A DNA stretch of 64,000 bases from Rhodoferax sp. (GTDB lineage Bacteria > Pseudomonadota > Gammaproteobacteria > Burkholderiales > Burkholderiaceae_C). The stretch covers positions 34,771 through 98,770 of the forward strand of contig VMTC01000047.1 in the NCBI GenBank assembly GCA_013791765.1, given 5' to 3'. Position 1 is the first letter of the stretch, and each line of letters begins with the position of its first letter. Of this stretch, positions 1 to 64,000 are shown in pieces. The notes under the pieces were generated by a model. That model was not told the origin of the DNA, did not search any database, and saw nothing but the letters and a program-made list of their open reading frames with translations. Made by a program: the position numbers and the translations under genes.

Positions 1-1
1 G

Positions 2-898
2 CGCGATCAGGTGTTCTATGTGCCCAAGCCGCCAGTGCTGGTCTGGCCCGGCACACTGGTGGCCACCGCACGCAACACCCTCGAGCGCGCCAGGGTGCGC
101 ACCAAACTGATCGACGCCACCGGCATCGACAGCCCGATGGGTGAGATCGTGGTGGTGAAGGTGCTCAATGAGGGCGAGATGGAGATCGCTGGGGCCTCCC
201 GTGGCAGTGATCAGCGCCAGGTCATTGCGCGACTGCAGCAGTGCGGCGCCGCGCTGGTGTTGCTAGATGGCGCGCTCGGGCGCAGCCACCATGCCTCCCC
301 CAGCATCGCCGACGGCGTGATTCTGGCCACGGGTGCTGCCATCGGCGGCGGCATGGCGGATGTGCTGCGCAAGACGCGCGAGCGTCTCGCCATTTTGGGT
401 ATCGCGCAGGCCGATGCTTGCGTGCGCCAGCTGTGCGAGCCGGTCTTTGCAAGCGGTGGCGTGGGGCTGTGGGACAGCCACGGTGAGTCGTTGTTTTTGG
501 CTAATATCTCTACATTAAATTCGGCTCCAGCCCTTATGGAATATGCGCAAGCGGCTATTCAAACAATAGCTGTCAGCGGTGCCGTCGGACGCAGCCTTTG
601 GCACGCCTTGATGACCCTGGCAGCGGCCCGGCCGGGCCTCACCGTGGTGGTGAGCGACGGCACCAAGCTGTTTGTGCAGGCCGCCGATCTGGCGGTTTTT
701 TCCCAGCTCGGGGGCCGCTTGCTGGCACAGCGCGCCATTCACATGACAGGCATCACACTCAACCCCTTTTCGCCCCTGGGCGGCAGCTTTGACGCCAGCG
801 CATTCTTGGCCGCCGCACGCGCCGCTTTTGCCGGCTACGGCGTCAGTGATGTGATGCTGGAACAGACAGAAAAATACCAATTACAGGAGATAACATGA
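2..898 (+). CDS. kamB: Lysine 5,6-aminomutase reactivase subunit KamB-like, 5' end outside window
   Basis: The frame is open to the left edge of the window, so the true start is missing and the GTG at 11 is probably internal. The product (about 298 visible residues) has a glycine-rich segment (ATGAAIGGGMADVL) and ends four bases into kamD in an ATGA overlap, which argues for translational coupling. Position directly upstream of kamD and kamE matches KamB, one of two proteins thought to reactivate the B12/PLP-dependent lysine 5,6-aminomutase after inactivation. That role comes from family context rather than visible catalytic residues. Codons covering 523-558 are made by a copy of the 36-nt dispersed repeat, which reads through in frame. 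The MutS-like partner KamC, if present, would lie to the left of the window. Confidence 0.6.
   Translation, partial: RDQVFYVPKPPVLVWPGTLVATARNTLERARVRTKLIDATGIDSPMGEIVVVKVLNEGEMEIAGASRGSDQRQVIARLQQCGAALVLLDGALGRSHHASPSIADGVILATGAAIGGGMADVLRKTRERLAILGIAQADACVRQLCEPVFASGGVGLWDSHGESLFLANISTLNSAPALMEYAQAAIQTIAVSGAVGRSLWHALMTLAAARPGLTVVVSDGTKLFVQAADLAVFSQLGGRLLAQRAIHMTGITLNPFSPLGGSFDASAFLAAARAAFAGYGVSDVMLEQTEKYQLQEIT
523..558 (+). repeat. 36-nt dispersed repeat core, copy 1 (inside kamB)
   Basis: The core begins GGCTCCAGCCC and ends GCAAGCGGCTAT, exactly 36 nt as in the other copies. It is on the same strand as kamB and is read as A-P-A-L-M-E-Y-A-Q-A-A, the same frame used by the sense copies in dprA and fmt. 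Confidence 0.75.
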
Positions 899-2454
899 GC
901 CAGTTGCATTTGGACCAGTCGCAGATCGACCGCGCCCGCGCCTCGGCCCAACGCATTGCGCACCAAGTCTTTGACGAGATGGCGGGTTTTACGACCACCA
1001 CCGTGGAGCGCGCCACGCTGCGCCTGCTGGGTGTTGACGGTGTCGATGACAACCAGGTGCCGCTGCCCAATCGGGTGGTGGAACATTTGCAGGCGCAAAA
1101 CCTGCTGCAACACGGCGCCGCGATCATTCTGGCCGGCGCCATGCAAACAACGGGCTTCACCGCCCAGCAAATCGCCGACGCGGTTGCCGCTGGCACTCTG
1201 ACATTGAGCTACCCCCAGGACGAAGCCGCCGCACGCCAGGCGGCTCAAGCCCACGCGGCCATGGCGTGCCAGCACATCGCCGGGCAGCGCGCGCACCGCG
1301 CCGAGCAGATCAAGACCCTGGGCCAGGGCCAAGCCCCCTGGCTGTACCTGATCGTGGCCACCGGCAACATCCATGAAGACGTGCTGCAAGCCCGGGCCGC
1401 CGCCGAGCAGGGCGCCGACATCATTGCCGTGATCCGCTCCACCGGCCAGAGCCTGCTGGACTATGTGCCCTTCGGCGCGACCACCGAAGGTTTTGGCGGC
1501 ACCTACGCCACGCAGGAGAACTTTCGCCTGATGCGCGCTGCGCTCGATGATGTGGGCGCCAAGGTGGGCCGCTACATCCGCCTGACCAACTACTGCTCGG
1601 GCCTGTGCATGCCCGAGATCGCGGCCATGGGCGCGGTGGAGCGCCTGGACATGATGCTCAACGACTCGATGTACGGCATCATCTTTCGCGACATCAACAT
1701 GCAGCGCACCTTCATCGACCAGTTTTTCTCGCGCATGGTCAATGCCTATGCCGGCATCATCATCAACACCGGCGAAGACAATTACCTCACCACGGCGGAC
1801 GCGTATGAGGCAGCGCACACGGTGTTGGCCTCGCAACTGATCAACGAACAGTTTGCCTATTTGTCAGGCCTCAAGCCCGAACAAATGGGCCTGGGACACG
1901 CGTTCGAGATTCACCCGGAGATGGAAAACGGTTTCTTGTGGGAACTGGCGCACGCGCAACTGGTGCGCCAGGTGTTTCCCGACGCTTGTCTGAAGTACAT
2001 GCCGCCGACCAAGCACATGACCGGCAACATTTTCAAAGGCCAGGTGCAGGACGCGTTGTTCAACGTTGTGAGCGTGCTGACGCAGCAAAACATCCACTTG
2101 GCTGGAATGATGACCGAGGCGATCCACACACCGTTCATCCAGGATCGTTTTCTGGCGATCCAGAACGCCAAATACGTGTTTGGCACCATGAAAGACCTGC
2201 ACAGCGAGATTGAATTCAAGCGCGGCGGCCAGATCGAGTTGCGGGCGCAATCGGTGCTGGCACAGGCCGAGAGCATGCTGGCGAAGATCGAAGCCATGGG
2301 CCTGCCCGGCGCCATTGGCCAGGGCCTGTTTGCCGACATATCGCGCACGCCGACCGGCGGCAAAGGGCTGGATGGCGTGATTCCTAAGGCCGACAACTAC
2401 TACAACCCGTTTCCTGAATTGATGCTGCCAATCCAAGGAGCAAACCATGCTTGA
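895..2454 (+). CDS. kamD: Lysine 5,6-aminomutase alpha subunit
   Basis: A 519-residue protein matching the large (alpha) subunit of D-lysine/beta-lysine 5,6-aminomutase. With KamE it moves the terminal amino group of beta-lysine from C6 to C5 to give 3,5-diaminohexanoate, using adenosylcobalamin and PLP. Length and the conserved central region (GEDNYLTTADAYE, PPTKHMTGNIFKG) fit the family; the B12-binding fold is supplied by KamE. The start at 895 overlaps the kamB stop by four bases and follows a CAGGAG ribosome site. The 3' end overlaps kamE by eight bases, consistent with 1:1 subunit synthesis. Lysine fermentation is best known in clostridia and fusobacteria, so its presence here is notable. 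Confidence 0.9.
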   Translation: MSQLHLDQSQIDRARASAQRIAHQVFDEMAGFTTTTVERATLRLLGVDGVDDNQVPLPNRVVEHLQAQNLLQHGAAIILAGAMQTTGFTAQQIADAVAAGTLTLSYPQDEAAARQAAQAHAAMACQHIAGQRAHRAEQIKTLGQGQAPWLYLIVATGNIHEDVLQARAAAEQGADIIAVIRSTGQSLLDYVPFGATTEGFGGTYATQENFRLMRAALDDVGAKVGRYIRLTNYCSGLCMPEIAAMGAVERLDMMLNDSMYGIIFRDINMQRTFIDQFFSRMVNAYAGIIINTGEDNYLTTADAYEAAHTVLASQLINEQFAYLSGLKPEQMGLGHAFEIHPEMENGFLWELAHAQLVRQVFPDACLKYMPPTKHMTGNIFKGQVQDALFNVVSVLTQQNIHLAGMMTEAIHTPFIQDRFLAIQNAKYVFGTMKDLHSEIEFKRGGQIELRAQSVLAQAESMLAKIEAMGLPGAIGQGLFADISRTPTGGKGLDGVIPKADNYYNPFPELMLPIQGANHA

Positions 2455-3196
2455 ATCCAAACGGCCAGAACAATGGGTTAAACCCTACGGCGACACGCTC
2501 GGTGATGGCCGCGTCCAGCTGTCTTTCACCTTGCCGGTGGCGCTCAATGAGACCAGCAAAGAAGGCGCCAAGCGGCTGGCGGCGCTGATGGGCCTCGATG
2601 ATCCCGCCGTGGTGCATTGCGAAGACATGGGCCAGGGCTTCAGCTTTTACGTGGTTTATGGGCAGTGCAAACATCAAGTGGATCTGGCCAGCTTCTCGGT
2701 CGTCAAACCCGAGTACGAGGTCATGGACAAAGAGGCGATCAACGCGATGATTGCCGAAAAAATGAAACGGCGCATGGTGGTGGTCGGCGCCACGATCGAG
2801 ACCGACGCCCACACCGTCGGCATTGACGCCATCATGAACATGAAGGGCTTCAACGGCCACAAGGGGCTGGAGAGTTACCACGAGATTCGCGCCATCAACC
2901 TCGGGGCGCAGGTGGACTCCGAGGTGCTGGTGGCGCGTGCGATTGAAGAAAAAGCCGATGTGATTCTGGTGTCGCAGGTGGTGACGCAAAAAAACATTCA
3001 CCTGGACAACCTGACCCGGCTGGCCGACCTGCTGGAGGCCGAAGGCTTGCGTGACAAGGTCATCCTGGTGGTGGGCGGCCCGCGCATCAGCCACGAACTG
3101 GCGAAAGAACTCGGTTACGACGCCGGTTTTGGCACCAAATCGTATGCGGAAGATGTGGCCTCCTTTGCGATTCATGAGTGGGTCAAGCGGAATTGA
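2447..3196 (+). CDS. kamE: Lysine 5,6-aminomutase beta subunit, B12-binding
   Basis: A 249-residue protein carrying the cobalamin-binding signature D-x-H-x-x-G (D120, H122, G125) in a Rossmann-like domain. Lys139, in NGHKGLESY, corresponds to the lysine that holds PLP as an internal aldimine in the resting clostridial enzyme. The N-terminal 100 residues form the dimerisation/PLP-tethering part. The start is preceded by GGAG and overlaps kamD by eight bases. The pathway continues with kal and kce about 370 bp downstream, beyond an inverted-repeat element. 3,5-diaminohexanoate dehydrogenase (kdd) and lysine 2,3-aminomutase (kamA) are not in the window and may lie upstream. Confidence 0.93.
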   Translation: MLESKRPEQWVKPYGDTLGDGRVQLSFTLPVALNETSKEGAKRLAALMGLDDPAVVHCEDMGQGFSFYVVYGQCKHQVDLASFSVVKPEYEVMDKEAINAMIAEKMKRRMVVVGATIETDAHTVGIDAIMNMKGFNGHKGLESYHEIRAINLGAQVDSEVLVARAIEEKADVILVSQVVTQKNIHLDNLTRLADLLEAEGLRDKVILVVGGPRISHELAKELGYDAGFGTKSYAEDVASFAIHEWVKRN

Positions 3197-3568
3197 TGTT
3201 GCTGATGCTGTCCGGTTCATGCTGAGTTGGTTCGCTGCGCGCGGCAACCGGCAGGGGCGGCCTCCTCATGCTGGGGTACCAGAAATCGGTGTCCGCCCCT
3301 GCCGGTTACCACGCGGGATAGTGGACGCTTGAAGTTTTGTTCAAGACAGATTGAAGTGCTTTTTGAATTTTTTGATCTCTTCTCCCACCAAAAACGCCAG
3401 CGCCGTGGCTGGCTTTGGCGGCCGACGATTTCTGGTACTCCAGCATGAGGAGGCCGCCAATGACTGCCGCGGCGCGGGTTAAATTCGAAGCGTATCAGGA
3501 CGCTGATGAACGGCCCATGGCAAGTCATTGGTGCAGGTCGCAAAGAATAAATTTTTAAAGGAAACAAC
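3197..3568 (+). other. Interrupted operon spacer between kamE and kal
   Basis: These 372 bases contain no supported gene. They hold the nested inverted-repeat element at 3246-3458 and, at the right end, an AT-rich leader with an AAAGGAAAC ribosome site for kal. The other spacings in this operon are overlaps or a few bases, so the spacer looks secondarily enlarged. Confidence 0.6.
3246..3458. repeat. Nested inverted-repeat element (MITE-like or IS remnant)
   Basis: Two inverted repeats are visible. A 15-base perfect pair (AACCGGCAGGGGCGG at 3246-3260 and its complement at 3293-3307) encloses a 32-nt loop. That loop contains most of a second, 33-base arm (3256-3288) which pairs with 3426-3458 with a single mismatch. 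The 137 bases between the outer arms have no convincing ORF; on the minus strand a short frame ends in EEIKKFKKHFNLS. No target-site duplication is obvious. It could be a miniature inverted-repeat element or a decayed insertion-sequence end. Confidence 0.7.
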
Positions 3569-3982
3569 ATGGAAAACTACACCAGCCTGATCCGACTGCG
3601 CATCAGCGCGCACGACGCCCACTATGCCGGCGGTCTGGTCGATGGCGCGCGGATGCTGCACCTGTTTGGCGATGTCGCGACCGAGCTCTTGATCCGCAGC
3701 GACGGCGACGAAGGTCTGTTTGTGGCTTACGACGCGGTTCAATTTCTGGCGCCGGTTTACGCCGGTGACTACATCGAGGCCAGCGGGCGCATCGTCGCCA
3801 TGGGCAAGAGCTCGCGCAAGATGGTGTTTGAGGCGCGCAAGGTGATTGCGTCTGCGGGCATTGCCGGTCAGGCTTCCGCTGCCGACGTGCTGGCCGAGCC
3901 GATCATGGTCTGCAAAGCCAGCGGCACCTGTGTCGTGCCAATTCAATGCCAGCGTATCGCGCACGCGCCCATCAGCTGCTGA
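3569..3982 (+). CDS. kal: 3-aminobutyryl-CoA ammonia-lyase
   Basis: A 137-residue hotdog-fold protein. In lysine fermentation Kal removes ammonia from L-3-aminobutyryl-CoA to give crotonyl-CoA. The N-terminal pattern ([17 protein letters not shown]) and the length match the Kal group of hotdog enzymes, and the adjacent Kce makes its substrate. An AAAGGAAAC ribosome site precedes the ATG. The stop is followed after two bases by the kce start. Other hotdog thioesterases are similar in size, but the gene order makes Kal the best call. Confidence 0.87.
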
Positions 3983-3984
3983 GC

Positions 3985-4806
3985 ATGGACAAGCTCATCA
4001 TCACCGCCGCCTTGAGCGGCGCCGAAGTCACCCGCGAGCAGCAGCCAAAGCTGCCGATCACGCCCGAAGAGATCGGTCTCGCGGCCCAGGAATGCTTTCA
4101 AGCCGGGGCGGCCATCGTGCATGTGCATGCCAGACGCCCGGACGGCACGCCGACGCAGGACAAGGAGACCTACCGCCAGATCATCGCGGCGGTGCGCGCA
4201 CGCTGCGACGTGATCGTGCAGGTGTCCACCGGCGGTGCCGTCGGCATGACGCCGGCCGAGCGCCTCGCGCCCGTCACCTTGCAGCCCGAGATGGCGACCC
4301 TGTCGATGGGTTCGGTCAACTTCGGCGGCGACGTGTTCGTGAATCATCCGGCCGACATGGCGGTGTTTCTGCGTGCGATGCAGCAGCACGGCGTCAAACC
4401 CGAACTCGAAATCTTCGATAGCGGCATGCTCAGCACCGCGCTGCGCTGGCTCCAGAAAGGCGTGCTGAGCGGCCCGCAACACTTTGACTTTGTGCTCGGT
4501 CTTGCGGGGGGCATGGCGGGCACACCCGAGGCGCTGATGTACCTGAAATCTCAACTGCCTGCGGGCTCGACCTGGACTGTGGCCGGCATTGGCGCGGCGC
4601 AACTGCCGCTGGGTGCGCTGGCCATCGTGCTGGGCGGCCATGTGCGCGTGGGCTTTGAAGACAATGTGTACTACCGCAAGGGTGAGCTGGCCAGCAGCAA
4701 CGCGCAGTTGGTAGCACGCATCGCACGCCTCAGCCGCGAGCTCGATCGGGCCGTGGCGACACCCGACGAGGCGCGTAACATCCTGGGTCTTCGCTCCAGG
4801 CGCTGA
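3985..4806 (+). CDS. kce: 3-keto-5-aminohexanoate cleavage enzyme (BKACE family)
   Basis: A 273-residue TIM-barrel protein of the DUF849/BKACE family. It condenses 3-keto-5-aminohexanoate with acetyl-CoA to give acetoacetate and 3-aminobutyryl-CoA, the substrate of the neighbouring Kal. The zinc-binding pair is visible as VHVHAR (H46, H48), with a third candidate ligand E225 in GFEDN. The ATG at 3985, two bases after the kal stop, gives MDKLIITAALSG, the usual N-terminus. An upstream ATG at 3946 would overlap kal by 37 bases and add residues not typical of the family. BKACE enzymes vary in substrate; context supports Kce. Confidence 0.9.
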   Translation: MDKLIITAALSGAEVTREQQPKLPITPEEIGLAAQECFQAGAAIVHVHARRPDGTPTQDKETYRQIIAAVRARCDVIVQVSTGGAVGMTPAERLAPVTLQPEMATLSMGSVNFGGDVFVNHPADMAVFLRAMQQHGVKPELEIFDSGMLSTALRWLQKGVLSGPQHFDFVLGLAGGMAGTPEALMYLKSQLPAGSTWTVAGIGAAQLPLGALAIVLGGHVRVGFEDNVYYRKGELASSNAQLVARIARLSRELDRAVATPDEARNILGLRSRR

Positions 4807-4869
4807 GTTCGCTGCCTTCTTTGTATCTCGTTGGCGCGCAGGCGTCGCAAAATTATCCAGCCCCGAGCT

Positions 4870-5784
4870 ATGTCCCGTATCAATGCCAACCTGTTGTTGA
4901 CCCTGGTCGCCCTGATCTGGGGTTCCGCCTTCGTGGCGCAAAGCCGGGGCATGGTGCATCTGGGGCCGATGATGTTCACCGGCGTGCGCTTTCTGATCGG
5001 GGCTCTGGTCGTCATGCCGCTGATGTGGGTCGAGTGGCGCAGTCTTGCGCGCCGGGGTAAAACCCTGCAGCGCCTGGACGGGCTCAAGATCGCCGGGCTG
5101 GGCACGCTGCTGGCGCTGGGTGCCGTTATGCAGCAGATCGGCATTGTAAGCACCAGCGTCACCCATGCGGGCTTTCTGACGGCGCTCTATGTGCCGCTGG
5201 TGACGGTGCTCGGTTGGCTGCTATGGCGCCAGTGGCCGCATTGGTCGGTCTGGCCAGGCGCGCTGGCCTGCCTGGCGGGGGCGTATTTGCTGTCGGGTGC
5301 GCAGCAGCTGTCGATTGGCGCTGGCGATCTCTGGATCATCGCCTCGACCCTGCCGTGGGCGCTTCATGTGCTGCTGATCGGTCGGGTGGCGCACCGCATG
5401 GCAGCGCCCTTTTTGGTGGCGGGCGGTCAATTTGTGGTTTGCGGGCTGCTGGCGCTGGCCTGGGGCCTGGCGTGGGAGCCTGTCAGTTGGGCCGGCCTGC
5501 AGGCGGCGAGCGGGTCGCTGGCCTACGCCGGTGTCATGTCGGTGGGGGTGGCCTTTACCGCTCAGGTGGTGGCGCAGCGCTACGCGCAGGCGAGCGACGC
5601 CGCCATTGTGTTGTCAGCTGAAACCCTGTTTGCTGCCGCCTTTGGCTACCTGCTGATGGGCGACCGCCTGGACGCCGCTGGCCTGGCCGGTTGCGCTCTG
5701 ATTCTCGTGAGCATGGTGGGGGTGCAACTGCTGCCGCTGCTGCGCCGAAGTCGCGTTCCTGTTGTGCTTGAGCAGCAGGCATGA
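4870..5784 (+). CDS. EamA/DMT-family membrane transporter
   Basis: A 304-residue inner-membrane protein with about ten hydrophobic segments and the two EamA repeats typical of drug/metabolite exporters (INANLLLTLVALIWGSAF at the start). The ATG at 4870 is chosen because it starts directly before the first membrane helix; a TTG at 4831 would add 13 residues. It lies 63 bases after kce on the same strand and may be co-transcribed. A role in moving an amino acid or pathway product is possible but only inferred from position, since substrates cannot be read from sequence in this family. Confidence 0.85.
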   Translation: MSRINANLLLTLVALIWGSAFVAQSRGMVHLGPMMFTGVRFLIGALVVMPLMWVEWRSLARRGKTLQRLDGLKIAGLGTLLALGAVMQQIGIVSTSVTHAGFLTALYVPLVTVLGWLLWRQWPHWSVWPGALACLAGAYLLSGAQQLSIGAGDLWIIASTLPWALHVLLIGRVAHRMAAPFLVAGGQFVVCGLLALAWGLAWEPVSWAGLQAASGSLAYAGVMSVGVAFTAQVVAQRYAQASDAAIVLSAETLFAAAFGYLLMGDRLDAAGLAGCALILVSMVGVQLLPLLRRSRVPVVLEQQA

Positions 5785-5991
5785 TGTGCAAAAAACAAAT
5801 AAATAGGTTTACGCAACATATCGGTCGTATATGGCATTAGCCCACGATAATTAAACAGTATTAGCTAGATAAATACTAGCAAATATAGGCGTAATTTTCG
5901 ATCATATGTGCGTTTTATGAATATCATTGCAATTCATGAGCCAACCTGGCCGACCGGGCCTGGGCCCTGCAGGCGCGCGCCATAGACGCCT
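5785..5991. other. AT-rich convergent intergenic region
   Basis: This stretch between the convergent transporter and arginase genes is much more AT-rich than its surroundings. It contains a diverged copy of the dispersed repeat at 5833-5867. I see no clear U-tract terminator and no ORF. Confidence 0.6.
5833..5867 (+). repeat. Dispersed repeat core, copy 2 (diverged, intergenic)
   Basis: The stretch starts GGCATTAGCCCACG and ends ATTAGCTA, 35 nt against the usual 36. The left half matches well and the right half is AT-rich and diverged. Confidence 0.5.
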
Positions 5992-6957
5992 TCAGCGTGC
6001 TGCCGGGGCGGTGCGCATCAAGGTGCTTTTGCCAAACAGGCTCTCGATCAAATCCACCGCTAGCTCGGCGGTCTGGTTGCGCACATCGAGCGCCGGGTTG
6101 AGCTCCACCACGTCGAGCGAGGCCAGGCGGCCGGTGTCGGCAATCATCTCCATGCATAACTGCGCCTCGCGGTAGGTCGGGCCGCCGCGCACGGTGGTGC
6201 CAACGCCGGGCGCAATCGCCGGGTCCAGAAAATCAACATCCAGGCTGACGTGCAGATGGGTGTTGGCATCCACCAGCGCCAGCGCCAGTTCCATGGCGTG
6301 GCGCATGCCCATCTCGTCGATGTAGCGCATGTCGAACACTTCAATGCCGATGTCATGGACCATGCGTTTCTCTCCGGCGTCGACGCTGCGAATGCCAATC
6401 TGGCGAATTTGTTTGGGTAAGAGCGCCGGCACATGGCCGCCGATCTCGATCAGTTCCTGCGGGCCGTGGCCGCACAGGCAGGCCACCGGCATGCCGTGGA
6501 TGTTGCCGCTGGGCGTCAAGGTGGCGGTGTTGAAGTCGGCGTGCGCGTCAAACCACAAAACGCGCAGCTTCTTACCCTGATCGCGGCAGTGCCGCGCCAC
6601 TGCGCTGATCGAGCCGATGGCCAGGCAGTGGTCGCCGCCGAGCATGATCGGCAGCCGCCCGGCTTGCAGTTCTGCATACATGGCCTCGTGAAGCAATTGG
6701 TTCCATTGCACCACTTCGGGCAAGTGGCGAAAGCCGTTGACCTGCTCCTGCCACGGGTTGGCCGGGCCATCAAGGTTGCCGCAGTCTTTGACTTCCAGCC
6801 CCAACTGCGTCAGCGCTTGCGCCAGCCCGGCCACGCGCAGTGCCGCCGGCCCCATGCGGGCACCTAACGTGCCCGCGCCAATGTCGGTGGGTGCGCCAAT
6901 CAGGCTGATGCACTCTGGGGCGCGGTGCGCGCTGGGGGAAAGTGGGCTGGTGTTCAT
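5992..6957 (-). CDS. rocF: Arginase
   Basis: A 321-residue ureohydrolase with the complete binuclear manganese site: H110 in GGDH, D137/H139/D141 in FDAHADF, and D240/D242 in SLDVDFLDP. It hydrolyses arginine to ornithine and urea. It starts within the end of the ornithine cyclodeaminase gene (4-base overlap), so the two form an arginine to ornithine to proline route. The divergent Lrp-type gene is the likely regulator. Agmatinase and formimidoglutamase share the fold, but the residues and the partner gene favour arginase. Confidence 0.93.
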   Translation of the reverse strand: MNTSPLSPSAHRAPECISLIGAPTDIGAGTLGARMGPAALRVAGLAQALTQLGLEVKDCGNLDGPANPWQEQVNGFRHLPEVVQWNQLLHEAMYAELQAGRLPIMLGGDHCLAIGSISAVARHCRDQGKKLRVLWFDAHADFNTATLTPSGNIHGMPVACLCGHGPQELIEIGGHVPALLPKQIRQIGIRSVDAGEKRMVHDIGIEVFDMRYIDEMGMRHAMELALALVDANTHLHVSLDVDFLDPAIAPGVGTTVRGGPTYREAQLCMEMIADTGRLASLDVVELNPALDVRNQTAELAVDLIESLFGKSTLMRTAPAAR

Positions 6958-8054
6958 GCGGCCAATGCTAACGCGGGTTCGGCGTTGGCACGCGCGCTGG
7001 CGTCGGGGCGAATCAGGCTGAACAGGTCTTTGGGGTTGGCCAACTCGGGTAGCAATGAGAGCTTTTGCCCCAGGCCCAGTTCCAGCGCCGCCTCACGCAG
7101 GTAGCGCAGCGCCGAGTAGTCTTCCAGCGCAAAGCCGACCGAATCAAAGAGCGTGATTTGCGCCGCCGAGGTGCGCCCCGGCGCTTGCGCGCGCAGCACC
7201 TGCCAGAGCTCGGTCACGGCAAAATCAAGAGGCATCTGCTGCAAATCGCCTTCGATCCGGGTCTGCGGCTCGTACTGCACAAACACGCTGGCCGCGCGCA
7301 GCACATCGGGGTGCAGCTCGGTCTTGCCGGGGCAGTCGCCACCGACGCCATTGATGTGCATGCCGGGTTCGATCAGCTCGGGCGTGAGAATGGTGGCGTT
7401 GCTTTTGTCGGCCGTCACCGTGGTCACGATGTCGGCGCCGCGCACCGCCTGCGCAATGCTGTTGCAGGCGCTCAGGCGCAGCCCGGTGTGTTGCAGGTTG
7501 CGCATCAGTTTGCGCGTGGCCAGGGCGTCGGTATCGAACAGCCGGATTTCTTCAATGCCCAGCAGGTGGTGAAACGCCAGTGCCTGAAACTCAGCCTGCG
7601 CACCATTGCCGATCAGGGCCATGGTTTTGCTGTCGGGCCGGGCCAGCGCGCGCGCGGCAACGGCCGACATGGCTGCGGTGCGCAAGGCGGTGCTCAGCGT
7701 CAGTTCGCTCAGCAGCACCGGGATGCCGGTGGCCACATCGGCCAGCACGCCAAAGGCCATCACGGTGGGCAGCCCCAGGCGCGTGTTCTTGGGGTGACCG
7801 TTGACGTACTTGAAGGCGTAGGTCTGGGCGTCCGAAATCGGCATCAGCTCGATCACGCCGTCCATCGAATGACTGGCCACGCGGGCGCATTTGTCAAAGT
7901 CCGGCCAGCGCCGGTAGTCCTCCAATATGTAGTCGGCCAAGCGCGTCAAGGTGGCGGCGACGCCGGCGTGTGACACCAGAGCGGCAACGTCCTGGACGCT
8001 CAAGAATTGGGTTTGCGTTGGCGTTTGGGTTTGCGTCAGGGCGGGGTGTTTCAT
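6954..8054 (-). CDS. Ornithine cyclodeaminase
   Basis: A 366-residue NAD-dependent enzyme of the OCD/mu-crystallin family that converts ornithine to proline and ammonia. The Rossmann motif (ALIGNGAQAEFQ) and the substrate region (KYVNGHPKNTRLGLPTVMA) are visible. The ATG at 8054 (MKHPALTQ) is chosen because a GGAG ribosome site lies just upstream; the longer open frame to 8183 would run through the promoter region and into the divergent regulator. The 3' end overlaps arginase by four bases. Confidence 0.92.
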   Translation of the reverse strand: MKHPALTQTQTPTQTQFLSVQDVAALVSHAGVAATLTRLADYILEDYRRWPDFDKCARVASHSMDGVIELMPISDAQTYAFKYVNGHPKNTRLGLPTVMAFGVLADVATGIPVLLSELTLSTALRTAAMSAVAARALARPDSKTMALIGNGAQAEFQALAFHHLLGIEEIRLFDTDALATRKLMRNLQHTGLRLSACNSIAQAVRGADIVTTVTADKSNATILTPELIEPGMHINGVGGDCPGKTELHPDVLRAASVFVQYEPQTRIEGDLQQMPLDFAVTELWQVLRAQAPGRTSAAQITLFDSVGFALEDYSALRYLREAALELGLGQKLSLLPELANPKDLFSLIRPDASARANAEPALALAA

Positions 8055-8172
8055 GAAGGGGCTCCGGTTCAGAGCAGTGTCTCCAATTGGCATGTCAATG
8101 TAAATCGCCAGTTGTGCCGTCTTTTTGGTAAAAAACTGCCATTTAGTCAGAGAAAATTGACATAATGACGAC
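8055..8172. promoter_or_regulatory. Divergent control region, ocd-rocF versus Lrp-type gene
   Basis: This 118-base AT-rich region separates the divergent starts and must carry both promoters. TTGACATAATG close to the regulator start resembles promoter elements but lies too near the ATG to be certain. No single clear palindrome is visible, which is usual for Lrp/AsnC sites. Confidence 0.55.
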
Positions 8173-8598
8173 ATGGATGCCACCGATCACCAATTGTTAT
8201 CACTCCTGCGCAAGGATGCCCGCACCAGCGTGGCCACCTTGGCGAGCAAACTCGGAGTGTCGCGCGGCACCGTCAGCAACCGCATCAGCAAGCTTGAAGA
8301 CGCCGGCATCATCGTCGGCTACACCGTGCGCTTGCGCCCGGATGCCGAGCCCAATGAGATCAGTGCCTGGATGAGCGTGGCCGTGGCGGGTAATGAAACC
8401 CGCGCCGTGATTGCCAGCCTGCTCGGCGAGCCGGGCGTGGCCTGCCTGCACGACACCAACGGCCGCTGGGACCTGCTGGCTGAACTGCGCGCCACCAGTC
8501 TGGCCGAACTCTCGCATGTGCTCGAGCGCATCCGGCTGATTCGCGGCATCAGCAGCACCGAGACCAGCATCCACCTGGAAACCTACCGGCTGGCGTGA
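8173..8598 (+). CDS. Lrp/AsnC-family transcriptional regulator
   Basis: A 141-residue regulator with an N-terminal winged helix-turn-helix (LLSLLRKDARTSVATLASKL) and a C-terminal RAM/AsnC ligand domain. It is divergent from ornithine cyclodeaminase and arginase across 118 bases, a typical arrangement for a local amino-acid-sensing regulator. Arginine or ornithine as effector is an inference from context. The ATG at 8173 gives MDATDHQLL, a normal family start. Confidence 0.88.
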   Translation: MDATDHQLLSLLRKDARTSVATLASKLGVSRGTVSNRISKLEDAGIIVGYTVRLRPDAEPNEISAWMSVAVAGNETRAVIASLLGEPGVACLHDTNGRWDLLAELRATSLAELSHVLERIRLIRGISSTETSIHLETYRLA

Positions 8599-8608
8599 TT
8601 GGGCTCAA

Positions 8609-9028
8609 TTACCCCTTGGCTACAGGGCCGAATGGATCAAACACGCGCACGCCGGTAGGCTCAAAATGTTTCACGTTACGGGTCACCACGGTCAGGTGGT
8701 GGCACAGTGCGGTGGCAGCGATCAGGTTATCGATGCCTTTGTTACCGGTCTGCACACACAGTCGCCCCCACAATTTGGCAATCGCCGGGGTCACAGGCAG
8801 GATGCAATGGGAAAACTGCAACTCTATCAAAGCCAGCCACTGGGCCAGATCGGCAGCAAACTGCGCGTTTTGACCACGCTGGCGCTCAATGCCCGCCTCA
8901 ATTTCACCGATCGTCAAGGCGCTTAAAAAGATGGCATCGGCATCCTGGCTTTTCAAATAGGCCACCACGCCCGCATTGGGCTTGGCGCGGCGCAGCTCCG
9001 ACAGCACCACGGTGTCAATCAAAATCAT
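8609..9028 (-). CDS. PIN-domain toxin (VapC/FitB type)
   Basis: A 139-residue PIN-domain ribonuclease with the acidic residues expected of the metal site: D5 in MILIDT, E42 in IGEIE, and D100 in KGIDNLIAATA, followed by VVTRNVKHFEPTG. It starts four bases inside the end of the antitoxin gene, the standard coupling of type II toxin-antitoxin pairs. Such toxins usually cleave tRNA or rRNA when freed from the antitoxin; the target here is unknown. A remnant of another PIN toxin lies at 43.3 kb. Confidence 0.9.
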   Translation of the reverse strand: MILIDTVVLSELRRAKPNAGVVAYLKSQDADAIFLSALTIGEIEAGIERQRGQNAQFAADLAQWLALIELQFSHCILPVTPAIAKLWGRLCVQTGNKGIDNLIAATALCHHLTVVTRNVKHFEPTGVRVFDPFGPVAKG

Positions 9029-9345
9029 GAGAAATCAATCTCGCGCGGATGCACATCCAAGCCGATGCCGTCAGCTGCTTGCTTGGATAGTTGATTGGGC
9101 TCTTTCGGGATGGCCAGCAAGTGCTCGATCAAGTTCGCGGCCCGAGGCGAAGGGCTGGTTGCGCTGCGCTGCAAAGCCTCAAAATCATGCTCAGACACCA
9201 CCACCACCGCCTGCTTGCCGCGCCGCGTGACATGTTGCGGCACGCCGCGCATGGCCTGATCGACCAGCGCGCTAAATTGCGACTTGGCATCTTGCAGGCG
9301 CCACGTCGGCGCCGCTGCCTGAGACTGTAGGGGTTGTCTATTCAT
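9025..9345 (-). CDS. Phd/YefM-family antitoxin
   Basis: A 106-residue protein with the Phd/YefM N-terminal DNA-binding pattern (WRLQDAKSQFSALVDQAMRG, then TRRGKQAVVVVSEHDF). The C-terminal part should wrap around the toxin. The ATG at 9345 is preferred over a TTG one codon upstream. The gene overlaps the toxin start by four bases. Two 8-bp palindromes directly upstream are probable autoregulatory operator sites. Confidence 0.88.
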   Translation of the reverse strand: MNRQPLQSQAAAPTWRLQDAKSQFSALVDQAMRGVPQHVTRRGKQAVVVVSEHDFEALQRSATSPSPRAANLIEHLLAIPKEPNQLSKQAADGIGLDVHPREIDFS

Positions 9346-9347
9346 CA

Positions 9348-9368
9348 AACTAGTTTAACTGACTAGTC
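9348..9368. promoter_or_regulatory. Paired palindromes, likely toxin-antitoxin operator
   Basis: AACTAGTT (9348-9355) and GACTAGTC (9361-9368) are perfect 8-bp palindromes with centres 13 bp apart, immediately upstream of the antitoxin start. Phd/YefM antitoxins commonly bind such paired palindromes to repress their own operon. Confidence 0.65.
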
Positions 9369-9417
9369 TAATCTCTGAGGTACGCCGCGTGACAGCCGCA
9401 AAGAAACTATTTAATTA

Positions 9418-9453
9418 ATATCTGTACGCGCTTATATGACGAGGGCTACCGGC
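9418..9453 (-). repeat. 36-nt dispersed repeat core, copy 3 (intergenic)
   Basis: On the minus strand this reads GCCGGTAGCCC at the start and ACAGATAT at the end, 36 nt, with the flanking AAATCA seen in other copies. It lies just downstream of the acyltransferase stop. Confidence 0.7.
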
Positions 9454-9470
9454 TGATTTGTCATAAATTT

Positions 9471-10298
9471 TCAGAGTTCCTGGCGCGGCTGCTTGTAGCG
9501 TGCGTAGCCCCACAGGTACTGCTGCGGGCAGGCGCGAATCAGCGACTCCAGCGCGGCATTGATGGCCCGCACCGCCTGCGCGTTCTCTAGCGGCAAAGCG
9601 GCGGGCAAGGGCTGCACATGCACCCGGTAACCCCGGCCCCAGGGCAAGCGTTCGCCCCAGGCCATCAGCACGGTCGCGCCGGTCTGCTGCGCCAACCGTG
9701 CCGACAAAGTCATGGTGTAGGCGTCCCGGCCAAAAAAGGGCGCCCACACGCCCATGCCCATCGGCGGCACCTGGTCCGGCAGCAAAGCCAGTGATTGGCT
9801 TTTTTTGAGTGCCTTGATCATCTGCTTGACACCGGCCAGCGTGGTCGGCGCCGTGGCCAGGCCGGGGCGCGCGCGTGCCGTGCTCACCAGTTGCCGCAGC
9901 CAGGCTTGACGCGGCGGACGAAACAGCACGGTCAACGGCTGCACCTGACCGTAGCGCTGCGCATAGGCCTGGGCGGCGACCTCAAAGCAACCCAGGTGCG
10001 GCGTCAAGAACAGCACGCCGCGCCTCAGCGCCAGCGCTTCTTCAACATGCTGCGCACCGACCCATTGCACCGGCACCGGCCGGCCCAGCCACAGGCGCGG
10101 CAGCTCGGCTACCAGCTTGCCGCTCTCTCCTACAGCGCCCCGCCATTGCCGCCACACCAGGCCCGCCTGACGCGCGTTCGCCAGAAAACGCCCGCGATAA
10201 ACCCCCGAGAGCGCGAACACCAGCCAACCCAAACTCCAGCCCACGGCGTGCAATAGCCACAGCGGCAGGGTGGACAGGGTCTTGAAGAGGGTGCTCAT
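9471..10298 (-). CDS. Lipid A biosynthesis lauroyl/myristoyl acyltransferase family
   Basis: A 275-residue LpxL/HtrB-type membrane-associated acyltransferase. The catalytic H-x4-E motif is visible in TPHLGCFE, after an N-terminal hydrophobic segment. These enzymes transfer a secondary acyl chain from acyl-ACP to Kdo2-lipid IVA at the inner membrane. It is divergent from metK, a common arrangement in related genomes. Whether it is the lauroyl or myristoyl enzyme cannot be decided here. Confidence 0.88.
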   Translation of the reverse strand: MSTLFKTLSTLPLWLLHAVGWSLGWLVFALSGVYRGRFLANARQAGLVWRQWRGAVGESGKLVAELPRLWLGRPVPVQWVGAQHVEEALALRRGVLFLTPHLGCFEVAAQAYAQRYGQVQPLTVLFRPPRQAWLRQLVSTARARPGLATAPTTLAGVKQMIKALKKSQSLALLPDQVPPMGMGVWAPFFGRDAYTMTLSARLAQQTGATVLMAWGERLPWGRGYRVHVQPLPAALPLENAQAVRAINAALESLIRACPQQYLWGYARYKQPRQEL

Positions 10299-10489
10299 GG
10301 GTCGGATAAACTACGCCGGTCGCTGAGTTACAGAACTACTTGCAGGGCGACACACAAAGGCGGTTTGCAAAGAGCTGCCATTGTGCCTTGTCAATCATTT
10401 GACGAATCTGCTAAAGCGTTCGCCGAAAGCCCGAAAAGCCCAAGCAACGCGAACTTTGTTGTTTTACTTTTCAATTGGAGCTTTCCACC

Positions 10490-11671
<1,182 letters not shown>

Positions 11672-11752
11672 GCCACGTAGTCGCGTCAGCGAATCCTGCG
11701 CTTTGCGCCGCAGGCACAATGCCGCAGGCGCTGCGGGCAGCGGCGAGGCGTC

Positions 11753-12457
11753 TCAGTTAACACGGGCTCGCGCGCCAAAGATGGCGCTGCCGACCCGCAC
11801 CATGGTGCTGCCTGACTGGATCGCTGCCTCCATGTCGGCGCTCATGCCCATCGACAGCGTATCAAGCGCCAGACCTTGCGCGTTCAATGCATCAAATACG
11901 CCCTTTACCCTTGCAAACAGGGCGCAAGCAGCTACAAAATCAGAAGCTGGTTCTGGGATACTCATGATCCCGCGCAGGCGCAAGTTGGGCAGCGTTGCCA
12001 CGCCTTGGGCCAGCGCCAGCGCCTCATCAGGCGCCACGCCCGACTTGGCTTTGCCAGCGTCCACGTTGACCTGAATACACACCTGCAACGGGGCCAGCCC
12101 AGCGGGGCGCTGCTCGCTCAGTCGCTGCGCGATCTTGAGCCGGTCGATCGTCTGCACCCAGTCAAAGTGCTCGGCCACCAGGCGTGTCTTGTTGCTCTGG
12201 ATCGGGCCGATGCAGTGCCATTCAATCGGCAAATGACGCAAGCCCATAATTTTCTCCACCGCTTCCTGAATGTAGTTTTCGCCAAAGGCGCTCTGCCCGG
12301 CCTCAAAAGCCTGCGTGACGACCTCGAGGTTGACGGTCTTGGACACGGCCAGCAGCGTGACCTCGCTGGCAGCACGGCCGCAAGCGTGGCAGGCGGCCGC
12401 GATGCGCGCGCGAACAGTTTGCAGTTGGGTCGGCAGTGGGCTTTGAATCGTGGTCAT
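11753..12457 (-). CDS. yggS: PLP homeostasis protein YggS/PLPBP
   Basis: A 234-residue single-domain PLP-binding TIM-barrel protein. The PLP lysine lies in LLAVSKTV, with GENYIQEA, IGPIQSNK and the phosphate-binding SMGMSADMEAAI further on. The family buffers PLP and affects amino-acid homeostasis without a known enzymatic reaction. It is divergent from pilT, as in many proteobacteria. A copy of the dispersed repeat lies antisense in codons at 11900-11935 (encoding the AACALFARVKGV region) without altering the frame. Confidence 0.95.
   Translation of the reverse strand: MTTIQSPLPTQLQTVRARIAAACHACGRAASEVTLLAVSKTVNLEVVTQAFEAGQSAFGENYIQEAVEKIMGLRHLPIEWHCIGPIQSNKTRLVAEHFDWVQTIDRLKIAQRLSEQRPAGLAPLQVCIQVNVDAGKAKSGVAPDEALALAQGVATLPNLRLRGIMSIPEPASDFVAACALFARVKGVFDALNAQGLALDTLSMGMSADMEAAIQSGSTMVRVGSAIFGARARVN
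11900..11935 (+). repeat. 36-nt dispersed repeat core, copy 4 (antisense in yggS)
   Basis: The right half (GGGCGCAAGCAGCTAC) is well conserved and the left half (GCCCTTTACCC) is diverged. Its length is exactly 36 nt. It is on the opposite strand to yggS. Confidence 0.6.
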
Positions 12458-12492
12458 AATTGCCCTAAGCGTAACAAACCATCGGGAACTTA

Positions 12493-13536
12493 GTGGACAT
12501 TACCCAATTACTGGCCTTCAGCGTCAAGAACAAAGCGTCTGACCTGCACCTCTCTTCGGGCCTGCCACCGATGATCCGCGTCAATGGCGATGTGCGGCGC
12601 ATCAACGTCGAGGCGCTGGACCACAAGCAGGTGCACGCCATGGTCTACGACATCATGAACGACTCGCAGCGCAAGGCCTATGAAGAGTTTCTGGAGGTCG
12701 ATTTTTCCTTCGAGATTGAGGGGTTGGCGCGCTTTCGGGTCAATGCCTACAACCAGCAGCGCGGCGCCGGCGCGGTGTTTCGCACCATCCCGAGCAAAAT
12801 CCTGACGCTGGAGCAGTTGAATGCGCCGAAGATCTTTGCCGACCTGGCACTGAAACCGCGTGGCCTGGTGCTGGTGACCGGACCGACCGGTTCCGGCAAG
12901 TCGACCACGCTGGCCGCCATGGTCAATTTCCTGAACGAGACCGAGTTTGGCCACATCCTGACGGTGGAAGACCCGATCGAGTTCGTGCATGAGTCCAAAA
13001 AATGCCTGGTCAACCAGCGCGAGGTCGGCACCCACACGCTGAGCTTTGCCGCCGCGCTGCGCTCGGCCCTGCGTGAAGACCCGGACGCCATCCTGGTGGG
13101 CGAAATGCGCGACCTGGAAACCATCCGCCTGGCCATGACGGCGGCGGAAACCGGCCATCTGGTGTTTGGCACCTTGCACACCTCCAGTGCTGCCAAGACC
13201 ATTGACCGCATCATTGACGTCTTTCCGGCCGAAGAAAAAGAGATGGTGCGCGCGATGTTGTCCGAATCCTTGCAGGCTGTGATCTCGCAGACCTTGTGCA
13301 AGACCAAGGACGGCCAGGGCCGCGTGGCAGCGCACGAGATCATGCTGGGCACCAGCGCGATCCGCAACCTGATCCGCGAAGCCAAGGTGGCGCAGATGTA
13401 CTCGAGCATTCAGACCGGCAACAGCGTCGGGATGCAGACCTTGGACCAGAACCTGAGCGACCTGGTCAAACGCAACGTCATCAGCCCTTCAGAGGCGCGC
13501 TCTAAAGCCAAGATTCCCGAGAATTTCCCCGGCTAG
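12493..13536 (+). CDS. pilT: Type IV pilus retraction ATPase PilT
   Basis: A 347-residue hexameric retraction motor. It has the N-terminal PAS-like domain, Walker A GPTGSGKST at residues 130-138, the Asp box and the His box (TGHLVFGTLHTSSAAKTIDR). The start is GTG at 12493 with only a weak ribosome site. It is followed by pilU in the usual order and drives twitching motility and DNA uptake. Confidence 0.97.
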   Translation: MDITQLLAFSVKNKASDLHLSSGLPPMIRVNGDVRRINVEALDHKQVHAMVYDIMNDSQRKAYEEFLEVDFSFEIEGLARFRVNAYNQQRGAGAVFRTIPSKILTLEQLNAPKIFADLALKPRGLVLVTGPTGSGKSTTLAAMVNFLNETEFGHILTVEDPIEFVHESKKCLVNQREVGTHTLSFAAALRSALREDPDAILVGEMRDLETIRLAMTAAETGHLVFGTLHTSSAAKTIDRIIDVFPAEEKEMVRAMLSESLQAVISQTLCKTKDGQGRVAAHEIMLGTSAIRNLIREAKVAQMYSSIQTGNSVGMQTLDQNLSDLVKRNVISPSEARSKAKIPENFPG

Positions 13537-13689
13537 AGCATGGCCCCCACGCTTGTCGCTTCGCGTACTGCGCTGCCCCCCGAGGGGGCTGTTTCGCCTT
13601 GGGGCGGCCCGGCGTCGAAACGGGTTCCCCCGCTCGTCACCGCCGGCATTGCGCTTCCCCCACGACCCCAATAACCCCGAGGTGTTCTC
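13537..13689. repeat. GC-rich repeat with terminator-like hairpin between pilT and pilU
   Basis: The spacer contains a perfect hairpin, GCCCCC-CGA-GGGGGC (13575-13589) followed by TGTTT, then a TTGGGGCGGCCCGGCG block. I recognise this combination as a common intergenic repeat in Comamonadaceae. It could act as an attenuator between pilT and pilU. Confidence 0.6.
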
Positions 13690-14826
13690 ATGGAACGCGA
13701 TCAAGCCACCAAATTCATCAACGACCTGCTCAAACTGATGGTCAGCCGCAACGGCAGCGACTTGTTCATCACGGCTGATTTTCCGCCCGCCGTCAAAGTC
13801 GACGGCAAGGTCACCAAGGTGTCGCCGCAGCCGCTCACCGCATCGCACACCATGTCGTTGGCGCGCTCGATCATGAACGACAGGCAGGTGGCCGAGTTCG
13901 AGCGCACGAAAGAATGCAACTTTGCGATCGCGCCGCCCGGCGTCGGGCGCTTTCGCGTCAGCGCCTTCATTCAGCAGGGCCGCGTGGGCATGGTGCTGCG
14001 GGTGATTCCAATGAGCGTGCCCACCATTGACGGCCTCGGTGTGCCGACGGTGCTCAAAGACGTGGCCTCTTCCAAGCGTGGCCTGTGCATATTGGTCGGC
14101 GCCACCGGCTCGGGCAAATCGACCACGCTGGCGGCGATGGTGGACTGGCGCAACGAAAACTCATTCGGTCACATCATCACCATCGAGGACCCGATCGAGT
14201 TCGTGCACCCGCACAAAAATTGCGTGGTCACGCAGCGCGAGGTCGGCATCGACACTGACAGTTGGGGTGCGGCGCTGAAGAACACGCTGCGCCAGGCGCC
14301 CGATGTGATTTTGATGGGTGAGATTCGCGACCGCGAGACCATGGAGCATGCCGTGGCCTTTGCCGAAACCGGGCATTTGTGTCTGGCCACCTTGCACGCC
14401 AACAGCGCCAATCAGGCGCTTGACCGGATCATCAACTTCTTCCCTGAAGAGCGGCGCGCGCAACTGTTGATGGACCTGTCGCTCAACCTGAAAGCGCTGG
14501 TGTCGCAGCGGCTGATCCCGAAACAGGACGGGCGCGGGCGCTATGCGGTGGTCGAGATCATGCTCAACACGCCGCTGATCTCCGACATGATCTTCAAGGG
14601 CGAAGTCTCAGAGATCAAGGAGATCATGAAAAAAAGCCGCAACCTGGGCATGCAGACCTTTGACCAGGCTTTGTACGATGCCTACGAGGCCAACCTGATC
14701 ACTTTTGAGGATGCGCTGCGCAACGCCGATTCGCTCAACGACCTGCGCCTGCAGATCAAGCTCAACAGCAAGCGCGGCAAAGCCCAGGACCTGGGCGCCG
14801 GCACCGAAAACTTCTCCATCATGTAG
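13690..14826 (+). CDS. pilU: Type IV pilus accessory retraction ATPase PilU
   Basis: A 378-residue PilT paralogue that works with PilT in retraction. It has Walker A GATGSGKST, the Asp/Glu motif (GEIRDRETMEHA) and the His box (ETGHLCLATLHANSANQALDR). The C-terminal extension relative to PilT (to residue 378) is typical of PilU. The ATG at 13690 gives MERDQATKFINDLL. Confidence 0.96.
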   Translation: MERDQATKFINDLLKLMVSRNGSDLFITADFPPAVKVDGKVTKVSPQPLTASHTMSLARSIMNDRQVAEFERTKECNFAIAPPGVGRFRVSAFIQQGRVGMVLRVIPMSVPTIDGLGVPTVLKDVASSKRGLCILVGATGSGKSTTLAAMVDWRNENSFGHIITIEDPIEFVHPHKNCVVTQREVGIDTDSWGAALKNTLRQAPDVILMGEIRDRETMEHAVAFAETGHLCLATLHANSANQALDRIINFFPEERRAQLLMDLSLNLKALVSQRLIPKQDGRGRYAVVEIMLNTPLISDMIFKGEVSEIKEIMKKSRNLGMQTFDQALYDAYEANLITFEDALRNADSLNDLRLQIKLNSKRGKAQDLGAGTENFSIM

Positions 14827-14840
14827 GAACAAAGCGCACC

Positions 14841-15755
14841 ATGAACAGCAAACCAATCAAGGCCTATGCAGCCACGCCATCCCGCAAGGTGGCCTTCTTG
14901 GGCTTGGGCGTCATGGGTTATCCGATGGCCGGACATCTGGCGCAGGCCGGCCATCAGGTCACCGTGTACAACCGAACAACTTCTAAATCAATAGCATGGT
15001 GTGCCGAATACACGGGGGCTAGAGGCCTAAATCATGCTGAAACACCGCGACTGGCGGTGCAGCAGGCCGAACTGGTGTTTTGCTGCGTCGGCAACGACGA
15101 TGATTTGGCGCAAGTCACCCTGGGTGTCGATGGCGCTTTTGCCGGCATGGCTCCGGGCAGCGTGTTGGTGGATCACACCACCGCATCCGCCAGCGTCGCG
15201 CGCGAGCTGTACTGCGCGGCCAAGGACCTGGGCCTGCACTTCATTGATGCGCCGGTATCGGGCGGCCAGGCCGGCGCGCAAAACGGCCAGTTGACCGTGA
15301 TGTGCGGCGGTGACCAGGCCGCGTTTGACCGGGCGCAACCGGTGGCGATGGCCTATGCCAAAGCCTTCACGCGCCTGGGTGAGAGCGGTGCCGGGCAATT
15401 GGCCAAGATGGTGAACCAGATTTGCATTGCTGGTCTGGTGCAGGGCCTGTCTGAGGCGATTGCCTTTGGCCAGCAGGCCGGGCTGGACATGAATCAGGTA
15501 CTCGACGTGATTGGCAAAGGGGCGGCGCAAAGCTGGCAGCTCGACAACCGTGGCAAGACCATGGTGGCTGACAAATTCGATTTCGGTTTTGCCGTCGACT
15601 GGATGCGCAAGGACCTGGCTCTGGTGCTCGACGAGGCCAAGCGCAACGGTGCGCGCTTGCCAGTCACGGCGCTGGTGGACCAGTTCTATGCCGACGTGCA
15701 GCACATGGGCGGTCAGCGCTGGGACACCTCAAGCCTGATCAAACGGCTGCGTTAG
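14841..15755 (+). CDS. NAD(P)-dependent beta-hydroxyacid dehydrogenase
   Basis: A 304-residue member of the 3-hydroxyisobutyrate dehydrogenase/tartronate-semialdehyde reductase family. The nucleotide-binding GLGVMGYPMAGHL, the substrate-binding DAPVSGGQAGA and the catalytic lysine region (GQLAKMVNQ) are visible. Its substrate cannot be fixed from sequence; YihU/GarR/Glyr-type semialdehyde reductases are all possible. It begins 14 bases after pilU but is functionally unrelated to it. A copy of the dispersed repeat (14991-15027) lies antisense in the codons after YNRTTSK. Confidence 0.85.
   Translation: MNSKPIKAYAATPSRKVAFLGLGVMGYPMAGHLAQAGHQVTVYNRTTSKSIAWCAEYTGARGLNHAETPRLAVQQAELVFCCVGNDDDLAQVTLGVDGAFAGMAPGSVLVDHTTASASVARELYCAAKDLGLHFIDAPVSGGQAGAQNGQLTVMCGGDQAAFDRAQPVAMAYAKAFTRLGESGAGQLAKMVNQICIAGLVQGLSEAIAFGQQAGLDMNQVLDVIGKGAAQSWQLDNRGKTMVADKFDFGFAVDWMRKDLALVLDEAKRNGARLPVTALVDQFYADVQHMGGQRWDTSSLIKRLR
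14991..15027 (-). repeat. Dispersed repeat core, copy 5 (antisense in dehydrogenase gene)
   Basis: On the minus strand it reads GGCCTCTAGCCC at the start and ends CATGCTAT, 37 nt because of one extra base near the left end. It is flanked by TGATTTA-like sequence as in other copies. Confidence 0.65.
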
Positions 15756-15786
15756 GGCTTGTGGGGCAGCCCGCGCTGAAATTTCC

Positions 15787-16431
15787 TTATTTCTTGGCCT
15801 CAACCGGTGCTGGCTTGGGCAACTGGTTTTTCAGCTCTTCTTCGCTGATGATTTCCAGCAGGCGAACGACCTTTTGCACGCCGCCGGTGGCGCGGGTGAT
15901 GTCGGTGGCTCGGTTGGCTTCGCGCTGCGTGACGCGGCCCATCAAATAGGTGGTGCCGCGCTCGGTCACCACTTTGAAGGCGTTGGCAAACAGGTCTTTG
16001 GCATCCAACAAACCGGCTTTGACCTTGCCGGTCACCAGCGCATCCGATGAGCGTTGGGTCAGGGTCGAATGCCCCAACAGCGCCAGTTCATTGACGATGC
16101 TGCGCACATTTTCAACCTGCGAGACCACCTGTTCCACCAGTTGCTTGTCCTGTGCGTTGGGTACCTCGCCCGTCAACAGCACCTGGCGGTTGTAGCTGGT
16201 CACGTTGACATGAACCCGGTCACCGAGGCTTTCGCGGATGCGACTGGACGCGCGCAGTTCAATGCCTTCGTCTTCAATTTGGGTGCCCGCCGTGCGGCGG
16301 TCGGTCGCCATCAGCGAGCCGACGACGGCTCCACCGATGATGATGGGCGCGCAAGCGCTCAGCGCGCCGCCCAGGCTGGCGCTCAGAAGCAGCAGGGGCA
16401 AAAGCTTTAGGGTCGTTAATTTCAGGGTCAT
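15787..16431 (-). CDS. dolP: BON-domain outer-membrane lipoprotein DolP
   Basis: A 214-residue lipoprotein with a signal peptide ending in a lipobox (LGGALSAC) and two BON domains (roughly residues 50-115 and 125-195). DolP (YraP) supports outer-membrane integrity and BAM function. It overlaps the end of diaA by four bases, and the order yraN-diaA-dolP next to divergent rsmI is the conserved proteobacterial one. The C-terminal tail is Pro/Lys-rich. Confidence 0.93.
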
Positions 16432-17021
16432 GTTTCCTGGTCTCCAAGGAGTTGGGAGTCGAGCGCATCACAGATGCAGTGCAACGCCAGAAGGTGCACT
16501 TCCTGGATGCGCGCGGTGCGATCGTGCGGGACGCAAATAAGCACATCAGTATCGCGCAGGGCGTGGCTCATCTTGCCGCCGCCGTGCCCGGTCAAGCCCA
16601 CCACCACCATTTCGCGCTCGTGCGCGGCCTCAATGGCGGCCAGCACATTGGCTGAATTGCCGCTGGTGGAGATGGCCAGCAATACGTCGCCAGGGTGCCC
16701 CAGCGCGCGCACCTGGCGTGAAAAAATAACGCTGAAGTCGTAGTCGTTGGCAATGGCCGTGAGGATGGAGCTGTCGGTGGTGAGCGCAATGGCCGCCAAC
16801 TCGGGGCGCTCACGCTCGTAGCGCCCGACAAATTGAGCCGAAAAATGCTGTGCATTGGCCGCTGAGCCGCCGTTGCCGCAGGCCAGCACTTTGCCACCAC
16901 TGGTCACGCAGGCCAGCATTGCCTGCACGGCGGCGGCGATCGGTTTGCTCAGAAGCGGCGCGGCCTGGTACTTCAGGTCGGCGCTGTCGATAAAGTGTTG
17001 TTGAATACGTTGCTCTAGCAT
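16428..17021 (-). CDS. diaA: DnaA initiator-associating protein DiaA (SIS domain)
   Basis: A 197-residue SIS-domain protein with the characteristic [15 protein letters not shown] and [14 protein letters not shown] segments. DiaA binds DnaA and promotes timely initiation at oriC. GmhA, sedoheptulose-7-phosphate isomerase, is the close relative; synteny with yraN and dolP favours DiaA. The ATG at 17021 (MLEQRIQQH) is chosen. A TTG at 17051 would overlap yraN, and its following bases (AAGGAGG) look like a ribosome site rather than codons. Confidence 0.88.
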
Positions 17022-17047
17022 AGGCGTGATGATACCCGGCCCCTCCT

Positions 17048-17416
17048 TCAATACGCCTCAAACGCAGCGGGCAACCATTCAAGGCGGCCGCTCTCCAGCA
17101 GCACTACATCAAAGCGGCAGGGCGGCGTCTCGCGCAAACGCATCAAATAGTGACGCGCCGCAAAAATGAGGCGCCGCTGCTTGGTGGCGCTGATGCTGGC
17201 CGCGGCCCCGCCGTGGCTGGCGCTGGCGCGTTGGCGCACCTCGACAAACACTGTGGTGCCATCGGGTGTGCGCATGATCAGGTCAATTTCTCCACCGCCA
17301 CGCCCGGGCGTCCGATAATTGCGCTCGAGCAAGCGCAAACCCGCCTGTTGCAGATGGCGCAGCGCGGCATCTTCGGCGGCATCACCTGCTTGCTTGCTGG
17401 TGCCGATCTTGGCCAT
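17048..17416 (-). CDS. yraN: YraN/UPF0102 endonuclease-fold protein
   Basis: A 122-residue protein (from ATG 17416, [12 protein letters not shown]) of the UPF0102 family, which has a restriction-endonuclease-like fold. The key residues appear as GEIDLIM and VFVEVRQR (the D-x(n)-E-x-K-like core, here with R in place of K). Function is not established. An upstream ATG at 17434 would overlap the divergent rsmI start by seven bases. Confidence 0.88.
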
Positions 17417-17427
17417 GATTTGAAGGA

Positions 17428-18381
17428 ATGCCATTGAGTTCTGTTTACGCCCACTTGTATGCCTCTGCCCTGGCTGCTGCGTCCACGGCGGCTGGTGGCC
17501 AGAATTATCCGCCCGGCGCGCTTTACGTGGTCGCCACGCCGATTGGAAACCTGGCGGACATCAGCCTGCGCGCGTTGCACGTACTGCAGTTGGCCGACAC
17601 CATCGCCTGCGAGGACACGCGTCATACCCAGGCCTTACTGCGCGCTTATGGCATTGAAAAAACAAGCGCGCAACTGCTCGCGCTGCACCAGCACAATGAG
17701 TCCCAGGCGGCGCAGGTGGTGATTGAGCGGCTGCAGCAGGGGCAGCGCGTGGCCTACGCCAGTGACGCTGGCACGCCCGCTGTCAGTGACCCGGGCGCGC
17801 GCCTAGTTGCCGCGGTGCGTCAGGCGCGCCTACCCGTCGTGCCATTGCCCGGTGCCAGCAGCGTCACCGCCGCCTTGAGCGTGGCCGGAGTGAGCGGGGA
17901 CGACGCCCAGCAAGGCGGCTTTGTCTTTGTTGGCTTCTTGTCATCAAAATCGGGTGAACGTGCCAGCGCAGTCGAAGCGCTGGCTGGGGAAGCGCGCGCC
18001 GTGGTGCTGCTGGAGGCGCCGCACCGCATTGAAGCGCTCGCCACCGCATTGGCCACCCTGGGCGAACGCCCGCTCACCATCGGGCGCGAGTTGACCAAGC
18101 AGTTTGAAGAAATCGCCACCCTCGCGGCGCAGGATTTCCCCGGCTGGTTGCAGATTGATCCCAACCGCAGCCGCGGCGAGTTTGTGCTGGTGCTGCATCC
18201 GGCGACCGTGGTGGCAGATGCGGGCGCCGAGCAGCGCGTCCTTGCGCTGCTGCTGGCCGAACTGCCCTTGAAGACCGCAGTCAAGCTCACAGCCGAGATC
18301 ACGGGCGCCTCGCGCAACGCCTTGTACGAGGCGGCGCTGGCGTTGAAGAAAGGGCGGCCAGAGTCAGCTTGCGGCTTGTGA
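17428..18381 (+). CDS. rsmI: 16S rRNA 2'-O-methyltransferase RsmI
   Basis: A 317-residue tetrapyrrole-methylase-fold enzyme that 2'-O-methylates C1402 of 16S rRNA. The signatures YVVATPIGNLADIS, CEDTRHTQ and SDAGTPAVSDPGARLV are intact. The start at 17428 follows GAAGGA and lies a few bases from the divergent yraN start. The N-terminus has about 25 residues before the core, slightly longer than usual, so a start further in is possible. Confidence 0.95.
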   Translation: MPLSSVYAHLYASALAAASTAAGGQNYPPGALYVVATPIGNLADISLRALHVLQLADTIACEDTRHTQALLRAYGIEKTSAQLLALHQHNESQAAQVVIERLQQGQRVAYASDAGTPAVSDPGARLVAAVRQARLPVVPLPGASSVTAALSVAGVSGDDAQQGGFVFVGFLSSKSGERASAVEALAGEARAVVLLEAPHRIEALATALATLGERPLTIGRELTKQFEEIATLAAQDFPGWLQIDPNRSRGEFVLVLHPATVVADAGAEQRVLALLLAELPLKTAVKLTAEITGASRNALYEAALALKKGRPESACGL

Positions 18382-18602
18382 AATGAGTCTCGATGTAATT
18401 GACAATCTGTTGATGCTGACGCCGCGATGCTGTCCCTGCACTGCCATCGCGCACAGGTGGGCAGGCGTTAACGATGGCACGCGGTGAAAGACTTTTGTAA
18501 CAGAAGTTTTCTCGGGCCAAAATCTTTTATGCAGTGCCCGTGAAACATTGCTAGTATTCCTTCCCCCCCCACATCCAATTACGGGAGAAAGCGCAAAGAG
18601 CC
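18382..18602. other. Intergenic leader upstream of a small membrane ORF
   Basis: This stretch contains no ORF above background. It ends with GGGAGAAAGCGCAAAGAG, a plausible ribosome site for the small ORF at 18603. A run of eight C residues occurs near 18565. Confidence 0.5.
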
Positions 18603-18749
18603 ATGAAAAATTCTGTCCCAGCCCTGCACCAAAACCGCAGAGATTACTCAACCCGAATCCCCGCATTCCTGATGGCGGCATCGGTTGTCTTTGTGCTCCT
18701 TTCCTACTTGGGCGGCAAGGGCTTGATCGTTGACGCATCTGACGATTAG
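18603..18749 (+). CDS. Putative small single-pass membrane protein
   Basis: A 48-residue open frame (MKNSVPALHQNR to a TAG at 18747). A basic N-terminus is followed by one hydrophobic helix (about residues 21-37, FLMAASVVFVLLSYLG) and an acidic tail, a positive-inside layout. A purine-rich ribosome site precedes the ATG. It is convergent with the cytochrome c gene. I do not recognise the family, and it may not be expressed. Confidence 0.45.
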   Translation: MKNSVPALHQNRRDYSTRIPAFLMAASVVFVLLSYLGGKGLIVDASDD

Positions 18750-18770
18750 CGCCTGCGCCATGGCGACCGT

Positions 18771-19457
18771 TTACTTGCGCTTGGGCGCGGGCAATTGCGC
18801 CATGTAGTCGGCGACGGCCTCTAAGTCGTCCTGCGCGTAGGTCTTGAGCAGGCTGGCCATCGCCGGGTTGGAGTTGCCCCGCTCTCCATTGCGAATGAAT
18901 TCGAGTTCACGCAACAGATAAGTGTAGTGTTGTGCCGCCACCATGGGCGCAAATACGACGGCATGGCCTTCGCCCGCTGCACCGTGACAGCCAGCGCAGT
19001 CCTTTGTGAATAATTTCTTGCCCCGCGCCACGCCTGACCCAGGACCCTTGGCAATCGCGCCAGACACCGGCAGCGCTTGCAGGTAGGCGGCGATATCGGC
19101 CAAGTTTTGCAGGCTTAGTTTTTCTTCGGAAACAAGGGGCTTCATGGGCGGGTTGTTGCGCCGGCCGCTGCGAATATCGAGAACCTGCTTGACGATCACT
19201 GAGGCGTGTTGCCCAGAGAGTCGCGGCGTATCACTGTCAGGGCGGCCCGATGCGTCCTTTCTGTGGCAGCGCGAGCACGATTGCGCCTTGAACTCGGCGC
19301 CGCCGCGTTCGGCGTCAGCCTTTAATTCAAGCGCACTTGCCAGAAGGGCCGTGGACTCGCCAGCAGGTGCTGCGGTTTGCGCCTGAGCCGACGACGCGGA
19401 CACGGTCAGCAAAGCGGCCAAGAGCAGGGACGGGATAAGGTTAGTTATTTTTCGCAT
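18771..19457 (-). CDS. Periplasmic dihaem cytochrome c (c4-like)
   Basis: A 228-residue protein with a Sec signal peptide (cleavage near SSAQA) and two haem-binding motifs, CSRCH (about residues 61-65) and CAGCH in the second half. Methionines in PPMKP and FAPM are candidate axial ligands. The two-domain layout is that of cytochrome c4-type electron carriers. No partner oxidase or reductase is adjacent. Confidence 0.9.
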   Translation of the reverse strand: MRKITNLIPSLLLAALLTVSASSAQAQTAAPAGESTALLASALELKADAERGGAEFKAQSCSRCHRKDASGRPDSDTPRLSGQHASVIVKQVLDIRSGRRNNPPMKPLVSEEKLSLQNLADIAAYLQALPVSGAIAKGPGSGVARGKKLFTKDCAGCHGAAGEGHAVVFAPMVAAQHYTYLLRELEFIRNGERGNSNPAMASLLKTYAQDDLEAVADYMAQLPAPKRK

Positions 19458-19576
19458 GGCAGGGTCTTTTTTTGTTGGGCATATTTTGCATTTATAACTG
19501 AGGTCTGACTTTGCAAAACGACAAAGCCCGACGAAGCCTGTTGTCTTAAACTTAAATTCCTCCAGAAAATATCACC

Positions 19577-19840
19577 ATGGCTTACCCTCCAGAATTTCTC
19601 AAGCTCGTCGACGAGTTCATCCATCTTGCCAACCGCTTGGCCCAGGGCGGGCAAGACGGAGAGGTCAGCGCAGCCATCTTGTTCGCCGCCGGCCGCTACA
19701 ACGCCTTCAATTTTCTGTCTCACAATGGCGCCGAACAGGATCGGGCGCAGGCGCTGGAGTTCTATGTCTCGGAGTACCGCAAAGCACTGGTCTCCAACCT
19801 GGATGGCGTGGTCGGACCGGTGGTGAAGCCGCAAGCTTAA
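19577..19840 (+). CDS. DUF3144 family protein
   Basis: An 87-residue soluble protein with the DUF3144 pattern (FLKLVDEFIHLANRL, FAAGRYNAFNF, DRAQALEFYVSEYRKAL). The function is unknown; the family is common in proteobacteria as a stand-alone small protein. It is convergent with the GMC oxidoreductase, whose stop it overlaps by four bases. Confidence 0.85.
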   Translation: MAYPPEFLKLVDEFIHLANRLAQGGQDGEVSAAILFAAGRYNAFNFLSHNGAEQDRAQALEFYVSEYRKALVSNLDGVVGPVVKPQA

Positions 19841-21432
19841 ATGCCCGCAGGCGCAATCTGCGCCATCGCATGCTCGGCCAGCGCGGCAATCGTCAGCGAC
19901 GGATTGACGCCCGGGTTGGCTGGCATGGCGGCACCATCACAGACCAGCAGATTTTGATAGCCAAAAACGCACAGGCGGTGATCAATCACGCCGTGCGCGG
20001 CGTTGGCGCCAATGACGGCGCCGCCCAGCAGGTGGGCGGTGGACGGCACATTGGCCACGGCCTCCAGCGTCGTGCTCTGGGCAATGCCGCCGGTGTGCTG
20101 GGCAAACCAGGCTGCGGCGGCATTCGCCGCGGCAATGAACGTGGGGTTGGGCTTGTCGGTATTTTGTTCGGTGCTCAGCGCGTAGCCGCGCCCGAACCAG
20201 CGTTTTTTGGCGCGCATGGCAATGGCGTTGTCGAGCGCCTGCATCACCAGCATGATCACCACACGCCGGCTCCAGCCGACCGGCCAGAGCGTCTTGGCCC
20301 ATTGCAGCGGGCGCCGCGCCATGCTGCCCAGCCACAAGAGCGGGCGCGTCAGCCGGTTGCCATTGCCTACGAGCACGGTGTATAGCAGCGACATCAGATC
20401 GCCGTTTTTGCCGTAGTTGACAAACTCAACGTGGGTGTCGTGATCGACGTGAATGCTGCTGCTGATGGCCACGTCATTCCAGTTGTTGATGTCCTCGGGC
20501 ATGCGCACGGCCAGCAGGGATTCACTGTTGGTGCGCACCAGTTCACCAAGTCGCTCGCTGACCCGGGGCAGCGAGCCGCCGTGTTTGCAGTTGGCCAGCA
20601 GGTGGTTGGTGCCCAGCGGACCGGCGGCGAAGACCACGCCATGGGCCGTGAAGCTCTTTCGGTCCTTGAAAAACCAGGCGCCCGGGCGCTCGGTGGTCAC
20701 GCGGTAGCCCGCGCTGCCGTCGGGTGCGCCCAGCGGTGCGACATCGACCACCTGATGTTCGGGCAGGATGCGCGCGCCGAGTTTTTCAGCGAACCACAGG
20801 TAGTTTTTCAGCAGCGTGTTCTTGGCGCCCACCCGGCAGCCCACCATGCAGGCGCCGCAGCGGGTGCAACCGGTGCGGTCCGGACCGGCGCCACCGAAAT
20901 AGGGGTCCTTGACGGTCTTTCCGGCTTCACCGAAGTAGACCGCGCACGGCGTGCGCCGGAAGGTGGCTTCGGTGCCATAGTGGCGCGCCATCTCAAGAAT
21001 AAGCTGTTGGTTGACGGACTCAAAGGGCACGATCTGCACACCTAGCATGCGTTCTGCGGTGTCGTAGTGCGGCTGCAAGTCCCGCGCCCAGTCGCCGGTC
21101 TCACACCACTGCGGGTTGCGGAAGAACTCGGGCTTGGCCCGGTACAGCGTGTTCGCGTAGACCAGGCTGCCGCCGCCCACGCCCGAGCCACTGCCGACAA
21201 AAATGTCTTTGAATGGACTCAAGCGCAGGACGCCCTTCAGGCCCAGGGCGGGCGCCCAAAGGTAGCGTCCCAGCTGCCAGGTTGACGCGGCCATGTCGTC
21301 GTCGCTAAAACGGCGCCCGCATTCGAGCACGCCCACCGTGTAGCCCTTCTCGGATAAGCGCAGCGCCGAGACGCTGCCGCCAAAGCCAGAGCCGATCACA
21401 AGCCAGTCAAAATCAAATTTTTCAGCGGTCAT
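19837..21432 (-). CDS. GMC-family FAD-dependent oxidoreductase (cholesterol-oxidase-like)
   Basis: A 531-residue flavoprotein from ATG 21432 (MTAEKFDFDWLVIGSGFGG), with the FAD dinucleotide motif GSGFGGSVSA at the N-terminus and the C-terminal GMC region (GGAVIGANAAHGVIDHRLCV). A cysteine cluster (CTRCGACMVGC) near residues 195-205 is typical of the cholesterol-oxidase-like branch. The longer frame to 21516 would lie inside the TetR gene. The start overlaps the end of the TetR regulator by 11 bases, so the two are probably co-transcribed. Substrate unknown, probably a sterol or long-chain alcohol. Confidence 0.85.
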   Translation of the reverse strand: MTAEKFDFDWLVIGSGFGGSVSALRLSEKGYTVGVLECGRRFSDDDMAASTWQLGRYLWAPALGLKGVLRLSPFKDIFVGSGSGVGGGSLVYANTLYRAKPEFFRNPQWCETGDWARDLQPHYDTAERMLGVQIVPFESVNQQLILEMARHYGTEATFRRTPCAVYFGEAGKTVKDPYFGGAGPDRTGCTRCGACMVGCRVGAKNTLLKNYLWFAEKLGARILPEHQVVDVAPLGAPDGSAGYRVTTERPGAWFFKDRKSFTAHGVVFAAGPLGTNHLLANCKHGGSLPRVSERLGELVRTNSESLLAVRMPEDINNWNDVAISSSIHVDHDTHVEFVNYGKNGDLMSLLYTVLVGNGNRLTRPLLWLGSMARRPLQWAKTLWPVGWSRRVVIMLVMQALDNAIAMRAKKRWFGRGYALSTEQNTDKPNPTFIAAANAAAAWFAQHTGGIAQSTTLEAVANVPSTAHLLGGAVIGANAAHGVIDHRLCVFGYQNLLVCDGAAMPANPGVNPSLTIAALAEHAMAQIAPAGI

Positions 21433-22117
21433 GTTGTCTTTCAGGTTGGGGTTGGCGCTGAGCCCGATCTTTCCAGCAGTCTGCGCCCAAAAGTACGATT
21501 TGCAGTTGTTGCACAAAGTTCTCCAGGGTTTCTGCCTCCAGCAAAGGCTGGCCGGGCGGCAGGTCCAGGATTTCAGGGGCGGCTGCCAGCATGGTGTTGA
21601 CGATCAGGCCGCACACCATTTGCAGCGTGGCGGTTGGCATCTCGTTGTACAGCGCCAGGCGCCGAAAGTCCTGCGCCATTTCAATGCTGAAGTGCACCAT
21701 GTCATTTCGAACCGCCAGACGCAAATTCTTGCTGCCGCCCGAGCGCTCGCTTGAGATGAAGAGAAACTGCAGGCGATTTTGCTTGACGTATTCGAAGTAC
21801 ACCTGCACCGAACGGCGCAGCATCTTGTTTTTTGCATCCCCCACCTGGCGCGCCTCGCGCAGCAGGCGCCGCAGCGTGATGCCGGACTCCTCCACCAGGG
21901 CCAGCCCCAGTGCGTCGGTGCTGCGGAAATGGCGGTAAAACGCATTCGGAACAACACCGGCCTGACGGGCAATTTCGCGTATGCCCAGACTGGCAAAACT
22001 GCGGCCCTCGCCAATCAGTTGCAGTGCTGCCTGCAACAAGATGGCGCGGGTCTGGTCCTTGCGCTCACTGCGGCTCAGGCTGTCTTGGCGTTTAGGTGCG
22101 GGCGATAGGGCTGGCAT
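21422..22117 (-). CDS. TetR-family transcriptional regulator (FabR-like)
   Basis: A 231-residue regulator with an N-terminal TetR helix-turn-helix (LGIREIARQAGVVPNAFYRHF) and a C-terminal ligand domain. The overall pattern resembles FabR, which controls unsaturated fatty acid synthesis. Its overlap with the GMC oxidoreductase suggests it regulates that gene in response to a lipid-like ligand; this is inferred. Confidence 0.85.
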   Translation of the reverse strand: MPALSPAPKRQDSLSRSERKDQTRAILLQAALQLIGEGRSFASLGIREIARQAGVVPNAFYRHFRSTDALGLALVEESGITLRRLLREARQVGDAKNKMLRRSVQVYFEYVKQNRLQFLFISSERSGGSKNLRLAVRNDMVHFSIEMAQDFRRLALYNEMPTATLQMVCGLIVNTMLAAAPEILDLPPGQPLLEAETLENFVQQLQIVLLGADCWKDRAQRQPQPERQHDR

Positions 22118-22348
22118 CGGGCTGGCCCAAACTCAAAGCGCGTTGCGGCATGGGAGTAATCATAGGTGTGTACGTTTGTATCTTAACAAGCCATGGCCGT
22201 CTTCTCTTCATTTAAAACCAAGAAGAGCGACGAACAAATTGGGTGTCTTACTCTAAATCTAAAAATAAATATGGACTTTGAGTGTACGACTGTACACAAT
22301 AGGACCAGTCGCTGGCCAAGCGCGACGCAACAAATTAAAGGAGAAGCC

Positions 22349-22822
22349 ATGGTTAGCACAGCAAAAGTCCCGGCAAAGGCCCCCGCCAAAGTTTCAGCCA
22401 AGCCAGCCGCCAAACGGCCCGCCGGGGCGTTGGTCAAGCCCGCGCGCGCCACCCCATCGAGCAAGGAGCCAGCGCTGGCGCCGTCGGTTGAGCCGTCCTT
22501 GCGCTTTTACCATTCGAAGGCGCTGCGCACCAGGACCAACAGTGTGCTCGATGGGCTGCAAGCCAGGCCGGAGCACCCCAAGCACGGCGAGGCATTGGCC
22601 GACCTCGTAGCCGAGTTGATCGAAGCGGGCATGGACTATTATTTTTTGAAGGCCCTCAAGCAGGCCAAGGTCGGCTTTGTCGCCGAGCAATCTGCCCGGC
22701 TGGGCATGTCTGGTGCGGTCAGGCTCATCAATTCGGTGAGTCGCAATTTCATTGTCCGCATGGACCAGGCGCAGCTGCTGGTGGTGGCGAGCCATATTCG
22801 CAGCCTCGCCGCCACGGTCTAA
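22349..22822 (+). CDS. Ala/Lys/Pro-rich protein of unknown function
   Basis: A 157-residue protein. Residues 1-48 are a low-complexity Ala/Lys/Pro tail (repeated AKxPAK), as in phasins and histone-like proteins. Residues 50-157 form a conserved-looking helical region (ALADLVAELIEAGMDYYFLKALKQAK). The ATG at 22349 follows AAAGGAGA. The same reading frame continues after the TAA as two codon-like segments separated by TAG codons, up to 22960. Its neighbour is a lipase-like hydrolase. A polyester-granule-related role is only a speculation from composition and neighbour. Confidence 0.65.
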   Translation: MVSTAKVPAKAPAKVSAKPAAKRPAGALVKPARATPSSKEPALAPSVEPSLRFYHSKALRTRTNSVLDGLQARPEHPKHGEALADLVAELIEAGMDYYFLKALKQAKVGFVAEQSARLGMSGAVRLINSVSRNFIVRMDQAQLLVVASHIRSLAATV

Positions 22823-22960
22823 GTGTTTCTTGACCAGAAAGCGCAGCAGCATGAACACCTTCACAAAGAGCCACCCGGCCCTGATGCCCAATAGGTGCAA
22901 CAGATGTACACCGAAATCGAGAGTCGCATCCAGGCCGGCATGGACAAGCTGGCCGGGTAG
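22823..22960 (+). pseudogene. In-frame continuation after the stop, broken by TAG codons
   Basis: The frame of the preceding gene continues past its TAA as FLDQKAQQHEHLHKEPPGPD, a TAG at 22892, then MYTEIESRIQAGMDKLAG and a second TAG at 22958. The hydrophilic, helix-forming composition looks like coding sequence. It may be the decayed C-terminus of a longer ancestral protein, or chance in GC-rich DNA. Confidence 0.3.
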
Positions 22961-23032
22961 CGCAAATTCCCAAATTTTGGCTGATGCTTGGCAGCGCCGA
23001 CCAAGCGATCAAAGCGCCCACGGAGACAACCC

Positions 23033-24304
23033 ATGAAGACAACACACGTTCACCTCGCTGACATTCAGGGCTGCAGCCAGCTCGTCGTGCAGGCAACCCT
23101 GGGCGTCACCGATCTGGTGCAAGCCATGCACCAGACCATTTTGCGCCAGCCCTTGCCCTTGGGTAAGGGCAGCACCCAGGCGCCAAAGGGACTGCACGGA
23201 GTGATTTACCGGGTCTTGGCGGGCACCAGTGGCTTCGTTTATGACGCTGTTCGCGGGATCACGAAACGGGTCGGCAGCGGGATAGACACGGCACTGACGC
23301 ATTTGCAGCCCGAGCTGATCGAGCTGGAGTCCTCGCGCCGGCGCGATGCGCTGATTTCCGTTTTGAACGGCGTTCTGGGCGACCACATGAAGGCGCACCA
23401 CAACCCGTTGACGATCCCGATGAGCTTGCGCCACGGCGACCAGGTGCTCGAACTCAGCCGGGATTCGCTCGCAGAGGCCATCGCCCAGCCTTCTGGCAAA
23501 GTGTTGTTGCTGCTCCATGGCCACTGTATGAATGAATTGCAGTGGTGTCGCCATGGGCACGACCACGGCGAAGAGTTGGCAGCTGCCAACGGCTTTACCC
23601 CGGTTTATCTGCGCTACAACAGCGGCCTGCATATTTCAGAAAATGGCCGTGCCCTGGCGGATGTGCTGGAACAGCTGGTGCATGAATGGCCGGTGCCGGT
23701 GCAGGAGCTGTGCATCGTGGGCTACAGCATGGGGGGGCTGGTGGCGCGCAGCGCCTTTCATTACGGCGCCAAGGCCAGGCACGGTTGGTTGGGGCGAGTT
23801 AACAAGCTGTTTTTCCTGGGCACGCCGCACCATGGCTCGATGCTGGAGCAGGCCGGCAACCTGGTGGACAAAGCGCTTGAGATCAGCCCTTATTCGCATG
23901 CGCTGTCGCGCCTGGGCAAGATTCGCAGCGCCGGCACCACGGACCTGCGCCACGGCAACCTGGTGCAAGAGGATTGGTCTGGCCGCAACCGCTTTGCGCA
24001 CTTTGCCGATCAAAGGGCGATTTCGCAGCTGCCCCAAGGCGTCAAGTGTTACGCCATTGCGGCCATGATCTCCAGCAAGCCCAGTGAGCTTCGTGGGAAA
24101 TTGGTGGGGGACGGTCTGGTTCCGGTGAAGAGCGCCCTGGGTCAACACCGCAACAGCGCCCGCGCGCTCAACATCCCGCCCGAACGCCAGCACGTGTTTT
24201 ACGGCATGAATCACTTGGGGCTGCTCGACAGCCAGGCGGTCTACGCCCAGCTGCAGCAGTGGATGACGCCGCCGTCCGTGCCGCGCCTTGCCCTGGCGCC
24301 CTGA
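23033..24304 (+). CDS. Alpha/beta-hydrolase, lipase-like
   Basis: A 423-residue protein with the nucleophile elbow GYSMGG (around residues 230-235) and an oxyanion segment (LLLHGHCMNELQW), resembling PGAP1-like/triacylglycerol lipase folds. The ATG at 23033 (MKTTHVHLADI) follows GGAGA. No clear signal peptide is seen, so it is probably cytoplasmic or granule-associated. Candidate catalytic Asp (GDGLVP) and His (YGMNHLGLL) are near the C-terminus. Confidence 0.8.
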   Translation: MKTTHVHLADIQGCSQLVVQATLGVTDLVQAMHQTILRQPLPLGKGSTQAPKGLHGVIYRVLAGTSGFVYDAVRGITKRVGSGIDTALTHLQPELIELESSRRRDALISVLNGVLGDHMKAHHNPLTIPMSLRHGDQVLELSRDSLAEAIAQPSGKVLLLLHGHCMNELQWCRHGHDHGEELAAANGFTPVYLRYNSGLHISENGRALADVLEQLVHEWPVPVQELCIVGYSMGGLVARSAFHYGAKARHGWLGRVNKLFFLGTPHHGSMLEQAGNLVDKALEISPYSHALSRLGKIRSAGTTDLRHGNLVQEDWSGRNRFAHFADQRAISQLPQGVKCYAIAAMISSKPSELRGKLVGDGLVPVKSALGQHRNSARALNIPPERQHVFYGMNHLGLLDSQAVYAQLQQWMTPPSVPRLALAP

Positions 24305-24363
24305 AAGGTCTCAGGCAAATGGCTAAGCTGGCGCAATCTCAACACGAGCAAAGGGTGCCAGCT

Positions 24364-24966
24364 ATGATTTTCTTGAACCCCGCACTGCGCCACACCGCCC
24401 TGGTGGCGGCACTTTTTGCCAGCCCCTTCGTCCAGGCGGCGCCCGCCGTGCCGGCACCGCGCCCGGCACCTGTCGCCGCCTCCAGTGCCGCTTGCCCGCC
24501 CATTTTGAAGCACAGCTTCAAGCGTCTGCAAGACGAGGCGCCGCAAGACCTGTGTCAGTACGCCGGCAAGGTCGTTCTGGTGGTCAACACCGCCAGCTAC
24601 TGCGGCTTTACCGGCCAGTACGAAGGGTTGGAGGCGCTGTATGCGACTTACCAGAGCAAAGGCCTGGTGGTGCTGGGCTTTCCGTCCAATGACTTTGGCA
24701 AACAGGAGCCCGGCAGCGACAAGGAAATTGCCGACTTTTGCTACAACACCTACGCCGTCAAATTCCCGATGTTCTCCAAGACCGCCGTGTCCGGCTCCGG
24801 CCGCAACCCGCTGTACGCGGCTCTGGCCCAAGCCACCGGCCAGTCGCCGCGGTGGAACTTTCACAAATACCTGATTGACCGCTCGGGCAAAGTGGTTGCG
24901 AACTTTGCCAGCCAAGTGGAACCGCAAGCGAAGCCCCTGCTGGCGGCGATCGACAAAGCGCTCTGA
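24364..24966 (+). CDS. Glutathione peroxidase-family thiol peroxidase, exported
   Basis: A 200-residue protein with a signal peptide (ALVAALFASPFVQAA) followed by a glutathione-peroxidase domain. The tetrad is visible: Cys in NTASYCGFTGQYEGL, Gln in DFGKQEPGS, and Trp/Asn in SPRWNFHKYLID. Cysteine replaces selenocysteine, so it probably uses thioredoxin-like reductants. Export to the periplasm is the unusual point. The start at ATG 24364 is chosen because it places the hydrophobic signal at the N-terminus. Confidence 0.88.
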   Translation: MIFLNPALRHTALVAALFASPFVQAAPAVPAPRPAPVAASSAACPPILKHSFKRLQDEAPQDLCQYAGKVVLVVNTASYCGFTGQYEGLEALYATYQSKGLVVLGFPSNDFGKQEPGSDKEIADFCYNTYAVKFPMFSKTAVSGSGRNPLYAALAQATGQSPRWNFHKYLIDRSGKVVANFASQVEPQAKPLLAAIDKAL

Positions 24967-25050
24967 CGCGCACCCGGGCGGCGCATGCGCTGTGGCCCTC
25001 AGTGGGCCGCCCAGCAGGACTTGGATGAGGAATAAGTTGCTTCACTAAGA

Positions 25051-25086
25051 ATAGCTGCTTACGCATATTTCAAGCGGGCTGCAGCC
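25051..25086 (-). repeat. 36-nt dispersed repeat core, copy 6 (intergenic)
   Basis: On the minus strand it reads GGCTGCAGCCC at the start and GTAAGCAGCTAT at the end, flanked by AAATCA. It is one of the best conserved copies and lies between the peroxidase and the indolepyruvate oxidoreductase genes. Confidence 0.8.
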
Positions 25087-25209
25087 TGATTTGCTATAAA
25101 TTTCAGGCTAAACGGACTTGTCTGCGGGAGACGCCTACACTCTGTCGTAGAGCCTTCAAGATTTGACGACACGGCAGGGCCACTGCCGGCACGCAGGAGA
25201 CAAAGCACC

Positions 25210-28200
25210 ATGAACGCCCCACTGCCCGAATCCATTCGTCAGGCGCTCAACGCCGTCACGTTGGACGACAAATACGAACTGGCGCACGGCCGGGCCTTCA
25301 TGAGCGGCGTGCAAGCGCTGGTGCGGCTGCCGATGTTGCAGCAGGCGCGTGACCAGTTGCTTGGCAAAAACACTGCAGGCTTCATCAGCGGCTACCGTGG
25401 CTCGCCGTTGGGCAATTACGATCAGGCGCTGGTCAAGGCCGAGAAGTACCTCAAGGCGCAGCACATCGTGTTTCAGCCCGGCGTCAATGAAGAGCTGGCC
25501 GCTACCGCCTTGTGGGGTACGCAGCAGCTCGGCTTTGCACCGCCCGGCTCGAACAAGTTTGACGGCGTGTTCGGCATCTGGTACGGCAAAGGGCCGGGCG
25601 TGGACCGTTGTGGCGATGTCTTCAAGCACGCCAACATGGCCGGCACCACGCCCTGGGGTGGCGTGATCGCGGTGGCGGGCGACGACCACATCTCGAAAAG
25701 CTCGACCGCCGCGCACCAGAGCGACCATATTTTCAAAGCCTGCGGCACGCCGGTGTTCTTTCCGGCCAGCGTGCAGGAGATTTTGGATCTGGGGCTGCAC
25801 GCCTTTGCCCTGAGCCGCTTTTCCGGGGTCTGGGCCGGCATGAAGACGATTCAGGAAATCGTGGAGTCCAGCGCCACCGTGAGTCTGGATCTGGAGCGGG
25901 TGCAGATCAAGCGCCCGACTGACTTCGAAATGCCCCCCGGTGGCGTGCACATTCGCTGGCCCGATGCCGCGCTGGCGCAGGAGGCGCGCCTGTTTGACAC
26001 CAAATGGTACGCGGCGCTGGCCTACATTCGCGCGAACCGCCTCAACTACAACGTCATCGAAGGCCCGCATGACCGTTTTGGCCTGATTGCCAGCGGCAAG
26101 GCCTTCAACGACACGCGCCAAGCCTTGCTGGACCTGGGGCTCGATGACGCCGCCTGCCAGCGCATCGGCATCCGGCTGCACAAGGTGGGCGTGGTGTGGC
26201 CACTGGAGGCCCAGTTGACGCGCGAATTTGCCACTGGATTGCAGGAAATTCTGGTGGTGGAAGAAAAGCGCCAGGTTATTGAGTACCAGCTCAAAGAAGA
26301 GCTGTACAACTGGCGCGCCGACGTGCGCCCCACCGTGCTGGGCAAGTTCAACGAGGTCGCACGCGATGCGACCAGCTCCCGCTACGGCAGCGGTGGCGAA
26401 TGGTCGATGCCGAACCCGAGCGCCAACACGCTATTGCGCGCCAATGCTGACTTGTCGCCCGCGCTGATTGCCCGGGCCATCGCCCAGCGCTTGAAGAAGA
26501 TCGGCGTGGATGCCGACACGACAGCGCGCATCGACGCCCATCTGGCGATTCTTGACGCCAAGGAGCGCGCCCTGCAGGTGCTTGAGGTGGGCGGCGCCAA
26601 GGGCGTTGATCGCCAGCCCTGGTTTTGCTCGGGTTGCCCGCACAACACCTCGACCAAGGTGCCCGAAGGCTCGCGCGCCATGGCCGGCATTGGCTGCCAC
26701 TTCATGGCGATCTGGATGGACCGCGCCACCGTGGGTTTTACCCAGATGGGCGGCGAGGGTGTGCCCTGGGTCGGGCAGCAGCCTTTCAGCCACGAGCAGC
26801 ACGTGTTCGCCAACCTGGGCGATGGCACCTACTTTCACAGCGGGCTGATGGCTATTCGCCAGGCGATTGCGGCGGGCGTGAACATCACTTACAAGATTTT
26901 GTACAACGATGCCGTGGCCATGACCGGTGGCCAACAGATTGGCGAGCGCCCCGAAGGGCATTCGGTGGTGCAGGTCGCCCAGAGCATGCAGGCCGAAGGC
27001 GCTGCAAGAATAGTCGTGGTGACCGACGAACCCGAAAAGTACCAAAACATCAGCGGCTTGCCCGAAGGTATTGCGATTGAACACCGCGACGAACTCGACC
27101 GCATCCAGCGTGAGTTCCGAGAGATCAAGGGCACGACCGTCATCATCTACGACCAGACCTGCGCGACCGAGAAACGGCGCCGGCGCAAGCGCGGCAGTCT
27201 GGTGGACCCGGCCAAACGCGTCTTGATCAACGAACTGGTGTGTGAGGGCTGTGGCGACTGCGGCGTGCAGAGCAACTGCCTGAGCGTGGAGCCGCTGGAG
27301 ACCGAGTTTGGCCGCAAGCGCCAGATCAACCAAAGCACTTGCAACAAGGACTATTCGTGCGTCAAGGGTTTTTGCCCGAGCTTTGTCACGGTCGAGGGCG
27401 GCCAGCTCCGAAAGAAAGCCAAGGGCCAGGGACCGTCGCCGTTTGATGCGGTCTGGGGCGCGTTGCCCGAGCCGGTATTGCCTGCAATCGCCGCATCAGC
27501 CGGTCAGCAAGACCCGGTATGGGGCATCGTGGTCGCCGGTGTCGGCGGTACCGGCGTCATCACCATCGGCCAGTTGCTGGGGATGGCGGCGCACCTGGAA
27601 GGCAAAGGCATCGTGACGCAAGATGCAGGCGGCCTGGCGCAAAAAGGCGGCGCCACCTGGAGCCATGTTCTGATTGGCAGCTCCCAAGAGGCCATTCGCA
27701 CCACGCGCGTCGGCATGGCGGGGGCTGATCTGATTATCGGCTGCGACCCGGTGGTGACGGCTAGCGCGGAAACCCTTCTGCGCATGCGCAAGGGACGTAC
27801 GCATGTGGCACTGAACGCGCATGCCACACCTACGGCTGCTTTTGTCAAGAACGCCAATTGGCAAGACCCGGCCGAGGCTTGCGTCAGCGACATCCAGAGC
27901 ACGGTGGGCTTGGAGGCAGTGGCGGCCTTCAACGCCGAGGCTGCGGCCACCCGCCTGATGGGTGACAGCATCTATACCAACCCGATGCTGCTCGGTTTTG
28001 CCTGGCAAAAGGGCTGGATTCCGCTGCAGTTGGCCTCAATCTTGCGCGCCATCGAACTCAATGCGGTGGCGCTCGAGCAGAACAAGGCGGCATTTGCCTG
28101 GGGCCGCCGCGCGGCGCATGAGCCGGTCGCCTTTGACAAGCTGCGGAGCCCGGGGCAGGTGGTGGCTTTTGCCAAGCGCAGTTCACTCGACGAGTTGATC

Positions 28201-28866
28201 GCCAAGCGCGTGGCGTTTCTGACGGACTACCAGAATGCTGCCTACGCCGATAACTATCAAGGCTTCGTACAAAAGGTGAGAAGCGTGGACCAGGCGTTCG
28301 GCGCCGGCAAGTTGGCATTGACCGAGGCGGTGGCCCGTTATCTGTTCAAGTTGATGGCCTACAAGGATGAGTATGAGGTCGCGCGCTTGCACAGCCACCC
28401 TGACTTCAGCGCCCGCGTCAACACCCTGTTTGAAGGTGATTTCAAGATTCACTACCACCTCGCGCCCCCGCTGCTGGCAAAACGCAATGCGCGCGGCGAG
28501 CTGCAAAAGCGCTCTTACGGTCCTGGCACGTTGCTGGCCTTCAGGCTGCTGGCCCGGCTCAAGGGGCTGCGCGGCAGCGCGCTCGATATTTTTGGCAAAA
28601 CACAGGAGCGCCAGCAGGAGCGGGCGCTGATCACCGAGTACCGGGCCAGCGTAGACGAGTTGCTCCATGCGTTGGGCGCCTGTCAGTCCGTCGGTGCAAG
28701 CGACGCAGCGCTTTACGCCTTGGCGCTGGAAATTGCCCGTATTCCAGAGCAAATCCGGGGCTTTGGCCACGTCAAGGCGCGTCATCTGAGCGTTGCGCGT
28801 CAGAATTGGCAAGCGCAGATGAGCCGGTTTAGAGGGCTCGTGGCGCCGCATACAATGCCCGGTTAG
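25210..28866 (+). CDS. Fused indolepyruvate ferredoxin oxidoreductase
   Basis: A 1218-residue fusion of the alpha (TPP-dependent) and beta parts of 2-oxoacid:ferredoxin oxidoreductase. It oxidatively decarboxylates aryl or branched 2-oxoacids (indolepyruvate-type) to acyl-CoA. The order is an N-terminal pyrimidine-binding domain (FISGYRGSPLGNYD), a TPP-binding region (GCPHNTSTKVPEG, YNDAVAMTGGQ), a cysteine-rich 4Fe-4S segment (CEGCGDCGVQSNC, then CNKDYSCVKGFCPSF) around residues 678-725, and the gamma domain (GVGGTGVITIGQLLGMAA). Phenylacetyl-CoA production and amino-acid catabolism are the usual contexts. It stands alone here, with a repeat copy upstream. Confidence 0.93.
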   Translation: MNAPLPESIRQALNAVTLDDKYELAHGRAFMSGVQALVRLPMLQQARDQLLGKNTAGFISGYRGSPLGNYDQALVKAEKYLKAQHIVFQPGVNEELAATALWGTQQLGFAPPGSNKFDGVFGIWYGKGPGVDRCGDVFKHANMAGTTPWGGVIAVAGDDHISKSSTAAHQSDHIFKACGTPVFFPASVQEILDLGLHAFALSRFSGVWAGMKTIQEIVESSATVSLDLERVQIKRPTDFEMPPGGVHIRWPDAALAQEARLFDTKWYAALAYIRANRLNYNVIEGPHDRFGLIASGKAFNDTRQALLDLGLDDAACQRIGIRLHKVGVVWPLEAQLTREFATGLQEILVVEEKRQVIEYQLKEELYNWRADVRPTVLGKFNEVARDATSSRYGSGGEWSMPNPSANTLLRANADLSPALIARAIAQRLKKIGVDADTTARIDAHLAILDAKERALQVLEVGGAKGVDRQPWFCSGCPHNTSTKVPEGSRAMAGIGCHFMAIWMDRATVGFTQMGGEGVPWVGQQPFSHEQHVFANLGDGTYFHSGLMAIRQAIAAGVNITYKILYNDAVAMTGGQQIGERPEGHSVVQVAQSMQAEGAARIVVVTDEPEKYQNISGLPEGIAIEHRDELDRIQREFREIKGTTVIIYDQTCATEKRRRRKRGSLVDPAKRVLINELVCEGCGDCGVQSNCLSVEPLETEFGRKRQINQSTCNKDYSCVKGFCPSFVTVEGGQLRKKAKGQGPSPFDAVWGALPEPVLPAIAASAGQQDPVWGIVVAGVGGTGVITIGQLLGMAAHLEGKGIVTQDAGGLAQKGGATWSHVLIGSSQEAIRTTRVGMAGADLIIGCDPVVTASAETLLRMRKGRTHVALNAHATPTAAFVKNANWQDPAEACVSDIQSTVGLEAVAAFNAEAAATRLMGDSIYTNPMLLGFAWQKGWIPLQLASILRAIELNAVALEQNKAAFAWGRRAAHEPVAFDKLRSPGQVVAFAKRSSLDELIAKRVAFLTDYQNAAYADNYQGFVQKVRSVDQAFGAGKLALTEAVARYLFKLMAYKDEYEVARLHSHPDFSARVNTLFEGDFKIHYHLAPPLLAKRNARGELQKRSYGPGTLLAFRLLARLKGLRGSALDIFGKTQERQQERALITEYRASVDELLHALGACQSVGASDAALYALALEIARIPEQIRGFGHVKARHLSVARQNWQAQMSRFRGLVAPHTMPG

Positions 28867-28940
28867 CCCTTTTTCGCACCAGTCCATGTGAAAAACTGTG
28901 GTGCGTCTTGTTTTTTTGACAACTTGTTTTGGAGTTACAC

Positions 28941-29270
28941 GTGTTTATTTCCTCTGCCTTCGCTCAAACCGCCCCAGCAGCTGCTGGCGGCGACATGCAA
29001 TCATCCCTCATGAGCATGCTGCCATTGGTGCTGATGTTTGTGGTTTTGTATTTCGTCATGATCCGCCCGCAGATGAGAAAACAAAAAGAACATCGCGCCA
29101 TGATCGAGGCCCTTGCCAAGGGCGATGAAGTCGCCACGGTCGGCGGCATGCTGGGCAAGGTCACCAAGCTGGGCGAGGGTTATTTGACCCTGGAAGTGGC
29201 GCCCAACGTCGAGGTACAAATTCAACGCAGCGCCGTGGTGCTGGTCTTGCCCAAGGGCAGCATCAAATAA
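28941..29270 (+). CDS. yajC: Sec translocon accessory protein YajC
   Basis: A 109-residue protein with one membrane helix (LMSMLPLVLMFVVLYFVMI) and the conserved RPQMRKQKEH. The GTG at 28941 is chosen because TTGGAG just upstream is the ribosome site. It is the first gene of yajC-secD-secF. Confidence 0.96.
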   Translation: MFISSAFAQTAPAAAGGDMQSSLMSMLPLVLMFVVLYFVMIRPQMRKQKEHRAMIEALAKGDEVATVGGMLGKVTKLGEGYLTLEVAPNVEVQIQRSAVVLVLPKGSIK

Positions 29271-29300
29271 GCAGCCGTCACAACCTCGAGAAGCGCGATC

Positions 29301-31187
29301 ATGAATCGTTACCCAGTCTGGAAGTACGTGATCATCTTGATCGCGCTGGTGGTGGGGGTGGTCTACACCCTGCCCAATTTTTTTGGTGAAGCCCCGGCTG
29401 TGCAAGTGTCGGCGGTCAAGGTCGGCCTCAAAGTTGACAGCAGCACCCAGGCGCGGGTCGAAGAGGCGCTCAAGACCGCAGGCCTGGTGCCAGATGTGGT
29501 CACGCTCGACGGCAACTCGGTCAAGGCGCGCTTTGACAACACTGAGACCCAACTCAGGGCCAAGGATGCGATTCAGAAAGCCTTGATCCCTGATCTGACC
29601 AACCCGAGCTACGTGGTGGCGCTCAACTTGCTGTCGCGCTCGCCGAGCTGGTTAACAGCCCTGAATGCCTTCCCGATGTACCTCGGCCTGGACTTGCGCG
29701 GTGGCGTGCACTTCATGCTGCAGGTTGACATGCAAGCGGCGCTGACCAAGAAGGCCGAGTCATTGGCAGGTGATATTCGCACCAGCCTGCGCGAGAAGAA
29801 TGTTCGCCACAGCGGCATCAACCGCAACGGTCAGACCATCGAAATTCGCTTTCGTGATGCAGCAACGCTGGAAGAGGCCAAACTGATCTTGCTGGACCAA
29901 TTCGCCGACCTGCAATCCACCGATGGCCCCGACGGCACCGATTACAAACTGACAGCCTCCATCAATCCGGTAGCGGCACGCTTGGTGCAAAGCCAAGCGC
30001 TCAAGCAAAACATCACCACCTTGCACAACCGTATCAACGAGCTCGGTGTGGCCGAGCCAGTGATTCAACAGCAAGGGCTGGACCGCATCGTGGTGCAACT
30101 GCCGGGCGTGCAGGACACGGCCAAGGCCAAAGACATTCTGGGGCGCACGGCGACCCTTGAAGTGCGCATGGTCGACGAGAGCGCCGAGGCGCGCGCGGCC
30201 GAGAGTGGAACGGCGGCGGTGCCCTTTGGTTCCGAGCGCTTTCTGGAGCGCAGTGGCGAGAGCGTCATCGTGAAAAAACAGGTGATTTTGACCGGCGAAA
30301 ACCTTACCGACGCCCAGCCCGGTTTTGACAGCCAGACGCAAGAGGCCGTGGTCAACTTGACGCTCGACGCCAAGGGTGCGCGCATTTTCCGCGATGTGAC
30401 GCGAGAGAGCATTGGCAAGCGCATGGCGATCTTGCTGTTCGAAAAAGGCAAGGGCGAAGTCGTGACGGCGCCGGTGATTCGCTCCGAAATCGGCGGCGGG
30501 CGGGTGCAAATCTCGGGTCGCATGACGGCGATGGAAGCCACCGACACCGCCTTGCTGCTGCGCGCCGGCTCGCTCGCGGCGCCGATGGAGATCATCGAAG
30601 AAACCACCATTGGCCCCAGCCTGGGCGCGGAGAACATCGCCAAGGGCTTTAACAGCGTCACCTACGGCTTCATTGCCGTGGCCATCTTCATGTGCATGTA
30701 CTACGTGCTGTTTGGCGTGTTTTCAAGCATCTCGCTGGCCGTCAACCTGCTGCTGCTGGTGGCGGTGCTGTCGATGCTGCAGGCCACCTTGACGCTGCCG
30801 GGCATGGCCGCGATGGCGCTGGTGCTGGGCATGGCGATTGATGCCAACGTGTTGATCAATGAGCGCGTGCGTGAAGAATTGCGCAACGGCGCCTCGGCGC
30901 AGGCGGCCATCCATACGGGCTACGACCGTGCCTGGGCCACCATTCTGGACTCCAACGTGACCACCCTGATTGCGGGTGTCGCGTTGCTGGCTTTTGGCTC
31001 GGGGCCGGTGCGCGGCTTTGCCGTGGTGCACGTGCTGGGCATTCTGACGAGCATGTTCTCCGGCGTGTTCTTTTCCAGAGGGCTGGTCAACTTGTGGTAC
31101 GGCCGCCAGAACAAGCTCAAGACGGTGTCCATTGGCACCATCTGGCGCCCAGAGCCGACGCCCGAGACGGCGCCCAAGTCGAATTAA
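29301..31187 (+). CDS. secD: Protein translocase subunit SecD
   Basis: A 628-residue inner-membrane protein of the RND superfamily. It has an N-terminal helix, a large periplasmic part with GLDLRGGVHFMLQVD, and a C-terminal six-helix bundle (GMAIDANVLINERVREE). With SecF it uses the proton gradient to help pull proteins across the membrane. It lies 30 bases after yajC and 12 before secF. Confidence 0.97.
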   Translation: MNRYPVWKYVIILIALVVGVVYTLPNFFGEAPAVQVSAVKVGLKVDSSTQARVEEALKTAGLVPDVVTLDGNSVKARFDNTETQLRAKDAIQKALIPDLTNPSYVVALNLLSRSPSWLTALNAFPMYLGLDLRGGVHFMLQVDMQAALTKKAESLAGDIRTSLREKNVRHSGINRNGQTIEIRFRDAATLEEAKLILLDQFADLQSTDGPDGTDYKLTASINPVAARLVQSQALKQNITTLHNRINELGVAEPVIQQQGLDRIVVQLPGVQDTAKAKDILGRTATLEVRMVDESAEARAAESGTAAVPFGSERFLERSGESVIVKKQVILTGENLTDAQPGFDSQTQEAVVNLTLDAKGARIFRDVTRESIGKRMAILLFEKGKGEVVTAPVIRSEIGGGRVQISGRMTAMEATDTALLLRAGSLAAPMEIIEETTIGPSLGAENIAKGFNSVTYGFIAVAIFMCMYYVLFGVFSSISLAVNLLLLVAVLSMLQATLTLPGMAAMALVLGMAIDANVLINERVREELRNGASAQAAIHTGYDRAWATILDSNVTTLIAGVALLAFGSGPVRGFAVVHVLGILTSMFSGVFFSRGLVNLWYGRQNKLKTVSIGTIWRPEPTPETAPKSN

Positions 31188-31199
31188 AGCGAGAGAGTT

Positions 31200-32153
31200 A
31201 TGGAATTTTTCAAAATCAAACGCGACATTCCGTTCATGCGGCATGCCATCATTTTCAATGTGGTGTCGCTTGTGACCTTTCTGGCAGCGGTCTTCTTCTT
31301 GTTCAGCCGCGGTCTGCACCTGTCGGTCGAGTTCACCGGTGGCACCTTGATGGAGGTGACCTACTCCCAGCCGGCTGATTTGAACCTGGTGCGCAGCACG
31401 GTCGCCAAGCTCGGCTTGAACGACGTGCAGGTGCAAAATTTTGGCACCGCGCGTGATGTGCTGATTCGCCTGCCGGTGCAGAAAGGGGTGACTACCGCCC
31501 AGCAGAGTGTGCAAGTGATGGCCGCGCTCAAGGAGGCTGATGCGTCGGCAGTGATGCGGCGCACCGAGTTTGTCGGGCCCCAGGTGGGCGAGGAACTGGC
31601 CATCGATGGCATCAAGGCGCTGGCCAGTGTCATTGTGGGCATCATGCTGTACTTGTCACTGCGCTTTGAATGGAAATTCGCCGTGGCCGCGATCATTGCC
31701 AATCTGCACGACGTGGTCATCATTTTGGGATTTTTTGCATTTTTCCAGTGGGAGTTTTCGCTCCCGGTGCTGGCCGCCGTGCTGGCGGTATTGGGCTATT
31801 CGGTGAACGAGTCGGTGGTGGTTTTTGACCGGATTCGTGAAAACTTCCGCCGTTATCGCAAGATGAACACCCAGGAAATCATCGACAGCGCCATTACCGC
31901 GACCATCAGCCGCACCATCATCACGCATGGCTCGACCCAGATGATGGTGTTGTCCATGTTGCTGTTCGGTGGCGCGACGCTGCATTATTTTGCGTTGGCC
32001 CTGACCATCGGCATTTTGTTCGGCATCTACTCTTCGGTCTTTGTGGCCGCAGCCATCGCCATGTGGCTGGGTATCAAGCGCGAAGACCTGGTCAAGGGCG
32101 GCGCCAAGAAAGACGAGGACCCGAATGACCCGAACGCCGGCGCCATCGTTTGA
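31200..32153 (+). CDS. secF: Protein translocase subunit SecF
   Basis: A 317-residue six-helix membrane protein, partner of SecD. It has VEFTGGTLMEV in the first periplasmic part and GYSVNESVVVFDRIRENFR in the membrane bundle. It closes the yajC-secD-secF operon. Confidence 0.97.
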   Translation: MEFFKIKRDIPFMRHAIIFNVVSLVTFLAAVFFLFSRGLHLSVEFTGGTLMEVTYSQPADLNLVRSTVAKLGLNDVQVQNFGTARDVLIRLPVQKGVTTAQQSVQVMAALKEADASAVMRRTEFVGPQVGEELAIDGIKALASVIVGIMLYLSLRFEWKFAVAAIIANLHDVVIILGFFAFFQWEFSLPVLAAVLAVLGYSVNESVVVFDRIRENFRRYRKMNTQEIIDSAITATISRTIITHGSTQMMVLSMLLFGGATLHYFALALTIGILFGIYSSVFVAAAIAMWLGIKREDLVKGGAKKDEDPNDPNAGAIV

Positions 32154-32240
32154 TCCAGACCTCGCACTCCCCGGCCGATCCGGGCCGTGACGGATTGCCC
32201 GCTGCCAGCGCATCTGGTCTAGTCTGACTAGAATCAAACG

Positions 32241-34670
32241 ATGTCCACTCAGGCCACTATGGCGCAACGTATTCAGCTTGCTCAAGAAACGCGCAAGCGC
32301 TTTCTGGCCGAGCTTGGACGTGCCATGGTGGAGTTGGGTGCAACTGCAAGGCAGCGGCTGACCGAGCTGATGAACGAGACCGCGTCGTCGCGCGACATGC
32401 AAAGTCGCCGGGACGCCTGGACGCTCTACCAGAGCCGCCAGGCAGCGTGGGTCGAGGCCACTTTGATCGCCTGGCAGACATCCTTGAAGCCACCGGCGGC
32501 TGCGCCCAAAAGGGTGGCCGACAGCGACCTGGAACTGGTCGGCACCGAGGTGGTGGAAGACAAGATCATCGCCTCACGGCTGGTTTTGAGCGTGATGGAA
32601 AAAGTCAGCGCCGAATTCAATGACCTGAGTGTGCGCACCAAGTTGCTCGAGGGCACGCCAGAGCTGCAGGATCACGATATTTTTCGCCCCGAAGTGCTGC
32701 TGTTGCTGATGATTGAACAGTGGGCCGTGGTGGGAATGCCGCGCGATGCCTGGTCGCTGGTGAACGAGGCGGCGCGCACTTTGCTGACGCAGCGCCTCAA
32801 CCAAGCCTACGCCAATGCCAACGCCTTGTTGATCAAGCAAGGGGTGCTGCCCACGATTGAGTTGAAAGACCGCGTCAGGCGCATCACCTCAGCGCCCTCG
32901 CGCACCGGCCCGTCGTCCAGGCCAGCGCCGGTGGCAGCGCGCAGCGAGCCTGATGGAGCCCCCAGTCGCGGGTCGGCGCCCTCTTCTGACTATGACACAG
33001 GGGGCGGCAGTGTGCGCGGCGGCGCCGCCGCGTCAGGGCCGGGATCGCAAGCGGGGCGCTCTGGTGCCACGGGCCAATCGGGGCATGCAGGGTATGGCGG
33101 TCATGGTGGGTCGCAGCCCAGCGGCTTTTTTGGCAGCGCGGCTGAAGAAACCCGCATGATGACCTCCAGCACGCCGCTGGCGCGGGCACGTACGCGCGCC
33201 CAAGGCGTCCTGGGACAACTCAAGCGTTTTCTGCTGGGTTCGGGCACCTCCGATTTTGAAGCCACACACTATGAGGCGCCATCGCCCGCGCTGGCAGCGG
33301 CGATGGCGTTGCGTTCGCCGCCGGTAGGCGTCTATTCGGGCAGCGCCGTGATGCTTGACATGGACAGTCCGGCAGCCGTGACTCGGGTGGCGGGCGAGTT
33401 GCGCCAGCGCACCATTGATCTTAAGAACAAGGCCGAGACCAAGAGTGAAAAGGCCATCATTGAAATTGTCGCCCTGATGTTTCAGGCCATTTTGCAGGAG
33501 GAGCGCATTCCGCCCGGCATTCGGGTCTGGTTTGCGCGCCTGCAGATGCCGGTGCTGCGCCTGGCGCTGGCCGAGCCGGATTTTTTTGGCACCCTGAACC
33601 ATCCGGCGCGCCAGTTGATCGACCGCATGGGCTCTTGCGTCATGGGCTTTGATGCCAGTGGCATCAGCGGCAGCGCGATGGAGGCAGAGATCAAGCGCGT
33701 GGTGCAGGTGATTGAGCAGTACCCTGAAACCGGGCGCCGCGTGTACCAGCTGGTCTATGACGAATTTCAGAAGTTCCTGGCCAAATTCCTGACTGGGCGC
33801 GGCTCAGCCCAAAAAGCGGTCAGCGTCGCGCAGCAGGTGGAGCAGAAAGAAACGCTCACCATCCAGTACACGATCGAGATGCGCAACATGCTCAAAGACA
33901 TGCCGGTGCGCGACGAGATACGCGAGTTCCTGTTCAAGGTCTGGGCCGAAGTGCTGGCAGTGGCCGCAGTGCGCAAGGGCCCGCAGCATGAAGAGACCCT
34001 GGCATTCAAGAAAACCGCCACCGACCTGCTGTGGTCCGCCAGCGCCAAGCCCAATCGCAGCGACCGGGCCCGCGTAATCGCAGACTTGCCGAAATTGCTA
34101 GAGAAATTGCGCGCGGGCATGACCTTGCTCGGGGTGGCGCCGTCCGAGCAACAGCGCCATATTCAGACCATCAGCGACACCCTGGCCGACGCCTTTCTGT
34201 CCAAGACGCAGGCTATCGGCAGCGAGCAGATTGCGGCCATGGCCGCACACTTGGCCCACCTTGAGAACTTTGTCACCGATGACGGCCTGGGCGATTTGCC
34301 GCTGGACGCCCAAAGCATTGAAATGATGCTGGGCATTGACGCCACCACCATTGACGTGGTGGCCGACGGCGGCTCCCAGCCCAGTGCGGCGATGCTGGCC
34401 TGGGCCCAGGAGCTGCAAGTGGGGGCCTGGTTCACGCTGGACCACAACGGCAAGACGGCGCAGGTGCAGTTTGCCTGGCGCAGTGATCGCAAACACCTGC
34501 ACCTGTTCGCCTCGACCACCGGGCACAGCTACCTGATGCAGACCGGGCGCCTGGCGGCCTACCTCCAGGCGGGCCTGCTGCTGCCGCAAGAAGAAGAAAC
34601 CCTCACGGTACGCGCCACGCGCGATGCCCTGGGCAAGCTCGAAGCGAACCCGGAGCGCTTGCTAAGTTGA
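32241..34670 (+). CDS. DUF1631 family protein
   Basis: An 809-residue protein covering the whole DUF1631 family region. Residues about 225-300 are a Gly/Ser/Arg-rich low-complexity linker (SGPGSQAGRSGATGQSGHAG). The flanking parts are helical and acidic, and there is no signal peptide. DUF1631 also occurs as the N-terminal half of the diguanylate cyclase DgcP of pseudomonads, so a polar or c-di-GMP-related role is possible; here no GGDEF is attached. It follows secF by 87 bases. Confidence 0.85.
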   Translation: MSTQATMAQRIQLAQETRKRFLAELGRAMVELGATARQRLTELMNETASSRDMQSRRDAWTLYQSRQAAWVEATLIAWQTSLKPPAAAPKRVADSDLELVGTEVVEDKIIASRLVLSVMEKVSAEFNDLSVRTKLLEGTPELQDHDIFRPEVLLLLMIEQWAVVGMPRDAWSLVNEAARTLLTQRLNQAYANANALLIKQGVLPTIELKDRVRRITSAPSRTGPSSRPAPVAARSEPDGAPSRGSAPSSDYDTGGGSVRGGAAASGPGSQAGRSGATGQSGHAGYGGHGGSQPSGFFGSAAEETRMMTSSTPLARARTRAQGVLGQLKRFLLGSGTSDFEATHYEAPSPALAAAMALRSPPVGVYSGSAVMLDMDSPAAVTRVAGELRQRTIDLKNKAETKSEKAIIEIVALMFQAILQEERIPPGIRVWFARLQMPVLRLALAEPDFFGTLNHPARQLIDRMGSCVMGFDASGISGSAMEAEIKRVVQVIEQYPETGRRVYQLVYDEFQKFLAKFLTGRGSAQKAVSVAQQVEQKETLTIQYTIEMRNMLKDMPVRDEIREFLFKVWAEVLAVAAVRKGPQHEETLAFKKTATDLLWSASAKPNRSDRARVIADLPKLLEKLRAGMTLLGVAPSEQQRHIQTISDTLADAFLSKTQAIGSEQIAAMAAHLAHLENFVTDDGLGDLPLDAQSIEMMLGIDATTIDVVADGGSQPSAAMLAWAQELQVGAWFTLDHNGKTAQVQFAWRSDRKHLHLFASTTGHSYLMQTGRLAAYLQAGLLLPQEEETLTVRATRDALGKLEANPERLLS

Positions 34671-34674
34671 GAAG

Positions 34675-35187
34675 CTAATGCGCCACCCGGTGGGCGCCGT
34701 CATCGCACAGTTCGTCCAGGATCAGTGCGTCGGGCTCAATACCCAAACGCCAGAACACCATCAGCACGATGACCTTGAAGTCCTCCAGTGCCACGGACCT
34801 GGCGGGCGCCGCCATGGCACGCTCGAGCACGATCTCGCGCAGGTAGCTCGGCAGCGCCCCTGCATTTTCCAGAAAGGTGACAAAGCCCAGACAGGCCACC
34901 CCCAAGTGGAGCTGCTCGGCCGTCGTGTAGATGCGCTGGCTGTACGGTGACTGGGCCAGCGCCTCGGACTTGAACGGTTGAATGGCGTCGTGGCCAGCAC
35001 CGAGCCGTGCGCTTGGCGCTGGCTGCGCGTGCGCCGCCAGGCTCAGTTCCTGTAGCCAGGCTAGAGCCTGTTCAATCTCCTCGGCATCAAAGCCGACCGC
35101 GCCCAGCTTTTGCGCCAGCGCCGCAGGTTCGGGGCAGCACGCGTCGTGCCAATAATTCTCGTAGACGAAAACAAGGACTTCAAACAT
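34675..35187 (-). CDS. smg: Smg protein (DUF494)
   Basis: A 170-residue protein starting MFEVLVFVYENYW, the typical Smg N-terminus. Its function is unknown, but it is widely linked to dprA, def and fmt, as here. An upstream ATG at 35196 would add three residues. It ends close to the stop of the convergent DUF1631 gene. Confidence 0.9.
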   Translation of the reverse strand: MFEVLVFVYENYWHDACCPEPAALAQKLGAVGFDAEEIEQALAWLQELSLAAHAQPAPSARLGAGHDAIQPFKSEALAQSPYSQRIYTTAEQLHLGVACLGFVTFLENAGALPSYLREIVLERAMAAPARSVALEDFKVIVLMVFWRLGIEPDALILDELCDDGAHRVAH

Positions 35188-35272
35188 GGGCTCCATCGTA
35201 GCGTCCGTGTCCTGCGTTAAAGCGAGAAGATGACGGTTGAATCCGACTTGCGCGATGGCCCGCTCTGCTGCT

Positions 35273-36502
35273 TTAGCCCCGGCTCATGCGCTGAAACAGG
35301 CCGCCGGGCAAGCGTGCCAGCAGGCCGTCGAGCTCGAGCGTCATCAGCTGCGCTTGCAAAGCGGCGGTACCCAAGCCGCAGCGGGCCTGCAAGGCATCGA
35401 GCCCGATCGGGTCAAAGCCGATCACGTCAAGTAGCGCTGTTTCAGTGCCAAAGATGGCTCCAGCCCCCGTCCTATAAGCGTCATCAGCTATCGAATCAGG
35501 AACGCGTTCGGCGCCACTGTCGATCGTCATTTCCTCTAGCACATCCTGCGCCGACTCCACCAGCTTGGCGCCCTGCTTGATCAGCGCGTGGCAGCCGCGT
35601 GACTGCATCGCGAAAATAGAGCCTGGAATGGCAAAAACATCTTTGCCTTGCTCGCTACTTAGGCGCGCGGTGATCAGGGAGCCCGACTTGAGTGCCGCCT
35701 CAATCACCAGCGTGGCCTGCGCCAGCCCGGCAATCAGCCGGTTTCGCCGCGGGAAATTGGCGGGCAGTGGCGGCGTGCCCAGTGGGTACTCGCTGATCAA
35801 CAAGCCGTTTTGGGCGATGCGGTGCGCCAGCGCCAGGTGCCTCTTGGGGTAGACCCGGTCCAGCCCGGTGCCGACCACGGCCACGGTGACCAGCCGGTCC
35901 GAACCGGGCGCCAGACTCTCTAACGCGCCCTCGTGCGCGGCGCCGTCCACGCCCAGCGCCAGGCCGCTCACCACCGTCAAGCCAGCCAGAGCCAACGCCT
36001 TGGCAAACTGGCGCGCGTTGTCGGCGCCTTGCGGCGTTGGGTTGCGGCTGCCGACCACGGCAATGCTGTTGGCCAGACACAAGCCCAGCCGGTCATCAAC
36101 TAAATCAATAGCTGCTTGCGCAGTATCTACGGGGGCTACAGCCTGATTTGATATAAATTTGCCACCGCCCAGCAGGTACAGCATCAGCGGCGGGTCTTCA
36201 ATGTTGAGCAGCGACTGCGGGTAATTGGCGTCCCCCAGCACCACAATCTGGCGCCGCGCGCTGCCCGCGCCTGATTGCTGCAACCAGGCCCAGGTCTGCG
36301 TCAGTAGCGCCGCCAGTTCCTGCGGCTCGCGCAGCAAGGCAGTGGCCTGCTTTTCGCTGACCACCTGCTGCAAGGTGGAGGCGGATTGTTCAAATACCGT
36401 GGCTGGCAAACCAAAGGCCACCAGCAGTTTGCGCGCGGCCTCATTGCCGACGCCGCTGCTGAGCGTCAGGCGCAGCCAAGCGGCCAGTTCGTCGCGTTCC
36501 AC
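35273..36502 (-). CDS. dprA: DNA processing protein DprA
   Basis: A 409-residue protein that protects incoming single-stranded DNA and loads RecA during transformation. The Rossmann core is complete: AVVGSRNPTPQG, GLTVVSGLALGVDGAAH, SEYPLGTPPLPANFPRRNR and AIPGSI. A C-terminal winged-helix-like domain follows. Before AVVGSRN there is an extra segment of roughly 22 residues (around VAPVDTAQAAIDLV) that is encoded by a dispersed-repeat copy at 36108-36143. A second copy, antisense, lies at 35456-35491 in the linker before the C-terminal domain. Both stay in frame and the core motifs are intact. Confidence 0.95.
   Translation of the reverse strand: MERDELAAWLRLTLSSGVGNEAARKLLVAFGLPATVFEQSASTLQQVVSEKQATALLREPQELAALLTQTWAWLQQSGAGSARRQIVVLGDANYPQSLLNIEDPPLMLYLLGGGKFISNQAVAPVDTAQAAIDLVDDRLGLCLANSIAVVGSRNPTPQGADNARQFAKALALAGLTVVSGLALGVDGAAHEGALESLAPGSDRLVTVAVVGTGLDRVYPKRHLALAHRIAQNGLLISEYPLGTPPLPANFPRRNRLIAGLAQATLVIEAALKSGSLITARLSSEQGKDVFAIPGSIFAMQSRGCHALIKQGAKLVESAQDVLEEMTIDSGAERVPDSIADDAYRTGAGAIFGTETALLDVIGFDPIGLDALQARCGLGTAALQAQLMTLELDGLLARLPGGLFQRMSRG
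35456..35491 (+). repeat. 36-nt dispersed repeat core, copy 7 (antisense in dprA)
   Basis: It starts GGCTCCAGCCC, ends TCATCAGCTAT, and is exactly 36 nt. It is opposite in orientation to dprA and lies in the linker before the C-terminal domain. Confidence 0.7.
36108..36143 (-). repeat. 36-nt dispersed repeat core, copy 8 (sense in dprA)
   Basis: On the minus strand it starts GGCTGTAGCCC and ends GCAAGCAGCTAT. It is flanked by AAATCA on the left and TGATTT on the right, a short terminal inverted repeat. It is read in frame as part of DprA. Confidence 0.85.
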
Positions 36503-36546
36503 TTGAGCCTTGGCAGTGGGGGGTCAAGCGGGTGTCAGGGGCTACT

Positions 36547-37776
36547 TCAACGCGGGTTGACCAGCCGGTCGCCGACCTGGACGCCATCGGTGATGTCGAG
36601 CACCAGTGCATACGAGAGCTTCTCAAAGGTGCGAAACACCATCAGCAGGCCATTGCGTTCATCGGGCAATTTGAGCTCGGGGCGCGCCGGGTCGGTCTTG
36701 TCGATCAGGCGGGCGCCGTCTTTGAGGATGGCCAGCACGTGTCCGCTTTCTATGCCGTCGCGCGTGCCCAGGTTGATCGCCACCACCTGGTTTTGCGCGG
36801 CGTTGACCACCGCGCTGCCATAGACCGAGACAATGCGGGCGTCCACCGGCCCCTGGGGCGCTCGCGGCACGTAGCTCAGCAGCTGCTGCGGTGGCTCGGG
36901 TAGCAGCCGGTCACCCACACGCATTTCTTCCTTGGCCGCCACAATGTCAATCGTGGCCGGAATGATGTCGGTGCGGGCCTTGCCGTCTTTGTCGACCGAG
37001 GCCTGGGTTGATTCGCCATGCACCAGCAGCGCCTTGCCCACGTACTGCGCCTCATAGCCCAGAACTTCGCCCGTCACCGGATCTTTGAGCGCGGTGGCAT
37101 TGCGAAACACCCGGTAGGCTTTTTGCCGCTGGGCCGGTTCATCGACCAGCATGGCGTCGCCCTGGCCGCGTGCATAGGCGCGGTCGCCGCGGGTCAGCAA
37201 AACGCGGCCCTCCTGCGCTGCCACAATGCGCGGCGCCAGCGTCAGGCCGTTTTCGTCCACGATCACGGGCTCGGCCAAAAATGGCTCGATCAAATGGCTT
37301 TTGAGCGTCGGCAGTGCGTCGTCGGCGAGCAGTTCAATGCGGGTGCGTGGCGACACGCGCAAGGTGTCGAGCGGCGCGCCGTCGGCCACTGAACGCCGGC
37401 TGCGCAAGGTGGCGCGCCCATTGAGCCGCTCCAGATACAGCGTTTGCCCTGGGTAGATCAGGTGCGGGTTGCGAATGTCAGCCAGGTTCATGCCCCACAG
37501 CTCGGGCCAGCGCCATGCGCTTCGCAGGAACATGCCGGAAATCGCCCACAGCGTGTCGCCACGCCTGACGATGTACTGCTCAGGCGCATTGGCTGCCAAT
37601 TCGCTCAAGGGAACGCCCGCTTGCGCCACCTGCGTTGCAGTGGCTCTTTGCCCCGCCGTGACCGGGAAGTCTTGTGCCCCGGCAGGGGCGCTGGCCAGGC
37701 TTGCCGCGAGCAGCGCCAGGCTCACCCCAATGACTTTGGCTGCAGGCGTGGAATTTGGCATCATGTTTTTGGTCAT
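36547..37776 (-). CDS. LysM-domain periplasmic protein
   Basis: A 409-residue protein from ATG 37776 with a signal peptide (VIGVSLALLAASLASAPAGA) and one LysM domain (YIVRRGDTLWAISGMFLRS, about residues 65-120). The rest is a beta-rich region of unknown function. It is the LysM protein commonly found between dprA and divergent def in betaproteobacteria and probably binds peptidoglycan. The open frame runs 50 residues further upstream, but that part lacks a signal sequence. Confidence 0.88.
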   Translation of the reverse strand: MTKNMMPNSTPAAKVIGVSLALLAASLASAPAGAQDFPVTAGQRATATQVAQAGVPLSELAANAPEQYIVRRGDTLWAISGMFLRSAWRWPELWGMNLADIRNPHLIYPGQTLYLERLNGRATLRSRRSVADGAPLDTLRVSPRTRIELLADDALPTLKSHLIEPFLAEPVIVDENGLTLAPRIVAAQEGRVLLTRGDRAYARGQGDAMLVDEPAQRQKAYRVFRNATALKDPVTGEVLGYEAQYVGKALLVHGESTQASVDKDGKARTDIIPATIDIVAAKEEMRVGDRLLPEPPQQLLSYVPRAPQGPVDARIVSVYGSAVVNAAQNQVVAINLGTRDGIESGHVLAILKDGARLIDKTDPARPELKLPDERNGLLMVFRTFEKLSYALVLDITDGVQVGDRLVNPR

Positions 37777-38011
37777 AGGGTTCTGCACAGCAAATGGGGT
37801 TCCGGGCGGTTGGGGTGCCAGGCGAGGCTTTGGCCGACCTGGAGGACAACATGATAAGTCAGGCGCGATTTTGCACTCAAGCCCCTGATCGGGCAACGTT
37901 TGCGCAGCTTGGTCGCTGCCAGCCAAGCCAAAAATAGCGAAAATAGCGACATATTCTTCAACCTGGCGTGCCAGCGCGTCGCCTCAAGCGCTGCCTTTAA
38001 CTGATCAACTC

Positions 38012-38521
38012 ATGGCTCTACTTTCTATTCTTTGTTATCCCGATCCCAAACTGCACACGGTGGCCAAGCCGGTGGCCGCCGTGGACGCCCGCCTTCAGAC
38101 CCTGATCGTGGACATGCTAGAGACCATGTACGAGGCCAAGGGCATCGGTCTGGCGGCCACGCAGATCAATGTGCACGAACGCCTGATCGTGATTGATGTG
38201 TCGGAGGAGCGCGACGCGCCGCTGGTGCTGATCAACCCGCAGCTGGTCTGGAGCAGCCCACAGACGCACCTCAACGAAGAGGGCTGCCTGTCGGTGCCGG
38301 GCATTTACGACGGCGTCGAGCGTTTTGATTGCGTGAGCGTGACCGCGCTGGACCGCCAGGGCGAGTCGCGCCTGATTGAAGCTGAAGGCTTGCTGTCGGT
38401 GTGCATCCAACACGAGATGGACCACTTGCTGGGCAAGGTGTTTGTTGAATACCTGTCGCCGCTCAAGCGCAACCGGATCAAGAAAAAGATGCTCAAGAGC
38501 CTGCGCGAGGAGCGCGAATGA
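38012..38521 (+). CDS. def: Peptide deformylase
   Basis: A 169-residue metalloenzyme removing the formyl group from nascent proteins. All three motifs are present: [17 protein letters not shown] and HEMDHLLG. It overlaps fmt by four bases (ATGA). Confidence 0.97.
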
Positions 38522-39489
38522 GGTTGATTTTTGCCGGCACGCCCGAGTTTGCCCGCGTTGCGCTGGCGCTCTTACACGCTAGCGGCCATGAGATTGCGCT
38601 GGTGCTGACGCAGCCCGATCGCCCCGCCGGGCGCGGCCTCAAACTGCAGCCCTCGGCCGTGAAGCAGTACGCGCTGGACCACGGCATCGCGCTGGCGCAG
38701 CCGCGCAGCCTGCGCCTGGACGGCAAGTACCCGCAGGATGCGCTTGATGCGCAGGCTTTGCTGGCGCTGGCGCAGTGTGACGCCATGGTGGTGGCGGCCT
38801 ACGGCCTGATCCTGCCGCAGTGGGTGCTCGATCTGCCACCGCTGGGCTGCTTCAACATTCACGCCTCGCTGTTGCCGCGCTGGCGCGGCGCGGCACCGAT
38901 TCACCGCGCCATTGAAGCGGGCGACGCGCAAACGGGCGTGACCATCATGCAGATGGACGCCGGCCTGGATACCGGCGCCATGCTGCTGACGCAGGCCGTC
39001 CCGATTGAAGCCAGTGATACCACCGGCAGCTTGCATGACCGGCTGGCCGCGCTGGGCGCAGAGCTGATGGTGCAGGCGCTGGAACAGGCGGGTGCAGGCA
39101 GTTTGCAGCCGGTGGCGCAGGCTACTGAAGGCGTGAGCTACGCACACAAGATTGAAAAACACGAGGCGGCGATTGACTGGACGCAAAGCGCGGCCGTGAT
39201 CACGCAGCGCATCCGTGCCTTCAACCCGTTCCCCGGCGCCACCGCTGTGTTGAACGGTGAAACGCTCAAAGTCTGGCAGGCTGAGGTGTCGGCGGACAAG
39301 CCCCCTGTTTCAGAAAAAGTTGGAGCAATTCTGGCTGTAGCCCACGTAGGCATTGCGGTTGCAGCTCATGATTCAATAGTGAATATCACGCAGTTGCAAC
39401 GCCCCGGCGGCAAGCGGCTGGGCGTGGCGGAATTCTTGCGCGGCTTTGCGCTGCAGCCTGGCATGGCGTTCGACCCGCCCGGCAGTTGA
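38518..39489 (+). CDS. fmt: Methionyl-tRNA formyltransferase
   Basis: A 323-residue enzyme that formylates initiator Met-tRNA using 10-formyl-THF. The catalytic region is visible as [20 protein letters not shown], and the C-terminal OB-fold ends with [18 protein letters not shown]. In the OB-fold, the codons for [13 protein letters not shown] are made by a dispersed-repeat copy (39333-39368). Protein length is near normal, so the repeat appears to replace rather than lengthen the sequence. Confidence 0.96.
39333..39368 (+). repeat. 36-nt dispersed repeat core, copy 9 (sense in fmt)
   Basis: It starts GGCTGTAGCCCACGTA and ends GGTTGCAGCTCA, 36 nt. It is read in the same frame as the sense copies in kamB and dprA (A-V-A-x-V pattern). 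Confidence 0.7.
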
Positions 39490-39505
39490 CTTTGAGCCGG
39501 CCTGC

Positions 39506-39533
39506 TTGACTTTGGACGCTGATTGTTTAAATT
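39506..39533 (+). promoter_or_regulatory. Candidate promoter of hoxF
   Basis: TTGACT (39506-39511), a 16-base spacer and TAAATT (39528-39533) resemble a sigma-70 promoter and would start transcription at or next to the hoxF ATG. No ribosome site is visible before that ATG, so the message may be leaderless, or the promoter may lie elsewhere. Confidence 0.3.
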
Positions 39534-39539
39534 CAAGCC

Positions 39540-41348
39540 ATGCTCGCAAATTGCATCACATCAAGAATCCCAGCAGACACCGCGCCGCAGCTGCAGCGCC
39601 TGCTGGTCCATTACCAGCATGATCCGCACGCGCTCTTGCAGATTTTGCGCGAGTGGCAGGGCTCGCAAGGCTGGTTGTCACCCGATGCGATGAGCCAGAT
39701 CGCCAGCGCACTCGGCCTGACGCTGGCGCAGGTCCAAGGTGTGGCCGGGTTTTACCGCTTCTTGCACACCCAGCCGGTTGGTGTCTACCGCGTGCTGTTC
39801 AGTGACAACGTGACCGACCGCATGCTCGGAGCAGAGGCGCTGCTGGTCGACCTGTGCCAGCGCCTGGGCGTGCTGCCCGGCCAAGTCAGCTCGGACGGGC
39901 TGGTCAGCGTGGACCTGGCCTCTTGCACCGGGCTGTGCGATCAAGGCCCCGCCTTGTTGATCAACCACACCCAAGTCATCACCCGGCTTGACGCCGCCCG
40001 TGTCGCCGAGATGGCCAAACTGATCCTGGCCCGCGTGCCGGTGGCGCAATGGCCGCCTGAGTGGTTCGAGGTGCAGGACAACATCCGCCGCGCCGATCTG
40101 CTGCTGGGTAACTCTTGCGCGCCGGGGGCTGCATTGGCTGCGGCGCTGGCGCGCGGGGCGGACGCGACGCTGGCAGAGATCAAACAATCCAATTTACGCG
40201 GGCGTGGCGGCGCCGGTTTTGCCACTGGCCGCAAGTTGGAGCTGTGCCGCCAAGCCCTGGGCGCGGAGCATGTGGTGGTGTGCAACGCCGACGAAGGCGA
40301 GCCCGGCACCTTCAAGGACCGTGTGCTCCTGACCCGCCGCGCCGACACCATGTTCGAGGGCATGACGATCGCGGCCCAAGTGCTTGGCGCGCGCCGCGGC
40401 TTGGTCTACCTGCGCGGTGAATACCGCTACCTGATGGAATCCCTGCAGGCGGTGTTGCAGCGCAGGCGCGAGCAGCAGTTGCTGGGCGCCAACATCCTGG
40501 GTCATCACGGTTTTGACTTTGACATTGCCATTCACGTCGGTGCAGGTGCCTATGTCTGCGGCGAGGAGTCGGCGCTGATCGAATCGCTCGAGGGCAAGCG
40601 CGGCGCGCCGCGCATCCGCCCGCCGTTTCCAGCCGAACACGGCTACCTGGGCCACCCCACCGTGGTCTACAACGTGGAGACTTTTTGCGCCGTGGCCCAT
40701 ATTGCGCAGCACGGCGGCGCGGCCTGGGCGGCCATCGGCACCGCCAAATCAACCGGCACCAAGATTCACTCGGTATCGGGAGACTGCGAACGCCCGGGAC
40801 TGTATGAGTACCCGCTGGGCACCCGCGTCAGTCAGATACTGGCGGACTGCGGCGCCCGCAACACGCAGGCGGTACAGATCGGGGGACCCTCGGGTGTGTG
40901 CCTGGCATCCGATGAGTTTGAGCGCCGCATCGCCTTTGAAGACGTGCCCACGGCAGGTGCCTTCATGGTGTTTGACCGCTCGCGCGACATGTTCGAGGTG
41001 GCGCGTGGCTTTGCGCATTTTTTTGCGCACGAGAGCTGCGGCTTTTGCACCCCATGCCGGGTCGGCACCGCCTTGCTGGTCAAGCGCATGGACAAGCTGG
41101 CCGCCGGCCGCGGGTCAAACGATGACCTTGATGTGTTGTTTGAACTCGATCGCCTGCTGCACAGCACCACCCACTGTGGTCTGGGCGCCAGCGCCTGCAA
41201 CCCCTTGCGCGACACCGTCTTGAAGTTCCGCCCGGCCTATGAAAAGCGGTTGCAGTCGCTTAAGTTTGAGCCCGGTTTTGACCTGGACGCCGAGTTGTCG
41301 ATTGCCCGGCACATGACCGGGCGCGACGACGCGGGCGCGCATTTGTGA
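39540..41348 (+). CDS. hoxF: NAD-reducing hydrogenase diaphorase subunit HoxF (HoxE-HoxF fusion)
   Basis: A 602-residue fusion of a NuoE-like domain (residues about 15-165) and a NuoF-like domain. The FMN/NADH site is intact (RGRGGAGFATG, CNADEGEPGTFKDR), as is the 4Fe-4S site (ESCGFCTPCRVG and a later THCGLGA). It transfers electrons from the hydrogenase module to NAD. In the NuoE-like part the first cysteine pair is missing (FSDNVTDRML) and only C-x3-C (SCTGLC) remains, so its 2Fe-2S cluster is doubtful. It is separated from hoxU by 5 kb of foreign genes instead of being adjacent. Confidence 0.93.
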   Translation: MLANCITSRIPADTAPQLQRLLVHYQHDPHALLQILREWQGSQGWLSPDAMSQIASALGLTLAQVQGVAGFYRFLHTQPVGVYRVLFSDNVTDRMLGAEALLVDLCQRLGVLPGQVSSDGLVSVDLASCTGLCDQGPALLINHTQVITRLDAARVAEMAKLILARVPVAQWPPEWFEVQDNIRRADLLLGNSCAPGAALAAALARGADATLAEIKQSNLRGRGGAGFATGRKLELCRQALGAEHVVVCNADEGEPGTFKDRVLLTRRADTMFEGMTIAAQVLGARRGLVYLRGEYRYLMESLQAVLQRRREQQLLGANILGHHGFDFDIAIHVGAGAYVCGEESALIESLEGKRGAPRIRPPFPAEHGYLGHPTVVYNVETFCAVAHIAQHGGAAWAAIGTAKSTGTKIHSVSGDCERPGLYEYPLGTRVSQILADCGARNTQAVQIGGPSGVCLASDEFERRIAFEDVPTAGAFMVFDRSRDMFEVARGFAHFFAHESCGFCTPCRVGTALLVKRMDKLAAGRGSNDDLDVLFELDRLLHSTTHCGLGASACNPLRDTVLKFRPAYEKRLQSLKFEPGFDLDAELSIARHMTGRDDAGAHL

Positions 41349-41625
41349 AGCCAGGCGCAGCCGGCCATTGAGGCCCCATTAGGGAAAGTACGACTCTTGA
41401 GGACGCCTTTTTGGCGCCACACTTGGCCCCATGCCGTTGAATTTCTCACCTTTTCAAAATCTGTCGAATTTAGTCAGTGGTCGGGTGCCTTTTTTTGTGG
41501 TGTGGGCAAGTTCACCGCAGGCGTGTGACCAAATATTCGCGGCAATTTTTGATACAAGTGGCCCATCTAAACCGCGGTAGGCTGCAATCGATGATGTGTG
41601 TTGCTCTTTTCAAAGGAGGTGAAAC
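41349..41625. other. Junction region downstream of hoxF
   Basis: No gene is seen. The first 40 bases (AAGCCAGGCGCAGCC onward) can be aligned with gaps to the interior of hoxU near 46404, which would parallel the clearer hoxH/hoxW case; this is weak. The right end carries a near-perfect ribosome site (AAAGGAGGTGAAAC) for the chemoreceptor. Confidence 0.4.
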
Positions 41626-43179
41626 GTGTTGAACCTGAACTCCATGAGCATTGCTCGCCGGTTGTCCGTGCTGATTGCCAGTGCGGTGCTGGGTATCGTT
41701 GTTTTGGCCACTGTTTTTCTGGTGTCGGAGCGTTCGCTGGTAATGCAGGAGCGCCAAACCGCCGTCCAACAAACCGTAGAACTCGCGCATGGCGTGCTGG
41801 CGCATTTCCAAACGCTGGCGGTGCAGGGCAAGATGTCGCAAGACGATGCCAAGCAGCAAGCCATGGAGGCTATTCGCGGTTTGCGGTACAGCCAGACCGA
41901 GTACTTCTGGATCAATGACATGCACCCCAAAATGGTCATGCATCCGATTAAACCGGAGTTGCAAGGCAAGGACTTATCACAATTCAAAAGCGCTGACGGT
42001 CAGTTGCTTTACAACGACTTTGTTGCCATGGTCAAGGCCAACGGTGCTGGCTTTGTACCTTACTTGTGGCCCAAACCCGGCACAACTGATTCGGTGATGA
42101 AAGTCTCCTACGTCAAGGGCTTTGAGCCCTGGGGTTGGGTCATCGGCTCGGGTGTGTACGTTGACAACGTCGATGCCGCCGTGTTGAACCGGGCGGCAGG
42201 TTTTGCCGCTGGTACCTTACTGTTGGTGGCCATTTTGTTGGGCATTGGTCTGGTCATCGCGCGTGGTATTTTGCGCCAGCTCGGTGGTGAACCTGACTAC
42301 GCGACTGGCATCACGCGGCGCATGGCTGATGGTGACTTGGCGGTGCAGATCGACCTGAAACCCAACGACCAGCGCAGCTTGCTGTACGCCATCAGTGCCA
42401 TGCGCGACCGCATTGCCGGCATTGTCAGTCAGGTACGTGTTGGCTCTGAAGGGGTGGCTACGGCCAGTGCCGAAATTGCCCAAGGCAACAATGATTTATC
42501 GGCCCGAACCGAAAGCCAGGCGAGTGCGCTGGAGCAAACGGCGGCTTCCATGGAGCAGCTCAGTGCCACGGTACGGCAAAACGCCGACAGCGCCGCGCAG
42601 GCCAGCCAGATGGCCGTGAACGCCAGCAGCGTGGCAGTGCAAGGTGGTGCGGTGGTGGGCCAGGTCGTGGGCACCATGAAAGGCATCAATGATGCGTCGC
42701 GCAAGATCAGCGACATCATCAGCGTCATAGATGGCATCGCCTTTCAGACCAACATCCTGGCGCTCAATGCCGCGGTGGAAGCGGCGCGTGCCGGTGAGCA
42801 GGGGCGGGGTTTTGCCGTGGTGGCCTCTGAAGTGCGCAGCCTGGCCGGGCGCAGCGCTGAAGCTGCCAAAGAGATCAAAGCCTTGATCAATGCCAGCGTG
42901 GAGCGTGTTGAACAAGGCACCGCGTTGGTGGATCAAGCCGGTGCCACCATGACCGAAGTCGTCAGCAGCATCGCGCGTGTGGCCGGTATTGTGGGTGAAA
43001 TCAGTGCGGCCAGTCGTGAGCAAAGCGCGGGCGTGTCGCAAGTGGGCGAGGCGGTTACGCAAATGGATCAGGTCACCCAGCAAAATGCGGCGCTGGTGGA
43101 AGAAATGGCCGCAGCCGCCAGCAGCCTGTCCACCCAGGCGCATGAGCTGGTGCAGGCAGTTGCTGTCTTCAAACTGTAA
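41626..43179 (+). CDS. Methyl-accepting chemotaxis protein with single Cache domain
   Basis: A 517-residue chemoreceptor. TM1 is near residues 12-33 and a periplasmic sCache_2 sensor ([15 protein letters not shown] to [14 protein letters not shown]) spans about 35-185. TM2 is near 190-212, followed by HAMP-like sequence and a signalling domain with the conserved hairpin ([20 protein letters not shown]). No C-terminal CheR-tethering pentapeptide is seen. The start is GTG with a strong ribosome site. It lies inside the split hox operon and may sense a small organic acid or a redox-related signal; the ligand is not readable. Confidence 0.92.
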
Positions 43180-43198
43180 TTTATCCCTCCACTGGGCG

Positions 43199-43378
43199 AC
43201 CAAGGGCGCTCTCATTGCGGCGCGGCGCATCTTCCGGTGCGGGGTGAATCACAGTCTGCAGACCGATTGCCCCAGTTCTGCCAAGGCAGACCCCACCAGC
43301 TTGCGCCTGGTCACTCGCAATCAACGCGATTTCGAGCTGCCTGGGCTGGAAGTCATCAACCCCTGGAACTCGAATTAA
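43199..43378 (+). pseudogene. Remnant of a PIN-domain (VapC-type) toxin gene
   Basis: The last 25 codons before the TAA at 43376 read LRLVTRNQRDFELPGLEVIN followed by PWNSN, the characteristic C-terminus of VapC/FitB toxins. Further upstream in the same frame GALIAA resembles the DALIAATA segment, but the spacing is too long and no start or earlier acidic residues exist. The secure part is 43301-43378. It abuts the group II intron. Confidence 0.7.
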
Positions 43379-43417
43379 TGAAGTTTGCTTGGGTCAGATG
43401 CCGACTAATTGAAATTT

Positions 43418-44090
43418 GAGCGCGCCAGCACAAACTGGCAAGTCGTAGTCGGTGAAAGTCCGATGCGAGAAAGGAGTAGCGAACCATCTTGATCCCCGAG
43501 TCATGCGTCGGCAACCGTGAGGCGGCAGGCGAAGCGTTGACAGGGGCACCGGCAGGCCAGCCATTGAGCCGCGAAATCAATTGTTCGGGATGCCGACGCT
43601 GTTCAGATAAGCGCAAGGCAACATGGTGTATGGCGTTATTCGCAAGCCATGCACCGATCCTGCGCGGTCGGAGACCCTGAGCATGCCGGGAAGCTACTTG
43701 CGCAGGAGCTGGGAGGGCTCATCAGTACCCGGGGTATTTGCCGGGTGGGGCGGGGAAGTGAAACCGTACGCCCGCCATCGACGCTGGTGAGAAGTCAGAT
43801 ACGCTCGTAGTACCGAAGAAGCTGCCGAACAAGGGGAAGCCTGCGGAGGTGGTGGAGGGAAGGGGCGTAGCGACGGGGAGTGCTGACGGGAAGCCCGCCT
43901 GCCGGACATAGAGCCGGGTAAGTGCGTCGATGTGACCTGAAGGCATACGTTGGAGTGTTGTCGGCACGTACTTCGGTATGTGCTACAGCGCACCAGCGTC
44001 ATTATCACCCGTGGCAGGAGCCGTATGCGGTAGTTCCGCACGTACGGATCTGTGCGGGCGGCGGCGGGTAACCGTCGTCCCTACCGCGAT
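43418..44090 (+). mobile_element. Group II intron without an intron-encoded protein
   Basis: Domain V is clear at 44018-44050: GAGCCGTATGCGG, a short loop, and CCGCACGTACGGATC, with the catalytic AGC and the two-base bulge. Domain VI follows, with GGCGGCGG pairing to CCGTCGTC around a GTAA tetraloop, and a bulged A at 44083, seven bases before the proposed 3' end GCGAT. The 5' end is placed at GAGCG (43418, near the GUGYG consensus), followed by GCGCCAGCACAAACTGGC and GGTGAAAGTCCGATGCGAG, typical of domain I. Where the maturase ORF normally sits there is only a hairpin, GCACGTAC-TTCG-GTATGTGC (43964-43983). Splicing would need a protein supplied in trans. Boundaries are approximate. Confidence 0.8.
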
Positions 44091-44430
44091 CCCTCATTAC
44101 CTTATTTTGTATATAGAGCTGTACGAAGCCGAAGTTAAAGTGACAACGTCAGTTTTCACCGAGCTGGCGCTGCCCCAAGCAAGGCCCGTCCCAGCCATCA
44201 CCGAGCATTTTCACCAGCCCACCAAAGCCTGCCCTGCCACCCCGAACGCACCCTGCTGTCGGTCTTGCTCGCAGGCTGCACGGGCAGGCCACGCCACAAT
44301 TTCAAGCGTCAAGCGGCTGGCATGGCAAAGCCCTGCTGATCTGTTTTTCGGTGTCGGATGTCTTTACAACTGATCACAAAACTAGCTGCTCGAAACTCGT
44401 AACTACCTGTCAATGTTGGGTTTTTTTGGC
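44091..44430. other. Region between group II intron and PEP-CTERM gene
   Basis: No supported gene. An open frame from 43978 to 44373 starts inside the intron and has no coding character. The right-hand part probably holds activator sites for the sigma-54 promoter at 44431, but I cannot define them. Confidence 0.5.
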
Positions 44431-44447
44431 TTGGCATCCTTTTTGCA
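44431..44447 (+). promoter_or_regulatory. Sigma-54 promoter of the PEP-CTERM gene
   Basis: TTGGCATCCTTTTTGCA matches the -24/-12 consensus with GG (44433-44434) and GC (44445-44446) exactly ten bases apart. It is followed by a leader of about 80 bases before the ATG at 44539. PEP-CTERM genes in floc-forming betaproteobacteria are known to be under RpoN and the PrsK/PrsR two-component system. Confidence 0.8.
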
Positions 44448-44538
44448 TATTGGACGCTGACTTAGCCAATGTACTAAGTTAAATCGTGTTCCAGCTGAAC
44501 ATCGATAACTTCAGTCAACGTTTTCAAGGGGTACTGCT

Positions 44539-45273
44539 ATGCGATCTATGACACAAAAATTGGTGCGGACTGGTTTACTCAGTGCGCTGCTTGCAGCGTC
44601 TTCAGCCTCCTGGGCTGCGGCCACGGTTTACTTTGGCGAGGACCTCGGGCTTGGCGAGGGGACGGCGCTGGCGGCGTTCCCGAATGCCAGCGCTGCCGGA
44701 GCCAGCTTTTTGGCGGCGCTGACTGGCGTCGGGACCGAGAATTTTGAATCCTATAGCGCCGGTACCGCCGCGCCGCTGGTGCTCAACTTTGCTGGCGCGG
44801 GCACGGCCACTTTGACTGGTGACGGGGCAATTTCCAGTGTGACTCCTGGCTCCACTAACGGCTTTGGCCGCTACGGCACCAGTGGCAGTAAATACTGGCA
44901 GGTGAGCAACACCTTTGGGATGATTTTTTCTGCTCCAGTGGCCGCCTTCGGCTTTTACGGCATTGATGTCGGTGACTTCAATGGTCAAGTGCAGGTCACC
45001 ACTATCAATGGCGGCTCGACGCTCTACACGGTGCCCAATTCCACAGGCGTGTCAGGCGGCGGCGTCCTGTTCTGGGGCATCATTGACAGCGCCACACCGA
45101 TCACCAGTCTGAGCTTTGGCAACACGGCGGCTGGGACTGATGTATTTGGCTTCGACGACATGACGATTGGTTCGGTGCAGCAGGTCAATCAGACGCCGGA
45201 GCCTGGCAGCCTGGCCTTGCTCGGGCTGGGTCTGGCCGGGCTGGCCGCCCTGCGCCGGCGCAAACCGGGTTGA
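44539..45273 (+). CDS. PEP-CTERM sorting-domain extracellular protein
   Basis: A 244-residue secreted protein with a signal peptide (LLSALLAASSASWAA). The body is Gly/Ser/Thr/Ala-rich, and the C-terminus is a classic PEP-CTERM sorting signal: TPEPGSLALLGLGLAGLAAL then RRRKPG. Exosortase should recognise the PEP motif and process it; no exosortase is in the window. Proteins of this kind often go into extracellular matrix or flocs. The gene is preceded by a strong sigma-54 promoter. Its body domain is not one I can name. Confidence 0.9.
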   Translation: MRSMTQKLVRTGLLSALLAASSASWAAATVYFGEDLGLGEGTALAAFPNASAAGASFLAALTGVGTENFESYSAGTAAPLVLNFAGAGTATLTGDGAISSVTPGSTNGFGRYGTSGSKYWQVSNTFGMIFSAPVAAFGFYGIDVGDFNGQVQVTTINGGSTLYTVPNSTGVSGGGVLFWGIIDSATPITSLSFGNTAAGTDVFGFDDMTIGSVQQVNQTPEPGSLALLGLGLAGLAALRRRKPG

Positions 45274-45406
45274 GGCCCCGCCGCAGGGCAGTACGTGGGT
45301 CGCAGTGGCCCGCTTGCCCAGCAGCCCGATCGGGGTGCCTTGGTTGGGTGGCGGTCTTGTCGTAATAAGCCGTGCCTGACCGTAGCAGCACGATCACGAA
45401 GGCGGG

Positions 45407-46057
45407 CTACCACTCTCGCCCAAGTCTGGGTGTTTGAACACCCTTTTGGATTCTGATGATCGGCACGGCCATGGTGATCACCTTCGGCTTTTCGTCCTTG
45501 AGCAACACGACGTTCAAGAACAAGGTGCCCAGGCCCTTTTCTGTTATTGGAAAGCCCCAGAGCCGCTTGGGTTCGAGGGCGGCACACAGCATGGCTTCAT
45601 CCCACTCGTCCGGTAGCGGCAAATAGCTGTAAGCTTGTTCGCGGTGCCGGAGCATGACATGCGTGTAGCTGTATCCCGGGATCGGTTGCCCATCTGCACC
45701 GATGGGGCGAAATTTGATTTCATAGTCGCCGGTGGCGGTATTGCCATGGGCAAAGCGGCCCGCTTTCAAGCCGGGGGCGAACTTGAAATTGGGTCTGCCA
45801 ATCACCAATGGGGAATCCATCAGGTTTCGCAGCTCAATGTTCAGAACATTCGGGTAATTTTTGTGACCGGTACCCAGGGAGTAGGTCAGGTGCACCGAAA
45901 ACTCCGGAATCTTCTTCTTCCACCGGCTCACCAGCACGCTTGATATGAGAAGGCCAGAGCCGGCGGTCACAAAGTCCCACAGTCCCTGGTCCTTGGCCCA
46001 CTTGATCCACGTTAGCGGAGCTTGGAGCAATTCGAAAATGTCTTTGACAAGAAACAT
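45407..46057 (-). CDS. Hypothetical protein with N-terminal membrane helix
   Basis: A 216-residue protein I do not recognise. An N-terminal segment (LWDFVTAGSGLLISSVLVS, about residues 26-44) could span the membrane, followed by a beta-rich soluble part (FSVHLTYSLGTGHKNYPNVL). It is on the strand opposite to the hox genes and lies within the first block that splits the operon. Its codon use appears less GC-biased than its neighbours, consistent with acquisition. Confidence 0.65.
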   Translation of the reverse strand: MFLVKDIFELLQAPLTWIKWAKDQGLWDFVTAGSGLLISSVLVSRWKKKIPEFSVHLTYSLGTGHKNYPNVLNIELRNLMDSPLVIGRPNFKFAPGLKAGRFAHGNTATGDYEIKFRPIGADGQPIPGYSYTHVMLRHREQAYSYLPLPDEWDEAMLCAALEPKRLWGFPITEKGLGTLFLNVVLLKDEKPKVITMAVPIIRIQKGVQTPRLGREW

Positions 46058-46265
46058 GAGTAATCAGACCAGTCGATGGGAATGACAGCTGGAAAAGTGC
46101 CACAGGGCCCCAAATGTAACCGTCCAGCCATGCGCCGGACCAAGTGCAAGTCGGTTTGCAGCACGCCCATGGCGCGGTGCAGTGGCCGTGGGCGACGACT
46201 GCTGATTCACGCAATTGCCTGCATCATCTGACTTTGTCGGGTGAGATACCATAGTGGTTCCGCTT

Positions 46266-46342
46266 GACTGCTGGCAGTTCCCCTTCGGCGACGCTTGACC
46301 GGCCGCGCCGCGTTTGGCGCACATCTGGAGAACCGCACATGA
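46266..46342 (+). pseudogene. Remnant copy of the hoxF 3' end, overlapping hoxU
   Basis: Just before hoxU the frame reads LTGRAAFGAHLENRT and a stop. The C-terminus of the intact HoxF, 5 kb upstream, reads MTGRDDAGAHL and a stop. Over the eleven shared codons 23 of 33 bases match (46295-46327 against 41316-41345 plus the flank). The remnant's TGA overlaps the hoxU ATG as ATGA, the normal coupling of adjacent hox genes. Upstream of 46265 the frame is closed. Confidence 0.6.
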
Positions 46343-47070
46343 CTGACAACGTGGATGGCGCTCAGGCGCTGTCAACTTTCTCTCTCGACGGTGACGACCT
46401 GCCGTTTCAAGCCGGCGAGACACTCTTGCAGGCCGCAACTCGCGCCGGGCGCTACATTCCGCACCTGTGCTGGCACCCCGACTTTGCCGCGCATGGCTCG
46501 TGCCGGATTTGCAGCGTCAAGGTCAACGGCCGCGTCGGGGCCGCGTGCAGCGTGTTCGCCGCTGAAGGGCAGGTGGTGGAGAGCAACACCGACGAGATGA
46601 ATCGGCAGCGCAAGACGCTGTTACAAATGCTGTTTGTGGAAGGCAACCACTTTTGCCCGAGCTGCGAGAAAAGCGGCAATTGCCTGTTGCAGGCCACCGC
46701 CTACCAGATGGGCATGGAAGGCCCGCACTTCGAGGAGTTTTACCCGAGCCGTCCGGTCGATGCCAGCCACCCCGACATCCTGCTCGACCTGAACCGCTGC
46801 ATCCTGTGCGAGCTGTGCGTGCGCGCCAGCCGCGAGGTCGATGGCAAAAACATCTTCGCCATCGGCGGCCATGGCATCGACACGCACCTGCTGGTCAACA
46901 GCGCCAGCGGCCAGTTGGGCGACACCGCCATGAGCCTGGAGGACCGCGCGGCCCATATCTGCCCGGTGGGCGCGATCCTGCCCAAGCGACGCGGCTTTGT
47001 GATCCCGATCGGGCAGCGGCGTTTTGACGCCAAGCCGGTGTCGCAGCAAGTCGAAGGAGCGCCAGAATGA
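46339..47070 (+). CDS. hoxU: NAD-reducing hydrogenase subunit HoxU
   Basis: A 243-residue NuoG-like iron-sulfur protein. It has an N-terminal 2Fe-2S ferredoxin domain (CWHPDFAAHGSCRICSVKVN), a His-Cys3 4Fe-4S site (NHFCPSCEKSGNC) and a further 4Fe-4S ferredoxin region (CILCELCVRA, HICPVG). It links the HoxYH hydrogenase to HoxF. The ATG at 46339 follows CTGGAG and lies in the end of the hoxF remnant. It overlaps hoxY by four bases. Confidence 0.93.
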   Translation: MTDNVDGAQALSTFSLDGDDLPFQAGETLLQAATRAGRYIPHLCWHPDFAAHGSCRICSVKVNGRVGAACSVFAAEGQVVESNTDEMNRQRKTLLQMLFVEGNHFCPSCEKSGNCLLQATAYQMGMEGPHFEEFYPSRPVDASHPDILLDLNRCILCELCVRASREVDGKNIFAIGGHGIDTHLLVNSASGQLGDTAMSLEDRAAHICPVGAILPKRRGFVIPIGQRRFDAKPVSQQVEGAPE

Positions 47071-47633
47071 CCGCCCCTGCCACGCCGCCAGCGCCGCGCA
47101 AACTCAAGGTCGCCACCGTGTCGCTGGCGGGCTGCTTTGGCTGCCACATGTCCTTGCTGGACATTGACGAGCGGCTGTTCGATCTGCTCGAACTGGTTGA
47201 GTTTGACCGCTCGCCACTGACCGACATCAAGCAGGTGGGTGCCTGCGACATCGGCCTGATCGAAGGCGGTCTGTGCAATGCCGAGAATGTGCAGGTGCTG
47301 CGCGAGTTCCGCGCGCACTGCAAGATGCTGGTGGCCGTGGGCGCCTGCGCCATCAACGGCGGCTTGCCGGCGCAGCGCAACTATCTGGACCTGGGCGAGG
47401 TGTTGACGCAGGTGTACCGTAAGCGGCCGGGCCTGAGCGCGGGCGGCGCCATTCCCAATGACCCCGAGTTGCCGCTGCTGCTGAACAAGGTGCACCCGAT
47501 CCGCGAGGTGGTGCACGTGGATTACTCGCTACCGGGTTGCCCGCCCTCGGCGGACACTTTCTGGCAGTTCCTCACCGACCTGATGGCCGGGCGCACGCCG
47601 CATCTGGGGCACGGCCTGATCCACTTTGACTGA
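47067..47633 (+). CDS. hoxY: NAD-reducing hydrogenase small subunit HoxY
   Basis: A 188-residue small subunit carrying the proximal 4Fe-4S cluster: C23 and C26 in GCFGCHMSL, a later Cys in VGACAINGG, and PGCPPSADTFW. There is no Tat signal, consistent with a cytoplasmic group 3 enzyme. It is coupled to hoxU by overlap and followed by hoxH after 12 bases. Confidence 0.95.
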   Translation: MTAPATPPAPRKLKVATVSLAGCFGCHMSLLDIDERLFDLLELVEFDRSPLTDIKQVGACDIGLIEGGLCNAENVQVLREFRAHCKMLVAVGACAINGGLPAQRNYLDLGEVLTQVYRKRPGLSAGGAIPNDPELPLLLNKVHPIREVVHVDYSLPGCPPSADTFWQFLTDLMAGRTPHLGHGLIHFD

Positions 47634-47645
47634 GGGGGCCAGATC

Positions 47646-49154
47646 ATGACTAAATCACTCGAAACTGCGGCTCCTGAGCTTGTGGCGCAAGGCCTGCGCC
47701 GGGTCGCGATCGACCCGATGTCACGCGTTGAAGGCCACGGCAAGGTCACGCTCTTGCTGGACGCGCAGAACCGCGTGCAGCAGGTGCGCCTGCACATCGT
47801 GGAGTTCCGCGGCTTTGAGCAGTTCATTCAGGGCCGACCCTACTGGGAGGTGCCGGTGATGGTGCAGCGCTTGTGCGGCATCTGCCCGGTGTCGCACCAC
47901 CTGGCGGCGTCCAAGGCCTTCGACCGGGTGGTCGGGGCGATGCCGGTCACGCCCACGGCCGACAAGATTCGCCGCCTGATGCACTACGGTCAGGTGATGC
48001 AGTCGCACGCCTTGCACTTCTTCTACCTCGCCGCGCCCGATCTGCTGTTTGGTTTCGACTCCGACCTGAACCGGCGCAACATCGTCGGCGTGGCGCAAGC
48101 CCATCCTGACATCGCGCGCAAAGGCGTGCTGCTGCGCAAGTTCGGCCAGGAGGTGATCCGCGCCACCGCCGGCAAGCGCGTGCATGGCACTGGCTCGGTG
48201 CCGGGCGGTGTCAACAAGCACGTCAGTCCGGCCGACCGGGCCCTGCTTGCGCGCGACGTGGCGCAAATGCTCGCGTGGGCGCAAGAGGCTGTGGCGATTG
48301 CCAAACAACTGCATGCGCAGAACCCGGCGCTGTACAACACATTTGGCAGCTTTCGCTCCAACCTGCTGTCGCTGGTGCGCTTGGATGGCGCGCTGGACCT
48401 GTACGACGGCGTGCTGCGCGCGCGCGACACCGCAGGTAGCATGCTGTTCGACGGTGCCAGTGACCAGGACTATCTGGGCTTGATTGAAGAAGAAGTCAAA
48501 CCCTGGACCTACATGAAGTTTCCGTTTCTCAAGAGCCTGGGGCCCGATCTCGGCTGGTACCGGGTCGGGCCGCTGGCGCGGCTGCAGAACTGCGACTTCA
48601 TCCCGAGCCCCCTGGCTGAAATAGAGCGCCGTGAATTCGTCGCCTGGGGTCGCGGTGCGCCAGTGCAAGCCACGCTGGCCTACCACTGGGCGCGCATGGT
48701 CGAGATGCTGCATTGCGTCGAGGTGATCCAGACGCTGCTGGACGATCCCGACATCCTGGGCGGCGAACTGATGGCGAGTGGGCCGCGCCAGCGCAGCGGC
48801 GTCGGCGTGATCGAGGCGCCGCGCGGCACGCTGTTTCACCATTACGAGGTGGGCGACGACGACCTTGTGACGATGTGCAACCTGATTGTTTCGACCACCC
48901 ACAACAACCAGGCCATGAACGAGGCGGTGCGCTCGGTGGCGCGCGAGTACCTGGACGGGCGCGAGTTGACCGAAGGCCTACTCAACCACATCGAAGTCGC
49001 CATTCGTGCCTATGACCCCTGCCTGTCCTGTGCCACCCATGCGATCGGGCAGATGCCGCTGGAGGTGACGCTGCTCGGGCTTGATGGCGAGCTGATCGAC
49101 CGTGTGCTCAAGTCGGGAACGGGCGAGTTCCGCCGTGACTTGGGGGCGGACTAG
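47646..49154 (+). CDS. hoxH: NAD-reducing hydrogenase large subunit HoxH
   Basis: A 502-residue [NiFe] catalytic subunit. The N-terminal nickel ligands are C77 and C80 in RLCGICPVSHH and the C-terminal pair is C459 and C462 in DPCLSCATH. HoxW should cut after H465 and release a 37-residue tail, longer than the roughly two dozen residues I expect for this group. The last residues (GAD, stop) and the next bases match the interior of hoxW, so the gene end looks like a fusion produced by a deletion. The hoxW gene is 3.9 kb away rather than adjacent. Confidence 0.95.
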   Translation: MTKSLETAAPELVAQGLRRVAIDPMSRVEGHGKVTLLLDAQNRVQQVRLHIVEFRGFEQFIQGRPYWEVPVMVQRLCGICPVSHHLAASKAFDRVVGAMPVTPTADKIRRLMHYGQVMQSHALHFFYLAAPDLLFGFDSDLNRRNIVGVAQAHPDIARKGVLLRKFGQEVIRATAGKRVHGTGSVPGGVNKHVSPADRALLARDVAQMLAWAQEAVAIAKQLHAQNPALYNTFGSFRSNLLSLVRLDGALDLYDGVLRARDTAGSMLFDGASDQDYLGLIEEEVKPWTYMKFPFLKSLGPDLGWYRVGPLARLQNCDFIPSPLAEIERREFVAWGRGAPVQATLAYHWARMVEMLHCVEVIQTLLDDPDILGGELMASGPRQRSGVGVIEAPRGTLFHHYEVGDDDLVTMCNLIVSTTHNNQAMNEAVRSVAREYLDGRELTEGLLNHIEVAIRAYDPCLSCATHAIGQMPLEVTLLGLDGELIDRVLKSGTGEFRRDLGAD

Positions 49155-49173
49155 CTCGACGATTGCCAGTTGC
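49148..49173 (+). pseudogene. hoxW-derived fragment fused to the hoxH 3' end
   Basis: Bases 49148-49173 (GGACTAGCTCGACGATTGCC onward) match 53215-53240 inside hoxW at 23 of 26 positions. The match includes the last codon and stop of hoxH. It implies that a complete hoxH-hoxW junction once existed here and lost about 150 bases. Confidence 0.6.
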
Positions 49174-49347
49174 CCTGACGCACATCAAAAAGTGCGGGTT
49201 CAGCTGGTAACACCGACACCCATGCCCCCTGCCCGACCACAAAACATGCTGGGTCGCCCGACCACAAGTTGTACACTTTGCGGAATTTCACCAACTTTGG
49301 TGCCAGCCAACACCAAAGTGGCATAAGCAGCTATCAAAATTTATGCC
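49155..49347. promoter_or_regulatory. Control region upstream of the GGDEF-EAL gene
   Basis: GCCCGACCACAA occurs twice as a direct repeat (about 49227 and 49251). A perfect 9-bp inverted repeat, ACTTTGGTG (49294-49302) and CACCAAAGT (49311-49319), follows, 30 bases before the start codon. The inverted repeat overlaps a dispersed-repeat copy. Either could be an operator or a leader hairpin. Confidence 0.5.
49299..49334 (+). repeat. 36-nt dispersed repeat core, copy 10 (leader of GGDEF-EAL gene)
   Basis: The right half (GCATAAGCAGCTAT) is conserved, the left half (GGTGCCAGCC) is partly conserved, and the length is exactly 36 nt. About 20 of 36 bases match the 63.9 kb copy. Confidence 0.55.
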
Positions 49348-52300
49348 ATGAAGAGCGATGCAAAGGGAGAATTTTCCCCCTGGCACTCGATTAAAACCCG
49401 GGTGACGCTGCTCACATTGGGCATCTTCATCGCGAGCCTGACCGCGCTGACGTTCTACGCCAGCCGCCTGGTGCAAGACCACCTTCAGAAGCTTCTGGGC
49501 GAGCACGAGTTCGAGACGGCTTCCATGGTGGCTGCCGATATCGACGCCGAGGTGCAAAGCCGACTGGACGGGCTTGAGTTGATTGCCAGAACGCTGGCCG
49601 CCAACCTGCCGCAGGGCGCAGCCGTCACGCAGCACACGCTCGAAAACCTACCGCGTTTTCAGACCTTTTTTAACGCTGGCGGTTATGTGACCGGGCCAAA
49701 CGGCACAGTCATTGCGTCTGTCCCCGCTTCGCTGGGCCGTGTCGGCGTGAACTACATGGACCGGGATCACGTCGTGGCCGCGCTAAAGGGGGGTAAATCG
49801 ACGGTCGGCAAGCCGGAGCTTGGCAAGTTGCTGAATGCGCCCGTGGTCTCCCTGGCAGCGCCCATTCGAGATCCGCAGGGCAAGGTCATTGGGGCCATTG
49901 TGGGTGTCATCGACTTGGGAAAACCCAATTTTCTGGACAAGGTCACCCAGGGTGCTTTCAACAAAACGGGGGTCGTGTCAATTATTGCGCCGCAGTACCG
50001 TGTGACGGTCACGTCGTCTGACAGGCGGCTGGTTTTGTTTGCGTTGCCCGCACCGGGTGTCAACCCGTATCTTGATCGAAACATCGCTGGCTTTGAGGGC
50101 TCCACCGTTCTGGTCAACGTGCTGGGTCAGGAACAGCTAGCCTCGGTCAAGCGGATTCCCGCCGCGCAGTGGTACCTGTTTTCAGGGCAGCCCACCGAAT
50201 CGGTGTTTGCCCCGGTACGCGCCTTGCAGCAGCGCATGCTTTGGGCCTTGATATTTTTGAGTTTGTTGGCTGGCACGCTGACTTGGTGGCTGTTGCGGCA
50301 TCAGCTTGCACCCGTCTTTGACACGGCACGCAAGTTGGTCGTTCTGGCTGAATCTGATGAAATTCCACCGCCTTTGCCGATCACCCGCCAGGATGAGATT
50401 GGTGAACTGGTTGGTGCCTTTAACCATCTGCTGCAAACCTTGGGTCAGCGCGATGCCGCGTTAAAAGACAGCCAGCAAAACCTGGCCATCACACTCAATT
50501 CGATTGGTGATGCGGTGGTTGCCACCGACACCGCTGGCCGCATCACGCGCATGAACCCCACCGCCGTGCGCTTGACGGCCTGGCCGTTGGCCGACGCGCT
50601 GGGTCAGCCCCTGACCGAGGTGTTTCGCATTGTCAACGCCCAGACGCGGCTGCCGGTGGTCAATCCGGTGGAGCTGGTGATGGCGCGCGGTCAGGTGGTG
50701 GGCCTGGCCAACCACACCGTGCTGCTGGCGCGTGATGGTCGTGAGTACCAAATTGCCGACAGTGCGGCACCCATCCGCAATGCGTCTGATCAGGTCGTTG
50801 GGGTCGTGCTGGTGTTCAGCGATGTAACCGAGAAATACCTGGCCGAAGTAGCCCTGAAAGAGAGCGAACAGAGATTTCGCGCACTCTACGAAAAGGCACC
50901 GTTGCCATACCAGTCGTTAGACATCGAGGGAAACATCCTTGAAGTCAACGAAGCTTGGCTTGCGCTTCTGGGCTACACCCGCGAAGAAGTCATGGGCCAA
51001 TTCATTGGTGATTTCCTGACCGATGCCTCAGCTGAAACGCTCAAGTGTGAGTTCCCTCGTTTCAAGACACGGGGCATTGTCGACGGCCCGGAATTTGATC
51101 TTAGCTGCAAAAATGGCACACACAAACGGATTGCGATCAATGGACGGATCGCGCGCGACAGTCAGGGCAATTTTCAACGCACCCACTGCATCCTCACCGA
51201 CATCACCGAACGCCAACAAGCCCAGGCCAGGCTGCAACTGGCGGCCAGTGTTTTTGAACATGCCGGTGAAGGCATCCTCATCACCGACACGCAGGGCACC
51301 ATAGTTGATGTCAACGCCGCTTTCACCCGCATCACCGGCTACAGCCGCGAGCAAGCCATTGGCCAAAATCCGCGTATTCTGAAGTCCGGGCGGCAAGATA
51401 AGGCGTTCTATGAAACCATGTGGCAAGATTTGACAGAACAGGGGCACTGGAGTGGCGAAATCTGGAACCGCCACCAGGACGGCGCGGTGTACGCCGAGTT
51501 GCTCACCATCAGCGCTTTGCGCGACGCTGCTGGCGACGTGCAGCAATACGTGGGCTTGTTCTCCGACATTACAGCGATCAAGAGCCACCAAAGCCAGTTG
51601 GAGCACCTGGCCCACTTTGATGCGCTGACCAACCTGCCCAACCGGGTGCTTTTGGCAGACCGGTTGCAACAGGCCATGGCGCAGGCGCAGCGGCGGCAGC
51701 AGCAAGTGGCTGTGGTCTACCTGGATCTGGACGGTTTCAAGGACATCAACGACTGCCATGGCCACGATTCTGGCGACCAGATGCTCATCATGCTGGCCGA
51801 TCGCATGAAAGAAGTGCTGCGTGAGGGCGACACGCTGGCGCGCTTTGGGGGCGACGAGTTTGTGGCGGTGCTGATCGACCTGGAAACCTCGGCAGACTGC
51901 CTGCCGCTGGTCAATCGGCTGTTGACGGCCGCCGCACAGCCAAGGCAGGTGGATGGGCTCAATTTGCAGGTCTCGGCCAGCATCGGTGTCACCTTCTTCC
52001 CGCAGGCGCAAGCCATCGACGCTGAACAACTTTTACGCCAGGCCGACCAGGCCATGTACCAGGCCAAAGTGGCGGGCAAAAACCGCTACCAGATTTTCGA
52101 TGCGGAGCACGACAGCAACATCCGTGAACACCATGAAAGCCTGGAACGCCTTCGCCTGGCACTGCTGCACCACGAGTTCGTGCTGTACTACCAGCCCAAG
52201 GTCAACATGCACAGCGGCCAGGTGATGGGTGCCGAGGCACTGATCCGCTGGCAGCACCCGCAAAAGGGTCTGCTGGCGCCTGCGGCCTTCTTGCCCGTGA

Positions 52301-52950
52301 TCGAAGACCACCCGCTGGCCGTTGACGTGGGTGAGTGGGTGATTGACACCGCCCTGCAGCAGATGGCGCAATGGCACGCCGTCGGCCTGGACCTGCCGGT
52401 GAGCGTCAACATTGGCGCACGCCAATTGCAGCAAGCTGACTTTGTGGAGCGCCTGCAATCCATCCTGGCAAAGCACCCGCAAGTGCGACCAGACTTCATT
52501 GAGCTGGAAATACTGGAAACCAGTGCGTTGTCCGATATGGCGCAGGTCTTGCGAGTGATAGACGCCTGCGCCCAGATTGGCGTGAAGTTTGCGCTGGACG
52601 ACTTTGGCACCGGCTATTCGTCACTCACCTACCTCAAGCGCCTGCGCGTGGCAACGCTCAAGATTGACCAGAGCTTTGTGCGCGACATGCTTGACGACCC
52701 GGATGATCTGACGATTTTGCAAGGCGTGATCAGCCTGGCCGCGGCCTTCAAGCGCGAGGTGATTGCTGAAGGTGTGGAAACCGTGGCGCACGGCACCGCG
52801 CTGCTGCAACTGGGCTGTGAACTGGCGCAAGGCTATGGCATTGCCCGGCCCATGCCAGCCGATAGGGTGCCCGCCTGGGCGGCAAGCTGGCGGCCCGACG
52901 CGGCGTGGTGTGTGCCAAGGGGCCAGGCCCCGCAGCGCAACATTTCTTGA
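49348..52950 (+). CDS. Membrane sensor Cache-HAMP-PAS-GGDEF-EAL c-di-GMP protein
   Basis: A 1200-residue sensor. TM1 is near residues 12-32, a periplasmic double-Cache sensor spans about 40-290, and TM2 is near 295-315. HAMP lies around 315-370 and is followed by three PAS domains (about 375-480, 510-620, 630-755). The GGDEF domain has an intact signature (RFGGDEFVAV, near residues 834-838). The EAL domain has an intact EALIRW (near 962) and DDFGTGYSSL. It could both make and break c-di-GMP. It occupies the second block splitting the hox operon and points the same way as hoxH and hoxW. Confidence 0.93.
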   Translation: MKSDAKGEFSPWHSIKTRVTLLTLGIFIASLTALTFYASRLVQDHLQKLLGEHEFETASMVAADIDAEVQSRLDGLELIARTLAANLPQGAAVTQHTLENLPRFQTFFNAGGYVTGPNGTVIASVPASLGRVGVNYMDRDHVVAALKGGKSTVGKPELGKLLNAPVVSLAAPIRDPQGKVIGAIVGVIDLGKPNFLDKVTQGAFNKTGVVSIIAPQYRVTVTSSDRRLVLFALPAPGVNPYLDRNIAGFEGSTVLVNVLGQEQLASVKRIPAAQWYLFSGQPTESVFAPVRALQQRMLWALIFLSLLAGTLTWWLLRHQLAPVFDTARKLVVLAESDEIPPPLPITRQDEIGELVGAFNHLLQTLGQRDAALKDSQQNLAITLNSIGDAVVATDTAGRITRMNPTAVRLTAWPLADALGQPLTEVFRIVNAQTRLPVVNPVELVMARGQVVGLANHTVLLARDGREYQIADSAAPIRNASDQVVGVVLVFSDVTEKYLAEVALKESEQRFRALYEKAPLPYQSLDIEGNILEVNEAWLALLGYTREEVMGQFIGDFLTDASAETLKCEFPRFKTRGIVDGPEFDLSCKNGTHKRIAINGRIARDSQGNFQRTHCILTDITERQQAQARLQLAASVFEHAGEGILITDTQGTIVDVNAAFTRITGYSREQAIGQNPRILKSGRQDKAFYETMWQDLTEQGHWSGEIWNRHQDGAVYAELLTISALRDAAGDVQQYVGLFSDITAIKSHQSQLEHLAHFDALTNLPNRVLLADRLQQAMAQAQRRQQQVAVVYLDLDGFKDINDCHGHDSGDQMLIMLADRMKEVLREGDTLARFGGDEFVAVLIDLETSADCLPLVNRLLTAAAQPRQVDGLNLQVSASIGVTFFPQAQAIDAEQLLRQADQAMYQAKVAGKNRYQIFDAEHDSNIREHHESLERLRLALLHHEFVLYYQPKVNMHSGQVMGAEALIRWQHPQKGLLAPAAFLPVIEDHPLAVDVGEWVIDTALQQMAQWHAVGLDLPVSVNIGARQLQQADFVERLQSILAKHPQVRPDFIELEILETSALSDMAQVLRVIDACAQIGVKFALDDFGTGYSSLTYLKRLRVATLKIDQSFVRDMLDDPDDLTILQGVISLAAAFKREVIAEGVETVAHGTALLQLGCELAQGYGIARPMPADRVPAWAASWRPDAAWCVPRGQAPQRNIS

Positions 52951-52982
52951 TGGGCGTTCCTTGTTCGTGCGGTGTACGGTGG

Positions 52983-53087
52983 CTGCTCGGGAGCGATCTG
53001 TCCGGTGGCTTGTTCGACCGGGTCCTCAAGTCACAGACGGGCGAGTTTCGCCGTGAGCTGGACACGACGCCCGGTGCGTCGGTATGA
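52983..53087 (+). pseudogene. Remnant copy of the hoxH 3' end, overlapping hoxW
   Basis: The frame reads LLGSDLSGGLFDRVLKSQ then TGEFRRELDTTPGASV and a stop. The intact HoxH, 3.9 kb upstream, ends LLGLDGELIDRVLKSG then TGEFRRDLGAD. The identity is unmistakable at the DNA level (for example CGGGCGAGTT-CGCCGTGA in both). The TGA overlaps the hoxW ATG as ATGA. The matching part is the C-terminal extension beyond the nickel ligands, so it cannot be a functional subunit. Confidence 0.85.
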
Positions 53088-53665
53088 GGGCAAGGCCGAC
53101 ACCGGTGGCGCCGTTGCTGGTGTTTGGCTGGGGCAATCTGAGCCGGGGCGACGACGCGCTCGGCCCGCTCCTGATCGAGCGTCTGCGTGTGCTGGCCGCG
53201 CCTGGCCTGAGCGTGGACTACCTCGACGATTACCAATTGCAGATTGAGCATGCGCTCGATCTGGTGGGCAGACAGCGCGTGCTGTTTGTCGATGCCAGCC
53301 TGAGCTGCCTGGCGCCCTTCGAGGTGACGAAACTGCGCGCCGCGCCCGACAGCAGCTTCACCAGCCACGCCTTGAGCCCGCCGGCGCTGCTGCAGGTGTT
53401 CTGCAATTTGCGCAGTGAGGCACCGCCACCGTGCACGCTGCTGGCGATCCGGGGTGAGCGCTTCGAGCTCGGCGCGCCGCCCAGCGCGGCCGCGCTGGCG
53501 CATCTGGCGGCCGCGCTGGCCTGGGCGGCGGATTGGCTGGCAGCGCCAGTGGCTGAGCCCAAGCCGTGCTCAAGCAACGGCGTTGACAGTCCTCAAGCCA
53601 GCGCCACCATGCGGATGGCCACCCCGCTCAGCACCGCGTTGCCCGACAGTGGGTCGCGCACCTGA
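53084..53665 (+). CDS. hoxW: Hydrogenase maturation endopeptidase HoxW
   Basis: A 193-residue HycI/HybD-type nickel-dependent protease that trims the HoxH tail after metal insertion. The conserved GWGNLSRGDDALGPLL is at the N-terminus, and VLFVDASL carries the second conserved acidic residue. The C-terminal 25 or so residues have no family counterpart that I recognise and overlap the convergent molybdopterin oxidoreductase gene by 73 bases. It starts within the hoxH remnant, preserving the ancestral overlap. Confidence 0.9.
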   Translation: MRARPTPVAPLLVFGWGNLSRGDDALGPLLIERLRVLAAPGLSVDYLDDYQLQIEHALDLVGRQRVLFVDASLSCLAPFEVTKLRAAPDSSFTSHALSPPALLQVFCNLRSEAPPPCTLLAIRGERFELGAPPSAAALAHLAAALAWAADWLAAPVAEPKPCSSNGVDSPQASATMRMATPLSTALPDSGSRT

Positions 53666-55809
53666 TCATCGAGCAGCGCATTCAGGTTGGCACCGGGGCG
53701 CTGGGCGGCCAGGCTCAGTTGTGCACCGGGCAGGTCGTGACCCCAGCCGTGTGGCAGGCTGACCACGCCGGGCATCATGTCCGTGCTGATTTGCACCTGC
53801 GCCTCAACGCTGCCCGTGTCGCTGCTGATGCGCGCCAGAGCGCCGTCCAGAAGTTGCAGGCGCGCCGCATCCACCGGATGCACCAAGGCGGTACAGCGAA
53901 ACGGCCCCTTGGCCAGGGTCGGCAGGTTGTGCATCCAGCTGTTGTTGCTGCGCACGTCGCGCCGGCCGATGATGAGCAGGTCGGGCGCCGCGCTGTGCAG
54001 GTCGGCCCAGGCGCGCGGCAGGTCGGCCAGCAACAAAGGCGGCGCAAGCTCGATCTTGCCGCTGGCGGTGCGCAGCAACTCGGGAATGCGTGGCTTCAAT
54101 TCGCCCAGGTCGACGCCACCGCTGGTGTTGGCGTTTGTGACCTTGGCCAGGGTCAAGCCCTCGGGCTTCAGGCCAAAGGCATCGCCATAAGGGCCGGTGC
54201 GCAAGGCCACATCGAGCAGGCGCTGCGGCCCACGCAGATAAGCGGTGGCCGCCAGCACGGCGCCGGCCTGCGCACCGAATTGGCGTTGTGCCTCTTGCGC
54301 AAACTGCGCGTCATCGAGCGCATTCACATCCACGTCGGCTGGCAGGCCTTGCGCGATGGCCGCCAGCTTGAGCAGGATTTGCCACTCTTGCGGTCGGTCT
54401 TCGCACGCGAGAACTTGCGGGCTGTAGCGCGCGTGGTTGCGCCAGGACAACTGCGGAAACGACACGTCAAAGTGATCGTCCTGCAGCGGCGACACGCCCG
54501 GCAAGATCACATCCGCATGGCGCGTGGTCTCGTTCAAATAAATGTCCACGCTGACCATGAAATCCAGCGCCTCAAAGGCTTTGGCCAGGCGCGGCCCGTT
54601 CGGGGCCGAGAGCACCGGGTTGGTCGCCACGGTGATCAGGGCACGCACCTGCTCGGCGCCGGGGCTTTCAATCTCTTCGGCCAGGCAGGTCATCGGCAGC
54701 TCACCCATCACCTCGGGCGCGCCACTCACGCGCGAGCGGTGGCGGCCCGTGGCGACGCCGCGCCCGCTGCCACTCGGCCCTGACGTGTTGCTGGCAAAGG
54801 CGGCGGCCTTGGCAAACAGCGCGCCACCGGGCGCATCCAGATGGCCGGTGAGGATATTGAGGACATCGACCAGCCAGCTCGCCAATGTGCCAAAAGTCTG
54901 GGTGCAGGTGCCAATGCGGCCATAGACCGCAGCGCGTTCGGTGTGCGCCAACTCGCGCGTCAATTCAACAATGGTGTCAGCCGCCATGCCGCAACGCGCC
55001 GCCACCGCTTGCGGCGTGAAGCTCGCCACAGCCTGCTGCACGGCTTGGACGCCGTTCACCCAGTCAGCCACCGCGCCCAGGCGCACCCACTGCTTGGCAA
55101 ACAAGGTGTTGACCATGGCTGCCAGCAAAAAAACGTCGGCGCCGGGGCGGATGAAATGGTGCGCATCGGCCACGGCGGCGGTCTCGGTGCGGCGCGGGTC
55201 AATCACCACCAGGCGGCCACCGCGCGCTTGCAGCGCTTTGGCTTTGCCGCGAAAGTCGGGCACGGTCCACATGCTGCCATTGCTGGCCAGCGGGTTGGCG
55301 CCGATCACCAGCAGCAGTTGCGTGCGCGTGATGTCGGGCAGCGGCACCGTCATCCAGTGGCCAAACATCAAGCCGCAGGCCAGCTGCTTGGGCACCTGGT
55401 CCAGGCTGGACGCTGAAAACACATTGCGCGTGCCCAGGGCGCGGGCTAATTTTGGAAAGTAAGTCAGCAAGCCGTATTTGTGCACCGTCGGGTTGCCCAC
55501 CGCCACCGCCACCGATTGGCGGCCGTGCTGGGCTTGCAGGGGCGGCAGGCGGCGCGCAATCTCGTCAAAGGCTTCGTCCCAGGTGACGGCCACGTGCTGG
55601 CCGTTGCGCTTGATCAGCGGCGTGCGCAGCCGGTCCGGGTCCTCATGCAGGTCTTTCAACGCGACCGCTTTGGGGCAGATGTAACCTTGGCTGAGCACGT
55701 CACGGGCATCCCCCTTGATGCTGCTCACAACGCCGCCTTGCACCTTGATCTCCAGCCCGCAGCAGGCTTCGCACAGGGGGCAAATTCGGTAGTGAGTGGT
55801 GTCGGTCAT
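53593..55809 (-). CDS. Molybdopterin-dependent oxidoreductase (formate dehydrogenase-like)
   Basis: A 738-residue member of the DMSO-reductase superfamily. The N-terminal 4Fe-4S site is C10, C13, C17 and C45 (CPLCEACCG, then GYICPKA). Bis-MGD-binding regions follow (VIGANPLASNGSMW, VIDPRRTETA), and the C-terminal cap has SLPHGWGHDLPG. No Cys or selenocysteine ligand is evident at the usual place (SASSLDQVPKQL), so the substrate is uncertain. No Tat signal and no partner subunits are present, so it is probably cytoplasmic. It is convergent with hoxW. Confidence 0.85.
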   Translation of the reverse strand: MTDTTHYRICPLCEACCGLEIKVQGGVVSSIKGDARDVLSQGYICPKAVALKDLHEDPDRLRTPLIKRNGQHVAVTWDEAFDEIARRLPPLQAQHGRQSVAVAVGNPTVHKYGLLTYFPKLARALGTRNVFSASSLDQVPKQLACGLMFGHWMTVPLPDITRTQLLLVIGANPLASNGSMWTVPDFRGKAKALQARGGRLVVIDPRRTETAAVADAHHFIRPGADVFLLAAMVNTLFAKQWVRLGAVADWVNGVQAVQQAVASFTPQAVAARCGMAADTIVELTRELAHTERAAVYGRIGTCTQTFGTLASWLVDVLNILTGHLDAPGGALFAKAAAFASNTSGPSGSGRGVATGRHRSRVSGAPEVMGELPMTCLAEEIESPGAEQVRALITVATNPVLSAPNGPRLAKAFEALDFMVSVDIYLNETTRHADVILPGVSPLQDDHFDVSFPQLSWRNHARYSPQVLACEDRPQEWQILLKLAAIAQGLPADVDVNALDDAQFAQEAQRQFGAQAGAVLAATAYLRGPQRLLDVALRTGPYGDAFGLKPEGLTLAKVTNANTSGGVDLGELKPRIPELLRTASGKIELAPPLLLADLPRAWADLHSAAPDLLIIGRRDVRSNNSWMHNLPTLAKGPFRCTALVHPVDAARLQLLDGALARISSDTGSVEAQVQISTDMMPGVVSLPHGWGHDLPGAQLSLAAQRPGANLNALLDDQVRDPLSGNAVLSGVAIRMVALA

Positions 55810-56251
55810 GGCAGGCCTCGTTGAAGAATGGGGGGCATTGAGTCACAGGCGTCAGGTGCCGTCCAGAACCTGGGTGACAGGCCAAGCCACGGCCACGAGT
55901 CGCAAAGGCGTTGATGTTGGTTCAGCCGTGCGCGCACCGGTCTGCGCATTCTGCGTCAATAGTTTCACTATGCATGTTTTGCATAAAGGCATTTTCTGCA
56001 AATTAATTTTCTGTTAATGCGCAGGCTGCAGTCCTAGACTTGTCGACATGCAAGTGCGAAATCGCTACCTTGAGTTCAGCCTCACACCCGTCAAGCTCCC
56101 CACGGACTGTCTGGCGCAGCTTGTGGTTGCCGCCAGTGCCAGCACAGACCCGAAGGGGCCTGTGGCTCGGCACCACAACTTGCACTTTTCAGAAGGCGTG
56201 CGCGCGATGCGCCAGCATGTCAACTGCCCTTTAGCAACCAAGGAAAACACC
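55810..56251. promoter_or_regulatory. Intergenic control region between molybdoenzyme and aspartase genes
   Basis: This 442-base gap separates divergent genes. It contains an inverted repeat, TATGCA-TGTTT-TGCATA (55969-55985), in an AT-rich stretch suited to a promoter. From 56048 an open frame runs in phase into aspA (68 extra codons), but it lacks family similarity. No clear FNR site is visible. Confidence 0.55.
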
Positions 56252-57655
56252 ATGAGCACTCGAATCGAAAAAGACTTTCTGGGCGAAAAAGAACTGCCCG
56301 ACACCGCCTACTATGGCGTGCAAACGCAGCGCGGCAAGGAGAACTTTCACATCACCGGCATCCCGATGTCGAATGAACCCTACTTCGTCAAGGCCTTCGG
56401 CTATGTGAAGAAGGCGGCCGCATTGGCCAACCGCGATCTGGGCGTTCTTGACGTGAAGATTGCAGACGCGATCGTGATCGCTTGCGACCGCTTGATCGCC
56501 GGAGAAATGCGCGACCAGTTCGTCACGGACTTCATCCAGGGTGGCGCTGGCACGTCGACGAACATGAACGCCAATGAAGTGATTGCCAACATGGCACTTG
56601 AGCATCTTGGGCACAAGAAGGGCGAGTACCAATACTGCAACCCCAACGACCATGTGAACTTCGGGCAATCGACCAACGACGTCTATCCGACGGCCTTTCG
56701 CTTGGCCTTGATCCTGCGCCTGAACAGCTACATGGACGCGCTGGCTCAGCTGCAAGAGGCTTTTTTCGCCAAGGGCCGCGAATTCCAGAATGTGCTGAAA
56801 ATGGGCCGAACCCACCTGCAGGACGCAGTACCGATGTCGCTGGGCCAAGAGTTCCACGGCTGGGGCACTACCATGGGTGAGGAGGTGCAGCGCATTGCCG
56901 AAGTCCGCCAGTTCCTGCATGAAGTCAACCTGGGCGCGACCGCCATCGGCACGATGGTGACTGCCGCGCCGGGCTATCCTGAGCTGGCCATCAAGCACCT
57001 GTCCGAGGTCAGCGGTTGCACCTTCATCCTCGCGGGCGACCTGGTCGAGGCGACCTCCGACACGGGCGCCTACGTGCTGCTGTCTGGCGTGCTGAAACGG
57101 ACCTCGTCCAAGCTCACCAAGATCTGCAACGACCTGCGCCTGCTGTCCTCCGGTCCGCGCTGCGGCTTCAACGAGATCAACCTGCCGCAGATGCAGCCGG
57201 GCAGTTCGCTCATGCCGGGCAAGGTCAACCCCGTGATCCCTGAGGTCGTCAATCAGACCAGCTTTCTCGTCATCGGCCTGGACCTCACGGTCACGTTGGC
57301 CGCGTCGGCGGGGCAACTGCAGTTGAACGTGATGGAGCCGGTCATCACCTTCGCGCTGTTCACCTCGATTTCCACCATGGAAAACGCCGTCAACAGCCTC
57401 AATGTCAACTGCATCCAGGGCATCACCGCCAATGTGGAACACATGCACAGCCGGGTGTTGAACTCGCTGGGCATCATCACCGTGCTCAAGCCCTCTCTGG
57501 GCTACAAGCTGTGTGCAGAAATCGCGCGCGAGGGCACCAAGACGGGCAAGTCACTGCACGATATCGTCGTCCTTGAACGCAAACTGCTGACGCAAGAGCA
57601 CTGGAACGAGGTGTTCTCCTTTGAAAACCTGATCAGCCCGAAATTCGAGCAATAA
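56252..57655 (+). CDS. aspA: Aspartate ammonia-lyase (aspartase)
   Basis: A 467-residue fumarase/aspartase-superfamily enzyme converting aspartate to fumarate and ammonia. The superfamily signature GSSLMPGKVNP is intact and the start MSTRIEKDFLGEKELPD is typical of AspA. The ATG at 56252 follows AAGGAAAAC. The neighbouring Dcu transporter would exchange aspartate, fumarate and succinate, so the pair can feed anaerobic fumarate respiration or use aspartate as a nitrogen source. Confidence 0.95.
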   Translation: MSTRIEKDFLGEKELPDTAYYGVQTQRGKENFHITGIPMSNEPYFVKAFGYVKKAAALANRDLGVLDVKIADAIVIACDRLIAGEMRDQFVTDFIQGGAGTSTNMNANEVIANMALEHLGHKKGEYQYCNPNDHVNFGQSTNDVYPTAFRLALILRLNSYMDALAQLQEAFFAKGREFQNVLKMGRTHLQDAVPMSLGQEFHGWGTTMGEEVQRIAEVRQFLHEVNLGATAIGTMVTAAPGYPELAIKHLSEVSGCTFILAGDLVEATSDTGAYVLLSGVLKRTSSKLTKICNDLRLLSSGPRCGFNEINLPQMQPGSSLMPGKVNPVIPEVVNQTSFLVIGLDLTVTLAASAGQLQLNVMEPVITFALFTSISTMENAVNSLNVNCIQGITANVEHMHSRVLNSLGIITVLKPSLGYKLCAEIAREGTKTGKSLHDIVVLERKLLTQEHWNEVFSFENLISPKFEQ

Positions 57656-57703
57656 ATGCAATCGCCAGAGAATTTAAAACCAGAAAGAAAGTGAGAAAGC
57701 AAA

Positions 57704-59029
57704 ATGACAGTTTCTATTGTTCTTCAATTCATGGTCGTGCTTGCGGCCATCTGGATGGGGGCGAGGTCTTCGGGCATCGGCCTGGGTTTGTGGGGCGCGG
57801 TCGGTCTGATGGTGTTGGTCGGTGCCTTTGGCATCACGCCCACCTCGCCGCCGGTCGATGTGATGCTGATCATCCTGGCCGTCATCATGGCCGCCTCGGT
57901 CATGGAGGCCGCTGGGGGCATTGATTTTCTGGTCGGTATTGCAGAGCGCATCATCCGGGCCAATCCGAAGTACGTGACGATCGTCGCGCCACTCACCACC
58001 TGGACCTTCACCTTCCTGGCCGGAACCGGGCATATCGTTTATCCGTTGCTGCCGGTGATCTATGAGACGGCCCACCGCAATGGCATCCGACCAGAGCGAC
58101 CCATGGCGGTGGCCACCATCGCCTCGCAGCAGGCCATCACCGCCAGCCCGGTGGCGGCCGCGACGGCGGCCATGATCGGCATGTTTGCTGAAAAGGGCAT
58201 GACCGACTGGGGGCTGCGCGAGATACTGATGATTTGCGTACCCGCCACGCTGGTCGGCGTGATCGCCGCCGCCATTGTTTCGATGTTCATCGGCAAAGAC
58301 CTCAAAGACGACAAGGTGTACCAGGCGCGGCTCGCAGCGGGCGAGATTCCGGCGCCCCAAGCCGCCACTCAACGCCAGGCACTCAAACCTACTGCGAAGC
58401 TGGCTGCCTTTGTTTTCCTGACTGGGGTCGCTCTGGTTGTACTGTTTGGCTTCTTCCCGGCGCTGCGGCAACTGCCCGGGGCAAAAAGCCCGCTGTCCAT
58501 GCCCATCGTCATCGAAATCATCATGATGTCCATCGCTGCCATCATGCTCCTGCTGACCAAGGTCAATGTCGACGATGTGCCCAAGACCGCCACCTTGCGT
58601 GCCGGCGTGGTTGCGGTCATCGGTATTTTTGGTCTGGCCTGGCTTGGCGACAGTTTCATCTCCGCCAACAAGGACTTGATTGTTCCCGCGATTGGTGAAT
58701 GGGCCAAGGTCGCGCCGTGGACCTTTGCCTTCGGTTTGTTCCTGGCCTCGGTGTTGCTTTACAGCCAGGCTGCCACCACCCGGGCGTTGATGCCGCTGGG
58801 CGTTGTGCTCGGCATCCCGCCCCAGTTCCTGATTGGCATGTTCCCGGCGGTCAATGGCTACTTCTTCATTCCAACTTATGGGTCACTGATCGCAGCGATC
58901 AACTTCGACCTCTCAGGAACCACCAAGATTGGTCGTTACGTGCTGAATCACTCGTTCATGATTCCGGGACTGGTGGCCACGGTGGTGTCTGTTGCGACCG
59001 GCTTGCTGATCGCGCGCATGATCTTCTAA
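57704..59029 (+). CDS. Anaerobic C4-dicarboxylate transporter, DcuA/DcuB family
   Basis: A 441-residue inner-membrane antiporter with ten or more hydrophobic helices and the Dcu pattern (GTGHIVYPLLPVIYETAHRN, ERPMAVATIASQQAITASPV). It exchanges fumarate, malate, aspartate and succinate. It follows aspA by 48 bases in the order known from enterobacteria. Pairing with aspA suggests DcuA-type function. Confidence 0.93.
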   Translation: MTVSIVLQFMVVLAAIWMGARSSGIGLGLWGAVGLMVLVGAFGITPTSPPVDVMLIILAVIMAASVMEAAGGIDFLVGIAERIIRANPKYVTIVAPLTTWTFTFLAGTGHIVYPLLPVIYETAHRNGIRPERPMAVATIASQQAITASPVAAATAAMIGMFAEKGMTDWGLREILMICVPATLVGVIAAAIVSMFIGKDLKDDKVYQARLAAGEIPAPQAATQRQALKPTAKLAAFVFLTGVALVVLFGFFPALRQLPGAKSPLSMPIVIEIIMMSIAAIMLLLTKVNVDDVPKTATLRAGVVAVIGIFGLAWLGDSFISANKDLIVPAIGEWAKVAPWTFAFGLFLASVLLYSQAATTRALMPLGVVLGIPPQFLIGMFPAVNGYFFIPTYGSLIAAINFDLSGTTKIGRYVLNHSFMIPGLVATVVSVATGLLIARMIF

Positions 59030-59056
59030 GGTTGGGAGGGGCTTGCGATGAGCGGC

Positions 59057-60157
59057 TCAAATGCCGGTCATCGCCCCGAAGCGGTAAACCCCATCGTCGC
59101 CCACCCTGCGCTGCAATCGGCCCTCAAACCACAGCGCATGCAGGTGGGCGATCGATTCACCCATGGCAAAGGTGGTTTGGTGCAGGTCGAGCGCACGTTT
59201 GAACAGGAGGGGTAGCAATTCGGCGGCGCTGCGGGGTTGATCAGAACAGGCCTGCATCACCTCCAGCAGGCGCTCAGCGTGGTGATCGTGCAACTGCCCA
59301 ATGCGCGCATGCAAGCCGGTAAACGGCTTGCCATGGGCCGGCAAAGTCAGCGTCTGCGTCGGCAGCGCCTTGAACTTGTCAATTGAATCCAAAAATTGTT
59401 TGAGTGCGTTCGCTTCGGGTTCCTGGTCGTAAACGCTGACGTTGGTTGAAATGCGCGGCAGCATCATGTCGCCGCCGATCAGCACCTGCAGCTCGTCGCA
59501 GTACAGCGCGATGTGTTCGGGTGCATGGCCGTAGCCGCTGATACAACGCCAGCCGCGATGGCCGATGGTGAGCACATCGCCATCCTGCAGACGCCGGTAC
59601 TGGCGCGGAACGGCCGGCACCAAACTTGAAAAATAGCTGCCGCGGCCCCTGATCTTTTCAAGCGAGGCGGGATCCGTCAAGCCATGCAGCGCAAAAAAAT
59701 CGGCGGCCGCCTCGCTGCTGAAACCGCTTGGGCCCTGGCTGCCGATGCGCGCCAGACCGTGGTCGGTGGCGCTGATCCAAAGCCGAACCTGCCAGCGCTC
59801 GCACAGCCAGTGCGCCAGGCCAATATGGTCTGGGTGCATGTGGGTCACGATCACACGCAAGATCGGCAGGCCGTCCAGCTCATGGGCAAAGACCTGTTCC
59901 CATTGCGCCTTGGCCGGCTCGGAGCTGATGCAGCAGTCCACCACGCTCCAGCCGGCGCGCCCTTCGATTTCATCGCTGAGCAGCCACAGGTTGATGTGAT
60001 TGAGCGCAAAGGGCAGGCCCATGCGCAGCCACTTCACGCCCGGCGCCACGATGAGGGCGTTGCCGGGCGCGGGCAGGGTCTCGCCCAACGGGTAGTGCAA
60101 CTGCTTTTCAAGTTCGTCGGCGAGCGGGTTTGCGCCCAGGGGTTCAGGTGGTTTCAA
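59057..60157 (-). CDS. Metallo-beta-lactamase-fold hydrolase
   Basis: A 366-residue MBL-fold protein with the zinc motif HMHPDH (THMHPDHIGLAHW) and a C-terminal winged-helix-like extension, as in LACTB2/glyoxalase-like hydrolases. It is divergent from a LiuR-type regulator and shares the palindrome at 60182-60203, so it is probably part of the same leucine/acyl-CoA regulon. Hydrolysis of an acyl thioester is plausible but not shown. Confidence 0.85.
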   Translation of the reverse strand: MKPPEPLGANPLADELEKQLHYPLGETLPAPGNALIVAPGVKWLRMGLPFALNHINLWLLSDEIEGRAGWSVVDCCISSEPAKAQWEQVFAHELDGLPILRVIVTHMHPDHIGLAHWLCERWQVRLWISATDHGLARIGSQGPSGFSSEAAADFFALHGLTDPASLEKIRGRGSYFSSLVPAVPRQYRRLQDGDVLTIGHRGWRCISGYGHAPEHIALYCDELQVLIGGDMMLPRISTNVSVYDQEPEANALKQFLDSIDKFKALPTQTLTLPAHGKPFTGLHARIGQLHDHHAERLLEVMQACSDQPRSAAELLPLLFKRALDLHQTTFAMGESIAHLHALWFEGRLQRRVGDDGVYRFGAMTGI

Positions 60158-60181
60158 GCGGGCTCCAGATTTGCGACATAA

Positions 60182-60203
60182 TTGACGTTTACGTAAACGT
60201 CAA
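60182..60203. promoter_or_regulatory. Perfect 22-bp palindrome, likely LiuR operator
   Basis: TTGACGTTTAC is followed directly by its exact reverse complement. The site lies between the divergent hydrolase (start 60157) and the MerR-type regulator (start 60266). MerR-family LiuR regulators of branched-chain amino-acid catabolism bind palindromes of this kind in proteobacteria. Confidence 0.8.
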
Positions 60204-60265
60204 CCAAGGTCGGCATTTTAGGGGGTCACACTCACTGCTGCTGTCGCCAAGGTTGAACACCCTGT

Positions 60266-60703
60266 ATGGCACCCACTTACAACATCAGCGACCTGGCCAA
60301 AGAATTTGACCTGACCACCCGGGCCATGCGCTTTTATGAAGACATGGGCCTGCTGCAACCCGAGCGCACCGGCCCGGGCGGGCGTTCTCGGGTCTACAGC
60401 GGGCGTGACCGCACGCGCCTGAAGCTCACGCTGCGCGCCAAGCGCCTGGGCTTCAGCTTGGGTGAGGCCAAGGAAATCATTGACATGTACGACAGCCCGC
60501 GCGACACCGGCGCGCAGCTGCAAAAGTTTTTGCTGGTGCTGGCCGCTCACCAGAAACAGCTTGAAGCGCAGATGACCGATCTGCAGGCCAACCTGGACGA
60601 GCTCAAAGAGCACCAGCGTGAGGCCAGAGCCCTGCTGGCCGGAAGCAAAAAGACAAGCAGTCGCAACAAACCATCAATTCAACTCAACGGAGACAAAAAA
60701 TGA
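60266..60703 (+). CDS. liuR: MerR-family regulator, LiuR-like
   Basis: A 145-residue MerR regulator with an N-terminal winged helix ([32 protein letters not shown]) and a coiled-coil dimerisation helix. It lacks the metal-binding cysteines of metal-sensing MerR proteins. It overlaps the isovaleryl-CoA dehydrogenase gene by four bases (ATGA), the classic place for LiuR, which controls leucine/isovalerate degradation. A Lys-rich tail ends the protein. Confidence 0.88.
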
Positions 60704-61878
60704 CTATGCCCGGACTTAACTTCCAACTCGGTGAAGACATCGACGCCCTGCGCGATGCTGTTTATGAATTCGCGCAAAAAGAAATTGCCCCGCGCGCGGC
60801 ACAGCTGGACAAGGACGACCAGTTCCCGATGGACTTGTGGCGCAAGATGGGCGACCTGGGCGTGCTGGGCATCACGGTCGGTGAAGAATACGGCGGTGCC
60901 AACATGGGCTACCTGGCGCACATGGTCGCGATGGAAGAAATCAGCCGTGCTTCGGCCTCGGTGGGTCTGAGCTACGGTGCCCACAGCAACCTGTGCGTGA
61001 ATCAGATCAGGCGCAACGGCAGCCCTGAGCAGCGCCAAAAATACCTGCCCAAGCTGATCTCGGGCGAGCATGTGGGCGCCCTGGCCATGAGCGAGGCGGG
61101 CGCCGGCAGCGACGTGCTGTCGATGCAGCTCAAGGCCCAGGACAAGGGCGGCTACTACCTGCTGAACGGCAGCAAGATGTGGATCACCAACGGCCCCGAT
61201 GCCGACACGCTCGTGGTCTATGCCAAGAGCGAGCCCGAACTCGGCGCGCGCGGCGTCACCGCGTTCTTAATTGAAAAAAGCATGCAGGGCTTCTCAGTCG
61301 CGCAAAAGCTCGACAAGCTCGGCATGCGCGGCAGTCACACCGGCGAGCTGGTGTTCAACAACGTCGAAGTGCCTGCCGCCAACATCCTGGGCGGTTTGAA
61401 CCAGGGCGCCAAGGTGCTGATGAGCGGGCTCGACTACGAGCGCGCCGTGCTCACCGGCGGGCCGCTTGGCATCATGCAGGCGGTGATGGACAACGTGATC
61501 CCTTACATCCACGACCGCAAGCAGTTTGGCCAGAGCATTGGCGAATTCCAGCTGATTCAGGGCAAGGTGGCCGATATGTACACCGTGCTGCAAGCCGGAC
61601 GCGCCTTTGCCTACACCGTGGCCAAGAACCTCGACCTGCTGGGCGCAGAACACGTGCGCCAGGTGCGCAAGGACTGCGCCTCGGTCATTTTGTGGACGGC
61701 TGAAAAAGCCACCTGGATGGCCGGCGAGGGCATTCAGATCTTTGGTGGCAACGGCTACATCAACGAATACCCGCTGGGGCGCCTGTGGCGCGACGCCAAG
61801 CTGTACGAGATTGGCGCGGGCACCAGCGAAATTCGCCGCATGCTGATTGGGCGAGAATTGTTTGCGCAGACTTGTTGA
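60700..61878 (+). CDS. liuA: Isovaleryl-CoA dehydrogenase
   Basis: A 392-residue acyl-CoA dehydrogenase oxidising isovaleryl-CoA to 3-methylcrotonyl-CoA in leucine breakdown. The family signatures [12 protein letters not shown] and MLIGRELF are present. The catalytic glutamate is about residue 247 (GLDYERAVL), the position seen in isovaleryl-CoA dehydrogenase rather than the C-terminal position of other acyl-CoA dehydrogenases. Translation is coupled to liuR. The rest of the leucine pathway (liuB, liuC, liuD) is not in the window. Confidence 0.93.
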
Positions 61879-61893
61879 TGGGGCGCAATAGCT

Positions 61894-62838
61894 GTGAGTC
61901 TTGATCCTGTCGTTGGTTTTTTTGTAATGGGCGTGGTGGCTGGGCTGCTGCGCTCAGACCTCAAGTTGTCGGGCGGCTTGTCGGACACGCTTAGCATCTA
62001 CCTGCTGATCGCGATTGGTTTGAAGGGTGGCATTGAGTTGTCCAATGCCCAGATAGGCTCACTGGTGATGCCTGTTGGCGTGGTGGTGCTGGTCAGTATT
62101 GGCACGCCGCTTCTGGCCTTTCGGGTGCTGCAGCGCTTTGGCAAATTGCCACGGCTCGACGCGGCATCCATCGCCGCGCACTATGGTTCGGTGTCGGTGG
62201 TGACCTTTGCGGTGGGGGCCTCGTATCTAGGGCGTCAGGGCATCGCCTATGAGGGCTACATGTCCGTGTTTTTGGTGTTCCTGGAGTTCCCGGCACTGAT
62301 CATGGGCGTGCTGCTGGCCAAGGGGGTCAACCGCGACACCAATTGGCGCTTGCTGGCCCATGAGGTGCTGACGGGTAAGGCTATTGTGCTGCTGGTGGGC
62401 GCGTTGCTGGTTGGCAGTCTGTGGGGTGCCGAGGCGCTGCAGTCGCTGAGTAAGTTTTACGGCGACTTGTTCAAGGGCTTTTTGTCCTTGTTTCTGTTGG
62501 GCATGGGCATTGTGACGGCCTCTCGCCTGGGGGATCTGCGCCGGGCCGGGTTGTTCCTGGTGGCCTTTGGCATTGTGATGCCAATTGTCTCGGCCAGCGT
62601 GGGCGTGCTGACCGGTTGGTGGCTCGGGCTGTCACTGGGCGGCACCACCTTGCTGGCGGTGCTGTACGCCAGCGCCTCCTACATCGCCGCACCAGCAGCC
62701 ATGCGCATTGCGATTCCTGAGGCTAACCCCGGACTGTCCATGGGTGCAGCGCTGGGTGTGACATTTCCGTTCAACATTCTGGTGGGCGTGCCGCTGTACC
62801 ACCAGATGACGGTGCTGATGTACCGTAGTGGCATCTGA
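61894..62838 (+). CDS. Sodium-dependent bicarbonate transporter, SbtA family
   Basis: A 314-residue membrane protein with about ten helices in two inverted halves, matching SbtA/DUF897 (YLLIAIGLKGGIELS, AAHYGSVSVVTFAVG, APAAMRIAIPEANPGLSMG). SbtA imports bicarbonate with sodium in cyanobacteria. The start is GTG at 61894. It is followed after 13 bases by a PII-like gene, as in cyanobacterial sbtAB, and then by carbonic anhydrase. Confidence 0.9.
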   Translation: MSLDPVVGFFVMGVVAGLLRSDLKLSGGLSDTLSIYLLIAIGLKGGIELSNAQIGSLVMPVGVVVLVSIGTPLLAFRVLQRFGKLPRLDAASIAAHYGSVSVVTFAVGASYLGRQGIAYEGYMSVFLVFLEFPALIMGVLLAKGVNRDTNWRLLAHEVLTGKAIVLLVGALLVGSLWGAEALQSLSKFYGDLFKGFLSLFLLGMGIVTASRLGDLRRAGLFLVAFGIVMPIVSASVGVLTGWWLGLSLGGTTLLAVLYASASYIAAPAAMRIAIPEANPGLSMGAALGVTFPFNILVGVPLYHQMTVLMYRSGI

Positions 62839-62851
62839 TGAGGAGAAAACA

Positions 62852-63154
62852 ATGAGTCTTAGTCCAACCAAGCTGGTGGTGCTGATCTGCGAAGAGGCGA
62901 TGGAGTCCAGCGTCGCGCCTGATTTGATGGCTGCCGGTGCCAAGGGCTACACGGTGTGTGAAGCGCGTGGACGCGGCGCCCGTGGCGTGCGAGATGCACG
63001 CTGGCTGCTGTCGTCCAATGTGCGCATTGAAATCCTGTGCCATGAGGATGTGGCGCAGCGACTCGTCGACATGCTCGTGGCCAAGTATTCCGAGAACTTC
63101 GGGCTGGTGATTTATGTGCAGGATGCACAGATCATTCGAAGTAATAAATTTTGA
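62852..63154 (+). CDS. SbtB-like PII-family regulator
   Basis: A 100-residue PII-like protein (KLVVLICEEAMESSVAPDLM, then ARGRGARGVRDARW for the T-loop region). It is expected to form trimers and bind adenine nucleotides to control the adjacent SbtA-type transporter. The C-terminal cysteine loop of cyanobacterial SbtB is missing. The ATG at 62852 follows GAGGAG; the longer frame from 62828 would overlap sbtA. Confidence 0.88.
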   Translation: MSLSPTKLVVLICEEAMESSVAPDLMAAGAKGYTVCEARGRGARGVRDARWLLSSNVRIEILCHEDVAQRLVDMLVAKYSENFGLVIYVQDAQIIRSNKF

Positions 63155-63233
63155 GAAAAGGCGGCATGGCCAGGGCTTGGGCGCGTCCGGATCATTGTCC
63201 TGCCCCCCGCATCGCGACCTATGATCGCCGACT

Positions 63234-63917
63234 ATGCATACCCTACTGAAAAACAACCGCGCCTGGGCCGCTCGCATGGAATTGCAGCGCCCGGGTTTCT
63301 TCAGCCAATTGGCCAAGCAGCAAAGCCCCAGATATCTGTGGATTGGCTGCTCCGACAGCCGGGTGCCGGCCAACGAAATCACCGGACTTGAGCCCGGTGA
63401 AATATTCGTTCACCGCAATATTGCCAATGTGGTGGTGCATTCGGACCTCAACGCGCTGTCGGTGATCCAGTTTGCCGTCGACCACCTCAAGGTCGAGCAC
63501 ATCATGGTGGTGGGCCACTACGGCTGCGGCGGCGTGCTGGCGGCCTTGCGCGGCACGCGCATCGGGCTGGCTGACAACTGGCTGGGCCATGTGATTGACG
63601 TCAAGCTGCGCCACCGCAGCCGCCTGGACCACTTAAGCGTGCCAGAGCAGGAAGACGTGCTGTGCGAGATGAACGTGATCGAGCAGGTCGGCAATGTGGC
63701 CATGTCCAATGTGATGCAGGACGCCTGGGCGCGCGGCCAAAAGGTGGCGGTGCACGGCTGGTGCTATGGCCTCAAGGACGGTCTGGTCAAAGACCTGGGC
63801 GTCACGATGCAGCGCACTGAGGAGGTCGTGAACGTGTTTCGCAGCGCCTTCAAACGCTATCCGCGCGCGCTTGTGCCCCATGTGCCGGGCCCAAGCGATT
63901 CTTTGCTGAATTTATAA
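63234..63917 (+). CDS. can: Beta-class carbonic anhydrase
   Basis: A 227-residue zinc enzyme interconverting CO2 and bicarbonate. Zinc ligands are visible in CSDSR and HYGCGG. It sits 79 bases after the SbtB-like gene on the same strand and forms a bicarbonate-supply set with it. The C-terminus runs into a dispersed-repeat copy eight bases after the stop codon. Confidence 0.95.
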   Translation: MHTLLKNNRAWAARMELQRPGFFSQLAKQQSPRYLWIGCSDSRVPANEITGLEPGEIFVHRNIANVVVHSDLNALSVIQFAVDHLKVEHIMVVGHYGCGGVLAALRGTRIGLADNWLGHVIDVKLRHRSRLDHLSVPEQEDVLCEMNVIEQVGNVAMSNVMQDAWARGQKVAVHGWCYGLKDGLVKDLGVTMQRTEEVVNVFRSAFKRYPRALVPHVPGPSDSLLNL

Positions 63918-63924
63918 TAAATCA

Positions 63925-63960
63925 GGCTCTAGCCCACGTATCCATTGCTTGAGCAGCTAT
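63925..63960 (+). repeat. 36-nt dispersed repeat core, copy 11 (downstream of can)
   Basis: It starts GGCTCTAGCCCACGTA and ends CTTGAGCAGCTAT, flanked by AAATCA and TAAAT. It is among the best conserved copies and lies between can and the gene start at 63977. Confidence 0.85.
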
Positions 63961-63976
63961 TAAATACAGAGTAACC

Positions 63977-64000
63977 ATGTTCCCGATCGGTAGAGCACAC
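63977..64000 (+). CDS. Possible start of a gene running off the window
   Basis: An ATG at 63977 opens a frame reading MFPIGRAH to the edge of the window, with AGAGTAACC upstream as a weak ribosome site. Eight codons are too few to identify a product. Confidence 0.25.

Follow-up and report, generated by a model that had tools for sequence, protein, structure and literature searches.

Gene order and interruptions of the hox operon

The window, by which we mean the whole 64,000-nucleotide stretch of Rhodoferax sp. DNA analysed here, carries the hox operon of an NAD-linked hydrogenase, with the order hoxF-U-Y-H-W retained and two interruptions (Table 1). The Hox subunit names are in part our assumption; that of HoxW rests on TIGR00072. 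Between hoxH and hoxW lies a gene whose product contains GGDEF and EAL domains with their consensus motifs, which we take to mark a c-di-GMP enzyme type. An earlier note on this DNA had spoken of a c-di-GMP sensor, a loose wording for a protein that has these domains together with a Cache sensor. The other interruption separates hoxF from hoxU, and the 3' end of hoxF, terminating GAHL-stop, is about four codons shorter than that of hoxF in the closest relative found.

Table 1 Features of the interrupted hox operon, in window coordinates
Feature	Position	Strand	Evidence or remark
hoxF	39540..41348	+	NuoF- and NuoE-type NCBIfam matches, below cut-off
First insert	41349..46288	.	Absent in G047
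Cache chemoreceptor in first insert	41626-43179		
PEP-CTERM protein in first insert	44539-45273		
ORF without Pfam match in first insert	45407-46057	minus	
hoxF-tail copy, diverged, in frame, ~17 codons	46289..46342	+	ATGA overlap with hoxU; GGAG motif; profile E 1.6e-4
hoxU	46339..47070	+	HoxU model, below its cut-off
hoxY	47067..47633	+	Oxidored_q6; name from gene order
hoxH	47646..49154	+	Final codons and stop derived from hoxW sequence
hoxW-interior remnant, left copy, 29 bases	49145..49173	+	149 bases of G047 junction absent just upstream
Spacer before inserted gene	49174..49347	+	
Inserted gene, dCache-HAMP-PAS-GGDEF-EAL, 1200 aa	49348..52950	+	Pfam; GGDEF, RxxD, EAL motifs
45-codon frame, new sequence plus hoxH-tail remnant	52950..53087	+	Starts in GGDEF-EAL stop, ends in hoxW start
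Recognisable hoxH-tail remnant, right copy	53011..53087	+	Local alignment, blastn, tail profile
hoxW, intact, hydrogenase maturation protease	53084..53665	+	TIGR00072 above cut-off

Adjacency of hoxH and hoxW in relatives, which the earlier note had named as support, is borne out: of 109 loci surveyed besides the window, 107 have the two genes at most 350 bases apart (certain genomes entered twice, and the second hox set of the window's own genome is counted among the 109). In the other two, genes lie between hoxH and hoxW; both meet hoxW via ATGA, and no junction remnant was detected in either. One of these, from Rhodocyclaceae (L162), resembles the window in carrying a HAMP-PAS-GGDEF-EAL gene joined to hoxW by ATGA, but differs in that a duplicated junction was undetected and the GGDEF-EAL similarity is generic (40%). 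The hoxF-hoxU junction is interrupted in none of 98 loci besides the window. How many loci overlap hoxH with hoxW depends on the rule applied: 53 of 88 under one, in which the L162 start is misplaced and L144 is not placed, and 62 of 95 under another.

The junction on both sides of the insert

In the closest relative found, Rhodoferax sp. Bin2_7 (G047), HoxH is 95% identical to that of the window, and hoxH and hoxW are joined by ATGA without an insert. Blastn against its locus (L033) aligned window positions 46289-49144 with 4513-7359, 49145-49173 with 7509-7537, and 53011-53538 with 7308-7835. The left flank of the insert matches G047 positions 7308-7359 and 7509-7537, the 149 bases between them being lost, and the right flank matches 7308-7835 unbroken. 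The target repeat comprises 52 plus 29 bases out of a 230-base span, directly repeated on both sides.

Sensitive local alignment recovered both matches where the earlier note had placed them, above all 2000 shuffles in each case: 49093-49138 against 53011-53056 scored 52 (top dinucleotide shuffle 32), and 49131-49173 against 53199-53240 scored 38 (top shuffle 28). The 26 bases matched between 49148-49173 and 53215-53240 do agree at 23 positions. The hoxH-tail copy, put at 52983-53087 in that note, has blast support from 53011; its extension to about 52978-52983 was judged by eye from GCTGCTCGGG and the in-frame reading LLGSDLSGGLFDRV. As claimed, the remnant is in frame and enters hoxW through ATGA. 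A HoxH-tail profile derived from 93 loci, window excluded, was run over 1995 window frames and matched only the two expected ones, hoxH, with E 1.3e-17, and the remnant frame, which ends at 53084, with E 2.5e-6; the third-best frame lay at E 0.44. Comparison with a relative lacking the insert had been set beforehand as the refuting test, and the G047 junction proved similar to both remnants.

Since a single G047 junction matches both flanks and the profile agrees, these comparisons confirm at the sequence level that the hoxH-hoxW junction was duplicated around the Cache-HAMP-PAS-GGDEF-EAL gene, the left copy having apparently decayed later. The single uninterrupted junction, which explains both flanks, supports the proposed tandem duplication or single-crossover integration as a pair; the two yield the same product and are indistinguishable here. 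Over a 46-base stretch the two window copies differ mutually at 8 positions and each from G047 at 4, so the event is undatable and its age could reach the split from G047.

The suggestion that the present HoxH tail is a product of this event also held. The tail ends A-D-stop where hoxW reads V-D-Y, its final residues and stop codon being derived from hoxW, with the Tyr codon now TAG. Its length is nevertheless not unusual: at 37 residues it falls within the 24-46 found across 93 other loci, so nothing in the sequence suggests that HoxW would cleave it differently.

The hoxF-hoxU junction is arranged in a similar manner, with the upstream gene end present on either side of a 4.9-kb insert that includes a chemoreceptor gene, and with a target repeat of 39 bases (blastn against G047). 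Alignment of the window's own genome (G000) with G047 gave 128,285 aligned bases and 35 gaps, of which two, hoxF-hoxU and hoxH-hoxW alone, were G000 inserts of at least 60 bases with at least 12 duplicated bases. A 4.7-kb G000 insert adjoining two co-directed ORFs 20 bases apart is without duplication, so tight junctions do not always show one. The inspection of ORFs at eight insertion sites was rough, too crude to assign sites to overlaps.

Proposed route of insertion and alternative origins

As a whole, the data are probably best explained by duplicative insertion at hoxH-hoxW followed by decay, with an event of like kind at hoxF-hoxU. A gene-bearing segment would have entered the overlap, via circle integration or duplicative repair, and in doing so left 230 bases or more, covering the hoxH end and the hoxW start, in direct repeat; because the left copy is incomplete, this length is a minimum. 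Since the ATGA is common to hoxH and hoxW, a plain insertion would tend to disrupt one of the two genes, while duplication would supply the left hoxH with a full end and the right hoxW with a full start, and selection may be the reason why both cases carry duplications. The left copy would then have lost 149 bases, fusing hoxH to a hoxW fragment in which a Tyr codon turned into the stop that hoxH now uses, and the right hoxH tail would have shrunk to a fragment still entering hoxW through ATGA.

Insertion with long target duplication appears to be the closest known kind of event, judging from the passages of PMC1643837 and PMC3031569 that cite Nobusato et al. 2000 for Helicobacter pylori. As in those passages, there is a close relative without the insert and a direct target repeat on both sides, long and variable in length. 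Restriction-modification cargo is described there as frequent, not defining, whereas the window cargo consists of signalling genes; the window also differs in that its sites are operon gene overlaps and that two events fall in one operon. A further difference is that the left hoxH-hoxW copy is incomplete (an internal deletion of 149 bases), which we take as later decay.

Campbell-type single-crossover integration leaves a duplicated homology segment flanking the cargo of the circle. It would yield the product seen in the window, but none of the scanned ORFs was recognised as an integrase, replication or mobile-element gene, and Pfam detected no transposase in the inserted GGDEF-EAL gene or in three ORFs of the other insert. 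Searches of the genus, family, class and plasmids found no donor for the GGDEF-EAL gene. Its 366-residue sensor part has some match at E 1e-30 in 69 of 89 genus genomes, the best outside its own genome being 59% identical and lying in a broken frame (G036). Two wider searches, which scored no more than 5 candidates in any genome, covered 399 genomes of the family (a sample of a larger group; cut-off E 1e-120) and 369 of the class (cut-off E 1e-115), and in each the only match came from the gene's own genome; the 22 plasmid records matched were all below 60%. The spacer query (49140-49347), searched at E 0.001 in 89 genus genomes, found itself alone, the 88 other genomes giving nothing. Foreign origin of hoxW is unsupported: window and G047 are 85.1% identical in hoxW and 90.9% in hoxH, as in pairs of similar HoxH distance.

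An ancestral hoxH-hoxW-GGDEF-EAL block might instead have been duplicated in tandem, hoxW then being lost from the first copy and the GGDEF-EAL gene from the second. The outcome would look alike, and a co-directed GGDEF-type gene does lie downstream of hoxW in three genomes (G034, G027, G049) and 2.5 kb off in a fourth (G039). Those genes, however, share only 38-43% identity with the inserted gene over the matched parts, below its best other genus match (59%), where HoxH is 81-83% identical; moreover, the window hoxW is followed by a molybdopterin oxidoreductase and no GGDEF-EAL gene. We consider this origin improbable. Duplication of the whole operon with reciprocal loss, in which hoxF, hoxUYH and hoxW survive from three different copies, would account for both split junctions by one process. 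Yet the insert DNA matched its own and the G047 hox regions at 34.0 and 31.1 bits against shuffle maxima of 41.1 and 36.8 (30 shuffles each), tblastn of Hox proteins on the inserts gave a best E of about 0.04-0.06, and neither insert showed any other conspicuous hox remnant, which makes this reading very unlikely. That the pattern reflects chance similarity or an assembly chimera is scarcely credible: the draft genome comprises 136 contigs, but the copies are diverged rather than identical, the uninterrupted G047 junction explains the pieces on both sides, and chance is contradicted by the profile, the shuffle tests and the G047 match.

A possible relay into hoxW, and the downstream genes

Under duplicative insertion, the remnant left before hoxW belongs to a 45-codon frame joined to its neighbours by TGATG at 52948-52952 and ATGA at 53084-53087, overlaps of 1 and 4 nt. 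This frame may possibly serve as a relay by which ribosomes leaving the inserted gene reach hoxW, an argument made after the fact. In the parts of Huber et al. 2019 and 2023 that we cite, termination-reinitiation coupling occurs at 4-nt and 1-nt overlaps like these joins; Shine-Dalgarno motifs often matter in reinitiation (2019), short overlaps are required and no more of the upstream gene is needed than its last 15 nt (2023). Unlike the gene pairs described there, the upstream partner of the window hoxW would be a hoxH fossil, itself linked to the inserted gene.

The contrary reading, which we hold to be about as likely as not, is that the remnant is inert, hoxW uses its own start signal and both joins are accidents of decay. 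Anti-Shine-Dalgarno pairing is moderate at hoxW (-5.3), which might start without a relay, and none is predicted at the relay start (+1.1); several remnant codons have changed amino acids relative to G047, a 6-base insertion lies inside, and the hoxF remnant has a ribosome-binding motif alone, without an ATG-started relay frame. Against inertness, the exact in-frame TGATG join arose in about 2% of simulations (any in-frame start within ~10 bases of the GGDEF-EAL stop arose by chance in 16%), the two other interrupted loci share the ATGA entry, and over the 13 codons DRVLKSQTGEFRR the remnant departs from G047 three times, each time synonymously by a comparison made by hand, though these changes may predate the duplication. 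If real, the relay would tie synthesis of the HoxW protease to translation of a c-di-GMP enzyme.

An operon split by foreign genes at two junctions, each with a copied upstream-gene end before the downstream gene, suggests how tightly overlapping operons accept genes, a process little described in the literature searched. With an uninterrupted relative at ~90% DNA identity, the before and after states are comparable base by base, and one operon offers two insertions, each with a duplicated upstream tail. A fossil gene end may also be reused here as a translation signal. We put forward only tentatively, and with some doubt, the broader idea that overlapping operon genes gain genes mainly via duplicative insertions, with the upstream tail kept as a cis-acting fossil: the 45-codon relay cistron for hoxW, a ribosome-binding site for hoxU.

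Scanning for a sigma-54 pattern was uninformative, with 59 matches where 64 were expected. Downstream of hoxW, G047 carries CBS-like and HPF-like genes (named by eye), the latter seen in G047 alone. Against a gain of the CBS-like gene in G047, 8 other distinct loci (10 rows) carry a minus-strand match to it, 27-30% identical, that lies 78-105 bases beyond where hoxW matches; the window therefore more likely lost that gene.

The hoxH|hoxW junction on both sides of the GGDEF-EAL gene

An earlier note had claimed that the hoxH-hoxW junction is duplicated around the GGDEF-EAL gene and that its redundant parts then decayed. Local alignment of 49093-49138 with 53011-53056 gave a score of 52, and that of 49131-49173 with 53199-53240 a score of 38, while 2000 shuffles reached at most 32 and 28, respectively, showing that both claimed similarities are real. 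The downstream hoxH tail is indeed in frame and joined to hoxW by ATGA at 53084-53087. A profile of the HoxH C-terminal extension, built from 93 other loci and run against 1995 window frames, gave E 1.3e-17 for hoxH and E 2.5e-6 for the frame that ends at 53084, with the third match at E 0.44.

In the closest relative found, Rhodoferax sp. Bin2_7 (G047; hox region L033), whose HoxH is 95% identical to the window's, nothing separates hoxH from hoxW, and the two overlap by ATGA. By blastn, window 46289-49144 corresponds to G047 4513-7359, 49145-49173 to 7509-7537, and 53011-53538 to 7308-7835. The right flank thus carries the G047 junction from 7308 onward, and the left flank is the same junction minus 149 bases (7360-7508), so the uninterrupted junction of a relative matches both flanks and the loss from the left copy fits the proposed decay. 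Over the 46 best-aligned bases the copies differ from each other at 8 positions and each from G047 at 4; the event could be as old as the window/G047 split, this divergence giving no date. The duplicated junction is real, and its history is well explained.

The 149-base deletion shifted hoxH into the hoxW reading frame. The window's GGG GCG GAC TAG CTC GAC GAT TGC CAG TTG aligns with hoxW GTG GAC TAT/TAC CTC GAC GAT TAC CAG/CAA TTG, and the present HoxH end, A-D-stop, lies opposite V-D-Y in HoxW, the Tyr codon having turned into TAG. The suggestion that the present C-terminal tail is a product of the event therefore holds, its end being hoxW-derived. This altered tail is ordinary in length, extending 37 residues past the conserved His, compared with 24-46 (median 39) in the other 93 loci, or 25-46 (n=92) without the genome's own second set.

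Route of insertion and a second insert at hoxF|hoxU

A circle that carried 230 or more bases of this junction may have integrated at hoxH|hoxW; alternatively, a tandem duplication may have been followed by losses, or the junction may have been copied during duplicative repair. All three fit the data. The two routes named originally, tandem duplication and circle integration, leave the same product. Insertion with a long target duplication (Nobusato et al. 2000, as cited in PMC1643837 and PMC3031569) serves as a comparison system. The other genomes and plasmid records searched yielded no close orthologue of the cargo, the insert ORFs scanned with Pfam included no transposase, and no further hox fragment stood out in either insert. 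Among the papers listed on insertions at overlapping operon genes and on hox/hydrogenase with GGDEF/c-di-GMP, no title or abstract opening described the arrangement.

A 4.9-kb insert without G047 counterpart lies between hoxF (end 41348) and hoxU (46339). It encodes a chemoreceptor with a Cache domain, a PEP-CTERM protein and, on the minus strand, an ORF that has no Pfam match. By blastn, G047 4513-4551 matches twice, in a stretch ending at 41345 and in one starting at 46289. A HoxF-tail profile matched hoxF and a 24-residue frame at 46268-46339 (E 1.6e-4, against 0.17 for the next frame), and the 60 bases 5' of hoxU scored up to 52 against relatives' hoxF tails, where 300 shuffles gave at most 35. 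The left hoxF stops four codons early; the right remnant contains a GGAG motif and still overlaps hoxU by ATGA. ATGA, GTGA or TTGA contains the hoxF stop in 83 of 85 loci, and no insert of any kind lies at this junction in 98 surveyed loci.

We compared 831,721 bases from the window's genome (G000) with 707,626 from G047, yielding 128,285 aligned bases with 35 gaps. Only two G000 inserts of at least 60 bases had at least 12 duplicated bases, both in the hox operon; a 345-base insert in G047 showed 18. Below the 60-base limit is a 42-base gap at a palindrome (window ~13580-13623), around which 39 bases are duplicated. Other large G000 inserts (e.g. 4701, 4165, 2922, 1373 and 828 bases) showed no duplication, though some may pair non-orthologous stretches. 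The pattern agrees with selection favouring duplications where genes overlap, on small numbers and with overlaps established for the hox sites alone.

Features located in the window and in other hox loci
Locus	Coordinates	Feature
Window	49348-52950 (+)	GGDEF-EAL gene (dCache-HAMP-PAS-GGDEF-EAL), insert between hoxH and hoxW
Window	49215-49335	5' of the GGDEF-EAL gene: repeated GCCCGACCACAA and inverted repeat CCAACTTTGGTG/CACCAAAGTGG, noted by eye; putative regulatory site
Window	41307-46342	Second insert with a copied upstream-gene tail, at hoxF|hoxU
Window	13545-13665	G/C-rich palindromic element not in G047; ~39 G047 bases match on both sides
L053 (own genome, C99)	3265-6469	Second, divergent hoxU-Y-H-W set; HoxH 47% identical
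L144 (Comamonadaceae CG12)	3713-4521	PIN-domain gene and small upstream partner without Pfam match, between hoxH and hoxW; possibly a toxin-antitoxin pair
L162 (Rhodocyclaceae GS19)	7500-10721	HAMP-PAS-GGDEF-EAL gene between hoxH and hoxW

Other hox loci and the remnant frame

Our survey covered 109 loci besides the window (94 distinct, some genomes being fetched twice and the own second set, L053, counted). In 107 of them hoxH and hoxW lie at most 350 bases apart, and ATGA or GTGA beside hoxW contains the hoxH stop in 62 of 95 distinct loci. Genes intervene only in L144 and L162, whose PIN and GGDEF-EAL genes each end in ATGA with hoxW; the latter resembles the window's gene only generically. 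No hoxH-tail remnant was detected at either locus, indicating that duplication is one route, not the sole one, to a gene between hoxH and hoxW. Seven of the 109 loci (L036, L037, L039, L040, L044, L145 and L151) have a GGDEF match 3' of hoxW, of which two are on the other strand and one is 8.9 kb distant; a functional tie between c-di-GMP and the hox hydrogenase is only a lead.

The hoxH-tail copy may relay ribosomes from the GGDEF-EAL gene to hoxW. An ATG at 52950, in the hoxH-tail frame, overlaps the GGDEF-EAL stop as TGATG and opens 45 codons ending inside the hoxW start (ATGA); ignoring this frame, 133 bases separate that stop from the hoxW start. According to Huber et al. (2023), reinitiation in the tested pairs requires overlaps or very short distances; in three E. 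coli pairs a spacing of 38 nt reduces it by 80-90% or abolishes it, and the upstream gene's last 15 nt are enough for it. In simulations at local composition, an exact TGATG join to an open, correctly phased frame arose in 2% and any start within ~10 bases of the GGDEF-EAL stop in 16%. Against a relay, Shine-Dalgarno pairing is absent 5' of 52950 (+1.1) and moderate 5' of hoxW (-5.3), and signs of constraint in the remnant are mixed. Such use in translation is a testable but unproven hypothesis for the persistence of the remnants.

The 3' end of hoxW

The blastn comparison also revealed that 1.2 kb present 3' of hoxW in G047 is absent from the window. In G047 (L033 7852-9090), two genes identified by eye, one CBS-like and one HPF-like, lie between hoxW and the molybdopterin oxidoreductase gene. 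A CBS-like match (27-30% identical) occupies the same place in 8 other distinct loci, which suggests that the gene was lost in the window's lineage and hence that the end of the hox operon was rearranged more than once. At 53540-53665 the hoxW stop of G047 is absent, and the frame continues, overlapping the molybdopterin oxidoreductase gene, which is convergent with hoxW, at its 3' end; HoxW has 193 residues in the window versus 156 in G047.
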